Shown in pieces: positions 1-64,000 of a DNA stretch of 64,000 bases. Both the position numbers and the translations under genes were made by a program. Source of the stretch: Bolinopsis microptera (taxonomy: Eukaryota > Ctenophora > Tentaculata > Lobata > Bolinopsidae); the NCBI RefSeq assembly GCF_026151205.1, contig NC_087074.1, positions 1,612,001-1,676,000 of the forward strand. The letters run 5' to 3'. The notes under the pieces were generated by a model. The model saw only the letters and a list, made by a program, of their open reading frames with translations. It was not told the DNA's origin and did not search any database. Each line of letters begins with the position of its first letter. Within the stretch, counting starts at the first letter, position 1.

Positions 1-425
1 GGCACCTAGCAAAACAATTATCAGTACAACATCACTGTTGTGGTTCATCACTACAACATCACAATAGATATAATCGCTAAAATATCACCCAAAAGCAGTA
101 TTTTATTCACTGATGTGCTCAGAAGAAGTTGGCCATCCAGATATGATATCAGCCATATGTAATGCTCACTTCGATGGCCATGGCAAATTGAGTTAGTAGG
201 GACGCAACTCACTGATGACCCCAAGGCCAACCCTGACCGCAACCGGTACGAGAGGAATAAAGCCTTTCTTCTCACCTTCACGATCTCTGTTTCCGTTTTC
301 CTGATCATCCGCTTAACGAGAAACCATGCTCTATCTCCGACTGAAAGAATCTTGCAGTTACCATCAGCTGCATGATCACATGTGATATTAAGTGATATCT
401 TCGCTTGTTTATGGCCCTGGAGTCG

Positions 426-752
426 CTAAAATCTTGACTGGGATGGCATTCGATCTCGCCCTCCATTGAGGCAAACCTCAACAGCCGTATCATGATGCAG
501 AGCATCACCATACACAGTTACTATTTTCGTCCATTCCTCTGATGAGTCAATATCCTCCACTTCCTCTTCTTCATCATCTGTTTCCGCTTCGTCACTCTCT
601 GCTCCGTCAGAAGATGATTGGAAAGCCTCTCCTTCAAAGTTACAGTGTTCTTGAAGGAGTTCTCTACCCCTTGAGACTCCCTTCTTCATAGCTTGTAACA
701 ATCTTGGGCATCTTGTTTCAGCATTTTGGACCATAATGTTGTAAACGCCCAT
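426..752 (-). CDS. unrecognised acidic ORF fragment
   Basis: A 108-codon open frame that I do not recognise. It carries a serine-rich then strongly acidic stretch (about residues 48-70, with DDEEEEVED) typical of a low-complexity linker. Downstream on the same strand, other frames stay open over 305-511 and 51-308, so this could be a frame-broken or spliced gene running off the left edge. No domain or catalytic motif is visible. It may be chance or transposon-derived. Confidence 0.2.
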   Translation of the reverse strand: MGVYNIMVQNAETRCPRLLQAMKKGVSRGRELLQEHCNFEGEAFQSSSDGAESDEAETDDEEEEVEDIDSSEEWTKIVTVYGDALHHDTAVEVCLNGGRDRMPSQSRF

Positions 753-759
753 AAAAAAC

Positions 760-1700
760 TGAATTTTGCAACTTTTCTGTTCAAAATTCAGATTATGTCT
801 CAGAATTATCCAAAGAATATTTGGATTTTGGTAGGAATACTTGAACTGTGCTCAAAATAAGCAAAAAGTCATTTGTTTTGGAAAAATTTCTAGTTGGTTG
901 AAGGGGTTGTACAAGGCCCATACTTTTGATCAGCTTGTGAATGAATTGTAACAACTTTCAATAAACGTTGGTCTGTAATAATGTAACCTAGGAAAAACCT
1001 ATTGTGTGCCTGTATTCAGTAAAATTTCACTCACAAAATTACAATTGATTTTTTTATATTGCAGTAGCTAGACAGCAACAAATTATAACGTTTTTCAATC
1101 ATACTTTCGAGATTAAGTCTGCTCAACAGCATTCTGTTCGAAAATCAAATTAAGAGTGTGTCAGTTTTCAGTAAAAAGTCATTTTTAGGTCAAATTCATC
1201 ACGATTAAAAATTCAAAAGAAATGACTCTTTGCTGAATATTGGCACTATACAATTGTTGTCTGACAGCATAGGCAGGTTCATCAAGATGATTCTTTACAA
1301 AATCTAACGATATTGTGTGTTCTAATTCAGCAAAAAGTCATTTTATAAATAATATTTGTTGCTTAAAATCTTCATAGAAATGACTTTTTACTGATTATTG
1401 GCACGATAAAGTAAAACAAATTTTAGTAAAACAAATTTTATTTTATACCCACAATCAATTCATATTTAGTTCAAATATTTAAAGTCAAAATAACCATTTC
1501 ACATAAGTGGTTATATTATAATAAAATAATTTGTGATAAATTAATAAATTAATTTACACTCAAAAATGAACAAAATGTACACAATTTTTACCTAGAGCAA
1601 CACTGGTTCAGCGCGCGGCTGATCGAAAAAGTTTGATTTGATTTACTAACTACAGTGTACAGCGTACATGAAAAAATTACTTACTGAATCTTTTAATACT
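760..1700. other. AT-rich non-coding stretch with short repeats
   Basis: No coding evidence. A block of about 80 bp occurs twice (about 1,165-1,255 and 1,325-1,410). Each copy contains AAAAAGTCATTT, then AAATGACT, then a conserved TATTGGCAC, so each can fold back on itself. A further AAAAAGTCATTTG lies near 864. Confidence 0.4.
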
Positions 1701-1710
1701 AGACACATTT

Positions 1711-2780
1711 TAATTCAGATGTTGTTCAATGAGTTAGCCACAAAAATGTTCAAATTATGTAGGAGGGTAAAGGACACAATTGCTAGTAGTGCTTCTTTGT
1801 GCCCGTTGACTACAATGAACATTTTGCGGAGTTTCTCCAGACGGCTTTTATCGGAGTGCGTGTTATTTACTTGGTTATGCACAAGCCAGGCCAACATTTT
1901 GTTTTTGTGTCAGCCGTGCTACCAGGTTGCAGAGTATCATAAACAATAAACAATTATACACTATACAAATTTGCTAACACAATATCATGCAGAGTCCGAT
2001 TTAGCTGCAAACGTCAGACACCACAGTTCAGCCGCCAAGTACCGTTTAAGTGAACACCGAAACACGAGGTTTAGGTGTCATTTTGTAAATCACTTTATGG
2101 ATGGATAATTCAGTAATTGTTGAAGAAAATTACAGTCACTGCCACCTATAGCGTTATGTCATGGGTCTGATTAACGGCCAAGAATAAACGTACGTGCGCA
2201 CTTAAGAAACCCGCGCAAATGTTGAGGTAGGGAGTAGCTGCGGCGCGCTTTTAACATATATTACGTATAGCGCCGTACGGAAACGGCAATATTTAAGTAA
2301 TTAAGTATTTGTTTACATAAATTCCACGTTTTTATCAATAATCTAGCATGGTCCAAAACTGTTAAAATTGTCATTATGCCACTCATTATCGAACCTGCTT
2401 TGGGCATCTAGAAGAGATCGGTTTAGCCTTGATTTGATTGAGTTACAGGATGTGTTCACAAAGTCAGGTTTATTCTGTGGATTGGAGTCCTTGAATTGAT
2501 TCCAAAGCCAAGAAGATTTATAAATAAAGTTATGGCTTGGCTTTGGTGGTATTAGACGGTCATCCCTCAGTTCAAACATGTTAAGTAAAGAGTAGAGAGA
2601 TATGGGTACCCTATATTTCACTATTTTAAAAAGTTCAGTTATAGTACGAAGTTTGTAAAGATTATGAACAGTAAGGAGTTTATGACTGTTAAATAATGGT
2701 TTGGTTGATTCCTTGGAATAGAATTCAGCTCCTAGTTTTTTGACAACATAAGGGTCTAACAAGTTTATTATGAACTACCG
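1711..2780. repeat. clean copy of a segment of the right-hand 5.36 kb array unit
   Basis: From TAATTCAGATGTTGTTCAAT near 1,711 to GAACTACCG near 2,780 the sequence matches 50,275-51,370, 55,665-56,745 and 61,005-62,100. This copy has few disruptions, whereas the array copies each carry many private indels. It includes the minus-strand RT tail at 2,343-2,762. The rest (1,711-2,342) shows only short open frames. One plus-strand frame over about 1,790-1,945 reads like coding (…HKPGQHFVFVSAVLPG…) but I cannot name it. The homology ends abruptly at 2,780, where another LINE begins. Confidence 0.75.
2343..2762 (-). pseudogene. LINE reverse transcriptase C-terminal fragment
   Basis: A 139-codon open frame matching the conserved region after the RT fingers/palm in the invertebrate LINEs of this window. 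It has the KPLFNSHKLLTVHNLYK block (compare 31,500-31,570), PISLYSLL, and a terminal region with the SWLWNQF motif. No catalytic palm motifs remain. It lies head-to-head with the plus-strand RT starting at 2,789. It is the tail of a 5'-truncated element and part of the segment repeated in the array. Confidence 0.75.
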
Positions 2781-2788
2781 ATATTCTT

Positions 2789-4093
2789 GACCGTGGCATT
2801 CTCCTGAGGAAACTGGAAAATTATGGGGTTAGAGGTCTAGCTCTAGGACTTCTAAAAAGCTATTTATCCGATAGATCACAGTATGTTTCATTTCTCAACA
2901 CTACATCAGAGACTATGAATGTAAAATATGGAGTTCCCCAAGGTTCCATACTAGGCCCTCTACTTTTCTTATTATATATGAACGACATAATAAACTGTTA
3001 CAAAGGCGATGAATGCAAATTTGTGCTCTATGCTGATGACACAAATATATTTATCACTGGACCGTCCAAAGAAGCAACATACTTGAAGGCCAATAAAGTT
3101 CTTGATTTCGTATGCAAATTCATGAGAAGTAATCTCTTACATATAAATATGTCTAAATGCTGCTACATACATTTTCTACCTGCATACGAATCTGATGAAA
3201 CCTGCGCCAGGGTTAGGCCGTATGCCAATGAACATGACAAATCACAAGGAATATTTATAACTGGACACAAAATTGTCAAGGTTAGCAACACCAAATTTCT
3301 TGGTGTAGTAATTGATGAAAAACTTAGCTGGGGCCCACATATAGAATATCTAAGAAAAAAAACTAGATCCACTACAGGAGCACTTAACAGGATTAAACAT
3401 TCAGTTCCAGGGGAACACTACCAAAAAATATACTCTGCATTATTGGAATCACATCTTGCTTACGGAATAAGTGTTTGGGGCTCAGCTCTCAAAGACCAAC
3501 CAAACGATAAGCTGTTCATAACTCAGAAACGTTGTATAAGAATCCTTTTTGGAGACTTAAATGCATACCTCGACAAACATGCCACTTGTGCACGAGCCAG
3601 ACCTTATACAAAACAGAGGTTAGGAGCTGCTTTTTTCGAAAAAGAGCACACCAAGCCCATTTTTAATCGACTAAAATTGCTTACTGTTCAAAACTTGTAC
3701 AAATACCACTGTATATCTGAGATATTTCGAATTATGAAATTTCGCACTCCATACTCGTTGTATTGTACTATAGACTCATCAAAACGTGATACAAGCAATG
3801 TCATAATCCTCCCAAGAAAAACCAACACTTTTCTTTATATAGCCTCCAAATTGTGGAATAGCATACATAAACGGATTCTAAATGAGAATGGGGAAATCCT
3901 CACTACTTCTGTATCTTTGGTTAAATTACGCTGTAAAAGTATCATCCTGGGATCTCAATCCATCAACAATAATAACACCTGGACTTACCACAACTTTCAC
4001 ATCGCCCCTCACTCAATCACAGACCAAACCATCTCATCACTCACTCACCAAATTGCCGACCCAATATCTATTGAAGTGGCGAAAATTTTCTAG
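2789..4093 (+). pseudogene. 5'-truncated LINE reverse transcriptase
   Basis: An open frame of about 435 codons. It begins mid-palm (DRGILLRKLENYGVRG), so the first catalytic motif (FIDLSKAFDT in relatives) is missing. The rest is intact: GVPQGSILGPLLF, the catalytic YADD box (VLYADDTNIF), KFLGVVIDEKLSWGPH, then the C-terminal block with TCARARPYTKQRLG and KPIFNRLKLLTVQNLYK. This C-terminal block is shared with the elements at 5.2, 21.8, 28.5 and 47.5 kb, placing them in one LINE group (CR1/Jockey-like, inferred). Loss of the 5' end is the usual result of LINE insertion. No first methionine can be assigned. Confidence 0.85.
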
Positions 4094-5181
4094 ACAAATG
4101 ATATTTCGATACTATTGCTGCAGCAGATACAAATACCAACATTATTATATTCCCAAACGTTTGAACCTTTAAATTAACTAGGAAAGTCAATCCTCAACTT
4201 GACTTTACTGTTTTAAACAGATATGATGATATTAACTTAATTTATTATTATTATTATTATTTTTTTTACATACTCCTTCTTAGTGTGGTGACTTGGGGTC
4301 CATAAATATAACAATACAAGCTGATAAACCAAAAAGAACAACTGGGGTAGGTAGGTAGCCCTGGTGGGTGCGTAAACTTTACGGTCTGCTCTCTCCAAGA
4401 TCAGCCTGCTTCTCCATTTTACCGTGAAGCCTAATTTCTAGTTTTTATAAAATATACAATGCAAGTGCAGGTTTACTAATCTTAATCTACTTAACATAGG
4501 CAGTGCGCCATCGACAATAAGACGCGCGCGCTGACCATTGAATGGTTTTTTAGCTCTTATTTCGGCCAGCACATTATTTTGGAAACAATCGAAAAGTTAT
4601 AATACTTCCCGTATAACAATTTTGTTGAAATTTGGTCAGCTTACGTAAACACTTATGTTCTACTGAACCTAATTTAGTTTAAGCAATTTCGATGGTCAGA
4701 ATTTGAGTTATCAACGAATTTATACCTATTAGGTCATTTTTAGACCTTTTAATCAAAGCCAATCTCTCCCAACTAAATTAGCTGTTCGGTAGTTAAGTAT
4801 GATTGGAAGGTTCTGACAAATTTTCAGCATGATTCATGTTCAGGAACCGAAGATATGACAGAATAATACGACAAAAATCAACGAATTTCGTCAAATTACG
4901 CGACTTTTACACCTAATTTTGCTCCAAAAGCCGCGCACCATCAAATATGGCACCTATGAGAAACTCACTGATCATTCCAAAAAGGTATAATAAATTTGGT
5001 ACTGTGAAAATTCTCACAGTCTCTAGAAAACGATGGTACAAAAATTTTGAAAATCCGAGCAAGTTTATTTTTATCGTGCACCGCCTACTTAACAACTCAA
5101 TAGCCCAAGTCACCATACCCGTAGTATATTCCATGGTAATAGAAGAGCTTTAAAGTTTTTCAAATTGTTGCTATAATTGAT
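4094..5181. other. non-coding stretch, possible LINE 3' UTR, TTA microsatellite
   Basis: No supported gene. A TTA microsatellite with a T-run lies at about 4,236-4,267. A diverged MITE-like copy lies at 4,288-4,480 (listed separately). The remainder is AT-rich, with only short chance frames. Confidence 0.5.
4288..4480. repeat. diverged MITE-like copy
   Basis: GACTTGGGGTCCATAAAT near 4,290 and GGTGGGTGCGTAAACTTT near 4,363, followed by GGTCTGC.CTCTCC..GATC, recur in the same order in the 25,784-25,967 element. This points to two copies of one short dispersed repeat. Its exact ends are not clear here. Confidence 0.4.
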
Positions 5182-5640
5182 TTAAATAAAAATTTGTTGT
5201 TTTCTTGATTTAGAGCGGACACACTTTGCACATGGTTTAATACGTGGATTAACAGAGTTATTAACATTAGACTCATATTTACCCAGTATTTTACATTGAA
5301 TAGGTCTAGAACGAGCACATGTTTTGAATTTGTTTTGGTATGAGTTTGCATCTCCAAAAATTATTCTAATACATCTCTTCTGTGTTAAGAATACAGGGTT
5401 GATAACTTGGTTAGAGACACCACCCCATACTGAGATGGCGAACGTAAGGTGTGATTCAAATAGTGTGTGGTATATCTGCTTGTGCAGTTTTATAGGTAGA
5501 CAGTTTTTTATGCGGTAAATACGTCCACAAGCACTTCTTAGTTTCTTATTTAGTGATTCGATGTGAGGTTTCTGTTGTAGCGTGAGCGTAGAAATAAAAC
5601 AAGTTGTTAACACGTAATCATGGAGGCTAGGGAAGAACAA
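5182..5640 (-). pseudogene. LINE RT C-terminal fragment
   Basis: A 152-codon frame. The LINE-like part covers about residues 22-110: IESLNKKLRSACGRIYRIK, HTLFESHLTFAISVWGG, TQKRCIRIIFGDANSY and FKTCARSRPIQ. These are the thumb/C-terminal blocks seen in the intact element at about 31,200-31,480. The palm is absent, and the final 45 residues are unlike the family. A dead fragment. Confidence 0.7.
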
Positions 5641-6154
5641 ATCGTTAATAACAAATTATGATAGCAATCAATGTTCAATATATATAACAATCTCCCTTCG
5701 GCAAGTTATAGCTAGTCGGCCGATACAACTAGCTGCGCTCGCGTTTAACACGAGGAGCTAGGCGCGCGCGCAAAATTGAGGTCAGGAGGACTGTCACTTT
5801 TTAGCGCTGACTAGCTTAACGTCGCCGCGCGTTCCATACATGTGGAACAACTTTTGTGACCAAACTGGTCTTTAACTTTAACTGTCAGAAAACAGACATA
5901 AAAAATACTTTCTCCCCACAGGTCGGGACAAAATTAGCAACATTTTGCTTCTTAAACGTTAAAAACTTGTAACTCATATTTCCATAAAATTGGATTAGCC
6001 ACGTTCTCTGTCGAATTATTAAAATACATAAGTTAAATCAGGAAATCTGTAAAATTTAAAATAATGAGTGACTCTAAAAATGTGATAAAAACAGCGGTTT
6101 GACAAATATTACAACATACGGGTTTACAATGATTTCAGTTCGTGATTACTCATT
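5641..6154. other. non-coding stretch
   Basis: No feature supported. A short GC-richer patch (CGCGCGCG near 5,763) lies in AT-rich sequence. Confidence 0.4.
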
Positions 6155-8584
6155 CTAACTCATGGTTTTCATTTTAGTGATAGCATCACTCTTAGCACTT
6201 CTGGTTGGTCTCAAACGCGGTTCAGGTAAGGGTGCACCACCTGTAGCTGTAGGTTTGGACAACTCAGACACCCGGACTTGTTTGTCGTTGGTTTTCAGGG
6301 GGGAAGCAACTTTCGGTTGAGGACGCTCAGTCACTTTAGACGGTGAGGTATCCCTGACTGGGGACGCTGGTTTCGCCACAGCCTCAAGTCTGTTGCCGTT
6401 CGGAACTCCTAGGTTTAGTGCATTCATTCTCCGTCTTTCCCTTGTTTCATGCAGCTTCTGGAACTTAATGTCAGAGCGAGCTATCTCTCTGGTTAACAGC
6501 GTTTTTTGCGGACTAGTGATTGCTTTTCGTTCCATCCTTATAACGGGGGTGTGTCGTGGTTTTATTGCGTCAGCGTGTTTCTTTACAATCCTGTCTCCGT
6601 GTTGGACCACGTAATTGTTCGAATTATCACCGAGTCTTTTGATTACTCTAGCTTGCTCCCAGTGGCTTTTGTCGTCCATTTTGGCGAAAATGAGCTGATT
6701 TTCCCGGAACTCTCGAGTTCTGGGGTGTTCGTTAATTGCAACTTGCAGTTTCTCAGATTGCAATTCCTGCTCCCTCATCCGATCGGTTGGTTTGATTTGG
6801 TGTAGTTTAGATCGCAGAGTTCTGTTGAACGCTAACACAGCTGGTGTTTGACCAGTAGACGAATGGGGTGTGTTGCGGTAAGTTAGCAGAAAATCGTTCA
6901 GATTCTTGCACACGTCCTTACTGGTTACAGACATCTTTTTCAGGGCGGATTTAAACGACTGAACAAGTCGTTCGCAGATTCCGTTTGATTTGGGAGAATA
7001 CGTCGGAACAGTCACGTGCTTTATACCACAGGATTTCAGATATCCCTCAGTTTCATCCGACACGAACTGTGGTCCGTTATCCGTTACCAGACAGATTGGG
7101 ATACCTGTACGAGAGAATATGGATCTAAAAGCACGTATTGTAGCACTAGATGTTGTATTTGTGTTCATTTGAACAACTTCAGGCCACTTGCTGTAAGAGT
7201 CTACTAATAATAGCCACATGCTGCCCAGGAATGGGCCCGCAAAGTCAGCGTGTACTCTTTGGAAAGGTGCACTGGTTTTAGCCCAGGGGTGGTCAACGAC
7301 TTTAGTCATGTTCTTACCATACTTGGCGCATGTCTCACACGTCCGAGCAGTATCCTCGATTTGTGTGTCAAGACGTGGCCAGTAAACGTAAGATCTGGCC
7401 AAGGATTTCATACCTGTTACTCCAATGTGAGTGGCGTGCAGAATATCCATTACAGTGCTTCTCAGTTTAGCGGGAATCACGACACGGGCTCCCCAAGTTA
7501 AACACCCAAGTTCATGGCTCAACTCGTCTCTTCTAGTCCAGAAAGCTTTGAGATCACCGTCACATTTCAGATTCTTCGGCCAACCATTCAGAGTGTATTC
7601 CAAAACTCTGCTCAGAATCGGGTCCTTACGAGTGTCGTTCGCCACTAACTCAGCATTGAGTAAAGTCTCGCTCATAGTCAGTGCGAACATATCACCAAAC
7701 TCGTCTCTCTCCCTCACAGGGTGTGTTACCGATTTTGGCAGCCTGGATAACATATCAGCGTTTGCATGATCCTTGGTATTACGATATTGAATGTCATACT
7801 GGTAATTCATAAGGAATAAAGCCCACCTAGTTAACCTACCGGCAGTCATCTCTGGAATTGGCTTATCGCCAAATATACGAACCAGCGCACGATGATCTGT
7901 CACCAAGGTAAACTGTCTCATATACAAGTAAATATGTAGGCGCTTTATGGCCCACACTATGGCCAGGGCCTCTTTGTCCACTTGAGCGTAATTCCTCTCG
8001 GCCGGTGACAGGGTCCGGGAGATGAACTCAATGGGGCGCTCATCCCCATTCAGCATAATGTGAGACAACACTGCGCCAATGCCACCGATTGAAGCATCAG
8101 TGTCCAGTTTAAGAGGAAGCTTGGGATTGTAAAAGGTCAATACACGGTTAGAAGCCAGCAGATTTTTCAATATTTTAAACGCTGTCTTTTCGGTGTTTGT
8201 CCACACCCACTTTACATTCTTAGCTCTCAGCCTTTCAATTGGAGCAATCACAGACGACAAGTTGGGCAAATAGCGCCTGTAATAATTCACAGCCCCCAAA
8301 AAACTAATTAGTTCGTCCACATTCCTAGGTTCTGGAGCCATCAGCATACTCTCGACCTTGCTTTTCACGGGTTTGATCCCTTCAGCAGACACCACATGAC
8401 CCAGATAGACAACTTCTTTTTGCATGAAAGAAGTTTTTTCGGTTTTACATTTAAAACCTCGCTGCTCCAACCTACTTATGACATTATTGAGGTTGATCAG
8501 ATGGTCACTCTCATTTCGACCAGAAACTAATATATCGTCAATTCTGCAGCACGTCATAGGCACACCCCACAGAGTGTCATCCAT
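6155..8584 (-). pseudogene. Ty3/gypsy-like pol, 3' part (RT end, RNase H, integrase)
   Basis: An open frame of 809 residues. Order of domains: end of the reverse transcriptase palm (residues 1-120), RNase H (about 155-290, TDAS at 162-165, NADMLSRLP), then integrase with an HHCC zinc finger (H383, H386, C416, C419) and a DDE core (D447 in HADFAGP, D502 in TDNGPQF, E538 in NGICER). The C-terminal tail is basic and Pro/Ser-rich. The catalytic box reads RIDD at 14-17 where YxDD is usual. The frame is open a little upstream (…SASAIFQSC before the first Met), but family resemblance stops near 8,625. Gag, protease and the first half of RT are therefore missing, and no LTR was recognised. This is a truncated, inactive retrotransposon. 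Confidence 0.9.
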
Positions 8585-8625
8585 ACATGACTGGAATATA
8601 GCCGATGCACTGCTGATTAGGGATC

Positions 8626-9556
8626 GCCCATTTGAAAGTTAGGTCAAAATTTCGATTTGCCAGCACTGTCTGGCGATCACTCAGATCGTTATACAGCAGA
8701 TCTACTAAACTATAATTAACGAATTCCATGTTTAGGAACCTTAATGTTTCATTCATTTTTCCAATTTCTACACAAATGCGAGCGAGTACGCTCGTGCGCG
8801 GCACAAATTCCGCGCGAAATATGCAACACTTTCTATGATAGTTCACCACAGCGCCAGCCACGAAGTAATAAAACTATCGAATATGTCGGCCGTTTCCATG
8901 GTTGCTGACCATCCTTGGGGCTTGGTGCAACTGCAATGAAATATGGTTAGTTCGTATAATCAAGGTAGACAATGAAGACAACATTTTGTGGAAGTTATCC
9001 GTTGCATTGCAATGAAAAACTTTAAAAATTCTAATATATTAAATCTTATAACTACACAAATTTAAATTTAAAAACCCACATAAAATTGGGAAAAAAAATG
9101 TTCTCTCCCTTGTTATTAAAACTGGTACCGAAGCTGCCCAAAATCATTGTCATATCAAAGTTGAAAATAACCATGTTCTAAAGAAAATCTTGATTAGTAT
9201 TACACCACGGCGAGTGTTGTTAATCATTCCAACTATTTACTACTAATAAGGTAGCTAATCTCATCAATACTGTAGGAATAAACACTCAGGTTAACCTAGA
9301 AATACAATAAGACTGTTAAAACGAAAAGGCAACAACAAGGTTATCATTACAATTCTCGTCAAATACCGTGATTTTACCGTGAAATAAACGAGTACACAAC
9401 AAGAGAATCCAATAAATATATAGCGGAGCACGGATGGATCACAGTATAAAATTTCAATAACTTCAAAGTAGTTGGATATTATAGATATTTCCCTTAACTA
9501 GCTGCTTATCTATAAATTGAAACCCCATTTTAACTTAAATATGGTATTTTACAAAA
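8626..9556. other. non-coding stretch between gypsy remnant and 9.6 kb gene
   Basis: A minus-strand open frame of 94 codons at 8,577-8,861 abuts the gypsy break but has no family features, so I do not call it. The rest is AT-rich, with nothing recognisable. Confidence 0.35.
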
Positions 9557-10785
9557 CTACTTTACAATTTTCTCTCCTCGTCCTGCAATAACTAACATAC
9601 CCTCGGCGCTCTGATTTACCCTACCACACACTCTCTTAGAAGCGTCGGTCGTCACTTTGACCAGCCGCTCCACAGATTGCGTGTGGCAAGGTAAATCAGA
9701 CTTAAACGGACTGCTCAGAAAAGAGAGTACATCTAAACCCTTAGTAAGGGGCGGTTCGGTAACATACACAAAATCTCCCTTAAATGACAAATAAACCCAA
9801 CGATCATTAACTTTACTCATCTTACATAAATCAGAATACACTTCAGCATCAAAATTAAGTCTAGGTAAGTAATAATTTAACTCCGTACACACTTCATCAA
9901 CACCCCTTAAGTCTAAAATCAAATCTACGGCCTTTTTCCTTAATACGTAATTCTTATCCCCTAACATTGCTATCAAAATATTATGTGGATGCGCAAAATA
10001 ACTGTTGACTTGAACACCATTTAAAATAAAATCTCTTTCAGACTTACTCTTAATAACCTTCTTAATAAAACTAATCTCCTGAAATAAATTTACGGAACCA
10101 TACACAATAGAATCATAGTATTTAATAAACATATGCATCGGAAAGTATATATTTACAACATATTCTGCTAATTTTCTTAATTTACCCATTACATTACCCG
10201 GGACTCCGCCAGACATGAATAATCTTAAGATTCTGCTCTGGAATGTTATCCACCTGGCGTGGCAGAGGGGGCCAATTTCTGTTCCTGCGAGCTTAAGTGG
10301 TAGTGCCCCTGCGGAAACAAGAATTTAGAAATTTCAATCCTATGAGTCAGTATTTAACAGCAATGGAACCAGAGCAGGCTTAGCAAGAGAGAGTTTTCGG
10401 AAGAGCTTGAACAAGCAGCGTATCAATGAATTAATTTAGAAACACTTACCGGTTTGAACAGCTAAAACGTGGCGGTAGAGAACCTTCTGGTCCCAACTCA
10501 GTTTCTTGACAACACCATCAGGAAGAGGGGAGAAGGTGTGGGCTCTGAGTGGGACAAACTTCCTCGACGCCATCTGGTGAACCGGTCCAGCAGCAAGCTT
10601 CCCGATGGGGCCGGAGAAAGAATTAGGTCCGGTCGTGACTCCATCGAGCGAGGTGAAGAAATGCCGGAAGGGTAGTTCTATCCTGTGTAATGAGCAAACA
10701 CTTCTCTGCAGTTCCCTCCCCAGCTTCTTTTCCAAGAGGACGACAACTCCCGAATGTCTTCCTGTGTTAGTGCTCGTCCCATAGA
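9557..10785 (-). CDS. uncharacterised invertebrate multicopy family protein, two exons, N-terminus lost
   Basis: Exon 1 is about 10,785-10,450 and exon 2 is 10,308-9,557, separated by an intron with a GTAAGTG donor (10,449) and a TTTCCGCAG acceptor (ending 10,309). The phase 1 join is exact. Visible blocks: NTGRHSGVVVLLEKKLGREL, SLDGVTTGP then SFSGPIGK, SWDQKVLYRHV, then in exon 2 GPLCHARW.T, RILRLFMS, FAHPHNILIAML, and CHTQSVERLVKVTTDAS near the C-terminus. From memory these match, in this order, a large family of unnamed proteins in arthropods and cnidarians. Its function is unknown and it may be transposon-related. The N-terminal part is absent: upstream the reading frame runs straight into a LINE RT (10,785-12,568). 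Either a dead copy or a chimeric gene. Confidence 0.6.
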
Positions 10786-12568
10786 AACCAGACTTGGTAC
10801 TTGCTGGTGGTGTACCATATTTGTACCAGTAATTAACAAAACCTGGTAGTATTGCTCTAAGACCCATTTTCTGTTTAACAAATAGTGTTTCTAGATGGGA
10901 TTTGGCAGCAAAACCCCAGACGAGGGAGCAGTAATTAAGGTGAGACTGCACAAAGCTGTGATATATTTGTAAACGTGCTTCCAGAGGCAAATATTTTTTA
11001 AGTTTGTACATGACTCCAATGTATCTGGCCATTTTCATTTTCATGGCAGAAATATGTTGCGACCAGTTCAGTTTGTTATCTATTATAACACCTAAGAAAC
11101 GGGCTTCTGTTTTTCTTTCGATTGTGACACCAGAAATTACTACATCGCGATAAATGAGGTTTCTTTGTCGAGAAAAGATCATATAATTCGTTTTTTTAAG
11201 ATTTAGAGCTAATCCGTTGTTATCCACCCATTTAACTAAGACATCGCTAAGAATTTTGAGCTTATCATAAACCTCGTTTATATTTTCTCCTGTTAGGAAA
11301 ATGTTTGCATCATCTGCGTACATGATGAAATTAGCTATTTCTGATATTTGAGGAAGATCGTTTATGTAGATTATAAAAAGGAGAGGTCCCAAAATTGAAC
11401 CTTGGGGTACACCGTAAATAATTGGATTGGCTGAGGATTCAGAGGATCCAATTGATACAAACTGGTTTCTGTTCATAAGATATGATTTAAACCAGTTTAA
11501 AGCTAGACCTCTTATGCCATAGTGCTCGAGCTTATTCAGGAGTATGGAGTGATCCACAAGGTCAAAGGCTTTGCTAAAGTCAATCAAAAGGAGCAAAGTA
11601 ACTTGCTTTTTAGACATTGAATTGAGGATTCTGTCTTTAGCATTAAGAAGTGCATGTTCACAAGACCTACCTGGGCGGAAGCCGTATTGATTTTCACAAA
11701 GTATATTGTAGGTATCCAAGAAATTTATGACTCGATTGTGCATAAGCTTTTCGTAGACTTTTGAGAAAGTGGCAAGTAGAGATATCGGTCTGTAATTTTT
11801 GATGTCAGTTTTAGATCCACCTTTATGTACAGGAACTACTTTTGCCGTTTTCAAGGCTTGGGGAAAGACCCCTTGTTCGAACGAGCTGTTAACAACGTGG
11901 GCCAATACAGTGGTAAAATTGTGACAGCTGTTGGCAATTTTGAGTGGTTGGATTTTGGTGTCAAGAGTAGCTTTATTCTTAAATAGGTTAATAACGTCTT
12001 GAACTTCGGTAGTTGTGACTGGTTTTATGTAGATACTATTTGGAGAAGGGTTACGTAGTGTCCCCTGGGCCCCACCAGGATCGAAAGTGGTCCTACTACT
12101 AATTTCAGATTTAATTTTTGGAGCGATGTTTGAGAAGTGATCATTAAATTTTTCTGCTACTGCTGCCGGAGTGCTGACTTGTCCGTTTTCGTCCGACAGT
12201 TTTATCGATGTAGGTTTGGCTGGTTTCCTATTCAGAAGTCCGTTAATCATCTGCCACTGCTTCTTAGAATTATCTTTGTGTTGTTCAAAGAATTTTTTGT
12301 AGTGTATGTTTTTGGCTTTGTCAACGTGTTTGGTGCAAAACTTTTTCAAACGGTCATATTTTAGCTGGTTCCTATCAACTGGTTCCTTAACAAAATCATG
12401 ATATGCCTGATTTTTACGTTCTATAGCTTCTTCAAGCCAGGGCAGTATCCATGGTTTGGGATTAACACGTTCATTTTGTCTGCGCTCGGACTGTCTTTTT
12501 GTCGGGTAGGCAGCGTTATAAATCCTGTTGTAATTAGAATTAGAATTAGAATCAAATTTACACAGCAA
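10786..12568 (-). pseudogene. LINE reverse transcriptase, endonuclease lost, fused to downstream gene frame
   Basis: The open frame 12,568-10,436 encodes 710 residues. About 1-595 are LINE: a linker, then RT with NYRPISLLATFSKVYEKL, YGFRPGRSCEHAL, LIDFSKAFDLVDH, GVPQGSILGPLLF, catalytic MYADDANIF, RFLGVIIDNKLNW, and the C-terminal KQKMGLRAILPGF. Residues ~596-707 belong to the unrelated family gene at 9,557-10,785, and the last three codons of the open frame lie in its intron. The RT itself shows no stop or frameshift. The endonuclease half is absent, and the LINE C-terminus stops just after TPPASTKSGF. Whether the fusion is expressed cannot be seen. Confidence 0.85.
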
Positions 12569-12639
12569 TACAATAAGAATAAAAATAATTTAAGAAGCTT
12601 CAATCTGCTGTGCAGGACATTCAAGTCAGTCGAAAACTG

Positions 12640-12981
12640 TTAGCAGAACACCCTTCTAGGGACATAAGGATATAGTATGTAAAACATAATGAGTAATAAA
12701 TTAATGAGTGATAAAATAAGATATGATTTAACAGTGAACTGTGGGCATGAAGGTAACAATTAAGATTACATAGATGCCCACTTTGGGATTACGTTAGTAA
12801 TGTTATTTACAGTTATATACAGAGAAGTATAGAACAATAATAGATTGGCAATGATAACAAATGGGAACGAATAAAGGAGATGTTTAAAGTTCTATACTTC
12901 TGGAAAAACCTAGGTCATATATAACGCAGGGGGCCTTTCCACCCGACAAAAACTCCAGCACCATAAAATTTGTTTCAGTTG
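12640..12981. other. non-coding stretch
   Basis: AT-rich with no gene seen. It probably includes the 3' untranslated part of the neighbouring minus-strand LINE or its flank. Confidence 0.35.
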
Positions 12982-14847
12982 TCACATAGCTAGAGTGTAG
13001 AAATAGTCGAAACTATTGTTTATTTCATAGGATGAGACTCCTTGAATTACATCTGACATAAATTTAGATTTCATACATTGTGAGAATTTTACACTACATT
13101 CTATAGTCCTTATGTTCTCTGGAATTGTATTCCAACATTTTGCACCTAAATATGTAAAGGTTTTGTGTGTTCTGGATTTGTGAATATAAAGGTTGCACCT
13201 CTCAGCATCACGTGATCCTCCGGATACATAAGAAAATTTATCTGTGAATGATGATGGTGCAGCCTCATTAAGAATTTTATACATATACGTTGATAGATGG
13301 AGTTGTCTTCTTAAGTGTAAGGGTAACCACTTCATATTTCGATATACATTTACTGATGGTTCCTGCCAATGAACATCCAGAGCAATTTTTGCTACTTTCT
13401 TGTATAATATATCAAGAGAATTAAGTTTGGTTTTGGCAGCCCTACACCATATTATATCCAGGTAGTCAAATTGGGGGAGCATAAGAGCATTTACAAACAT
13501 TTTTCTATATTTCAGTGGAAGAAGATTTTTCGACCTGTATAATGCCCCTATTCTTTTAGCAATTTTTGATTTCACATAATCAATATGGTCTTGAAAGTTC
13601 AATAAATTGTCTATCATGAGACCTAAATATTTTTGAGATTTAGTTTCTTCTATAAATAGGCATTCTTTTTCCAAATCCAGAGGGATTGACAACGTGTCCA
13701 GATTAGGTGATCTATCAAATACAATGAATGAAGATTTTGCAGCATTTAGTCTTAGCTTGTTGATTCTAAGCCATTCATACACAATTTTCATATCCTTAAT
13801 TACATTCTCATATATGCCTCGGGAAATGTTATCAAAATATAGTGCACTATCATCTGCAAATAAGTAAACAGTAGATTGTGTGCAATTTCTACTGAGATCA
13901 TTTATGAATAAACTAAATAGAATTGGTCCTAATATGCTACCCTGTGGCACACCTGTTTTAACAGGGAGTGATGTGCTTACATTACCACGTATTTTGGTGT
14001 GTTGCTTTCTGTCCCCAAGGTAGCTTTTGAACCACTTTATGACAAAGCCATCAACTCCATAATACTTAAGTTTTTTTAATAAAATATTATGGCTTACTGT
14101 GTCAAAGGCCTTTTTGATATCTAAGAATACAATTGCAGGTTTCTTCTGTGATTCCTTAGACGTAAATATTTTATCAAATAGATTAAGCATTAGAAAAGTG
14201 GTGGAATGATCTTTTCTAAAACCATACTGATGGTTGGTAAGCAGTTTATTTGTTTCAACATACTCTGTAAGCTGTTGGTTAACAAAATATTCTATGCATT
14301 TTCCAAGTAGGGGGAGTATGGATATTGGCCGGTAGTTATTTGGATCATTAGGGTCACCAGTTTTAAGAATTGGAGTGACTGATGCAATTTTACATGCCAA
14401 CGGCATTGTTCCACTTTTCATACTAAGGTTTATAATATGAGCTACTGGATCGATGATTTGGGGAATAATATACTTATATATTTTAATGGGCATGATATCG
14501 TTAATCGATTTATCTGATGGTATACTGAGTATATATTCTTTTACTTGTTCAACAGTCACCTCTTCGAATACAGAGAGTTTACACTCTGTTGGAGGCGGCA
14601 TATATTCTAGGAAGTCGTCTGAATCCTTTTCCTTAATCGATTCTTGTATTATTGTACCAACTGTGGCAAAATGCAGGTTAACTCCGTTAACATTTAAGTT
14701 GCTTGGGGAAGAGCTACTTATTTTTCCAGGTAAGTTTGAAGCATGTTTGATAGTTTTCCAAATGCCTTTTAAATCGTTTTTTGCACTTTTCACAGTAAGG
14801 TCCTGAACAATATTTGTACGTCTGTTTTCTTTGGATAATTTTGTCAC
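12982..14847 (-). pseudogene. LINE ORF2, reverse transcriptase part
   Basis: About 620 codons open. The frame has linker, PNNYRPISILPLLGKCIEY, YGFRKDHSTT, IVFLDIKKAFDTVSHN, GVPQGSILGPILF and catalytic FADDSALYF, then KYLGLMIDNLLNFQDH and the C-terminal LPQFDYLDIIWCRAAK block. It overlaps the endonuclease frame (14,714-16,189) in a different register, so ORF2 of this element is broken near 14,850. Compared with the intact element at 28.5 kb, the linker between endonuclease and RT also looks short. All catalytic residues are present. The apparent start is an alternative codon, so there is no real initiation here. Confidence 0.85.
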
Positions 14848-16189
14848 AGTTTCTTTGGGGACGATAGTTATCCCACGAAGTAGAGCATTTCTTGTAAGCC
14901 GAATTTAAACAATCAAACTGCTGGTTAGCATCAGGGGTATTTGTTAGTATTACAGACCAATTTTCTTCCATTATTAAATCTCTAAATTTATGGTTGTTGG
15001 CCTCATTAAAACTACGTACGTTGGTTTGTGTTGGATTTTGATTATAAGATGCGGAGCGGTAACTGCTGGTGGATGTATTATCAAGATTAATTGTTGTAAC
15101 TATCGCTAAGTGATCCGACAGATCTGTCGTTAATACGTTGCAGCTTATTGTATCTTCAAGATTGTTCGTGTAGATATGATCAATAAGCGTGGCACTGTGG
15201 TCTGTTATGCGAGTTGGACGTGATACAATTTGGATGAAACCGTAAGAGGATGCAATATCTATAATGCTTTGACATGCCTGGTTGCTACTGTGCTTCAGTA
15301 AATTTAGATTAAAATCTCCATGTAACGTCATATGTTTGCGAGAGTGTCTTCCCAGGTTGTGAAGCGTACTTTTAAAAATTTCAAGAAATGCTTCAGGTTT
15401 TCTAGCGGGAGAGCGATAAACATTTCCAATTATCTTTGTTCTATTATATCCTTTACACTGGTGGATCTTGATAAATTGAAATTCGCCGCTAGTATTTGAG
15501 GGTTCAGGGTTGGGATTGAAAACATCAATTTTATCAGAGTCAGCTACACGTTTGTGTATGTATATGGCAAGCCCCCCACCTTTACCCGATGTGCGGATGG
15601 GATCTTGGATATACGGTTCATGGAATCCATTTAATGTGATGTCGTTTATTCCGTTAGGCAATTTTTCTAGTGTGCAGTTAGTTTCGTTAAAACACAATAC
15701 ATCATACTTATCATACATTTCTATATCTTCTCGTAGTTGATCAATATTTTTGAAAAGGGATCTGATATTCATGGAAAATGTTTTAAGTTGAGAGGATGTC
15801 GACCTTTTTATGTTACGTTGCTGTTTATACTGACAGTGAGTTAGGAAAGCCGAAATGTCACTCCATGTTGAATCATGGTGTTCTTCATTGGTCATGGCGT
15901 CTCCAATAAGATTACATCGACTATTTTGAGCGTATGGATTATAAATAGCGCAATTAAGCTTATTGTAGTCATCGTAAATTTCATAGTAAGTCGCGTAAAA
16001 TCCAGGAATAAGACTTTCACAACAGCTTGTACAACCTAAATTTTCCTTAAAACATTTGACGTGGACGTTGTTTTGGCACCATGAACAGCTGCGGATGTTT
16101 TTGGAAGAATAACACCAGCCGCTACAGCTACCACATTTTATTTTGATTTTATGACCAGAAGTATCAGTAACATTTCCATTCGCTGCCAT
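14714..16189 (-). pseudogene. LINE ORF2, N-terminal zinc finger and endonuclease part
   Basis: 491 codons starting with MAANGNVTD. A Cys-rich N-terminus (residues 19-58: CGSC, CSWC, H.KCF, CTSCC) resembles a PHD-type finger, as in the plus-strand LINE at 28,520. An APE-like endonuclease follows: SMNIRSL, CFNET (catalytic Glu), GNVYRSP, GDFNLNLL (Asp/Asn), LIDHIYTN and LSDHLAI (catalytic His). The last ~45 residues are out of register with the following RT frame. With 12,982-14,847 this forms one minus-strand LINE that lost ORF2 continuity by a frameshift, probably with a deletion. Confidence 0.85.
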
Positions 16190-16929
16190 TTTAAGTTTAC
16201 TCTTATGCTTGTGGAGGAATTAGAGAATAAAAAATGTATAAATTTATAAATAACGTAAAATATATCTATACTAGTGCAAATCAGATTCTTTCACGAGAAC
16301 CGGAGGTCCTGTATGCTACAGAATCGTGATCTGAGTCTTATCTACTTATTTGTTAAAAATATTCGCTAAATCAAATGTTACAATATAGTGCCCTTATCTC
16401 GATTTTCGGGCTTATCAGTATGATAATATGACTTTACCTAAAGTGTATATTAAGTCGTTGTGATTTGTATGTGTGAAATTGTTTCGTTGTGTAGTTTTGT
16501 GTGGTGATTTTTGCTATTTAGTTGTTTGTGAAGTTTTCGAAAATACTGTTGCACTGAACTTTGACTGAGGAAACGTGCTTGATGCTGATTTACCAGAGAA
16601 GCTTCTATAATTATTAAATAAAATGTGCACAGTTTTGTTTGGTAATGTGAAAATGTTTTAGGAAATGTATGGTGGGATGATAAGAGACAAAAATGCTTGA
16701 TAGTTAAAGAATGTTCATCAGTTCATCTGATAAGCTTAAGAAGATAAGCATTTTCGACCAATCAGATCATTTCTTCAAAAATCGATCGTGGTAGCAATCA
16801 AATGATGAATTTGGATGAGGAGTGAGGATGTACTGAAAAAGATATGAAAATACTTGACGATATGCTTAATTTAAGGGCTTGACAGAAAAGGTTGATTTTT
16901 ATATAATTAATTCATTTATGGATTAGTGC
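16190..16929. other. non-coding stretch
   Basis: AT-rich. No gene or clear repeat was seen between the LINE 5' end and the AlkB-SGNH gene 3' end. Confidence 0.4.
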
Positions 16930-18069
16930 TCAACCACGGTGATATCTGAAAGGACTGTTAGGCTCATGGTGGTAGAGCCACGCACAGTTCCTGTGGCGTG
17001 GCAGTTCTGATCCACATAACTTGCCAACGCAGTTGACAAGTTCATATGCAACAGCCCTTCTGACATCGTGATGTAAATGGATGCCATGCTTATCATTGCG
17101 GTCCCATACGTAGTATGAATGAACCCGCTTGATAACGGCATGGGCATCGTAAAATGTCAGATTGGGAATCACCCTGGCGAGATTCACCATACATAGATTA
17201 AAATCATCAATTTCTCTGTTCAACCAACCAATTCTAGTTAAAGACAAAGCACAAAAAACAAACTGTGTGCTTTTGTTGCTCTTACAGCTTTCGACAAGGC
17301 GGGGACAAAAGTTATCAGCCAGACTCTTGGCAGATTTTCCATACCGTGAAAGATCGTTTATGCCACATGAGATGATCACAGTTTTGGCATGTTTGAGGTC
17401 ATGATCCAAAGAGTCTATGAGCTGGTAGTTCAAACGCTTCTGACAGCGGTGGCCGGGTATCTGATCGAACAACCATTCAGGTGTTTCACGATGAATAGAG
17501 TCATGTATGAATAGGACCCTGGAGTGACGAGACTGAGAGGAGGAGTTCTGAGCTGGAGGGGCAACAGGTGGTATCCGATGGAGAGCTGGAGGTGCAGGCA
17601 CAGTGCATGACTCTTGTTGTTTCAGTTTGCGGAAAGTCAGTGAAATGCGTGGAAACCTTACCGAGATATCGCGGTCAATGCCGTGGCGCCAGTTGTCCTG
17701 ATCTGCTCGTGACATGACGTAAAGTGAACCGTGCTCAAGTGGAATGTTATGCTCGACAAAGGGGCCTACTGTACTTGATATCCTAAGGTTTCTAGGTGCT
17801 CCAATCGACACTGTATAAATTTGACTATCCTCCATTATGCTAGGTTCGCTGTCATTATGCATCGGTATGCCGACCGATCCGTCCTTGTATAAAGTGCAAA
17901 GGCAAGTGTAGTTCGCTGGGGTTATGTCAGCGTCCAGTTTTTGCAGTTGCTCGTACACATGTTCCAGAGTGGGTGGAAGTGGCCCAACAGAGACAGGATG
18001 TGAGGTTCTGCCGTACGTGTAGGGGACGGAGCCATAATAAGTTGTGATACGGCCTCCAGGGTGGTGCAT
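16930..18069 (-). CDS. AlkB-like 2OG-Fe(II) dioxygenase joined to SGNH esterase-like domain
   Basis: The frame is open from 18,198, but the first ~40 codons read through CGGACAAAAA repeats, so I take the Met at 18,069. Numbering below is from 18,198. Residues ~45-190 form an AlkB-type double-stranded beta helix: RITTYYGSVPYTY, iron ligands H114-x-D116 (MHNDSE) and H172 (NWRHGI), and RISLTFR (R184, R190) for 2-oxoglutarate. After a Pro/Ser linker, residues ~227-395 look SGNH-like: FIHDSIHR (nucleophile S234), SCGINDL (block III), and HGIHLHHD near 371-378, where the usual Asp of DxxH is His. AlkB proteins demethylate alkylated nucleic acids; SGNH enzymes are esterases. The pairing suggests either a retroelement ORF1-like protein or a nucleic-acid-modifying host gene. 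No intron was seen. Confidence 0.75.
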   Translation of the reverse strand: MHHPGGRITTYYGSVPYTYGRTSHPVSVGPLPPTLEHVYEQLQKLDADITPANYTCLCTLYKDGSVGIPMHNDSEPSIMEDSQIYTVSIGAPRNLRISSTVGPFVEHNIPLEHGSLYVMSRADQDNWRHGIDRDISVRFPRISLTFRKLKQQESCTVPAPPALHRIPPVAPPAQNSSSQSRHSRVLFIHDSIHRETPEWLFDQIPGHRCQKRLNYQLIDSLDHDLKHAKTVIISCGINDLSRYGKSAKSLADNFCPRLVESCKSNKSTQFVFCALSLTRIGWLNREIDDFNLCMVNLARVIPNLTFYDAHAVIKRVHSYYVWDRNDKHGIHLHHDVRRAVAYELVNCVGKLCGSELPRHRNCAWLYHHEPNSPFRYHRG

Positions 18070-18104
18070 GTCAAAGTTTAGCTCACTTGAAACTTTATCA
18101 AAAG

Positions 18105-18190
18105 TTAACTCAAAACGGACAAACTCAAAACGGACAAAAAATAAAGCGGACAAAAACGGACAAAAACGGACAAAAAATAACAAAAATTGA
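18105..18190. repeat. CGGACAAAAA minisatellite, left block
   Basis: Repeats of AAAACGGACAAA, with the spacer AATAAAGCGGAC, followed by AACATTTAGATGCTTCCTCC leading into the TCC tract. The same order recurs at 18,940-19,020. Read on the minus strand it forms the Phe/Val/Arg-rich head of the AlkB-SGNH frame. Confidence 0.8.
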
Positions 18191-18201
18191 AATAACATTT
18201 A

Positions 18202-18203
<2 letters not shown>

Positions 18204-18233
<30 letters not shown>

Positions 18234-21200
18234 CTCCTCCTCCTCCTCCTCCTCCTCCTTCTCCTCCTCCTCCTCCTCCTCCTCCTCCTCCTCCTCCTCC
18301 TCCTCTTCCACCTTCTCCTCCTCCTCCTCCTCAGCCATCCTCCTCAGCCATCCTCCTCAGTCCTCCTCAGTCCTCCTCAGTCCTCCTCAGTCCTCCTCAG
18401 TCCTCCTCCTCTGCAGTCCTCATCATCCTCCTCAGTCCTCCTCCTCCTGGGTCCTCCTCCTCCTCTTCATCCTCCTCCTCTTCCTCCTCAGTCCTCAGTC
18501 CTTCTCCTTAGTCCTCCTCCTCATCCTTTTCGTCAGTACTCCTCCTCCTCAGTCCTCCCCCAGTCCCCCTCCTCCTCCTATTCAGTCCTCCTCCTCCTCC
18601 TCCTCAGTTCTCCTCCTTCTCATTCCTCCTTCTGAGTCCTCCTCATTCCTCCTTCTGAGTCCTCCTCTTCCTCCTCTTTCTCCTGAGTCCTCCTCCTGGG
18701 TCCTCTTTCTCCTCCTCCTTCTCAGTCCTCCTCCTCCTCCCTCTCAGTCATCCTCCTCAGTCATCCTCCTCAGCCATCCTCCTCAGCCATCCTCTTCAGC
18801 GATCCTCCTCAGTACTCCTCAGTCCTCCTCCTTCTCAGTCCTCCTCAGTCCTCCTCCTCAGTCATCCTTCTCCTCCTCCTCCTCCAGGGGGGATCCTGTT
18901 TTTTATCCGTTTTTTCCGTTCGGAACCCTATATTATCAAAACGGACAAAAAATAGAGCGGACAAAAACGGACAAAAACGGACAAAAAATAACAAAAATGG
19001 AAATAATATTTAGATGCTTCCTCCTCCTCCTCAGTCTTCCTCAGTCATCCTCCTGAGTCCTCCTCCTGGGTCCTCCTCCTGGGACCTCCTCCTCTTGGGT
19101 CCACCTCCTCTTCATCCTCCTCCTCTTCCTCCTCAGTCCTCAGTTCTCCTCCTCAGCTCAGTCCTCCTCCTCAGTCCTCCTCCTCATCCTTTTCCTCAGT
19201 CCTCCTCCTCAGTCCTGCCCAGTCCCCCTCCTCCTCCTATTCACTCCTCCTCCTCCTCCTCCTCCTCCTCCTCCTCCTCCTCCTCAGTCCTCCTCCTCAG
19301 TCCTCCTCCTCCTCAGTCCTCCTCCTTCTCAGTCCTCCTCCTCCTCAGTCATCCTCCTCAGTCCTTCTCCTCCTCAGTCCTTCTCCTCTTCCTCCTCCTC
19401 CTCCTCAGTCTTCCTCATATTCCTCAGTCCTCCCCCAGTCACCCTCCTTCTCAGTCCTCCCCCAGTCACCCTCCTCCTCATCCTCATCCTCCTCATCAGT
19501 CCTCCTTCGCCTTCTCAGTCCTCCTCTTCAGTCCTCCTCCTCCTTTTCCTGGTTCCTCCTCCTCAGTCCGCATTCTCCTCCTCAGTCCTTCTCAGTCCTT
19601 TCCCCAGTCACCCTCCTCCTCATCCTCCTCATCAGTTCTCCTTCTCCTTAGTCCTCCTCCTCAGTCCTCCTCCTCCTCCTCCTGGGTTCTCCTCCTGGAT
19701 CCCTCTTCTCCTCCTCAGTCCTTCTCCTCCTCCTCAGTTATCCTCCTCCTCCTCCTTCTCCTCCTGGGTCCTCCTCCTTCTGCTCACCAGTCCTCCTCCT
19801 CACTCCTCAGTCCTCCTCATCCTCTTCATCCGCTTACTTCTCCTCCTCATCAGTCCTCATCAGTCCTCCTCCTCCCAAGTCATCCTCCTCCTCCTGGGGC
19901 CTTTTCCTGTGTCCTCCTCCTCCTGGGTCCTCCTCCTCAGTCCTCCTCCTCTTCCTTCTCCTCAGTCCTTCTCCTCCTCAGTCCTTCTCCTCTTCCTCCT
20001 CCTCAGTCTTCCTCCTCCTCAATCCTTTCCCCAGTCACCCTCCTCCTCATCCTCATCCTCCTCATCAGTCCTCCTTCTCCTTCTCAGTCCTCCTTCTCAG
20101 TCCTCCTCCTCCTCTTCTTCCTGGTTCCTCCTCCTGGGTCCTCCTTCTCCTCCTCAGTCCTCCTCCTCTTCCTCCTCCTCCTGGGTCCTCCTGATCCTCC
20201 TCAGTCTTCTTTCTCCTTCTACTCCTCAGTCCTCCTCCCCCTCAATCCTCCTCTTCCTCCTAAGTCCTCCCCTCCTCAGTCCTCCTAAGTCCTCCCATTC
20301 TCAGTCCTCCTCCTCATCAGTCCTCTTCACCAGTCCTCCTCCTCAGTCCTCCTTATCCTCATCCTTCATCTCCTTCCTTCATCTCCTTTCTCCTCCTCAT
20401 CCTCCTCATACACCTCCTCCTCATCAGTCCTCCTCCTCACTGCTCACTCCTTCTCCTCCTCCTCCTCCTCCTCCTCCTCCTCCTCCTCCTCGTCCTTAGT
20501 CCTCTTTATCAGTCCTCATCAGTCCTCATCAGTCCTCCTCCTCCCCAGTCCTCCTTTTGGGGCCTTTTCCTGGGTCCTCCTCCTGGGTCCTCCTCCTCTT
20601 GGGTCCTCCTCCTCTTGGGTCCTCCTCCTCATCCTTCTCCTTAGTCCTCCTCCTCCTCAGTCCTCCTCTTGAGTCCTTCTTCTCCTCCTCCTCCTATTCA
20701 TTCCTCCTCCTCAGTTCTCCTTCTCAGTCTCACTCCTCCTTCTCAGTCCTCCTCCTCCTCTTCTTCCTGGTTCCTCCTCTTGGGTCCTCCTTCTCCTCCT
20801 CAGTCCTCCTCCTCTTCCTGGGTCCTCCTGATCCTCCTCAGTCTTCTTCCTCCTTCTACTCCTCAGTCCTCCTCCTGCTCAATCCTCCTCTTCCTTCTAA
20901 GTCCTCCCCTCCTCAGTCCTCCTAAGTCCTCCCCTTCTCAGTCCTCCTCCTCATCAGTCCTCTTCACCAGTCCTCCTCCTCAGTCCTCCTTATCCTCATC
21001 CTTTATCTCCTTTCTCCTCCTCATCCTCCTCATACACCTCCTTCTCCTCATCAGTCCTCCTCCTCACTCCTCAGTCCTTCTCCTCCTCCTCCTCCTCCTC
21101 GTCCTTAGTCCTCTTTATCAGTCCTCATCAGTCCTCATCGGTCCTCCTCCTCCCCAGTCCTCCTCATGGGGCCTTTTCCTGGGTCCTCCTCCTCTTGGGT

Positions 21201-21365
21201 CCTCCTCCTCTTGAGTCCTTCTTCTCCTCCTCCTATTCATTCCTCCTCCTCAGTTCTCCTTCTCAGTCTCACTCCTCCTCAGCCCCCCTCCTCTCCCTCC
21301 TCAGTCCCTCCTCAGTCCCCCTCCTCAGTCCCCCCTCCTCCTTTTCCTCTCTTTCATCTCTCAAT
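18204..21365 (+). repeat. 3.2 kb polypyrimidine tract, TCC/CTCAGTCC repeats
   Basis: The plus strand is almost pure T/C apart from AG steps in CTCAGT and occasional GGG. Units are TCC, TCCTCAG and TCCTCCTGGG. It is broken near 18,890-19,010 by a second CGGACAAAAA block. Higher-order duplication is visible: 20,296-20,540 recurs near 20,939-21,150 (about 610-640 bp apart). Long Pro/Ser/Leu open frames on both strands are products of the repeat, not genes. Confidence 0.9.
18935..19018. repeat. CGGACAAAAA minisatellite, middle block
   Basis: It has the same order as 18,105-18,204: AAAACGGAC units, an AATAGAGCGGAC spacer, then TTTAGATGCTTCCTCC. This shows that the minisatellite and the start of the TCC tract were duplicated together. 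Confidence 0.75.
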
Positions 21366-21670
21366 AATTTGTTCAATTTATAATTATTGTTGGTGTTATT
21401 GTTAACATAATTTATTGTTATATACTAAAATGTTTTTAAGCGCATTTGAGTCTGGCTCAAAATGTGCTCAAGAATCTTTGTGTTTAACAAAGTTTTACTC
21501 TCCAGTAATAAAACTTTTCATCCCTTTTTATGTTATTAAAAAATGTGTAGACTATTCTTTGTGCCTAATTGAAGATTAAAAGTTTGAGAAAGGACCATGG
21601 TCATTAACCGGGCTACCCATTTCTGCAGATAGCCTGTTACAAATTGTGGAGAAAATTTAAATCAAAAGTT
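21366..21670. other. short non-coding spacer
   Basis: AT-rich sequence between the polypyrimidine tract and the palindromic CGGACAAAAA block. No feature recognised. Confidence 0.35.
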
Positions 21671-21675
21671 ACAAT

Positions 21676-21775
21676 TTTTGTCCGTTTTTGTCCGTTTTTG
21701 TCCGTTTGGCAGCTATATTTTCAAAACGGACAAAAATTAACGGACAAAAACGGACAAAAACGGACAAAAAATAAC
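21676..21775. repeat. palindromic CGGACAAAAA block
   Basis: Three TTTTTGTCCG units, a short centre (GGCAGCTATATTTTC), then four ACGGACAAAAA units form an imperfect hairpin of about 95 bp. It is followed at about 21,780 by a run of roughly 15 C. Confidence 0.8.
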
Positions 21776-21845
21776 ATGAGCCCCCCCCCCCCCCCGAGGT
21801 ACAATCAATAATCCATGAGGTTTTATCACTAGTTCCAGACCATAA

Positions 21846-22221
21846 ACACTTTGAAAAGGAGCATACAAAACCCATTTTTAATAGATTACAAATTCTTACA
21901 GCTCAAAACTTGTACAAATATCACTGTATTTTAGAATTCTCTAAGGTTATCAAGTACCACTGCCCATACTCCCTTTATGAGGCTATCAACATTTCAAACC
22001 GTGCAACGAGTCTAATGGTTATTCTCCTAAATAAATCAAATACCTTTTTGTTTAATGCAGCCAAGCTTTGGAACGCTGTTCATAAAAAAATTTTAACTTC
22101 AAGCAATTGCTTAGAAACGTCCATTAGCTTGATAAAACTGAGAACCAAAGCACTATTAATACAAGCACAGGCAGCTGACTTAAAAGATACTTGGACTCCA
22201 AACAATTTTAAATTGCAGTAA
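21846..22221 (+). pseudogene. LINE RT C-terminal fragment
   Basis: An open frame of about 125 codons beginning HFEKEHTKPIFNRLQILTAQ, with NLYKYHCILEF and ending WTPNNFKLQ and a stop. It matches the C-terminal block of the RT at 3,640-4,000. Only the tail remains, and it directly follows the C-run at 21,780. Confidence 0.75.
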
Positions 22222-22334
22222 TCAAATCTAATTGCAGCGGCACACACTTACTATTACTATCATGATTGTACTATAGACAGAAAATCTTTCAAATCGATTT
22301 TGGGCGCTTTTTAAACATTTGTTGTAATGTAAGG

Positions 22335-25300
22335 GGCACTATCCGTCGCGGAGTCGAGTCCGCGGCGGAGCCGCCGGACTCCGAGCGGACTCCGAGCGGA
22401 CTCCGGCGGAGCCGCCGGACTCCGAGCGGACTCCGGCGGAGCCGCCGGACTCCGAGCGGACTCCGGCGGTGCTCCGCCAAAATGTATTTACAGTGGACTC
22501 GAGTACATTTTGGCGGACTCCGAGCGGAGCCGAGCGGAGCCGAGCGGAGCCGAGCGGACTCCGAGCGGACTTTAAAGTCCGCCGCGGACTCCGAGCGGCT
22601 CCGCGGCGGCTCGGCGGAGTGTCCGCCGCGGACTAAGCCACTAGGCGGACTCCGGTCCGCCGCGGACTCCGGCGGAGTGCTTGGCGGACTCCGCCGGACC
22701 TCTCCGCCAGACTTGAATCCGGCGGAGTCCGGCGGAGCTTGGCGGAGTCCGCCAGCTCGGCGGACTCCGCTCGGAGTCCGCCGGACTCCAACAGAGTCCA
22801 CTGACTTCCGACCTCCGTCTTCCGACCCTCGGCTAAATTTGTCACGTGACATACAACATAGCATTTTGCAATATTGTGGTCAGATGAAAAGGTCGCTAGT
22901 GATAAACCTTAACCATTACCCTCACATGAATGTCAATAGTGTACAACTCTAGTCCTAACTTTGACGCTATAATGTATAAACGTTGACCCTAACCCTCCAC
23001 CAAACCGTCCGCAGCGAAATATCAATGTCATTGACTGGTCACGTGACCAAAACAATTTTTGTCATATTATCTCATATGGGGAAGCGTTTTTAGCAAGCAA
23101 AAATACGTCGACCATCACAGGACGACGCCAGCACTCTCTACGCTCGTCGAGCTCCGATCGTCCTGTGACGAAGTAAGGACGAAGCCTGAGGTCCTCAGGT
23201 AACATCGACCACCGATTGAAAATTCAAAGATTTTTTGACAGAAAGGTCAAATGTAAAACTAAAATCTTGATGTTAATTGATTGACGACGTCAATTTTTGA
23301 GCACAGCGCGAGCGCATGCGGAAAAGGACCGCGTAGCTAGTCAAGATGTTGATAAATATTTGGCTTGTGGCGCGATGTGTTGCTTTAAGTCTAACTATAG
23401 CCCTTTCGCTTGCAGTAGCGCGCGACCGCCGGAGGCGGAAATGACCTGGTTAGCTAGGTAAACGCGATGTGCCTTGTAGGATGAAATCCTACTAGCTGAC
23501 GCCATTCGCAGCTGTGCTGCTCGCTGTACGTCAGCGATCGAAATTTATACGCGTATCCCCCGTTAAGATGTGCCACTCGACGCGCCACACAATTTTTCTC
23601 GTTGCTCGTCGCACGTCGACGAACAACGAAGCTCGTTGCGACGCGCAATGAGCTGCCAGGCTAGGACATCGTCCTGGTCCAACAAATTTTGGCGAGCGAT
23701 TTTCTCCAAAAATTTAATATATATATATTATTTATATATATAATGAGGGCGCCGACTTCCACTCTGGCTAGGTTTCTTGTTACCCAGCGCGCGTTCCTTA
23801 ATGGGATGAGGTAAAATTAGGTAAAAAGAATCCACTGACTTGGCCAGAGTGCTTTCATAAAACTCTATTACTAGCTTGGCGTTGTATGATTATATACTTT
23901 AATTTCGGATCGAGTGAAGCGAGTGATACACATTACTTTGATTAAACTCATGCTGATCACAATACAGTACAGGGAAGTGGGTAACACGGCTTGCAGTCGC
24001 AGCTGCAGCTCCTCGCTGGCGGTAATATTTCAATGAACAAGAATTAAGAAAAAGAGAATTTAAGAAAAAGAGAATTTTATTTGCCACAGAATAATCAATA
24101 CATATAATATACTTCAAAAACTTCAAAATATATTGTAACATGTAATAGTTCATCTATCGTTCATAAGATGGGGTACTCTCAATAATCAAGTATGAAGTAC
24201 ATGAGTACCCGACCCGCCGCGCTGGGTAAGAAGAAACCTAGCCAGAGTGGAAGTCGGCGCCCTCATTAAATTTTTGGAGAAAATCGCTCGACAAAATTTG
24301 TTGGACCAGGACGATGTCCTAGCCTGGCAGCTCATTGCGCGGCGCGTCGCAACGAGCTTCGTTGTTCGTCGACGTGCGACGAGCAACGAGAAAAATTGTG
24401 TGGCGCGTCGAGTGGCACATCTTAACGGGGGATACGCGTATAAATTTCGATCGCTGACGTACAGCGAGCAGCACAGCTGCGAATGGCGTCAGCTAGTAGG
24501 ATTTCATCCTACAAGGCACATCGCGTTTACCTAGCTAACCAGGTCATTTCCGCCTCCGGCGGTCGCGCGCTACTGCAAGCGAGAGGGCTATAGTTAGAGC
24601 AACACATCGCGCCACAAGCCAAATATTTATCAACATCTTGACTAGCTACGCGGTCCTTTTCCGCATGCGCTCGCGCTGTGCTCAAAAATTGACGTCGTCA
24701 ATCAATCAACATCAAGATTTTAGTTTTACATTTGACCTTTATGTCAAAAAATCTTTGAATTTTCAATCGGTGGTCGATGTTACCTGAGGACCTCAGGCTT
24801 CGTCCTTACTTCGTCACAGGACGATCGGAGCTCGAAGAGCGTAGAGTGCTGGCGTCGTCCTGTGATGGTCGACGTATTTTTGCTTGCTAAAAACGCTTCC
24901 CCATATGAGATAATATGACAAAAATTGTTTTGGTCACGTGACCAGTCAATGACATTGATATTTCGCTGCGGACGGTTTGGTGGAGGGTTAGGGTCAACGT
25001 TTATACATTATAGCGTCAAAGTTAGGACTAGAGTTGTACACTATTGACATTCATGTGAGGGTAATGGTTAAGGTTTATCACTAGCGACCTTTTCATCTGA
25101 CCACAATATTGCAAAATGCTATGTTGTATGTCACGTGACAAATTTAGCCGAGGGTCGGAAGACGGAGGTCGGAAGTCAGTGGACTCTGTTGGAGTCCGGC
25201 GGACTCCGAGCGGAGTCCGCCGAGCTGGCGGACTCTGCCAAGCTCCGCCGGACTCCGCCGGATTCAAGTCTGGCGGAGAGGTCCGGCGGAGTCCGCCAAG

Positions 25301-25606
25301 CACTCCGCCGGAGTCCGCGGCGGACCGGAGTCCGCCTAGTGGCTTAGTCCGCGGCGGACACTCCGCCGAGCCGCCGCGGAGCCGCTCGGAGTCCGCGGCG
25401 GACTTTAAAGTCCGCTCGGAGTCCGCTCGGCTCCGCTCGGAGTCCGCCAAAATGTACTCGAGTCCACTGTAAATACATTTTGGCGGAGCACCGCCGGAGT
25501 CCGCTCGGAGTCCGGCGGCTCCGCCGGAGTCCGCTCGGAGTCCGCTCGGAGTCCGCTCGGAGTCCGGCGGCTCCGCCGCGGACTCGACTCCGCGACGGAT
25601 AGTGCC
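22335..25606. mobile_element. foldback-like element with ~1.4 kb inverted arms
   Basis: The left arm is 22,335-23,792 and the right arm 24,219-25,606 in inverse orientation. The outer ends both read GGCACTATCCGTCGCGG. The outer ~500 bp of each arm is GC-rich and built of CGGAGTCC/CGGACTCC subrepeats. The inner part is unique. The arms differ by a TATA-rich insertion at about 23,717-23,742 in the left arm, different subrepeat numbers and scattered substitutions. The spacer (23,793-24,218) has no transposase. The same outer end recurs in each array unit with different flanks, which supports a real terminus. No target duplication was found. Non-autonomous foldback element or inverted segmental duplication. 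Confidence 0.7.
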
Positions 25607-26291
25607 ATGTTTTTAGATAAGTTAAATATCTAAATCTATAAAATTTTTTATCGGAATGAATTAATTGATATTTAATAATTTATTCGGTAGGTTTATCTGG
25701 TATTGATATTGATTATATTGATATTGTTATTATTGAACGAAGCTAACTCTAGACATAGTTAATACTACTTCTTTTAAGAAAGGGACTTGGAGTATAAACG
25801 ACCAAGTTTGCATAAATTTCTACCCAACCAAGAACTCAGGAGGCAAAGGTGGGTGCGTAAACTTTTGGTCTGCACTCTCCGATCCTGTATCACCCTGGAT
25901 TCTTCTCGACGTATCTTTGTAAAAGTTATATACCTTTTAGTCAATCTCTTGCTACTCCAAGTCCCCTAAGATATCTGATCTAAAGTTCGTGCTAGTTATA
26001 TATATATGAAATATATTTTTGTCTGCTTTAATTGGTACTAAATAAAATTGTTGTTTTCTCCCGACTCACCGGGTAGTTGATACACCTTTCACAAGCAAGA
26101 GCCACTTTGGTCTACTTGCTGTGAGGTGTCTCAGCTACATGGGTTGGGGGTCCCCCCTTTTTTTAAAAAATAAATCAAATCAAATCAAAATATAATGACA
26201 CAAACATCATCACACATCATCAAAAATATATCTACTAAAGTTTTAAAAATATCTTAAATCTATTGGCCTAAACAACCAAGATAAAATGAAT
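25607..26291. other. non-coding stretch with a short MITE-like element
   Basis: AT-rich flank of the foldback element and of the minus-strand LINE 3' end. It contains the MITE-like repeat at 25,784-25,967. No gene was seen. Confidence 0.4.
25784..25967. mobile_element. short MITE-like repeat
   Basis: About 184 bp bounded by GGGACTTGGAGTA at the left and its inverse TACTCCAAGTCCC at the right. The internal GGTGGGTGCGTAAACTTT block recurs near 4,363. No clear target duplication. Confidence 0.45.
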
Positions 26292-28165
26292 CTAATTTAC
26301 ATACTTTCCACTACTATATAAGTTAATAAAGCGTTTCTTAGCAACATGAGGATGACACACAAGATATTCATTGTGCTTCTCTTTATTAGTAGCATAATTT
26401 AATCCCTCAATCTTTCCTAATACTTCGTCCGAAACATACCAAAAATGAATATCATTTACGGATCCGTTTAAAATAGTCTCTTTTTTGAAAGCCTCTAATC
26501 TTATTTTAAAACTTAACACAGTCCCACAATTCTTGACATCCGAGGGGAGTTTGTTCCAATAATGGTCTCACCCTCTCCGGAAGAAAAGAACTGTGGACTT
26601 TCTTCATTTTACTGCTACTTTTACTGCATCTACTGTTTGATACCACATTAAGACCAGATCTGCTCATACTGAACAAACCAGCTCCGTAATTGGCCAAACC
26701 ACTTATCATTTTAAAAGATTCAATGAGGTCCCCACGTATTCGCCGCTCTGCCAGCGTTGTCAAATTGAGGATTTCCAGTCGACGACTGTACAGTATGGAA
26801 GAGTACCCACCTCGTCAATCAGACGGGTAAACCGCCTCTGGACGCTCTCCAGCTCCAAGATGATCCCCCAACTTCCATGAGCCGCAACTGGACTCCACAA
26901 TTGAACACAATACTCTAAATGGGGTCTTATTAAAGCTTTGTAAATGGATATCATCACAGATTTTTCCCTGATAATCAGATTTCTAACAATCCAACATATC
27001 ATTCTGTTGGCTTTAGATATTGAAGCCGTAATCTGTTCATTCCAAAGCAGAGAGTTATGGGTTATAACTCCCAAGTCTTTTTCCTGTACAGATTCTGCCA
27101 ATGTAACTCCATTAAGAGAATAACTTGATCTTGGGTTATCGTTAACATCTAAATGCATTACTGTTCAACACTTAGTAGGATTAAACTTTAAAAGCCATTT
27201 ACTCTCCCACATCTCTAGTTCGTTCAGATCATTAGCTATAGTTTCATGCTCGGAGGCATTAGCTATAAGCTTAAGATCATCAGCAAATATTTTAACTTTA
27301 CTTTTAATGTTATCTGGTAAATCATTAATAAATAACACAAATAGTAATGGTCCAAGGACTGATCCCTGGGGAACTCCTGACCATACAATCTTCCACTCTG
27401 AAGTTTCACCTTCTACACACACTCTCATAGTTCTATTTGAGATAAAATCTGTAATTACATCTAAAACTTTACCAGTTATCCCTAGACTCTCTAGCTTGTT
27501 AATCAAGCGATAATGGGGAACATAATCGAAAGCTTTACTAAAATCAAAATAAAATAAGTCCACAGGAGCACCTTCATCTATTAAATTAAGTATAGTGTCG
27601 AAAGTCTCCAAAAGATTTGACAAACAAGATTTTCCTTTAACAAACCCATGTTGGTCCTTTGAAATACGGTCTTCTAAAAATTCTAACACATGGGATCTAA
27701 CAAACTGTTCATAAACTTTACAAAGAATACAAGTAAGAGAAACTGGTCTATAGTTAAGAGGGTCAGACTTAGAGCCCTTTTTAAAAAGTGCAACTACAGA
27801 TGCCGACTTCCATACCTCCGGAAGATTTCCAGTATCACTACAGGCACTAAATAATTTAGTAAGAGCTGTTACAAAACTAGCATCTCCAGCTAGGGACTTA
27901 AGCAGCTTTGGATGATGCCCATCTGGGCCAGTGCTTTTAAAAATATTAAGCTTTAATAGTTCCTTTTTAACATTATCAAAGGTAATAACAATATCAGATA
28001 TACTATTAGTATTCTTACTATAACTTCTAGGTAATGGGCCGAGTGGCTCATTAACAAACACAGAACTAAAGGCACTTGCAAGTACCTCTGCAGACTCCCC
28101 TGTACTAGTTGTCCTTGTACCGTCTTCCTTATCTAAACTTGGTACCGAAGCTTTAACCTTTCTCT
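26292..28165 (-). pseudogene. minus-strand LINE, reverse transcriptase part (degenerate)
   Basis: Reading from 28,165 downwards: linker, RT with NYRPVSLTCILCKVYEQFV, DQHGFVKGKSCLSNL, FYFDFSKAFDYVPH, GVPQGSVLGPLLF and catalytic IFADDLKLI, then a single in-frame TGA (about 27,165-27,167), KDLGVITHNSLLWNEQ, and the C-terminal region with frameshifts near 26,762 and 26,515. It is dead through one stop and two shifts. Its linker (RKVKAS…PSLDKEDGT) continues exactly from the endonuclease piece ending at 33,439, so both are halves of one element split by the LINE at 28,166-33,438. Confidence 0.85.
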
Positions 28166-28178
28166 ATACTTTAACAGT

Positions 28179-28523
28179 TTGATTCGATGTAGGCTGCTCC
28201 CGTCCAATTTTGGTGTCAGTTATGTGGATGGATTTGATGAGTTCTGTGATAGGGATGGTCTCCTTGACCGCTCTCTCTCTCGCGACCTCAACAAATACCA
28301 AAAACCGGACTTCCTTCACCTCAACTGGAGGGGACTAGCAAAGTTAGGTCAATTTATTCGTAACACTGTTCTTCTCAGGATTAACGGTGGTATCGACAAA
28401 AGGAAGAGGAGGTCCACAAGGGTAGACGATAGATCCTACAGGGATGCGACTGCTGGAAGAGAAACTGGTCCTGTTGTTCCTGCTGCTGCTAGTCAGGGTC
28501 ACGTGGATGGTTACCAACCATGA
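28179..28523 (+). CDS. LINE ORF1, C-terminal fragment (SGNH-like end)
   Basis: 114 codons. DFLHLNWRGLAKLGQFI resembles the last block (DxxH) of SGNH/GDSL esterase domains, known in ORF1 of CR1-group LINEs. It is followed by a basic tail (DKRKRRSTR). The N-terminal part was lost when the element inserted. The stop codon overlaps the start of ORF2 in ATGA (28,520-28,523), an arrangement used for reinitiation in some bicistronic LINEs. The fragment itself is unlikely to be functional. Confidence 0.65.
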   Translation: MIRCRLLPSNFGVSYVDGFDEFCDRDGLLDRSLSRDLNKYQKPDFLHLNWRGLAKLGQFIRNTVLLRINGGIDKRKRRSTRVDDRSYRDATAGRETGPVVPAAASQGHVDGYQP

Positions 28524-31500
28524 CTCCCCTCATTAAGGAGGTATGTCCTGTCTGTTCTAAGAACATAGTCATCGGCCAAACAATAGTTGAATGTTTTTAC
28601 TGTGACTGCATAATGCACCATAAATGCTATCGCAAATCAAATCCAAATAGCCAATCTAATGAGTTTTACTGTACTCGTTGTATCCATTTAGACAAGGTTA
28701 AATACAACCCATTTAAACTACTCACTGACAATGACGACGACGACAACAACCTAGACGAATACACAACCAAAATCTCAAATACTTTAAATGATTGTAACTC
28801 ATACACTGCATCTGACCTTACAAATATTCTCTGAAACCAAGTAAAGAAACAATCTTCTATTCTCTTTCAAAATATTGATGGAAATAAATCAAATTTTGAC
28901 AACCTTGCCATTGAAACCTGTAGGTACAAAACAAAATTCTCCGTAATAGCCCTAGCTGAAACCAACACTGGAAAAGAATTAAGCAATCTATTTCAGCTCG
29001 ACGGTTATAATAGTTACTATCAGGACACAGCACCTAACAAACAAAAGGGCACTGGAGTAGCCCTTTATGTTGACGATAGATTAAATGCTACAGTAATTGA
29101 AAATATATCACAAGTCACAGAACATCTAGAAATACTTGTCTTATCATTAAGTAACGAAGATCAACCTGTTAATGTAGGTGTTTTGTATCGTCCACCAAGT
29201 GGCTGTATTTCCCAAGCTCTAGTTGAACTTTCTAACCTTCTTGATCACATGCCGAAGTTTAGTTATCTAGCTGGAGACTTTAATATCGATCTTCATGATA
29301 AAGATAACAAAAATGTTCAAAAATATGAAGAAATATTATTCAGTAAAGGATTTTGTCCGTTAATATCTATTGTTACCCACGAAAAACCAGGCTGTAAAGC
29401 ATCCTGCATAGATAACATTATTACTAACGATATTGAGAATGTGATTACTTCAGGCACCCTAAAAGAACGAATAACTCATCACTCACCTATTTTTAACACA
29501 TTTAACTGGAATGTTGAAGGCAACTCTGAAAAAACTTCTTTTAAACAATATTACGACTTCTGTCAATCAAATGTTAACGGCTTCCTAGTGGATCTTGAAG
29601 ATGAGCTTAAAACTAAAACAATCCATAACTTTACTGAATTCCATGACACTTACAAAAACTGCGTCGAAAAATCGTTTAAACTAGAGACCCCGAAAACCTC
29701 TAAGAGAACTGTTCAGGTTAACCCTTGGATAACTCCCGGTCTCATTTGCTCAATTAATAATCAGCATAAACTGTACGAAAATTGGGTTGAGATAAGAAAT
29801 AGAAAATGTAAACTCGGGGAAACTGATAACAAGGGCGGCATTTGCCAGTGCCCTGAATGCTCACTAAAACGTAGTCGCTACCTTATCTACAAAGAATACA
29901 GAAAAGTCCTAAAGAAAACACGTCAAACTGTGAAAACAGAATACTTCTCTGGTAAATTTGCTGAAAATAGCGGTGATAGTAAAAAGACCTGGGAACTAAC
30001 AAATCGTATAAGAGGTAAACGGCGGCGTGAAATAAAGCCGCTGTTCACCATAGACAACGTTAAGATAACAAATAGAAGGATCATAGCAAACGAATTCAAT
30101 AAATATTTTGTATCATTAGCCTCTGACCTAAATACCGCTTACAATGATCTTGGACAAATTAACATAAACAGTATACCTAGTTTCTATGATTATCTACCGC
30201 TTTCAAACACTTCCAGCATTTACATGCATGACTGCACAACAGACGAGGTTAGCAAAATCATATCTGAACTTAAAAATGGCAAGGCAAGTGACATACCGAT
30301 TCATGTAATTAAGCAGTCCTCTAAAATAGTTACTCCTTTACTCACTGTACTGTATAACGAATGTATGAAAGATGGCATATTTCCAGATGACCTTAAAGTT
30401 GGAAGGATTAGTCCCATTTACAAGAAAGATAACCAGGAACTCCTTGAAAACTATAGACCTGTATCAACGCTAGCTGTGTTTGGTAAAATATTTGAAAAGA
30501 TTATATTCAATAGATTATACAGCTTCTTTCATTCACAGAACTCCTTATATGAAAACCAGTACGGATTCCGTAAAAATCACTCGACCAGTTATGCCCTAAA
30601 TTACTCAGTGAACCACGTAGAATCTTGCCTCAAGAAAAAACAACACGTTCTTGGAATATTTATTGATCTTAGTAAAGCCTTTGATACAATATCACATGAA
30701 AAGTTACTGCATAAGTTAGAAAATTATGGAATCCGTGGAAATGCAAATAACCTTATAGCAAGTTACCTGTCGAACAGATACCAGTATGTCTCGGTATTAG
30801 GTGAAGAATCCGAGAAACTTCCAGTAGTCTATGGAGTGCCGCAGGGGAGCTGTCTTGGTCCCTTACTTTTTATTATTTATATTAATGACATCCGTAACTC
30901 ATCAATTATAGGAAAGTTTATACTATTTGCCGACGACACTAACATATTTATAGAAGACACATGTGTCAAAAGACTATACGAAAAAGGAAATGAAGTTCTA
31001 TCATTTGTGTACAAGTATATGAAACTAAACTTATTACATATTAACATTAAGAAATGTTGTTTTATTCATTTTAAACCCTCACGGGCCAAAGAGGAAGTAG
31101 AAAATGACGAGAACATACTAACTTTAAATAATGTAGTTATTAAAAGAGTTCAAGAAGCTAAATTTCTAGGCGTTATTATTGACGACCAACTTAACTGGAA
31201 ATCACATACGCAGTCACTTAACTCAAAACTTAAATGCGAAGTAGGAAAGCTGTGCAGAATACGACACATTGTCCCAAAGCAGTATTATAAGGATTTATAT
31301 CATACTCTATTTGAATCACATTTAGGATTTGGAATATCTGTGTGGGGTGGTATTAGCAATAACCGACTTGAACCTATCTTTAAAACACAGAAAAAGTGTA
31401 TAAGAATTCTGTTTGGGGATAGAGAAGCTTACCTAGAGAAGTTTAAAACGTGTGCCCGAACACGACCTGTTGATAAGCAAAGACTGGGGGTGGACTTTTA

Positions 31501-31873
31501 CCAAAAAGAACACTCCAAGCCCTTGTTTAAAACCCACAGGTTGTTGACGGTCCACAATCTGTACAAGTACACTTGTCTCTTAGAACTATTCAAAATTAAT
31601 AAGTTAGAGGAACCATTATCACTGTACTCATCATTTAACAGGTCACCACGACGAGAGGATTATTTCATTACATCACAACCATCCTCACAATTCATCTACC
31701 AATCATCCTACATGTGGAACAGCTGTCGACAAACATCAAGTAAGATAAGTTTTAATACTCCGACAAACGGGTTTAAGAATATATTGAAAATTGCCTTACG
31801 AGAATTGCAATTCAAGCATGATACACTTGATTGGTGTGAGCTTAATTTTGCCACAAATGAGCTCAAGTTCTGA
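28520..31873 (+). pseudogene. LINE ORF2: PHD-like finger, endonuclease, reverse transcriptase
   Basis: 1,117 codons in one frame, broken only by TGA at 28,832-28,834 (codon 105). N-terminus: a PHD-like finger (CPVC, CFYC, H.KCY, CTRC). Endonuclease (about codons 110-330): FQNIDG, ALAETN (catalytic Glu), VLYRPPSG, AGDFNIDL, CIDNIITND, and THHSP in the place of the usual SDH. RT (about 560-880): NYRPVSTLAVFGKIFEKI, YGFRKNHSTSYAL, IFIDLSKAFDTISH, GVPQGSCLGPLLF, catalytic FADDTNIF, KFLGVIIDDQLNW. The C-terminus has TCARTRPVDKQRLG. This is the best-preserved element here and a close relative of the RT in the 5.36 kb array. Confidence 0.9.
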
Positions 31874-33335
31874 TTTATTTGAGTTACTAAAATGACCATA
31901 TATCTTTTCTCATACATATAACCACTGCACTCCAACCAAAAACATTACTTACACCATACTCCACAAATGATATATATATATATACACAAACACACTAGTA
32001 CCGAGCAATCGCACTGTAAAACATGCTCACGATACACTCAAAATTGGAAATATTCAACGGCTTGTATATGAAACTTACACTTACACTCAGTGTACACCCA
32101 GTGTTAACTAGTATTACACACTGGTAAACTCTACGTAACGCGCGAAAATAATAATTCTATGGCGTTTTCATTGTCACATCTCACGTCGACGGGATTAAAC
32201 GCGCGCGCGTAACGTCATATCTTGCTGCTATCTCAACGAATAAACACACGACGACTTTGACAATTGACCGACGACTTAACGATTGTGAGTTATGCATATG
32301 ACGGACTTAACTGTTTGGGTCAACTACTAAAACTGCATTGTATACTATCTTAATCACTATACTGGACATGAGATGACGAAGTATCTTGAGCAGCACTTTA
32401 TACCTCCACTTAGAACTTGATTAGTCACGAACAATAGAATCATTATAAATCAATACAATAAAACATCTTGATCAATAAATGCCTAGCAGCACCAGACAGC
32501 AGCCGTGTACCTTTTTCGACTCCACGGAGTCCCTGATGGACTTTTGTTTACTTTTGTTAATAATTTGACCGCAACCTTTCTTTCTCGAAACACAAATCCT
32601 ACTGTACTTCATTACAGTATTAAGATAATATAAAGCAAATCATGTGAATATATGACTACGAAATAGATCTATAGACTTGTCCATAATATTTAATACCGTA
32701 TTGATGGTTTTGAATTTTGTATATTGAATTTTAATGTGAAGCGTTTACTCTTCCCCCTCGGCAATTAATTAGAAAGTTAGATTAATGACAACAATTGCCA
32801 AATGACGTAGTAGATATAGATGTTCAATGTTGTAGAGTGATTTCAAGAGTAGTGGTCCACAGGGGCCCGAAAAAGCCGTACAGGCACTTGGGTCCTTATC
32901 CTTGTCACTAGTCCCAATTGGATTCACTTTACACAAAACATGAACGTTTACAATTTAGACGTACACATTGGCACGATATTTATTAGAAAGCAAACAGTAT
33001 AAAATAATACGTGCGTGCGCGGCTTGAGCCGCGCCGCATAACAATTTATGCGTTTAGGGGCTGGAGTACGCGTGTTTACAAATTAATGAATTGTTGCATT
33101 GTAAATATTTAAAGTTGACGATATATTATGATTTAATAGTAAATTTTTCAAAGCTGGCTTTGGACTTAGGTAAAATTATAATTTATTTATTTAAAAGAAA
33201 AAACCACGGATAGTTTTAAATTTACATAGTCGTATAACTATAATCAAGTTAATCCTGTTTTCAAGAATGCGCGGCTTTGGCGGCCAGTTATTGACTTGTA
33301 CATAAAATTGAATTTTAAATAGAATTGTGAATGTA
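31874..33335. other. LINE 3' untranslated region, no genes
   Basis: AT-rich with a TA microsatellite (about 31,966-31,986). No open frame of note. Judged to belong to the inserted LINE because the minus-strand host LINE resumes only at 33,439. Confidence 0.5.
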
Positions 33336-33438
33336 TTAAAATTTAAAACTTTCAAAACGGAGGCTTATAAATATTATTATATTATGATTGTAAAATAAAG
33401 GATAAAATTTTAAATTTGTTTCACTAAAATTTGTTTCA

Positions 33439-34610
33439 CTCTTATTTCTCAAATAAGAATAAAATGATTTACAATTGATCTTTAAATCAGAAGTTATCTT
33501 CTTCTCATATCTTATCTTTGCTTTCACTTCCTCATTCTCATAGATGAGCTGTTTACTACTTGCATGACTAAGATTAACACTAGAAGGTTCAATATCAAAT
33601 GCAGTCCATGCTTTATCTTTGTTCTTTCTCATGCGCTTCAATGAGGATGTGTCCCATGGCAGCTTCACAGGTCTGTTGTTTTTATAGACCGAATTAGTCG
33701 GTACTATCCCAGCAACAGTCGTAAGTTTGCCATGTAACTCATCCCACATAAGCTGAACATCATTAGAGCAACTAAAATCCCAGTTAATATTTTCAATACT
33801 AAACTTTAAAATATCATCATTAGTTATTTTACCCCATGATGGTTTCAGAATCTTCTCTTTACATTTAATTGAATCTACAGAAACACTTAGATCGACTACC
33901 ACACTGACATGATCACTTTTGCCAATCGGGGACAGCACTGTGCATTTATTAATAAGTGCATCATTGGTGGAAAGTACTTGATCCAGCAGACTCTCTTGGA
34001 GTCTATCCTTTACAACCCGCCGCCTTGTTATTTCAGTAGTAAAATACCAGGACAACCCTGCTTCGTTAAACATATCAATATAGATTTCTTGATTCAAGAA
34101 TGACTTATTAGTGCTGACCAAACCTCCATTTACACAACCAGTCTCCCAAGAGACATCTGGTAAATTAAAGTCTCCTACCAGGAGTGTTTCAAAATCATTA
34201 TTAAAATTACAAATATTTTTAAGAAAAGAAATTAATTTTAAATTTTGGTCAGAATTTAAAGATGGTGATCTATAAATACATCCAATACAAAGTTTACCAC
34301 TTGCAGTATCTATTAACACAGCTAAAGAATCAAGTGCATTACAACTTTCTTTTACTAATGATGAATTAATATAATTCTTAACATAAATGATGGACCCTCC
34401 TCCAGAACTAATATCCTTTTTAGAAGATTCAATTTTAAAGTCACGGTCTTTTCTAAAAATTGTGTAACCGTCAATTTGAACTTCAGCATCTAAAATATCA
34501 TTATCAAAATGTGTCTCTGTGACACATATAATATCAATGTTCTTGTTTAGCATCAATAAACATTTTACTTCATCTATTTTGTTAAAGAATCTACTAGCAT
34601 TAGTATACAA
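33439..34610 (-). pseudogene. minus-strand LINE, endonuclease part
   Basis: About 390 codons: SRFFNKIDEV, IDIICVTETHF (catalytic Glu), GGGSIIYVKNYI, GCIYRSPS, LLVGDFNLPDVSW (Asp/Asn), LLDQVLST, GKSDHVSVVV (catalytic His), then the linker SFYSYLRNK. The open frame continues to 33,336 but those last ~34 codons read the tail of the inserted LINE. The RT half is at 26,292-28,165. A separate frame just upstream (34,616-34,951) is ORF1 of the same element. Confidence 0.85.
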
Positions 34611-34615
34611 TATGC

Positions 34616-34951
34616 TTATTCCTTTGCAACTGTAGCTTCCTTCTCTTCGATCTTCTGACTCTTCTCTGTGTTCTTCTGCTTTTTCCTCTTCTCTGCTTCC
34701 TCCCGTGCTTGAAAATTTGCCTTACGGTCAGCTCTGCACAAATCTTCGTTTATCCAATGACCACTTTTTGACCGGATTCCTCTCCCTCCATTCGTGTAGT
34801 ACTTTACGTCTTCTATGTCATAGAGTTTGACAATAAGGGGCCTGCAGTACTCTGGTATGTCTTTATTGACTTTGCCAGCTCTCGAGTACTGGTATAGTAC
34901 TTCAAATGGTAGCATTGATTCTGTGTTTTGATAGGGTAGAAAATGGATCAC
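34616..34951 (-). pseudogene. minus-strand LINE ORF1, C-terminal part
   Basis: 111 codons. RPLIVKLYDIEDVKYYTNGG, SGHWINEDL and CRADRKANFQAREEAEKRKK look like the end of a LINE ORF1 nucleic-acid binding protein, with a Lys/Glu-rich coiled tail. It ends 5 bp before the endonuclease frame start. The frame continues upstream to the MITE at 34,969, which interrupts it. Confidence 0.6.
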
Positions 34952-34968
34952 AAGTCTTTTTATTTGGG

Positions 34969-35649
34969 CCCAGTGACATAAAGTGAGGAATCTAAGAATC
35001 TAATTCCTAGCCATATTAATTTCCATAGCCACGCCGACTAATTTTTGTCAACAAAATTATTAAATCAACTTTAAAATAGTCGCTCTCGGTTGTTACACAC
35101 TGTAACGCCGCGCACTGTACTTTAATTCTATATTTATCCGAGAAGATGTTCGAATCGAGCGCAAATGCCAGATTCCTGTCAGGATCCTAGTTCTTGCGCT
35201 TAACTTGCGCGTTACCAAATAATCCAAGATATTTCTGTCAGGATCCAAGATTTTCCTACTACCAGTATGGTAGTATGGACTGTTTGGTAGTATGGTAGTA
35301 TGGTAGTTGCAGGAACGCGCGAAGACCTATATGTAAATATTACAAAAGCGTACATGAAATCGTAGCCTAGTTGATTAATCCATCGTTACTACATTAGCAG
35401 ATCGCGAGTTCGAGACCCGGAAAGGAATTCTTTCACAATCTTTTGGCAATTATGAATAACTATACTAATGAATTAATAACTATACTAATGAATAACTAAA
35501 CCTCTGTAATATAACTAGCAAAGTAAAATGAAATCGTTCCGGCCGCGGAGCGGCCGAAAAATTTATGGTAGTCGTTTTAAAAATATATGGTAGCCGTTTT
35601 TTCTTTCCAGACTGGATTCCTAGTCCCTTTTTAAATTTATGTCACTGGG
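34969..35649. mobile_element. hAT-like MITE with 8-bp target duplication
   Basis: 681 bp with terminal inverted repeats CCCAGTGACATAAA / TTTATGTCACTGGG, flanked by perfect TATTTGGG copies (34,961-34,968 and 35,650-35,657). An 8-bp duplication and CAGTG-type ends fit the hAT superfamily. No transposase. It contains TATGGTAG microsatellite repeats (about 35,265-35,315) and a tRNA-like segment. Confidence 0.8.
35356..35422 (+). repeat. tRNA-derived SINE-like segment
   Basis: TAGCCTAGTTG (35,363-35,373) fits the pol III A box and AGTTCGAGACC (35,407-35,417) the B box, 33 bp apart, followed by CGG. The downstream region is AT-rich. The cloverleaf is degenerate, so it is more likely a tRNA-derived repeat inside the MITE than a tRNA gene. 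Confidence 0.5.
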
Positions 35650-35657
35650 TATTTGGG

Positions 35658-36055
35658 CAGATATGGACTGCTATAAATTGATGTTTTGGAGAAAGCAAAG
35701 TTTGTTTCAATAACCATCGAGAACCAGTGGCCTTTGGTAGCTGCTTTTTCAACCTCAGTTTCATTTTGAAACGTCGAGTGACTGGTCAAATATTTTGTTC
35801 TATGAACATTGATTCTAGTATTTTGAAGTGTAGCAAGTGTTTAAATTTTTAATTCCATACTAAATTATTGATGTTTCAAGCGTTTTAATGGAGTATAATT
35901 TGTAAGGAGGGCATTTAAAATTAGTCTGTTGGAAATTTAAGTTTTTGATCTCTTCTATTTATTGTTAATAAAATGCTCGGTGTAGCCAGTTATTTTCAAA
36001 ATTTTCACCATCATCATTTTGGGCAGCGTTGGTGAAAGATCTTCCACATATGGAT
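35658..36055. other. non-coding stretch
   Basis: Possible far 5' part of the minus-strand LINE (the frame interrupted by the MITE meets a stop within about 35 bp here). Nothing else recognised. Confidence 0.35.
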
Positions 36056-36295
36056 GATAACGCTCTCTCCTCCTTCGCATTAGTACTTTGAGTCGCTGTA
36101 AAATGTTGAACAACCCAAATCCTTAAGGCAAAAGAACACTGTACTCCTTCAATCTTTTAGATGTCTGAGATTTTTCTGGTATTCCACAGAGGGCAGCAGT
36201 ACTCTAAATGACTACGGACTAGAAACTTGTATATTGTCAACATTGTGACTCTATTTCTGCATCTGAATGCACTGAGTACCCGGCTGCAACTGTTT
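36056..36295 (-). pseudogene. LINE RT thumb/C-terminal fragment
   Basis: Read on the minus strand: FRCRNRVTMLTIYKFLVRSH then LEYCCPLWN, one in-frame stop, then KIEGVQCSFALRI. This is the thumb block of Jockey/CR1-type RTs (YK.LVRP.LEYC…W, then IE.VQR.F). Short, dead remnant. Confidence 0.6.
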
Positions 36296-36590
36296 TAGCT
36301 CTTGATGCCATGTAGCTGTCATGATGTGACATGTCTGTATAGAAACAGGAAAGAGAGGAAAGAAGAGATTACATTTTTTTAAAAGTAGTCTTAGTGTACC
36401 TACTTATACTGACATTGCTCTAATGGTATTAAGTTTAACAGCTGTTATAGTACTCGTTGAATACAATCTTGAATCTTTTATCTAAATATCATCTTGTGAC
36501 TTTTAATTTGTGGATAATATCATATGTCATTATCATTGATGATGTTAACTGATTATAGACTTCGATAGAATTAGTGTCGGCAATGGTGAT

Positions 36591-39500
36591 ATGAGTAATG
36601 ACATTCAAGCAGTGTGGCACACATACATCAATTCTCAGAAGAACGATAGCCTAAAAAGAAATAAGAATTTAGAGCAATTTCTGAAATGTTATCAGGACCT
36701 TTATCAGTCTTCCAAGTGTACTCTTTTGTAAGTATACATCTTCATAATATTCATATTTTTAAAGTTGCACTATTAAAATTCAAATCAACAGAAATTTGCT
36801 ATTAATCCTGTTATCATAAATATTTAAACTTGTTACAGGGATCTGGCCAGTGTCCAGAGTGTGCTCATGGAGCACTTTATAACCGATATCATGGGCCTTT
36901 GTGACGAAAATTCGAAGGAGAGTGTCCTGGAGGAATACCTTTTGAGCCAGCATGGGACACTTCTTATTGAAACATTATCTTTGCTCACCAAACAAGTAGG
37001 ATATTATATTACATTGGTCTATTAACTGTGGTTGTGCTGGTGAAATTATTTGATGTGTTCTTAACGTTTATTGATGATTCAATGAAAGGATAAAGGAGAT
37101 AAATAGTGTTTTACTTTCAGTCAGAGCCTACAACCCACATCAGTGAACTAGCTCCTTTGGTATTGAGTCTCATAGACTTTATCATGAACTGGAATACAAA
37201 TGTTGTCATCAGTACAGGTAGGAGCTCAGTTTTACTTAAACCAGGTTCCTCTCCACAGTCGAACTAACGTTTGCACATTTCCAAATTAGTTGCATCATCC
37301 TGTAGGGGTTGATAATGCACATGGTAGGGTTATTGTTTATAATGCCCTGGCCATTGTAAGTGGATCTGTAATCCAATTCAATTAGTGAACACAAATGTAG
37401 ATCACATGTTTAATACATGAGCATAAGATAGGATTACACTTCCAAAGCTGCTAAGCATAATAATTTATAAATAAATGTTAATCAAATTAACCCCAGATCT
37501 CTTTTCAACGTGCTCTTTGGACAAGTGTTTTGGTGATGAACCAGTGTTGATTGTGAATACTACAAACACAGAAATACAGACAACAATGAATGAAGCAGAG
37601 AATATAACAGCTGGGAAAATCGTGGAAGAGAAAGAATCCAAGAGTAACGATACAGAAAAAGATCCTAAAATAGACCCAGAAAGTGAGGCTCAACAGCGAG
37701 GATCACTCTACTTGTCCTTGTCACATCTCCTTAACCTTGCCAACAACTTGGGTTGTGTCCAAAGATGTACTTCAATTCCTGAAAACAAGGTTTTTGTAGC
37801 TCGATTGATTTACCTTTCATCATGTGAAACAAATTTTAGAAGAATCAAAGTTTGATGTTTAGAAAATTTCTTTTGTACCTATATAACTTATCTGCAATGT
37901 AAATGTTAAACTCATTAATGACCATGTATCATTGACAACACAATTTTTATAAATATTCAACAATAATTTAATTTGAATTTAACTAGAATACGTCAGGTCT
38001 CAATAATAATTCTAGCTCACTTGATTGGAGTTCTGGGTCAGCAGTGTTCGGAGCAAACTGAAAAGGAGCCACCTAGAAGTCCTGTCTGTAGTGTGTTTGT
38101 AAAGCGGTCCCTACTCCTAACCATCCTCTCTATTGCTAATTCTATCCTTGTGTCAGTCTTCCATATTTACCATTAATTTTAAATGCGATCTAATCTGATG
38201 TGCAATATTTCGTACATAATTAATATTTGAAATGATTCTTATGGGTAGTTGATGCTTCGAAATTAAAATTAACAACTTCGAGTTTGGAAGTTTTGCTCGA
38301 AATATAATTAATCCAATTAATAACATCAGTAAAGATGTGCTGTTGCTGGCTCAGAGTCAGTTTATGGATCAGATGATCGCTCTTGCTGACACTTGTTCTG
38401 ATGCTAACATCAAATCTACTCTTTTAACTGGTAAGGGTGGGGATTATACATTATATATATATAATATATATTAATGCTTTTCATACAAAGTTATAACGAA
38501 TTCTTCATGTCGTGCATCTGGGTTTGGACAGGATATGCCCGCTCAATAAATGTAAAAGATTTGTAGTGTTGTAATTAGTTTTACATTTGTCATGTTTAAT
38601 TAGGTAAAGTTTTGAAAATATTGAAAAAATATTGAAAAACATTTATTACAAAAGGGATAATTTTACTGATTGTCTGTTTTCAGGACTCCTAATCCTGCTG
38701 GAAAAGAGTCTGAATCTCCCTGGCAACGACATTACAGGATTCTCTACCTTCTTTGCTCAATTCTTCCTCCTGGGGTTCAAACAGTGTGCCAATACACTCT
38801 GCAACTGCGGCGAGGTGGCTGTCTTTATATATCTTATCTGACTTGTCGACTTGATCTATCTGACTTGATCCATTTAATCGATTTACGTACCATAGTTTCA
38901 ATCGTCATGAGACTATTACTGTAACTACTGTTACCATGACAACACTACTGTTACCTGTTACAATCGTTACTAAAGGATGCTCAGTAGATTGATGAAGCCT
39001 TTAAATCTATTTCAGGTGATGTGTGAAAAAGAAGACGACTTACTTAAAGCCAGTTCGGAGACACTGATAACACATCTAGCTTCACTGCACGGTGCTATCG
39101 AGATGAGCGAGAAGTAAGACAATACGTCACAATCTTTCTCTTTAGTTTGTGTGGTGTTTAGTATACCCTTATATGGGCATCACGTGTGGTGTTTGGTATA
39201 CCCTTACATACACGTGATGCCCTTATATGGGCATCACGTGTTTAGATAGCGGTTATTATTGCGACAGTATTCGAATAAAAGACAATTTTGATGATAGTTG
39301 TTAGTACAAATATCAATTATTTGCTACCAGCGTATCACTACTGACTAGTAGGAATAGTCTCAGTAAGTCTCACTGCCCCCCCCCTCACCCCCTCACCCCC
39401 TCACCCCCTCACCCCACAGATCAGGATTAACAGAATACATAGAACAAAACAGAATTATTGGAGACTCTGTTGACAGCACTTCCACCCCTGGCTCAGCTCT

Positions 39501-42500
39501 CTTCTTTACATTCGCCCTCTCCAATTCCGTCTTTTTACAGGTATGTACCCGACTTTTCATTAATTTGTTTGAGAATATTTTATGGTTTTTCTTAGGTGTA
39601 TAAGATGGCTTTTAAATTGAGGTAGAGCTGATTTATAGTTAAAAACTATTTTGTTGACCATGATCCTAAAATGTCTAGTTAAAGATAATTCTTACCCAAT
39701 GTTCGTGACGGAATTATGTAACCTGAATATGTTATAATAATACCGTATACTATTTACATTTAATAAACAACTTCATGAATGATAATATAAGTTATGAATA
39801 ATGTAACAAACAAAATGTAACAGTGTTACGATTATGTAAGTTATGTCAATATCATATTGTGTAGTATTATGTAAATATGTGTAATGATTGTTTTTTTCAG
39901 GAGTGTGTGTTGGATAGTTGCCTGGAACACGGTGTAGTGTGTAATGTGTCTCTTAAACAGGTAACTATGGGAACCCTGGTAACCCTGGTAACCCCGGTAA
40001 CCCTGGTAACCCTGGTAACCAGTATAATGTGTCTCTTAAACAGGTAACTATGGAAACCCTGGTAACTATGGTAACCCGGGTAGTGGTAACTATGGTAACC
40101 CTGGTAACTATGGTAACCCTGGTAACTATGGTAATCCTGGTAACCCTGGTAACCCTGGTAACGGATTATTCTCACCCGCATTTTGGGGCCGTCTCAATAT
40201 TCATTACTTATCCGGGTCGTGATTCTGAGACCGGATAAGCTTTTAGTTATTTTTGGTCTGATTGGTCCTTGTGCAATGGGGCTGATAGGCGGGCCCCCTT
40301 ACTTAGATAATATCGCCTTTATGTTAATATGATTTTTATGCTCACTCACAAAAAGCACTTTTATGATGTCAAAGATGGTTGAATTATAAAATATGTAAAA
40401 AGTAATGTATTTTATGGATTGTGGTATAACACACTCTTTTTCTCTTCAGACGTTCACATTGTTGCTGTGGAACTACAAGCAGCGTCCTGAACACGTACAG
40501 TGTAAAGTGCTGTCCGGACTTGAAAAGGTTTGTTAACAGTGTGTTGGACACGTGCCAATACTTTAGTAGTGTGTTCGACACGTGCCAATCCTTAACAGTG
40601 TGTTGGACACGTGCCAATACTTTAACAGTGTGTTGGACACGTGCCAATACTTTAACAGTGTGTTGGACACGTGCCAATACTTTAGTAGTGTGTTGGACAC
40701 GTGCCAATACTTTAGTAGTGTGTTGGACACGTGCCAATACTTTAACAGTGTGTTGGACACGTGCCAATACTTTAACAGTGTGTTGGACACGTGCCAATAC
40801 TTTAACAGTGTGTTGGACACGTGCCAATACTTTAACAGTGTGTTGGACACGTGCCAATACTTTAGTAGTGTGTTGGACACGTGCCAATACTTTAACAGTG
40901 TGTTGGACACGTGCCAATACTTTAGTAGTGTGTTGGACACGTGCCAATACTTTAACAGTGTGTTGGACACGTGCCAATACTTTAACAGTGTGTTGGACAC
41001 GTGCCAATACTTTAGTAGTGTGTTGGACACGTGCCAATACTTTAGTAGTGTGTTGGACACGTGCCAATACTTAAGTAGTGTGTTGGACACGTGCCAATAC
41101 TTTAACAGTGTGTTGGACACGTGCCAATACTTTAACAGTGTGTTGGACACGTGTCAATACTTTAACAGTGTGTTGGACACGTGCCAATACTTTAGTAGTG
41201 TGTTGGACACGTGCCAATACTTTAGTAGTGTGTTGGACACGTGCCAATACTTTAGTAGTGTGTTGGACACGTGTCAATACTTTAACAGTGTGTTGGACAC
41301 GTGCCAATACTTTAACAGTGTGTTGGACACGTGCCAATACTTTAACAGTGTGTTGGACACGTGCCAATACTTTAACAGTGTGTTGGACACGTGCCAATAC
41401 TTTAACAGTGTGTTGGACACGTGCCAATACTTTAGTAGTGTGTTGGACACGTGCCAATACTTTAACAGTGTGTTGGACACGTGCCAATACTTTAACAGTG
41501 TGTTGGACACGTGCCAATACTTTAGTAGTGTGTTGGACACGTGCCAATACTTTAACAGTGTGTTGGACACGTGCCAATACTTTAACAGTGTGTTGGACAC
41601 GTGCCAATACTTTAACAGTGTGTTGGACACGTGCCAATACTTTAACAGTGTGTTGGACACGTGCCAATACTTTAGTAGTGTGTTGGACACGTGCCAATAC
41701 TTTAGTAGTGTGTTGGACACGTGCCAATACTTTAACAGTGTGTTGGACACGTGCCAATACTTTAACAGTGTGTTGGACACGTGCCAATACTTTAACAGTG
41801 TGTTGGACACGTGCCAATACTTTAACAGTGTGTTGGACACGTGCCAATACTTTAACAGTGTGTTGGACACGTGCCAATACTTTAGTAGTGTGTTGGACAC
41901 GTGCCAATACTTTAACAGTGTGTTGGACACGTGCCAATACTTTAACAGTGTGTTGGACACGTGCCAATACTTTAGTAGTGTGTTGGACACGTGTCAATAC
42001 TTTAACAGTGTGTTGGACACGTGCCAATACTTTAACAGTGTGTTGGACACGTGTCAATACTTTAACAGTGTGTTGGACACGTGCCAATACTTTAGTAGTG
42101 TGTTGGACACGTGCCAATACTTTAACAGTGTGTTGGACACGTGCCAATACTTTAGTAGTGTGTTGGACACGTGCCAATACTTTAACAGTGTGTTGGACAC
42201 GTGCCAATACTTTAGTAGTGTGTTGGACACGTGCCAATACTTTAGTAGTGTGTTGGACACGTGCCAATACTTTAACAGTGTGTTGGACACGTGTCAATAC
42301 TTAAACAGTGTGTTGGACACGTGCCAATACTTTAACAGTGTGTTGGACACGTGTCAATACTTTAACAGTGTGTTGGACACGTGCCAATACTTTAGTAGTG
42401 TGTACAGACTGTTCATATCTTTAGTGATTTGACTAAAAATGGTCGACATATCTTGCTCTTTATCAAAGTATCAATGTATATTGCTCCTTTAAAATAATAG

Positions 42501-45500
42501 CCCCTTTTTTTGTAATGTGACCCATCTTTGTGACCAGTGTATTTATTGTAAATTAGATTACACGATAGTTCTTGTTGAACATTCTCTACTCAGCTCAGCA
42601 TCTCTCCTGGAAATATCCCTTTTTTCTGAGAAATAACCCACTTTTTTGTGAAGTTTGGGATAAAATATCATCCCGCAAGTTATATTAGAGCGCCACCACC
42701 GTCAATTAATAACACTCTAATTTCACTGTTGTTCTCTTTAACAGGCAGTACTCACTATAATGACTGTGTCCTATTACAGGTATTACTGACAGCTCCCTTT
42801 TAACAGGTAGTACTGACTGCTGATAAGTATGAGTTTCTCTTCCCTACCTCTCCCTCCTCCTCTCCACAATACCAAGCTGCTGACTTCAAGGAACGATTCA
42901 TGAACTTCTCTAATGATTTGTTTGAGAAGCGGAAGAAGCAGCAAAATGCAAATAAATCTATCTCCGATCATTGGTCCTGCTTGTCTGACTACTGCCAGGT
43001 TAGCTTAGTTAGTTTAGTTAGCTTAGTTAGCTTAGTAAAATTAGTTAGCTTAGTTAGCTTAGTTAGCTTCAGTAAGCTTAGTTAAGTTTAGTTAGCTTAG
43101 CCAGCTTAGTTAGCTTAGTTAGCTTAGTTAGCTTTAGTAAGTTTAGTTAGCTTAGTTAAATTAGTTAGCTTAGTTAGCTTAGTTAGCTTAGTTAGCTTAG
43201 TTAGTTTAGTTAGCTTAGTTAGCTTAGTTAGCTTAGTTAGCTTAGTTAGCTTAGTTAGCTTAGTTAACTTTAGTTAACTTTAGTTAGCTTAGTTAGCTTA
43301 GTTAACTTAGTTAACTTAGTTAGTTTAGTTAACTTAGTTAGCTTAGTTAGCTTAATGAGTTGAGTTAGCTCAGTTAGCTTAGTTAGCTTAGTTAGCTTAG
43401 TTAGCTTAGTTAGCTTAGTTAGCTTCAGTTTCACTTACTATAGATAAGTACTGTCTTATTGCAAAGGAACTGGTTGGTTTTGTTATTCAATAACTTAATT
43501 GTTTCTAAAAACCGCTATATTTAAACCTGGTCAGGTGTTACGAGACAGTAACGAAACACTGATCACAACATTGGGAGAACACCTCAGCTCACTTTGTAGT
43601 AAAGGAAGTCAACAACTCAGAACTAAACTACTTAAATACTTGTTCCTAAAAGAGGTATGTTTGTTTATACATACCCTTATATGGGCATCACGTGTTTAGT
43701 ATACCCTTATATGGGCATCACGTGTTTATTGTTTACATATTATATTATTTTCATAGTTAACCGTTAAATTACCACTTCCATTCCATACACTGTGTCTCTT
43801 ACTATCTTTACACGACGAGAAGTAAACTATCGTATTCTTATTATAAGATATTAATTAAAGTTACGTAGTGCAGTAAGTTACGTAATCCTTTTACTCTTTT
43901 TATCATTTAAGTACTTAGTAGGAAAGCCGCCTTGACACGGGTAATTAATATTTCTTAACAATATAATATATTGTCGATAAGAGTAATACAGTAAAACCCC
44001 GATTTACCGCGGAGTTTGGGGAAAGGAAACATCCGCGGTAAATCGGGGTTCGCGGTAAATCGGGTTTTTGTTCGTTTACACTTTACATTATGCACGTTAA
44101 GCCATATCTTGGGGAAAGGAGATTGCGGTAAATCGGGGCGCGGTAAATCGGGGTTTTACTGTATCTTGTTACATATAATTTCATATTTTGCGTTAATAAA
44201 TAGTTTGCTCATCCTATTTATATTTCCCGGCATTGTTTAACTGAACTATATCATTGTTTACCGTTGTGTGCAAATCTTGCAGATGCGTGATATTGGAAAC
44301 TATTTCGCGCTACACTACACGAAAAACAGCAGTCTCAGCAGACAGCAGCACATGTCCAATATAGGTTAGTGCCCTTCTCCGACCCTTGTTAAAATAAATT
44401 CAGTTGTTTTGTACTATTCATCTTTCTACGGTCTACGTCATGTGTATTCAGCATCTTCTGACGTCACACTCTCCCTCACGTGACGTCACACTCTCCCTCA
44501 CGTGACGTCACACTCTCCCTCACGTGACGTCACACTACAACGTCACTATTTTAACAGCATGACGTCACAACTTAACTCACGTGACGTCACTATTTTAACA
44601 GGTATAAGCACGATGATTCTGTACCGAGACCTCTGCACTCCCGAACTAATTGTCACTACAATAATGCCCTCGCTGCTGCACCTTCTGGACGACGCGGACA
44701 GGAAGCTTCTCTTTCACAGCGGTAAGTTGCGAAAATTTGCCTACATTCCTAACTTCCTGTTTCATTTGTCCTTGTCTCTTCCAACCGGATATTATCCAAC
44801 TATCGGCAGCTGTATCAATAGTATTATATAAAGTGGTTACGTTCGAATCTTTTACCATACACTGTGTGACGATAAAGGAACCAGTTGATTGTTGAATTAT
44901 AAATAGAGCCGAATTGTTGTAAAGTACTCAGCTGGAGTGGTCTCAGTGGTCTCTGTAGTCTCAGTGGTCTCTGTAGTCTCAGTGGTCTCAGTGGTCTCAG
45001 TGGTCTCTGTAGTCTCAGTGGTCTCAGTGGTCTCTGTAGTCTCTGTAGTCTCAGTGATCTCAGTGGTCTCTGTAGTCTCAGTGGTCTCAGTGGTCTCAGT
45101 GGTCTCTGTAGTCTCAGTGGTCTCAGTGGTCTCAGTGGTCTCTGTAGTCTCAGTGGTCTCTGTAGTCTCAGTGATCTATGTAGTCTCAGTGGTCTCTGTA
45201 GTCTCAGTGGTCTCTGTAGTCTCAGTGGTCTCTGTAGTCTCAGTGGTCTCTGTGGTCTCTGTAGTCTCAGTGGTAATCTCTGTGGTCTCAGTGGTCTTGC
45301 GAAATATCAACCTCCCTCCCCCAGTGGGTCTCTGTGGTATCAAGTACAAAATACTCACTATCACCACTCCTCTGTAACCTTAATCACGGTGTACATTATT
45401 ATATTACATGTAATGTATATCGTATTCTCGTAATAGTTTCAATTAAATCGGGCTTCCTTATAATCCCCTCAAGTGTGTAATTTAGTTGTATTATCTGCAC

Positions 45501-46618
45501 TCAGTCATAATTCATATCATTGCGTTTTCCATATTATTGAACTTGTCGAACCATTTATAAAGTATCCTGTAGCGCGTGCAAATAGTGATAATGTAGCACG
45601 TGCAAATAGTGATAATCACGCTACTCATCTGATACACCTTGTTTCATTTCTGATTTCTCAATGTTTCTAGAAATCTAATAACACTGAGTTCTATCAATAC
45701 AGCCGAGCTTGAGAGCTTGAGAGATGAGTATGTACCTACCTTGTCAGATGAAATTGGTGTCTGGGGTCGCAGTGTAGACTGCTAGTTCTAGAGTTTCTGT
45801 AAGGAGATTGTGATAAACCACGTGGTGCCCATATAAGGGTATACTCAACACTCGTGTTACCTGCGGACAATAATTGTCACGGTATATCTACTGTACATAG
45901 CTGTGTTGGGAAGTTAATCATGCCTTGCAAACAAAAGGCTGGTTGAAAATACTGATTTGATGGTTCTAAGCCCTGCCCGAACCTGACCAATGGGCAGGTC
46001 GTAGTTGAAAGTTACCTTGTGATGCCCATATAAGGGTATACTAAACACGTGATGCCCATATAAGGGTATACTCAACACGATACTATAGAGTTGTAAGTTA
46101 CTGAGAGACCTGCACTGAATACAATACTGGAAGGCTATGTAATGGGCTCCATTATCTTATTGATATTGTAATTGCAGCTCAGCAAGGGAGGGATTACCTA
46201 ATATGGTCTGGAACATTACCTAATAATAATATGGTCTGGAACATTACCTAATATGGTCTGGAACTGATCGTGTTGCTCAAGTACCTTAAGTTTGTGTGTT
46301 TCATTACTCGATAAGTGATAATGACTGTTGACCACAAACATTGTTCACCTCGGAGCTGATAGATTTGAAAATTATCCTTCTATAAGTACCTGCAATTTTA
46401 TTTGTTAATTCGACTTAACCATTAACTAATTAATTGAATCTCCAATTAACTAATTAACTAATTAACTAAATCTCTAATTAACTAATTAACCCATTATCGC
46501 AGAGTCGGGCGTGGATAGTCTGCAGTATCTGATCCACCACAAGCTGACACGAACTCACGTGCTCCAGCTTTACCAGCTTCTCATCTCCGGGGATCAGGGA
46601 CCTCCCGAGCTTATTCCG
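36591..46618 (+). CDS. 15-exon gene, large helical-repeat protein, 3' end beyond the exons seen
   Basis: Exons: 36591-36727, 36839-36995, 37121-37217, 37497-37789, 38283-38430, 38684-38814, 39016-39113, 39420-39540, 39901-39960, 40450-40527, 42807-42998, 43535-43654, 44283-44364, 44602-44721, 46503-46618. All introns are GT-AG and every phase matches, giving 650 codons. The Met at 36,591 has a purine at -3 and an in-frame TAA 14 codons upstream. The protein is rich in Leu/helical stretches (ISELAPLVLSLIDFI; LLHLLDDADRKLL), with an acidic loop (VEEKESKSNDTEKDPK) in exon 4, so it is probably an ARM/HEAT-like solenoid. I cannot name it. The N-terminal pattern FITDIMGLC…EYLLSQHGTLL faintly recalls LYST (lysosomal trafficking regulator). 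The last donor (GTTAGT) leads into the 5.36 kb array, so the gene is incomplete here. Confidence 0.75.
39164..39245. repeat. CArG/E-box motif repeats, intron 7
   Basis: Copies of ACCCTTATATGGGCATCACG ending in CACGTG. CCTTATATGG is a perfect SRF CArG box and CACGTG a palindromic E-box. One copy is inverted and joined head-to-head with the next. The same motif recurs near 43,665-43,730 and 45,815-46,080. Confidence 0.7.
39374..39417 (+). repeat. CACCCCCT minisatellite forming the exon 8 acceptor
   Basis: About five units of TCACCCCC run directly into CCACAG, the acceptor of exon 8, so the repeat is the polypyrimidine tract. Confidence 0.75.
39961..40172 (+). repeat. GGTAACCCT minisatellite at the exon 9 donor
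   Basis: The intron opens with GTAACTATGGGAACCCTG and continues as 9-bp GGTAACCCT / GGTAACTAT units. At 40,024-40,053 the last 19 bases of exon 9 and its donor (CTTAAACAG then GTAACTATGG) are copied again inside the array. Confidence 0.85.
40533..42405 (+). repeat. 30-bp minisatellite, about 62 copies, in intron 10
   Basis: Exactly 60 registered units at 40,621-42,420 (the last one partial) plus three variant units before. Each unit has TTTAACAGTG or TTTAGTAGTG, then TGTTGGACACGTGCCAATAC. Variation is nearly limited to the AAC/AGT position and a C/T change in GCCAA. It starts five bases after the exon 10 donor and fills most of the intron. Since 30 is a multiple of 3 and no frame has a stop, long open frames appear in several registers; they are not genes. 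Confidence 0.95.
42730..42806 (+). repeat. triplicated acceptor before exon 11
   Basis: Three similar sites in a row: TTTAACAGGCAGTACTCAC (AG at 42,744), TTACAGGTATTACTGAC (42,780) and TTTAACAGGTAGTACTGAC (42,806). The third is used in my exon model because only it keeps the frame open into exon 11. Confidence 0.65.
42999..43425 (+). repeat. GTTAGCTTA minisatellite at the exon 11 donor
   Basis: A 9-bp unit GTTAGCTTA with variants (GTTAACTTA, GTTAGTTTA), about 45 copies. The first GT is the splice donor of exon 11, so the donor is itself a repeat unit. Confidence 0.9.
43665..43730. repeat. CArG/E-box motif repeats, intron 12
   Basis: Two direct copies of TACCCTTATATGGGCATCAC followed by GTG, as at 39,164. 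They lie 10 bp after the exon 12 donor. Confidence 0.7.
43989..44161. mobile_element. pogo/Tigger-like MITE
   Basis: 173 bp with inverted ends CAGTAAAACCCCGATTTACC / GGTAAATCGGGGTTTTACTG flanked by TA on both sides (43,987-43,988; 44,162-44,163). Internal GCGGTAAATCGGGG repeats. Ends and TA duplication fit the Tc1/mariner-pogo group. No coding capacity. Confidence 0.8.
44458..44601 (+). repeat. E-box/CRE repeats ending at the exon 14 acceptor
   Basis: Three 22-bp units containing CACGTGACGTCA (E-box overlapping a CRE-like TGACGTCA) with CACTCTCCCT. Then CGTCACTATTTTAACAG occurs twice; the second copy is the real acceptor of exon 14. Confidence 0.8.
44936..45300 (+). repeat. GTCTCAGTG / GTCTCTGTA minisatellite, intron 14
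   Basis: About 40 nine-base units alternating between the two forms, often as an 18-bp pair. The 146-codon open frame of Val/Ser repeats over it is an artefact of the repeat. Confidence 0.9.
45300..46502. other. intron 14, remaining part
   Basis: No exon with matching phase was found. It contains three inverse copies of the CArG/E-box motif (about 45,819-45,845, 46,020-46,045, 46,046-46,075), a triplicated ATATGGTCTGGAACATTACC block (46,195-46,265), and an ATTAACTA microsatellite (46,435-46,492). Confidence 0.5.
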
Positions 46619-46914
46619 GTTAGTTCCCTTAGAGGTTACTCTTATCTTGTATATAATATGGGTCATATAATAAAGTAGCTGCTTCGATTTCCCGATTAAT
46701 TTAGTGAAAAGTTGTTTATTATTCATGTTACGTAATTTTAAAATTTTTTGGATCGAAAATAATTTTATAATTTTTGAATATTTGTTTAATAACTTGATTT
46801 AACTAATAATTAATTATCAAATCAATGGTGTACAGATAAAATGTTGTCTCTTTCCTGTTTTGAAACAATCAGTTTATTCTAGAACTTTCTAAGACATCAG
46901 AAGTCGTTTTTATT

Positions 46915-47518
46915 GGCACTTTCCGTCGCGGAGTAAGAGTCCGCGGCGTGTGCCGCCGGACTCCGACGCGGAATAAGGCGGATGCTCCGCTAAAATGTAT
47001 TTACACTGGAACCTGAGTACATTTTTGGCGGTCTTCCGAGCGGAGCGAAGCGGGACTCCGAGCGGAATCCGAGGGACTTTAAAGGTCCGCGCGGACTCCG
47101 AGCGGCCCGCGGCGGCTCGGCAGAGTGTCCGCCGCAGAGTAAGCACCTAGGCGGAATCGGTTCCGTGAGGACTCCGGCGGAGTGCTTTGGCGGGGACTCC
47201 GCCGGAACTTCAGCAGACTTGAACGCCGGATGTCCGCTGCTCGGCGGAATCCGCTCGGAGGTCCGCGGACTCCAACAGAGTCCACTGACTTCCGACCTCC
47301 GACTTCCGACCCTCAGAGCATAAATTAGTCACGTGACATACAACATGGCATTTTGCAATATTGTGGTCAGAGATGAAAAGGTGTAGTGATAAACCTTAAC
47401 CATTACCCTCACAATGTCAATAGGTACAACACTTAGTCTAACTTTGACCCTTATTGGCATAAAACGTTGACCCTAACACACCTCCACCAAAACGTCGCAG
47501 CGATAATACTAGCATCTG
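46915..47518 (+). repeat. array unit 1: foldback-element end
   Basis: It begins GGCACTTTCCGTCGCGG and matches the outer ~690 bp of the foldback arm at 22,335-23,025, including GTCACGTGACATACAACAT after the GC-rich part. It stops where the LINE RT begins. Confidence 0.75.
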
Positions 47519-48880
47519 ATATTCTCAGGCTTTACTGTTTCTTCCAGTAGCAAGGATTATTATATGAAATCATTATGGCTTCAGAAAAAATCATTCGACA
47601 AGCCATGCACTTAATTCTCTGTCGGACTAAATTGAAAAAACACTAAGAGATAAAAATCTGTAATAGGCATCTTCATTGATTTAAGTAAAGCTTTTGATAC
47701 AATTGTCATGTAAACTGCTTAAAAAACTGAAATGATTATGGAATTCGAGGGATCTGCAAATAAATTAATAGCAGTTACCTCTTAATAGGCAGCAATAGTT
47801 TCAGTACTTGGAGAAGAATCCGAAAAAATGTCTGTAATATTTGGTGTGCCTCAGGGGGACAGTATTAGGTTCCTTTGCTTTTCATTATCTAATCAATGAT
47901 ATATATAGAGTATCAAGACTAGGTAAGTTTTTACTTTTTGCGATGACTCCAAACAATTGTTGTAGATAATGTTTAAAAACTCTTTACTGCAAACGCTTAA
48001 AAAATTCTCTAAACTTGTTCATCATATATGAAGAGTTAACTTGCCTGCATATCAACACAAGAAATGTTGTTTTATCCACTTTAAGCCGAACTGTAGAAAT
48101 GAACCAGATTCAAACACTAATGAATTAGATACGGACACTGAATAATATATAATTAACAAAGGTAGAGGAAACTAAGTGTCTTGGACGTCATTATTGACCA
48201 AAAACTGAACTGGGTTGCTTGTGGGTTCACTTGAGAGCGTTAAATCGTAAATTGAAAGTGACATTGGTCAGACTATGTGGAATCAGACGCTGTGTACTAA
48301 AACACTCTATAAGGGACTGTACCACACCCTTTTGAATCACACCTATGTTATGGAATTTCTGTTTCTGTTTGGAGGAGGTGTTATCACAATAATAAACTAG
48401 ATGCCATAGTTAAACACAAAAGAAATGGCATAGAATTCTCTTTGGTGATAATGTGCAGTACTTCAATATGTTCAAAAAAATGTGCCAGAGTAAGGCCTAT
48501 CACTAGGGATAAGACCGGTAAAGTTATCAGCAGATGTTAGCGCAAAGATTTCTTTGAACTAGAACACAGTAAACCAATCTGTAACGTGTATATACTTCCT
48601 GTCTGTCCACAATCTTTCATAAGTTGCACACTGTTTACTGGAACTGTTTTAAATTTAATAAGTTCCAATCACCAGTCTCAATGTTTCTTTTTCAACAGGT
48701 CACCAATACGAGTCAACTACCTCATCCCACCACTCCGTCATCACTAATCATCTACATATCAACAGCTATTTGGATTCACTGCGTACGTCTACGAGTGAAA
48801 TAGGACTTCTCCACTCTATAAGTATATTCAAAGAATAATCTGAAGAAAGCTTTGTTTGAGAACACAATCTAAATATGACA
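47519..48880 (+). pseudogene. array unit 1: LINE reverse transcriptase
   Basis: Piecewise matches in shifting frames to the RT at 30,520-31,850 (YGFRKNHSTS-, IDLSKAFDT-, GVPQG-, FADDS- and RILFGD-like blocks). Dozens of frameshifts. Same LINE family as 28,520-31,873. Confidence 0.8.
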
Positions 48881-50924
48881 GTCAACTATGGTGCTCGTTA
48901 CAACTTTGGGCAAATGAATTATCATTGGAAAATAGGTTAATTAACTAACTTTATCTATGAGTAAAACCACGGTGTTATTGCAAAGAACCATGGACAAGGG
49001 ATCATGACCTATATATTAATCTAGAGCGAAACAAAACGAATATCATTCAACAAATTTTAAAAGCCTGCGCTCAGGATCCTGTTGTTTTCCTACTCTGCCT
49101 ATCCCAAAAACCCTCTCCTTCCCTTCCTTCAGGTTTAGTCTTCCCTCAAGTTTTAAATTAGTATAGCTGATAATATTTTCTTCGAATTAGTTCTGGGCAT
49201 TATACATTATTTGGTATCGTATGTATGTGTGTTAGTAGTTTGCTATCTAGGTATGTGCTGTATATTTGAAGGAATTTTGAGGCATCTCCGACGTCATCGT
49301 CCCATGGGTTGAGTTGTAAGCTGAGTATATGTTCAAACTCGCCTTACTTCGTATGGTGAAACATCGACAGGTTTGCCTTGACACTTTCGGTCGAATGTGT
49401 TTGACCCGGGTTTCAAGAAAAATTTGATCCACCATGAACATTACTTTGACACGTGAAAGTATCAAACGACTGTAATGATTCATTAAATTTTTTAGTATAT
49501 TTTAGCTAGTTTATAGTAGAGACACAAGATCACAGAATAGAAAAGAGCACAATTGGCTTTGTTCTGCGACCGTGTTTCCTCAGGTGGCGACAGGTTTTTG
49601 TTGTTTTTGTAGTGTGCTGGGGAAAAACACGCTTTAAATATCTAATGAATTAAATAAGTTAATTGACATTAGTGCCTCAGTTTGTGGTAAAAAACAAATT
49701 TATGGTCAAAAGCTATATATCGTAGATGGGCATGATTTACACCACACACTAAGCATCTGGATGGATAATTAGCACACAAGGATAAACTGACCTTTAAAAA
49801 TGACAACCACTATACCACTTAATCATAGCTCCAAAATAAATTATAGATATACATATGTAACATCTGGCCATGATTTATCACATGTGGTCACCCTGGGGTT
49901 CGGTAAAGCCCTTTCTGCAACTGGGTCCTTTTACCAGCCATCAATAAATAAGTCCATGCACCAGTACTGTCATAAACTGTAACATAATATTTAAAAATAA
50001 GATTATCTTTTGCTAGAATTTAACCATTTTACGCCATAGTGCAATCTTCTCATTTTAAATTTAAAAATAACATTTACCCTACTATGATGTTGGTGGCATT
50101 TCATAATTAACTAAAATTCAACTGTTGAAACGTCATTAGATTTTTAGGTCACAAACAATATTATAGTTTAAGCATCCTTTTAGCATTGTGTTTCCATTAT
50201 TAGAATTTATGATATGTATTGATTGAATATTTGGTAATAATTTTAACTTCTGTTCTTACTTACCTTTTGTTTTATTAATTCGATGTTGTTCAATGAGTTC
50301 GCCACAAAATGTTTCAAAGTATGAGGAGGGTAAAGGACACAATGCTAGTAGTTGCTTCTTTGTGCCCGTGGACTCAATGAACCCATTTTGCGGAGTTTCT
50401 CCAGACATCCCGGCTTTTATCTGGCCCGTGCGTGTTTTTTTACTTGGTTACTGCACAAGCCAGGACAACATTTGTTTTTGTGTTAGCCGTGCTAAGGTTG
50501 CAGAGTGATTATAAACACTAAACAATTATACCACTTACAAATTTGCTAATACAATATCATGCAGAAGTCCGATTTGCTGCAAACGTCGAAACCACAGTTC
50601 AGCCGCCAGTAAGTTTAAGTGAACACGAAACACGAGGTTTACGGTGTCATTTTGTAAACTCACTTTATGGATGGTAGATTCCAGTAATTGTTGAAAGTAA
50701 ATTACAGTCACTGCCACCTATAGCGTTTATGTCACGGGTCTGATTAACGGCCAAGAATAATACGTTACGTGCGCGATAAGAAAACCGCGCAAAATGTTGA
50801 GGTAGGGATTAGCTGCGCGCGCTTTTAACATATTATTACGTTATGCGCCGTACGGGAAAACGGCAATATTTAGTAATTAAGTATTTGTTTACATAAATTT
50901 CCACGTTTTTATCAATAATCTCAA
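48881..50924. other. array unit 1: unknown segment plus copy of 1,711-2,342
   Basis: 48,881-50,274 has no recognisable coding content in any frame, even allowing for shifts. 50,275-50,924 matches 1,711-2,342. Equivalent parts lie at 54,260-56,305 and 59,600-61,655. Confidence 0.5.
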
Positions 50925-51370
50925 GCATGGTCCAAAAACTGTTAAAGTTGTCATCTATGCAAACCTCCATTATCGAAACTGCTTTGGGCATCTAGAAGAG
51001 ATCGGTTTAGACTGATTTGATGAGTTACAGGATGTGTTCACAATGTCAGGTTCTTTTTTCTGTGGTTCTGGGGAGTCCTTGAATTGAATTGATTCCAAAG
51101 CCAAGAAGCATTTAATAAATAAAGGTTATGGGCTTGGCTTTGGTGGTATAGACGGTAATCCCTAAGTTCAGACATGTTAAGTAAAGAGTAGAGAGTATGG
51201 GTACCCATTTATTTCACTATTTTAAAAAGTTCAGTTATAGTACGAAGTTTTGTAAAGATTATGGAACCAGTAAGGAGTTTTGGCATGTTAAATAATGGTT
51301 TGGTTGATTCCTTGGTATAGACATTCTGCTCCTAGTTTTTGGTCTTACATAAGGGTCTAAAAAAGTTTTA
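50925..51370 (-). pseudogene. array unit 1: LINE RT tail
   Basis: Indel-ridden copy of the minus-strand fragment at 2,343-2,762. Confidence 0.75.
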
Positions 51371-51379
51371 TTATGAAAT

Positions 51380-52010
51380 ACGATTTAGACTCACCCTAAT
51401 ATTGGAGGCACGTAAACACGATACTGCTGTGCCACGCTTTCACTGGATCAGACACCACAGGTTGGATCCACGGAATTGGTAAGGATCGGCTTTTCAGAAC
51501 GATCGATTCTATCGATGGAAAAGTGTAATAATAGATGCTTTTTATTCGGCAAATTCTACACCAGCAACCATTAAAGCATGTCGGAGAAACTTTTGATGCT
51601 GACAGTTGATTTCATCACAATCGAGATGACTAGATGAAGATAGACTTTCAGTTCTTGAACAGAAGTCGCAATCTTCAACAGCAGACATCAAGTGGGAACA
51701 GCTCACGCATCATCTGGGGACAGCTGAACAAAACATTATAATCTTGTTTACCATCAAGCTGCAGGGTAAGATAATATAACCTAGATCCGATCAAGCTGAG
51801 GATTGAAAGAAGATTAACTGGGGCGCATGTACAGTGACCACTCTTATGAATCACAGCTCGAAAAAGTCATTTAAAACATCAGTTGCAACTGTTTAATGTC
51901 AGGTTGTGGACAATGCTTGTTCATGCAGAACAAGCAGGAATACATTGTGGATCAAACATGATTAAATGTCAGGTAAGTTGCACAATGTGCAGCTGAGGAC
52001 TTCATAGTAA
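51380..52010 (+). pseudogene. array unit 1: fragment of a CXC-type multicopy family
   Basis: Reading with small shifts: CHAFTGSDTTGWIHGIGK (51,430-51,485), DSVNRCFLFGK, FDAAVDFITIEM, a stretch ending VYHQLQ, then a Cys-rich end ISCNCVKSGCGNACSC followed by C.STC.KC. From memory this order (HAxTGCDTTS…, VYHQVQ, DWGW, CxC motif) marks a large unnamed family in invertebrates. The N-terminal half is absent. Confidence 0.55.
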
Positions 52011-52291
52011 GACTCTTATCTCTGTTTATAATATGGGTCCATATATAAAGTACTGCTTCGATTTACCGATTAATTTAGTGAAAAGTTGATTTATTATTCA
52101 GGCATACGTAATTTTTAAAATATTTTGACTCGTAAAATAATTTTATAGTTTGAATATTTGTTTAATATTGATTATCATATTAATGAAGTATATAATCAAA
52201 TGGTTGTCAGTTAATTAGTATGTTCTCTTTCCTTGTTTGAACACATCAGTTTAATCTAGAACTTCTAAGACATCAGAAGTCGTTTTTAATT

Positions 52292-52918
52292 GGCAATATC
52301 CGTCGGCGGTGTAGAGTCCGCGGCGGCCAGCCGCAGGAATCCGAGCGGACTCCGGCGGTGCTCCGCCTAAAATGTATTTTATACCCCCACTGGACTCGAG
52401 GTACATTTTGGAGGACATCCGAGCGGAGCCGTGACGGGACTCCGAGCGGACTCCGAGCGGTACTTTAAAGTCCGCAGACGGACTCCGAGCGGCTCCGCGG
52501 CGGATCGGCAGAGAGTGTCCGTCCGCAGAGTAAGCCACTAGGCGGACTCGGTTCCCCCCCACTGCGGACTCCGGCGGAGTGTCTGGCGGACTCGCCAGGA
52601 CATCTCCGCCAGATTTGAATCCGCCGGAAGTCGCCAGCTCGGCGGACTCGCTCGGAGTCCGCCGGACTCCAACAGAGTCCACTGATTCCGTACTTCCGAC
52701 TTCCGACCCTAGGCATAATTTGTCACGTGACATACAAAAATAGCATTTTGCAATATTGTGGTCAGATGAAAAGGTCGCTAGTGATAAAAACCTTAACTTA
52801 CCCTCAACTATGTCAATGTGTTACAAAACTCTGCTCCTAACTTTGGACCCTTTAATGTATTAAACGTTGACCCTAACCTCACAAACCGCTCCGCAGCTGA
52901 ATATATCAATGTCATTGA
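52292..52918 (+). repeat. array unit 2: foldback-element end
   Basis: Second copy, starting GGCAATATCCGTCGGCGG. Same extent and same junction to the LINE RT as unit 1. Confidence 0.75.
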
Positions 52919-54260
52919 TATTCTCCAGGCTTTACAGTTTCTCAGTATGCAAGGATTTTTATATGAAAATCAATATGGCTTCAGAAAAAATCAATTAGGA
53001 ACAAGCCATGCACTTAACTTCTTGGCGACTAATGAAAATCACTAAGAGATAAAAATCATGTGTACTAGGCTCTTCATTGATTTAAAGTAAAGCTTTTGTA
53101 CATCTGTCATAGATAAATGCTTAAAAAAACTGAATGAATTATGGACATTCGAGGGATTAAAATTAAATTAATAGCCAGTTGAACTCTCCTAATAGGCAGC
53201 AATTGTTTCAGTAATTGGAGAAGAATCCGAATAACTGTCTGTAATACTGGTGGTGCCTCAGGGGGTCAGTAATAGGTCCTTGCTTTTCATTTTCTACATA
53301 ATGAAATATATAGAGTATCAGACCTACGGAAGTTTATACTTTTGCCCGATGACACCTACATATATGTGTAGATAAAATGTATAAAAACACTTTACTGCAA
53401 AGCTAACAACAATTCTTAAACTTGTTCATCAATTATATGAAGAGTAACTTGCTGCATATCAACACAAAGAAATGTTGTTATATCCACTTTGATAGCCGAA
53501 CTGTAGAAATGAACAGATTCAAAAACTAATGAATTAGAACTGACATGATTATATAATAATAAAAGGTAGCAGGAAAAACTAAAGTTTCTTGGAGTCCATT
53601 ATTGACCAAAGAAAACTGACTTGGATGCTCACTTGAGAGCGTCTAAATCGTAATTGAAATGTGAGTTTGTTGACTATAGTGAAATCAGACGCTGTGTACA
53701 TAAAAACTTATAAGGCCCTGTTCCTCACCGTTTTGAATCACACCTATGCTTATGGAATATCTGTTTGGGAGGTGTATCATATAATAAAACTAGAAGCAAT
53801 ATTAATAAACCAAAAGGTAATGCATAAGAATTCTCTTTGGTATAACTGATCGTACTTCAAATAAGTTACAAAAACTTGTGCCAGTGTAAGCCTACTCACT
53901 AGGGATAAGACCGGTAAGTTATCAAGCAGATGTTAGGCAAAGATTTCTTGAACTAGAAACAGTAATCCAACTGTCAAGAGTTAACGTCCTGACTGTCCAC
54001 AATCTTCATAAGTTGCACTGTTACTGGGAAAATGTTTAAAATTAATAAGTTCAATCACCAGTCTCAATGTTTCTCTTTATTCAAAGGTCACATAGACGAG
54101 GGACAATCCTCATCACCAACACTCCGTCCTCACTATTCTTCTACCAATAAACCAGTTATTTGGAATCACTGCGTAGTCACGGGGAAATAGACTTCTCCAC
54201 TCCTATCTGTATATTTCAAGAATAATTTAAGAGAGCTTTGTTGAAACTACAATCTAAATA
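52919..54260 (+). pseudogene. array unit 2: LINE reverse transcriptase
   Basis: Same fragment as 47,519-48,880 with different frameshifts. QGFLYENQYGFRKNQ is readable near 52,950. Confidence 0.8.
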
Positions 54261-56305
54261 TGACAGACAAAACTTGGATGCAGTTAAATCTTGATGCAAA
54301 TGAATTATCATTGAAATAGGTTATTTAACAAACTTAATTCATATGAGTAAACCACGGTGTTATTGCAAAGGAAACCATGACAGGTATCAGGACCTATATT
54401 TTTATCTATGAGACCGAGACAAAACGAATTTCATTACAAACAAATTTTAAAATCATGTGGCAAAGGATCCTGTTGTTTTCCTACTCTGCCTATCCCAAAC
54501 CCCTCTCCTTCCCATTTCTTCAGTTTATTCTTCAATTTTTTAAATTAGATAGCTGATATATTTTCTTCGAATTAGTTATGGCATATAATTATTTGGTATC
54601 GTATGTATGTGTGTTTAGTGTTTGCTAACTAGGGTATTGTGCACTGTTTATTTTGAAGAATTTTGAGGCTCACGACCGTCTCGTAATGGGTGAGTTGTAA
54701 GCTGAGTATATGTTCAAATCGCCTTATTCGGATGGTGAAACATTCGACAGGTTTGACCTGACCTTTCGGACGTGTGTTGGCCAAAGGGATCAAAAAAATT
54801 TGATCACTTGAACATTACTTTGACACGTGAAACTATCAAAAGACTGTATGTTTCCATTATATTTTTCTTAGTATATTTAGCTAGTTTATAGTAGAATACA
54901 CAAGAATACAGATAGAAGAGCTACAATTGGGCTCTTTGTTCTGCGTCCGTGTTTCTCGGTGGGCCGGACAGGTTTTTGTTGGGTAGTAGTGATGGGGAAA
55001 ACAAGCTTTAAATTTCAATGAATGTAATATTGTTAATTGAACATTTGTTGCAACCAAGGGTGTTTATGTGGTAAAAACAAATTTATGGTCAAACATTATA
55101 TATCGTAGAAGGGCATGTTTACCCACATGACACTAAGCATCTGGATGGATAATTTGCACCCAGTTAAAACTGACCTTTTAACTGTAACACAGCATTTACC
55201 CACGTAATCATAGCTCCAAAATAATAAATTGCTCTACATAGGAAAATTCGGACTGATTTACAAATTGTGGTCCCTGGAGGTTCGGTAAAGCATTACAGGA
55301 AACTGGGTCCTTTTTTTTTTCTACCAGCCCACAATAAAACTAGTCATGCCATGTACTGTCATACAACTGTACCAACTATTTAAAATAAGATTTCTTTTGC
55401 TTAGAATTTTTACATTTTATAGCCATTGAGCAATTACTCAATATTTAAAATTTAAAATTAAACATTTTACACTTTCTTTGATGGGTGCATTTCATACTTA
55501 ACTAAATTCAACTTTGAAAGTCAATAGATTATTAGGCACAACAAATATTCTATTGTTTATGACTCCATTTTGAATTGTGTACTTATTAGATTTTATGTTA
55601 TGTATTGATTGAATATTTGGTAATTACAAATGTTTACTTTTGTTTTATTTTCTTTTGTTTTTTTATTAGATGTGTTATATGGAGTTCCGACACAAATTGT
55701 TCATATTATGTAGGTGGGTAATGGACACATTTGTGCTAGGTGTGTTCTTTGTGCCGTTGACTACATTGAAATTTTGCACGGACGTTTCTCCTGTCTGCTT
55801 TTTTCGGTTGTGCGGTGTTATTTATCTTGGTTTGCACAAGCCAGGCCAACATTTTGTTTTTGTGTTAGCGTGCTACCAGGTTGCAGAGTATATATAAAAT
55901 AAAACAATTATAAACACTTTACAAATTTGTTACTACATTATCATGCAGAGTCGATCCTAGATGCAAACGTCAGACCACACAGTCAGCCGCCAGTAACGTT
56001 TAAGTGCAACACACGAAAACACAGGTTTAGGTGTAATTTTGTAAATCACTTTATGGATGGATAATTCAGTAATTGTTGTAGAAATTTACAGTCACTGCCA
56101 CATATAGCGGTTATGTTCAAGGGTTCTGATTAACGGCCAAGAATAAACGTACGTTTGCGCGCATAACGAAACCCGCGCAAAATGTTTGAGGTAGGAGTAG
56201 CTGCGTAGAGCGCTTTAACATATATTTCGTATAGCGCCGTACGGACTGGCATTTATTTATGTAATTAAGGATTTGTTGACGTATATTCCACGTTTTTATC
56301 AATAA
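54261..56305. other. array unit 2: unknown segment plus copy of 1,711-2,342
   Basis: As in unit 1. The copy of the 1,711 segment starts near 55,665. Confidence 0.5.
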
Positions 56306-56745
56306 TTAGCATGGTCCAAAACTGTTTAAAGTTGTCATTATTGCACTCATTTTCGACCTGCTTTGGGCATCTAGAAAGAGATCGGTTTTGCCTTGATTTG
56401 ATTGAGTTACAGGATGTGTTCACAAAGTCAGGTTTATCTGTGGATTGGAGTCTTGAATTGATTCAAGCCAAGAAGATTGTTTAATAAAGTTATGGCTTGG
56501 GCTTTGGTTGGTATTTGACGGTCATCCTCATTTTCAGAATGTTATGTAAAGAGTATTGAGAGATATGGGTACCTATAATTTCCACTATTTTTAAAAAAGT
56601 TCAGTTATGTACGAGTTTGTAATGATTATGAACAGTAAGGAGTTTATGACTGTTAAATTAATGGTTTGGTTGATTACCTTGGAATAGAATTCAGCTCTAG
56701 TTTTTTGACAAATCTACTGGGTATACAAGATTATTATGAACTACC
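56306..56745 (-). pseudogene. array unit 2: LINE RT tail
   Basis: Third copy of the 2,343-2,762 fragment, with private indels. Confidence 0.75.
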
Positions 56746-56747
56746 GA

Positions 56748-57375
56748 TTTGACTCCCCCCTTAAACTTGGAGGCTCGTAAACACGATACTGCTGTGTTCC
56801 ACGCTTTCACTGGATCAGACAAAACCACGTTGGATCACCACGAATTGGTAAGTGATCGGCTATTCAAGAACGATCGCATCTATCGATGATAGTGTAAATA
56901 GATGCTTTTTATTCCGGCAAATTATACACAGCAACCTAAATGCATGTCGGAGAACTTTTGATGCTGCAGTTGATTTCATCACAATAGAGATGATAGATGA
57001 AGTAGGACTTTCAGTTCTTGATCAGAAGCTCGCAATCTCAAACAGCAGAAATCAAGTCGGGAACAGCTCCCGCCACATATGGGACAGCTGAAAACATCTA
57101 TCTTGTTTACCCATCAGCCGCAAGCGTAAGATAATAATCACCTGATCCATAAGCTGAGGATGAAAGAGAGATAATGGCGCATGTTTACCAGTGACCACTC
57201 TTATGAATACAGCTCCGAAAAAGCCTCATTATAAAACATCCTGTTGCAACTGTTAAAAGTCAGGTTGTGGCAGTATGCTTGTTCATGCAGAAAAGGCGGA
57301 ATACATTGTGGATCAACCTGACTTAAAATGTCAGGAACATTGCACCAAATGTGCCAGCTGAGACTTCATAAGTAA
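56748..57375 (+). pseudogene. array unit 2: CXC-type family fragment
   Basis: This copy keeps the longest open frame (56,852-57,091), covering the DSVNRCFLF and NACRRTFDAAVDFITIEMID blocks. The Cys-rich end follows at about 57,240-57,345. Confidence 0.55.
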
Positions 57376-57651
57376 GGAATCTTATCTAGTATATAATTTG
57401 GTCATATATAAAGTACTGTTCGATTTCCGATTAATTTAGTGAAAAAGTTCGTTATATTATTCATGTTACGTAATTTTAAAATATTTTGATCGAAAATAAT
57501 TTTATAATTTTTTGATATTTGTTTAATCAAGTGATTAATAATTAATTAATTATCTAATCAATGGTTGTCAGATAAAAAGTTGTTCTCTTTCCTGTTTTGA
57601 AACCATCAGTTTAATATAGAACTGTTCTATGACTTCGAAGTCGTTTTTATT

Positions 57652-58262
57652 GGCACTATCCGTCGCGGAGTAGAGTCCGCACCCAAGGCGGAGCCGCGGA
57701 ATCCGTGCGGACTCCGGGCCGGTGCTCCCGCTTAAAATGTAGTTAAACTGGATCGAGTCATTTTGGGCGGACTCGAGCGGAGCCGAGCGGGGACTCCAGA
57801 GCGGACTCCGAGCGGGACTTTAAAGTCAGCCGCGGCTCCAGAGCAGGCTCCGCGGAGGATACCGGCAGAGTGTCCGCCGCCTGAGTAAGCCTCTTGGCGG
57901 ACTCGGTCCGATGCGGACTCCGGCGTGTGTTGGCGGACTCCGCGGTACCCTCTCCGCCAGACTTGAATCCAGCCGGAGTCCGCCAGCTCCGGCGGACTCC
58001 GCTCGGAGTCCGCCAGGACTCAAACAGAGTCCACTGACTTCCGACCTCCGCTTCCGTCCCTCGGCTAAATTTGTCACGTGACATACCAAAATGCATTTTG
58101 CAATATTGTGGTCAGATGAAAAGGTCGCTAGTGATACCCTTAACCATTACCCTCACAATGTCAATAGTGTACAACTCTAGTCCTAACTTTGACCCTATAA
58201 TGTATTACGTTGAACCTAAACTCCTCACTCACAAACAGGTCCGCTGCGAAATTTCAAATGTC
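57652..58262 (+). repeat. array unit 3: foldback-element end
   Basis: Starts GGCACTATCCGTCGCGGAG, the same terminus as the intact element at 22,335. Confidence 0.75.
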
Positions 58263-59600
58263 AGGAAATTATCCAGGGCTTACAGGTTTCTTCAAGTCGA
58301 AGGATTATTATATGAAAATACAATATGGTTCAGCAAAAATCTTCGACAAGCCATGCACTTAACATACATCTGTCGATTAATTGAAATATAACTAAGAGTT
58401 AAAAATCTTGGACTAGGCATCTTCATTGATTTAAGTTAAGCTTTTGATACAATCTGTCATGATAAACTGCTTATAAACTGAATGAATTATGGATTCGTGG
58501 ACTGCAAATATTTATTAGCCAGTTAACTCTCTATTAGGCAGCCAATATGTTTCAGTACTTGGAGAAGAATCGAAAAACTGTCTGTATATTTGGGGTGCCT
58601 CAGGGTCAGTTTTATGGTCACCTTGACTTTTCTTTTTGCTCACATCAATCAATATCATAGAGTATCAGACCTAGGTAAGTTTATACTTTTTGCGATGACT
58701 CCAAAATATTTGTTGTAGATAAATGTTAAAAACACTTTTCTGCCAACAATCCGCTACAAAATTCTTAAACTTGTTCATCAATTATGAAGTGTAAACTTGC
58801 TGCATATCAAACACAAAGAAATGTTGTTATATCCACTTTAAGCCGAACGGTAGAAATGAACCAGATTCAAACACTTAAATGAATTAGAATTGACTCTGAA
58901 TATTATAATAATTAAAGGTAGAGAGGAAACTAGTTTCTGGAGTCATTATTGACCCAAAAACTGAACTGGGATGGCTCACTTGAGAGCGTTAAATCGTAAA
59001 TTGAAATGTGAGATTGGTAGACTATGTGGAATCAGCGCTGTGTACCTAAAACATTCTATAAGGACACTGTACCCACAACCTTTTTGCAATCACCACCTAT
59101 GTTATGGATTATCTGTTTGGGGAGGTGCTATCAAATAATTAAACTAGAAGCCAATTTAAAAAAACACAATGAAAAGCTTAAGAATTCTCTTTGGTGAATA
59201 ATGTTGCGTCATCAATAAGTTCATAACTATGTGCCAGCGTACGGACTATAACTAGGGATAAGACGGGTAAAGTTATCAAGCTGATGTTAGGCAAGAGTTC
59301 TTTGAAACTAGAACACAGTAAACCAATCTGTATCGAGTATAACTTCCTGACTGTCCACAATCTTAATAAGTTGCACTGTTTAATGGTAATGTTTAAAATT
59401 AATAAGTTCCAATAACCAGTTCAATGTCTCTTTTATTCAACAGGTCACAAGTCGAGACAACTACATATAACACCCACTCGGTCCCTCACTATTCTTCTTA
59501 CAATTCAACCAGTATTTGGAATCACTGCCGTAAGTAACGAGTGAAAATTGACTTCTCCACTCCTATCTGTATTTTCAAGAATAACTTAGAAAGCTTTGTT
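58263..59600 (+). pseudogene. array unit 3: LINE reverse transcriptase
   Basis: Same fragment as in unit 1, with many private shifts. Confidence 0.8.
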
Positions 59601-61655
59601 AGAACTACAATTCTTATATGACAGACACTATGGTGCAAGTTACAACTTGATGCAAATGAATTATCATTGATATAGGTTAATAACTAAAACTTAATCATAT
59701 GAGTATCCACGGTGTCTATTGCAAAGAACATGACAAGGGTATAGTCCTATATAAGAATTAAGTGACGAACACAAAACGAATCTTCACTACGACTAATTTT
59801 AAAATCCTGCGGCCAGGATCCTGTTGTTTTCCTACTCTGCTCTACCTAACCCCTATACCTTCCCTTTTCTTCAGGTTTATTCTTCAATTTTTTAAATTAG
59901 ATAGCGATATAATTTTCTTTCGAATTAGTATGGCATTATACATTATTTGGTATCGTATGTATGTTGTGTTTAGGTTTGCTATATCTAGGTTATGTGCTGT
60001 ATATTGTTGAAGATTTTTGAGGCTCAGACGTATCGTCCCTTGGGTTGAGTTGTAAGCGGGTTATATGTTCCAATCGCTCTTACTTCGTATGGTGAAAAAT
60101 CGACAGGTGTGCCTTGACCTTTCGGCGAGTGTTTGCCCACCGGGGTTCAAAAATTATGAATCCATGACATTACTTTGACTCAGTGAACTTATCAAACGTC
60201 TGTACTGATTCATTAAATTTTCTTAGTTTATTTAAGCTAGATTATTGTAGATACACACGATCAATGAATAGCAAGAGCACAATTGGGACTCTTTGTTCTG
60301 CGACCGTGTTTCATCGGTAGGGCCGACGGTTTTTGGGTTGTGTTGTGTGCTGGGGAAAATACAACGCTTGAAAGATTATGTAATGTAAATATTGTTAATT
60401 GACATTAGTGCCACAGTTTATGTGGTAAACAAATTTATGGTCAAACTTTTATATATAGTGGAAAGGGCATGTTTTACCACATCAATATGCAATGGATGGA
60501 TAAGTTGCCACACAAGGAATAAACTGACTTTAAACATGACCAACAGCCTTTACACGTAATCATAGCTCCTAATAAATAATTGATATACATGAAACATCTG
60601 GCCTGATCATTTTCACATTGTGGTCCCACACGGGGTTCGGTAAAGACCTTACAGGCAACTGGTCCTTTTTCAGCCACAATAAAAATAGTCATGCCTGTAC
60701 TGTCATCATCTGTAACCAACTATTAAAAAATAATATATCTTTTGCTAGTAATTTACATTTTAAGCCTAGGCATTACTTCTCAAATTTTAAATTTATAATT
60801 TAACTTTTACTAATAACTATGATGTTGGTGGGGCGTTTATTACTTAACTAAATTCAATTTGAAGTCAATAGATTATTAGTCACAACAAAATTATAGTTTA
60901 AGAACATCCATTTTGCATTGTGTTCCATTATTAGAATTTATGATGGTATTGATTGAATTATTGGTAATAATTTAAATTTTGTGTTTATTAAACTTTTGTT
61001 AATCTAATTCAGATGTTGTTCAATGAGTTGCCACTAAAATGTTCTAAATTATGTAGGAGGTTAAGGACACAATTGCTAGTAGTGCTTCTTGTGCCCGTTG
61101 ACTTGACTACAATGAAATTTTGCCGGAGTTTTTCTGTCGGCTTTTATCGGATGTGCGTTGTCTATTTACTTGGTTTTGCCAAAGCAGGCAAATAATTTTG
61201 TTTTTGTGGTTAGCCGTGATAACTGGTTTGCAGAGTATTTAAACACTAAACAATGATACACTATACAAATTGCTTATACATTTATCAGGCAGAGTCGATT
61301 GGCTGCAAACGTCAGACACCACAGTTCAGCGCCAAAGTAACGTTTTAGGACACCGAACACGTAGGTTATAGGTGTCATTTTGTAAATCACTTTATGGATG
61401 GGACTCCTAAAGTCAGTATTTGTTGAAGCATATTAGTGTCAACTGCCATCCTTATAGCGTTATGGTAATGGTCTGATTAACGGCCAAGAATAACGTACGT
61501 GCGCGGCTTAAGGAAACCCGAGCAAATGTTTGAGATAGGTGTAGCTGCGGCGCGCTTTTAAACATATATACGTATAAGCGCCGTACGGATGAAACGCAAT
61601 ATTTAAAGTAATTAAGCTAATTTGTTTACTTATATTCACGTTTTTAATCATAATA
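59601..61655. other. array unit 3: unknown segment plus copy of 1,711-2,342
   Basis: As in units 1 and 2. The copy of the 1,711 segment starts near 61,005. Confidence 0.5.
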
Positions 61656-62097
61656 TAGCATGGTCAATATACTGTTAAAGTTGTCATTATGATCTCATTA
61701 TCGAACCTGCTTTTTTTTGGGCTATAGAAGAGATCGGTTTAGCCTTGATTTGGATTGAGTTACAGGTGTGTTTTCCACAAAGGCAGGTTTATTCTGGGAT
61801 GGTAAGCTCCTTGAGTTGTTTCCAAAGCCGAGAAGATTTTTTAAATAAAAGTTATGGCTTCGCTTTCGGTGGTATTAGACGGTAATCCCTCTGTTCAGTC
61901 CTGTTAAGTAACGAAGTAGTGAGATATGGGTACCCTATATTTCAACTATTTTAAAAGTTCAGTTATAGTACGAAAGTTTGTAAAGATTATACACAGTAAG
62001 GAGTTTTTGACTGTTAAATAATGTTTGTTGATTCCTGAGTAGAATTCAGCTCTAGTTTTTGACAAATATGGGCTCTACAAGTTTATTTATGGAACTA
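61656..62097 (-). pseudogene. array unit 3: LINE RT tail
   Basis: Fourth copy of the 2,343-2,762 fragment, counting the clean one. Confidence 0.75.
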
Positions 62098-62725
62098 CCG
62101 ATTTAGACTCCCTAACTTGGAGGCACGTAAACACGTACTGCTGTGCACGCTTTTCCATGGAATCTGACACCACTATGTGGGATCCACGGAAATTGGTAAG
62201 GCATCGGCTATTAGATACGATCGAATCTATACGATGAAAGTGTAAATAGATGCTTTTTTATTCGGCAAATTCTACACCAGCAACCATTAAAGCATGTCGG
62301 GAACTTTTGATGCTGCAGTTGATTTCATCAACAATCGAGATTGACTAGATGAAGCTAGACTTTCAGTTCTTGAACCAGAAGTCGCAATCTTCAACAGCAG
62401 GAATCAAGTGGGAACAGCTCCCGCCAACTTTGGGACAGCTGAACAACATTCTAATCTTGGTTTACCATCAGCTGCAGGTTAAGTAAATAATAACCTAGAT
62501 CCGATAAGATGAGGATGAAAGCAAGAATAATGGGGCGCATTGTACCAGTGAACAACTCTTATGGCATTACAGCTCGAAAAGCTCATTTTAAACATCAGTT
62601 GCAACTGTGTAAAGTCAGGTTGTGGCAATGCTTGTTCATGCAGAAAAGGCATGAAATACATTGTGGATCAACAGCCTTAACTGTAGGACAATTTGCACAA
62701 ATGCTTGCAAGCTGAGGACTTCATA
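62098..62725 (+). pseudogene. array unit 3: CXC-type family fragment
   Basis: Same fragment. The Cys-rich end is readable at about 62,585-62,695, and PANFGTAEQHSNL-like sequence near 62,425. Confidence 0.55.
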
Positions 62726-63008
62726 AGTAAGATCTTTATATAGTATATAATATGGTATATATAAAGTACTGCTTAGATTTCACGATTTATTTTAGTGAAA
62801 AGTTGTTTTATTTTATGTTACGTAATTTTAAAATATTTTTTGATCGAAAAGAATGTTTTATATTTTGAATATTTGTTTATAATTGATTAAATACATTAAG
62901 TAATTATCTAATCAAATGGTTGTCAGTTAAAAAGGTTGTTCTTTTCCTGTTTGTGAACACATCAGGTTTAATCTAGAAACTTTCTAAGAATCAGAAGTCG
63001 TTTTTTTT

Positions 63009-63616
63009 GCACTATCCGTCGACGGAGTAGAAGTAAGCGGCGGAGACGCGGACTCGAGCGGACTCCGCGGTTGCTCCGCTAAAATGTATTTTAAATGGAC
63101 TCGAGGACTTTTTGGCGGACTCCGAGCGGAAAAGCCGAGCGGACTCCGAGCGGTACTCCGTGCGGACTTTAATGTCCGCGCGGATCCGTGCGGCTCGCGG
63201 AGGCTCGGCTGAGTGTCCGCGAAGAGTAAGCCTATAGGCGGACTCGGGTCCGCTGCGGACTCCGGCGGATGTCGCAAGGGTAGGCGGGACTCCGACTGAC
63301 TCTCCGCCCAGACTTGAATCAGCCGAGTCCGCCTGGCTCGGCGGGACTCGCTCGGGTACGGCCGGGACTCCAACAGAGTCCACTGAACTTCACGACCTCG
63401 ACTTCCGACCCTCGGCTAACTTGTCAGTGACATTAAAAACATAGCATTTTGCAATATTGTGGTCAGATGAAAGGTCGCTAGTGATAATCTTAACCATTAC
63501 CCCTCACAATGCTTCAATAGTGTACCAACTCGAGTCCTAACTTTGACACATAATGTATTAACGTTGACCTTACCCTCTCACCAACCGTCCGCAGCGAAAT
63601 ATCATTGTCTATTGAT
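63009..63616 (+). repeat. array unit 4: foldback-element end
   Basis: Fourth copy, starting GCACTATCCGTCGACGG. Confidence 0.7.
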
Positions 63617-64000
63617 ATTCTCAGGCTTTACAGTTTCTTCAGTCGCCAAGGATTTATATATGAAAATCATATGGCTTCAGAGAAATCATTCGACAAGCCA
63701 TGCACTTAATTCTTCTGTCGGACTACATTAAAAACCAACTTAAGAGATAAAAATCATGTACTAGGCATCTTCATTGGATTTAAGTAAAGCTTTTGATACA
63801 ATATGTTCTGATAACTGCTAAAAAAACTGAATGATTATCGGTATTCGAGGGACTGCCAAATAAATAATAGGCCAGATTACCTCTCTATTAGGCAGAAATA
63901 AGTTTCAGTACTTGGAGAAGAATTCGACAAAACTGTCGTATTTTTGGTGTGTGCATCAGGGTCAGTATTTAGGTCCATTGCTTTTCATTATCTACATTCA
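63617..64000 (+). pseudogene. array unit 4: LINE reverse transcriptase, cut by window end
   Basis: Start of the same RT fragment (YENH-GFR, DLSKAFDT blocks in shifted frames) running off the right edge. Confidence 0.7.

Follow-up and report, generated by a model that had tools for sequence, protein, structure and literature searches.

In a 15-exon gene of the ctenophore Bolinopsis microptera, tandem repeats begin or end at splice sites in intron after intron, which raises the question of whether intron borders in this genome are duplicated by a mechanism of their own. The gene lies in a window of 64,000 nucleotides (the whole stretch of DNA that was analysed; contig NC_087074.1, positions 1,612,001 to 1,676,000), which is part of a 21.3-Mb contig of the assembly searched here (264.65 Mb, 232 contigs).

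Repeat arrays at the splice sites of one gene

The model of the window gene comprises 15 exons on the forward strand (36591..44721), which form a 647-aa open frame with all 14 junctions in frame. Placing the gene start at the ATG at 36591 is guesswork, and the frame is still open past exon 15, showing that the 3' end is absent from the model. The chosen frame has the top codon score among the three frames in 15/15 exons, with the exons themselves included in the training set, and under the same training the margin is narrow for exon 15 (1.6 vs 1.5). Searches of Pfam and PDB with the 647-aa protein gave no match, hence no family name is used, and an Rfam search of the window at gathering scores returned nothing. 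Exon N of the initial annotation corresponds to exon N+1 of the present model, whose numbering is followed below.

At a TRF score of 50, arrays are present in introns 6, 8 and 10–14 and absent from introns 1–5, 7 and 9. Five arrays of the gene, all described on the forward strand, are flush with splice sites. Three are at donors, starting at −1, +5 and 0 bp in introns 10, 11 and 12, and two are at acceptors, ending 4 and 0 bp away in introns 8 and 14. The CCCCCTCA array (39380..39415) ends 4 bp upstream of exon 9 and is pyrimidine-tract-like, and is therefore less remarkable. Exon 10 (39901..39960; donor 39960/39961) is followed by a GGTAACCCT array (39960..40162) that opens intron 10 at an offset of −1, and the last bases of the exon together with the donor recur within the intron, 83 bp downstream (40028..40055, 27/28 bases); use of this copied donor would add 83 nt and shift the frame. 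A 30-bp array of 62.4 copies with 95% matches (40533..42403) starts at +5 from the exon-11 donor (40527/40528), and the first unit of a GTTAGCTTA array (42999..43430) is the exon-12 donor itself (42998/42999, offset 0). In intron 14, a 22-bp array of TGACGTCACACTCTCCCTCACG (44459..44536) precedes another 22-bp array (44540..44601) that ends at the exon-15 acceptor and holds ACGTCACTATTTTAACAG twice; these are the 2 occurrences of ACGTCACTATTTTAACAG in the window, with 0.01 expected.

The exon-12 acceptor region, in addition, is repeated as a degenerate triplicate (42737..42819, forward strand) that was recognized by eye and in which TRF called no array. The first exon-like bases of its copies are at 42745, 42780 and 42807, two copies are found at ≤3 mismatches over 21 bases (expected 0.00), and splicing to either upstream copy would shift the frame or run into an in-frame stop. 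All six repeat-associated splice sites named in the initial annotation, namely the donors of exons 10, 11 and 12 and the acceptors of exons 9, 12 and 15 (its donors 9, 10 and 11 and acceptors 8, 11 and 14), were thus recovered, five as TRF arrays and one as the triplicated acceptor.

When the ten intronic TRF arrays of the gene were placed at random within their own introns, three donor edges within 5 bp had a P of 0.0025 and two acceptor edges a P of 0.034, with a joint P of 1e-4. The joint P was 0.017 at a limit of 40 bp, indicating that the signal lies at the very border.

The units involved differ in their genomic distribution. The 30-bp unit has 60 matches at ≤2 mismatches in the genome, all of them on one strand of this one intron, and the GTTAGCTTA trimer occurs in two places, the window and one site on contig C7. 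GGTAACCCT is dispersed over the contigs on both strands (82 forward, 58 reverse). The adjacent introns 10, 11 and 12 are therefore opened by three different units. GGTAACCCT was rejected as a splice-born repeat on three grounds: both strands carry it, it is also present in coding-looking open frames (a bZIP exon in L009 and an LDL-receptor-like gene in L014), and its omission leaves the results unchanged.

Array edges at splice borders in other genes

Since the window gene had been picked out after being seen, other genes were also tested. The 157 donors analysed consist of 15 from the window gene, 54 from conserved genes and 88 from ab initio exon calls. The conserved set contains 54 introns of myosin, dynein, kinesin and TCP1 genes (6 myosin, 3 dynein, 1 kinesin and 1 TCP1 loci), which were chosen by family and partly by compactness, not by repeats; the choice of compact loci may favour short introns. 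Two low-scoring introns were dropped from this set, 10 exon pairs (8 + 2) with gaps of more than 25 residues were skipped, and three myosin matches in the sampled loci were left out, two for internal stops and one as a second copy of an exon in L029. One L029 'intron' may contain an alternative exon, and the arrays in it lie well away from the borders. The four protein families gave 73, 109, 35 and 67 genome matches (284 in all), all on contigs C1–C13. Eleven of these contigs are 15.2–26.2 Mb long; a passage of a published report gives 13 chromosome-scale scaffolds of about 254 Mb for B. microptera (PMC10232365). The ab initio set consists of 93 exons in 20 loci picked for GGTAACCCT arrays, of which 88 entered the edge count after removal of L021, a near-copy of L020.

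Array edges are concentrated at splice borders in several genes of this genome, often within a few bases. The initial annotation had asked whether minisatellites start within 10 bp of donors more often than expected. Among the 157 donors sampled here, 12 array starts lie at 0–10 bp and 15 at 11–150 bp, a 10.2-fold higher density near the donor (P 1.4e-7). The peak persists without the window gene (10 vs 12, P 1.2e-6) and without GGTAAC arrays (9 vs 11, P 4.6e-6). At 156 acceptors, 8 edges lie at 0–10 bp and 22 farther away (4.6-fold, P 0.0011). These tests count arrays as independent, and loci L011, L012 and L015 each contribute more than one. Such arrays are found at +1, +7 and +2 in an ephrin-receptor-like gene (L012) and the LDL-receptor-like gene, and at +7 in a myosin gene (L029). 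Array coverage is 1.3% at −10 from the donor, 4.5% at +3, 9.6% at +8 and 12.7% at +40, and stays near 12% out to +80.

The signal differs between the two sets. In the conserved set alone, edges within 10 bp number 1 at donors and 2 at acceptors, with 1 and 4 farther away, a weak excess when pooled (3/8 edges, P 0.016). With random placement within introns, the joint P values at limits of 5, 10, 20 and 40 bp are 0.34, 0.033, 0.045 and 0.31 for the conserved set and 0.002, 5e-5, 3e-4 and 0.0025 for the ab initio set. Moreover, among good donors, an exon-like stretch precedes 7/48 at array edges, 4/113 at 10–60 bp and 92/2234 farther away, and the corresponding values for good acceptors with an exon-like stretch are 6/26, 9/78 and 110/1882.

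It is highly improbable that this peak is an artefact of the exon calls or of the definition of array edges. Such an origin is suggested by the fact that ab initio calls from loci selected for GGTAACCCT arrays supply 88 of the 157 donors, that exons in L018 and L020 (position 5160) and the last exon of L015 are candidates only, that the exon order in L016 looks scrambled, and that at least one ab initio 'intron' (in L011) runs into an exon that belongs to a different gene. When repeats inside exons were not limited, the real splice code also gave a weaker result for donors (8 vs 16, P 2e-4) and a non-significant one for acceptors (4 vs 20, P 0.09). Against it, five decoy splice codes yielded 268 pseudo-exons, for which donor edges numbered 2 at 0–10 bp and 48 at 11–150 bp, while the 93 exons of the real code had 9 and 13; the absence of a donor peak with decoy codes thus argues against an exon-calling artefact. 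The corresponding acceptor edges were 4 and 52 for the decoy codes and 5 and 18 for the real code. The donor result also survives a stricter exon score (5 vs 8, P 0.0016; acceptors 3 vs 9, P 0.05) as well as the exclusion of GGTAAC arrays, and the G6PD_N and FragX_IP protein profiles continue across the introns concerned.

Junction copies and the origin of border arrays

Junction copies were defined as matches of at least 21/28 bases within 1200 bp. They occur at 6/162 donors, compared with 0–2/162 in two exonic windows and 14–16/~160 in four intronic windows, and a reversed control gave 0 at the junction. At acceptors, the copies amount to 1/161, with 2 and 2 of 161 in exonic windows and 9–14/161 in intronic ones. 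No excess of junction-spanning over intron-interior copies was found among the 162 donors. Five of the seven junction copies are shifted by 77–236 bp. Of the six donor copies, two are uncertain, that in L016 for its odd exon order and that at position 6591 of L015 for lying at a candidate exon. Splicing at any of the six copied sites tested would either disrupt the reading frame or introduce a stop codon into it. The 36-bp copies in L016 differ from these in being open in frame, and their use would not break it. L016 had been considered the clearest case of a mirage, a repeat unit spanning an exon–intron boundary; it was set aside as an example because inspection by eye shows its kinase-like exons in a scrambled sequence and because the array has an open frame, although the counts still include it.

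The exon-end copies that would be young are those of exon 10 in the window, of L011 (28/28) and of position 4915 in L015 (27/28). In the WD40 gene L011, a 26-bp unit that includes the exon end and the donor heads a 665-bp array, and an open frame resembling, by eye, the next WD40 exon lies ~1.4 kb past the donor. One intron of the CYFIP-like gene L015 consists of an array over 698/719 bp (97%), which comes within 5 and 16 bp of the intron ends, and the exon end at the next donor is copied 77 bp downstream. The G6PD-like gene L024 has one array that starts 5 bp past the donor, another, of 54 GGTAACCCT copies, whose end is 8 bp short of the acceptor, and a copy of the exon end with its donor 219 bp downstream (21/28 bases). 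Repeats in these genes therefore do generate copies of splice sites, as the initial annotation stated, and these are to be taken as potential decoys.

The initial annotation also proposed a common mechanism that duplicates sequence at intron borders. Border repeats are indeed commoner than chance in the window gene and in others, but duplication specific to borders was not demonstrated: junction-spanning copies are rarer than interior ones, the 30-bp unit is confined to a single intron, and splice-like motifs show no significant enrichment in border units. We favour, with a probability of a little under one half (about 0.48), a mechanism in which tandem duplication is blind to splicing, is tolerated for as long as the outer splice site remains functional, and decays into arrays abutting the constrained signal. 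It starts from three observations: the pile-up of array edges at borders, the existing junction copies and the local 30-bp unit. Short tandem duplications would arise throughout the repeat-rich genome regardless of splicing. Those in exons would be lost and those in introns would be neutral, while those spanning a junction would meet with partial tolerance provided that splicing keeps to the outer site (the first donor or the last acceptor), which leaves the mRNA as it was. Copies within the intron would subsequently drift and expand into short-unit arrays, with the exon and the splice hexamer meanwhile held by selection. Constraint on the exon and hexamer, with the intronic copies free, would produce the rise in coverage from ~1% to ~10% within 8 bp of the donor. 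We infer the order of these events, the use of the outer site and the drift of old copies; mirages with a copied exon end would be young cases, arrays starting just behind the donor hexamer old ones, and the G6PD-like intron, with its array at +5, a decaying intermediate.

Another possible, though unlikely, reading is that splice borders, chiefly donors, are hot spots at which tandem duplications start, for example through transcription-linked breaks or R-loops, a view that the initial annotation put forward in more general terms. The 10-fold donor peak that is missing with decoy codes points in this direction, as do the three unrelated units, one of them genome-unique, that open consecutive introns of one gene, and the donor excess left over by blind duplication (P 0.005). 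It is difficult to reconcile with the scarcity of junction-spanning copies, with donor-like motifs in 4/16 border units vs 58/309 other arrays (P 0.36), and with an array start within 10 bp at only 1/54 donors of conserved genes. The narrower proposal that donors became mutational hot spots in this lineage, with transcription or the 5' splice site seeding tandem duplications, is if anything slightly less probable; if true, introns would be steadily rebuilt as minisatellites inward from their borders, each border with a changing cloud of decoys. It is rather improbable that arrays arise anywhere in introns and are brought to the signals by neutral deletion of the unique sequence in between. Such erosion would fit arrays that extend right to the signals, as in the CYFIP-like intron, but leaves the exon ends copied within arrays unaccounted for, and predicts that the acceptor peak would lie beyond the branch point and the pyrimidine tract, whereas the excess is at 0–10 bp. 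We consider it very doubtful that selection retains border arrays as a source of additional donors, branch points or pyrimidine tracts. Some acceptor arrays do contain branch-like TAAC or pyrimidine runs, but the branch-like motif is present in 5/15 acceptor-edge units vs 54.5/309 others (P 0.12), and the donor-like motif is not significantly enriched in donor-edge units; the idea that the arrays are amplified splice motifs was dropped on the same grounds.

Blind duplication trimmed by selection accounts for the number of acceptor edges and for about half of the donor excess. Acceptor edges at −60 to 10 bp match the intronic rate (10 seen, P 0.68), while donor edges in the same range (16) exceed that expected with an exonic reach of up to 60 bp. 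This excess suggests that the founding duplications were long, reaching farther into the exon, or that erosion or a mild hot spot contributes, and the shifts of 77–236 bp are a thin base for the former. The frequency of donor junction copies, between the exonic and intronic levels, is roughly as predicted by blind duplication with partial tolerance, and the breaking of the frame by all six of the copied sites tested is in line with a requirement for the outer site. Acceptor junction copies are no commoner than exonic ones, so that tolerance at the 3' junction lacks support, which speaks against the model.

Relation to known repeats and introns

Judged by titles and the beginnings of abstracts, none of the papers listed for ctenophore minisatellites, or for ctenophore introns with tandem repeats and splice sites, dealt with the subject, nor did any among the matches listed for tandem repeats and splice junctions. 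Those border arrays that copy the exon end with its donor are the same kind of structure as the mirages of lancelets. Passages of two reports describe these as tandem repeats across exon–intron boundaries in a handful of lancelet genes, including Adh3, globins, troponin C and PGBD5, with normal splicing and length instability (PMC3087553, PMC3902484). As there, several genes of the same genome have units that hold the exon end together with the donor; a unit spanning the boundary is present at 6/162 donors, including window exon 10, and at 1/161 acceptors, and the copies carry the AG/GT splice signals. Unlike the lancelet cases, the host is a ctenophore, the majority of edge arrays are without exon sequence, a single acceptor junction is copied, and edges were counted against a background. 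The second genome, the background count and the prevalence of border arrays lacking exon sequence are what is new relative to the lancelet reports.

An edge excess in a second animal lineage, one that is probably very distant, would point to such structures being general wherever introns are rich in minisatellites, and the border arrays may have arisen incidentally, through random duplication pruned by selection. In addition, these introns would serve as natural constructs in which many equivalent splice sites follow one another, and with which the rule by which one is chosen could be tested.

Intron gain by tandem duplication, a model credited to Rogers in a passage of one report (PMC3087553) and illustrated by the potato RdRp case in another (PMC4974935), likewise involves tandemly duplicated sequence that includes splice signals. 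That process yields new introns, whereas the introns studied here bear no sign of newness. Introners, or dispersed intron-generating elements, are repetitive sequences bounded by splice sites. Unlike introners, which would be recognized as near-identical introns in many genes, the units here differ between introns, with the 30-bp unit confined to one intron and the GTTAGCTTA trimer to two places.

An acceptor-edge array at another locus

At L012, a locus elsewhere in the genome, an array of 37-bp units spans 675 bp on the minus strand and ends at the exon, whose acceptor lies at 3437. The consensus of the unit contains the TGTTACAG acceptor, and the exon start proper is not copied.

The GGTAACCCT repeat in open frames and near-duplicate segments

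Within open frames, the GGTAACCCT repeat reads as Gly-Asn-Pro repeats at two further loci outside the window, sharing an exon with a bZIP domain on the minus strand of L009 and lying inside an LDL-receptor-like gene on the plus strand of L014. A GGTAACCCT array is also common to L020 and L021, two segments of high similarity located about 0.27 Mb apart on contig C6, with 4 and 8 copies, respectively. Their exon peptides are identical, and are Arfaptin-like in L020.

Repeated elements in and around the window gene

A TATACCCTTATATGGGCATCACGTG-like element occurs in both orientations at four places within and behind the 15-exon window gene (39149-39216, 43671-43728, about 45820-45860 and 46019-46079). 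Intron 13 of this gene carries an inverted-repeat element, TACAGTAAAACCCCG ... CGGGGTTTTACTGTA (about 43987-44165), which appears MITE-like by eye.

Elsewhere in the window, four long open frames (2774-4090, 6158-8638, 10439-12589 and 12985-14904) look, on visual inspection of the sequence, like putative retroelement proteins. A degenerate TCC-rich array of three kilobases (18208-21342) has CGGACAAAAA-type repeats on both flanks, and CGGACTCCGAG-type repeats recur at 22363-22569, 25409-25585, 57767-57815 and 63115-63168.
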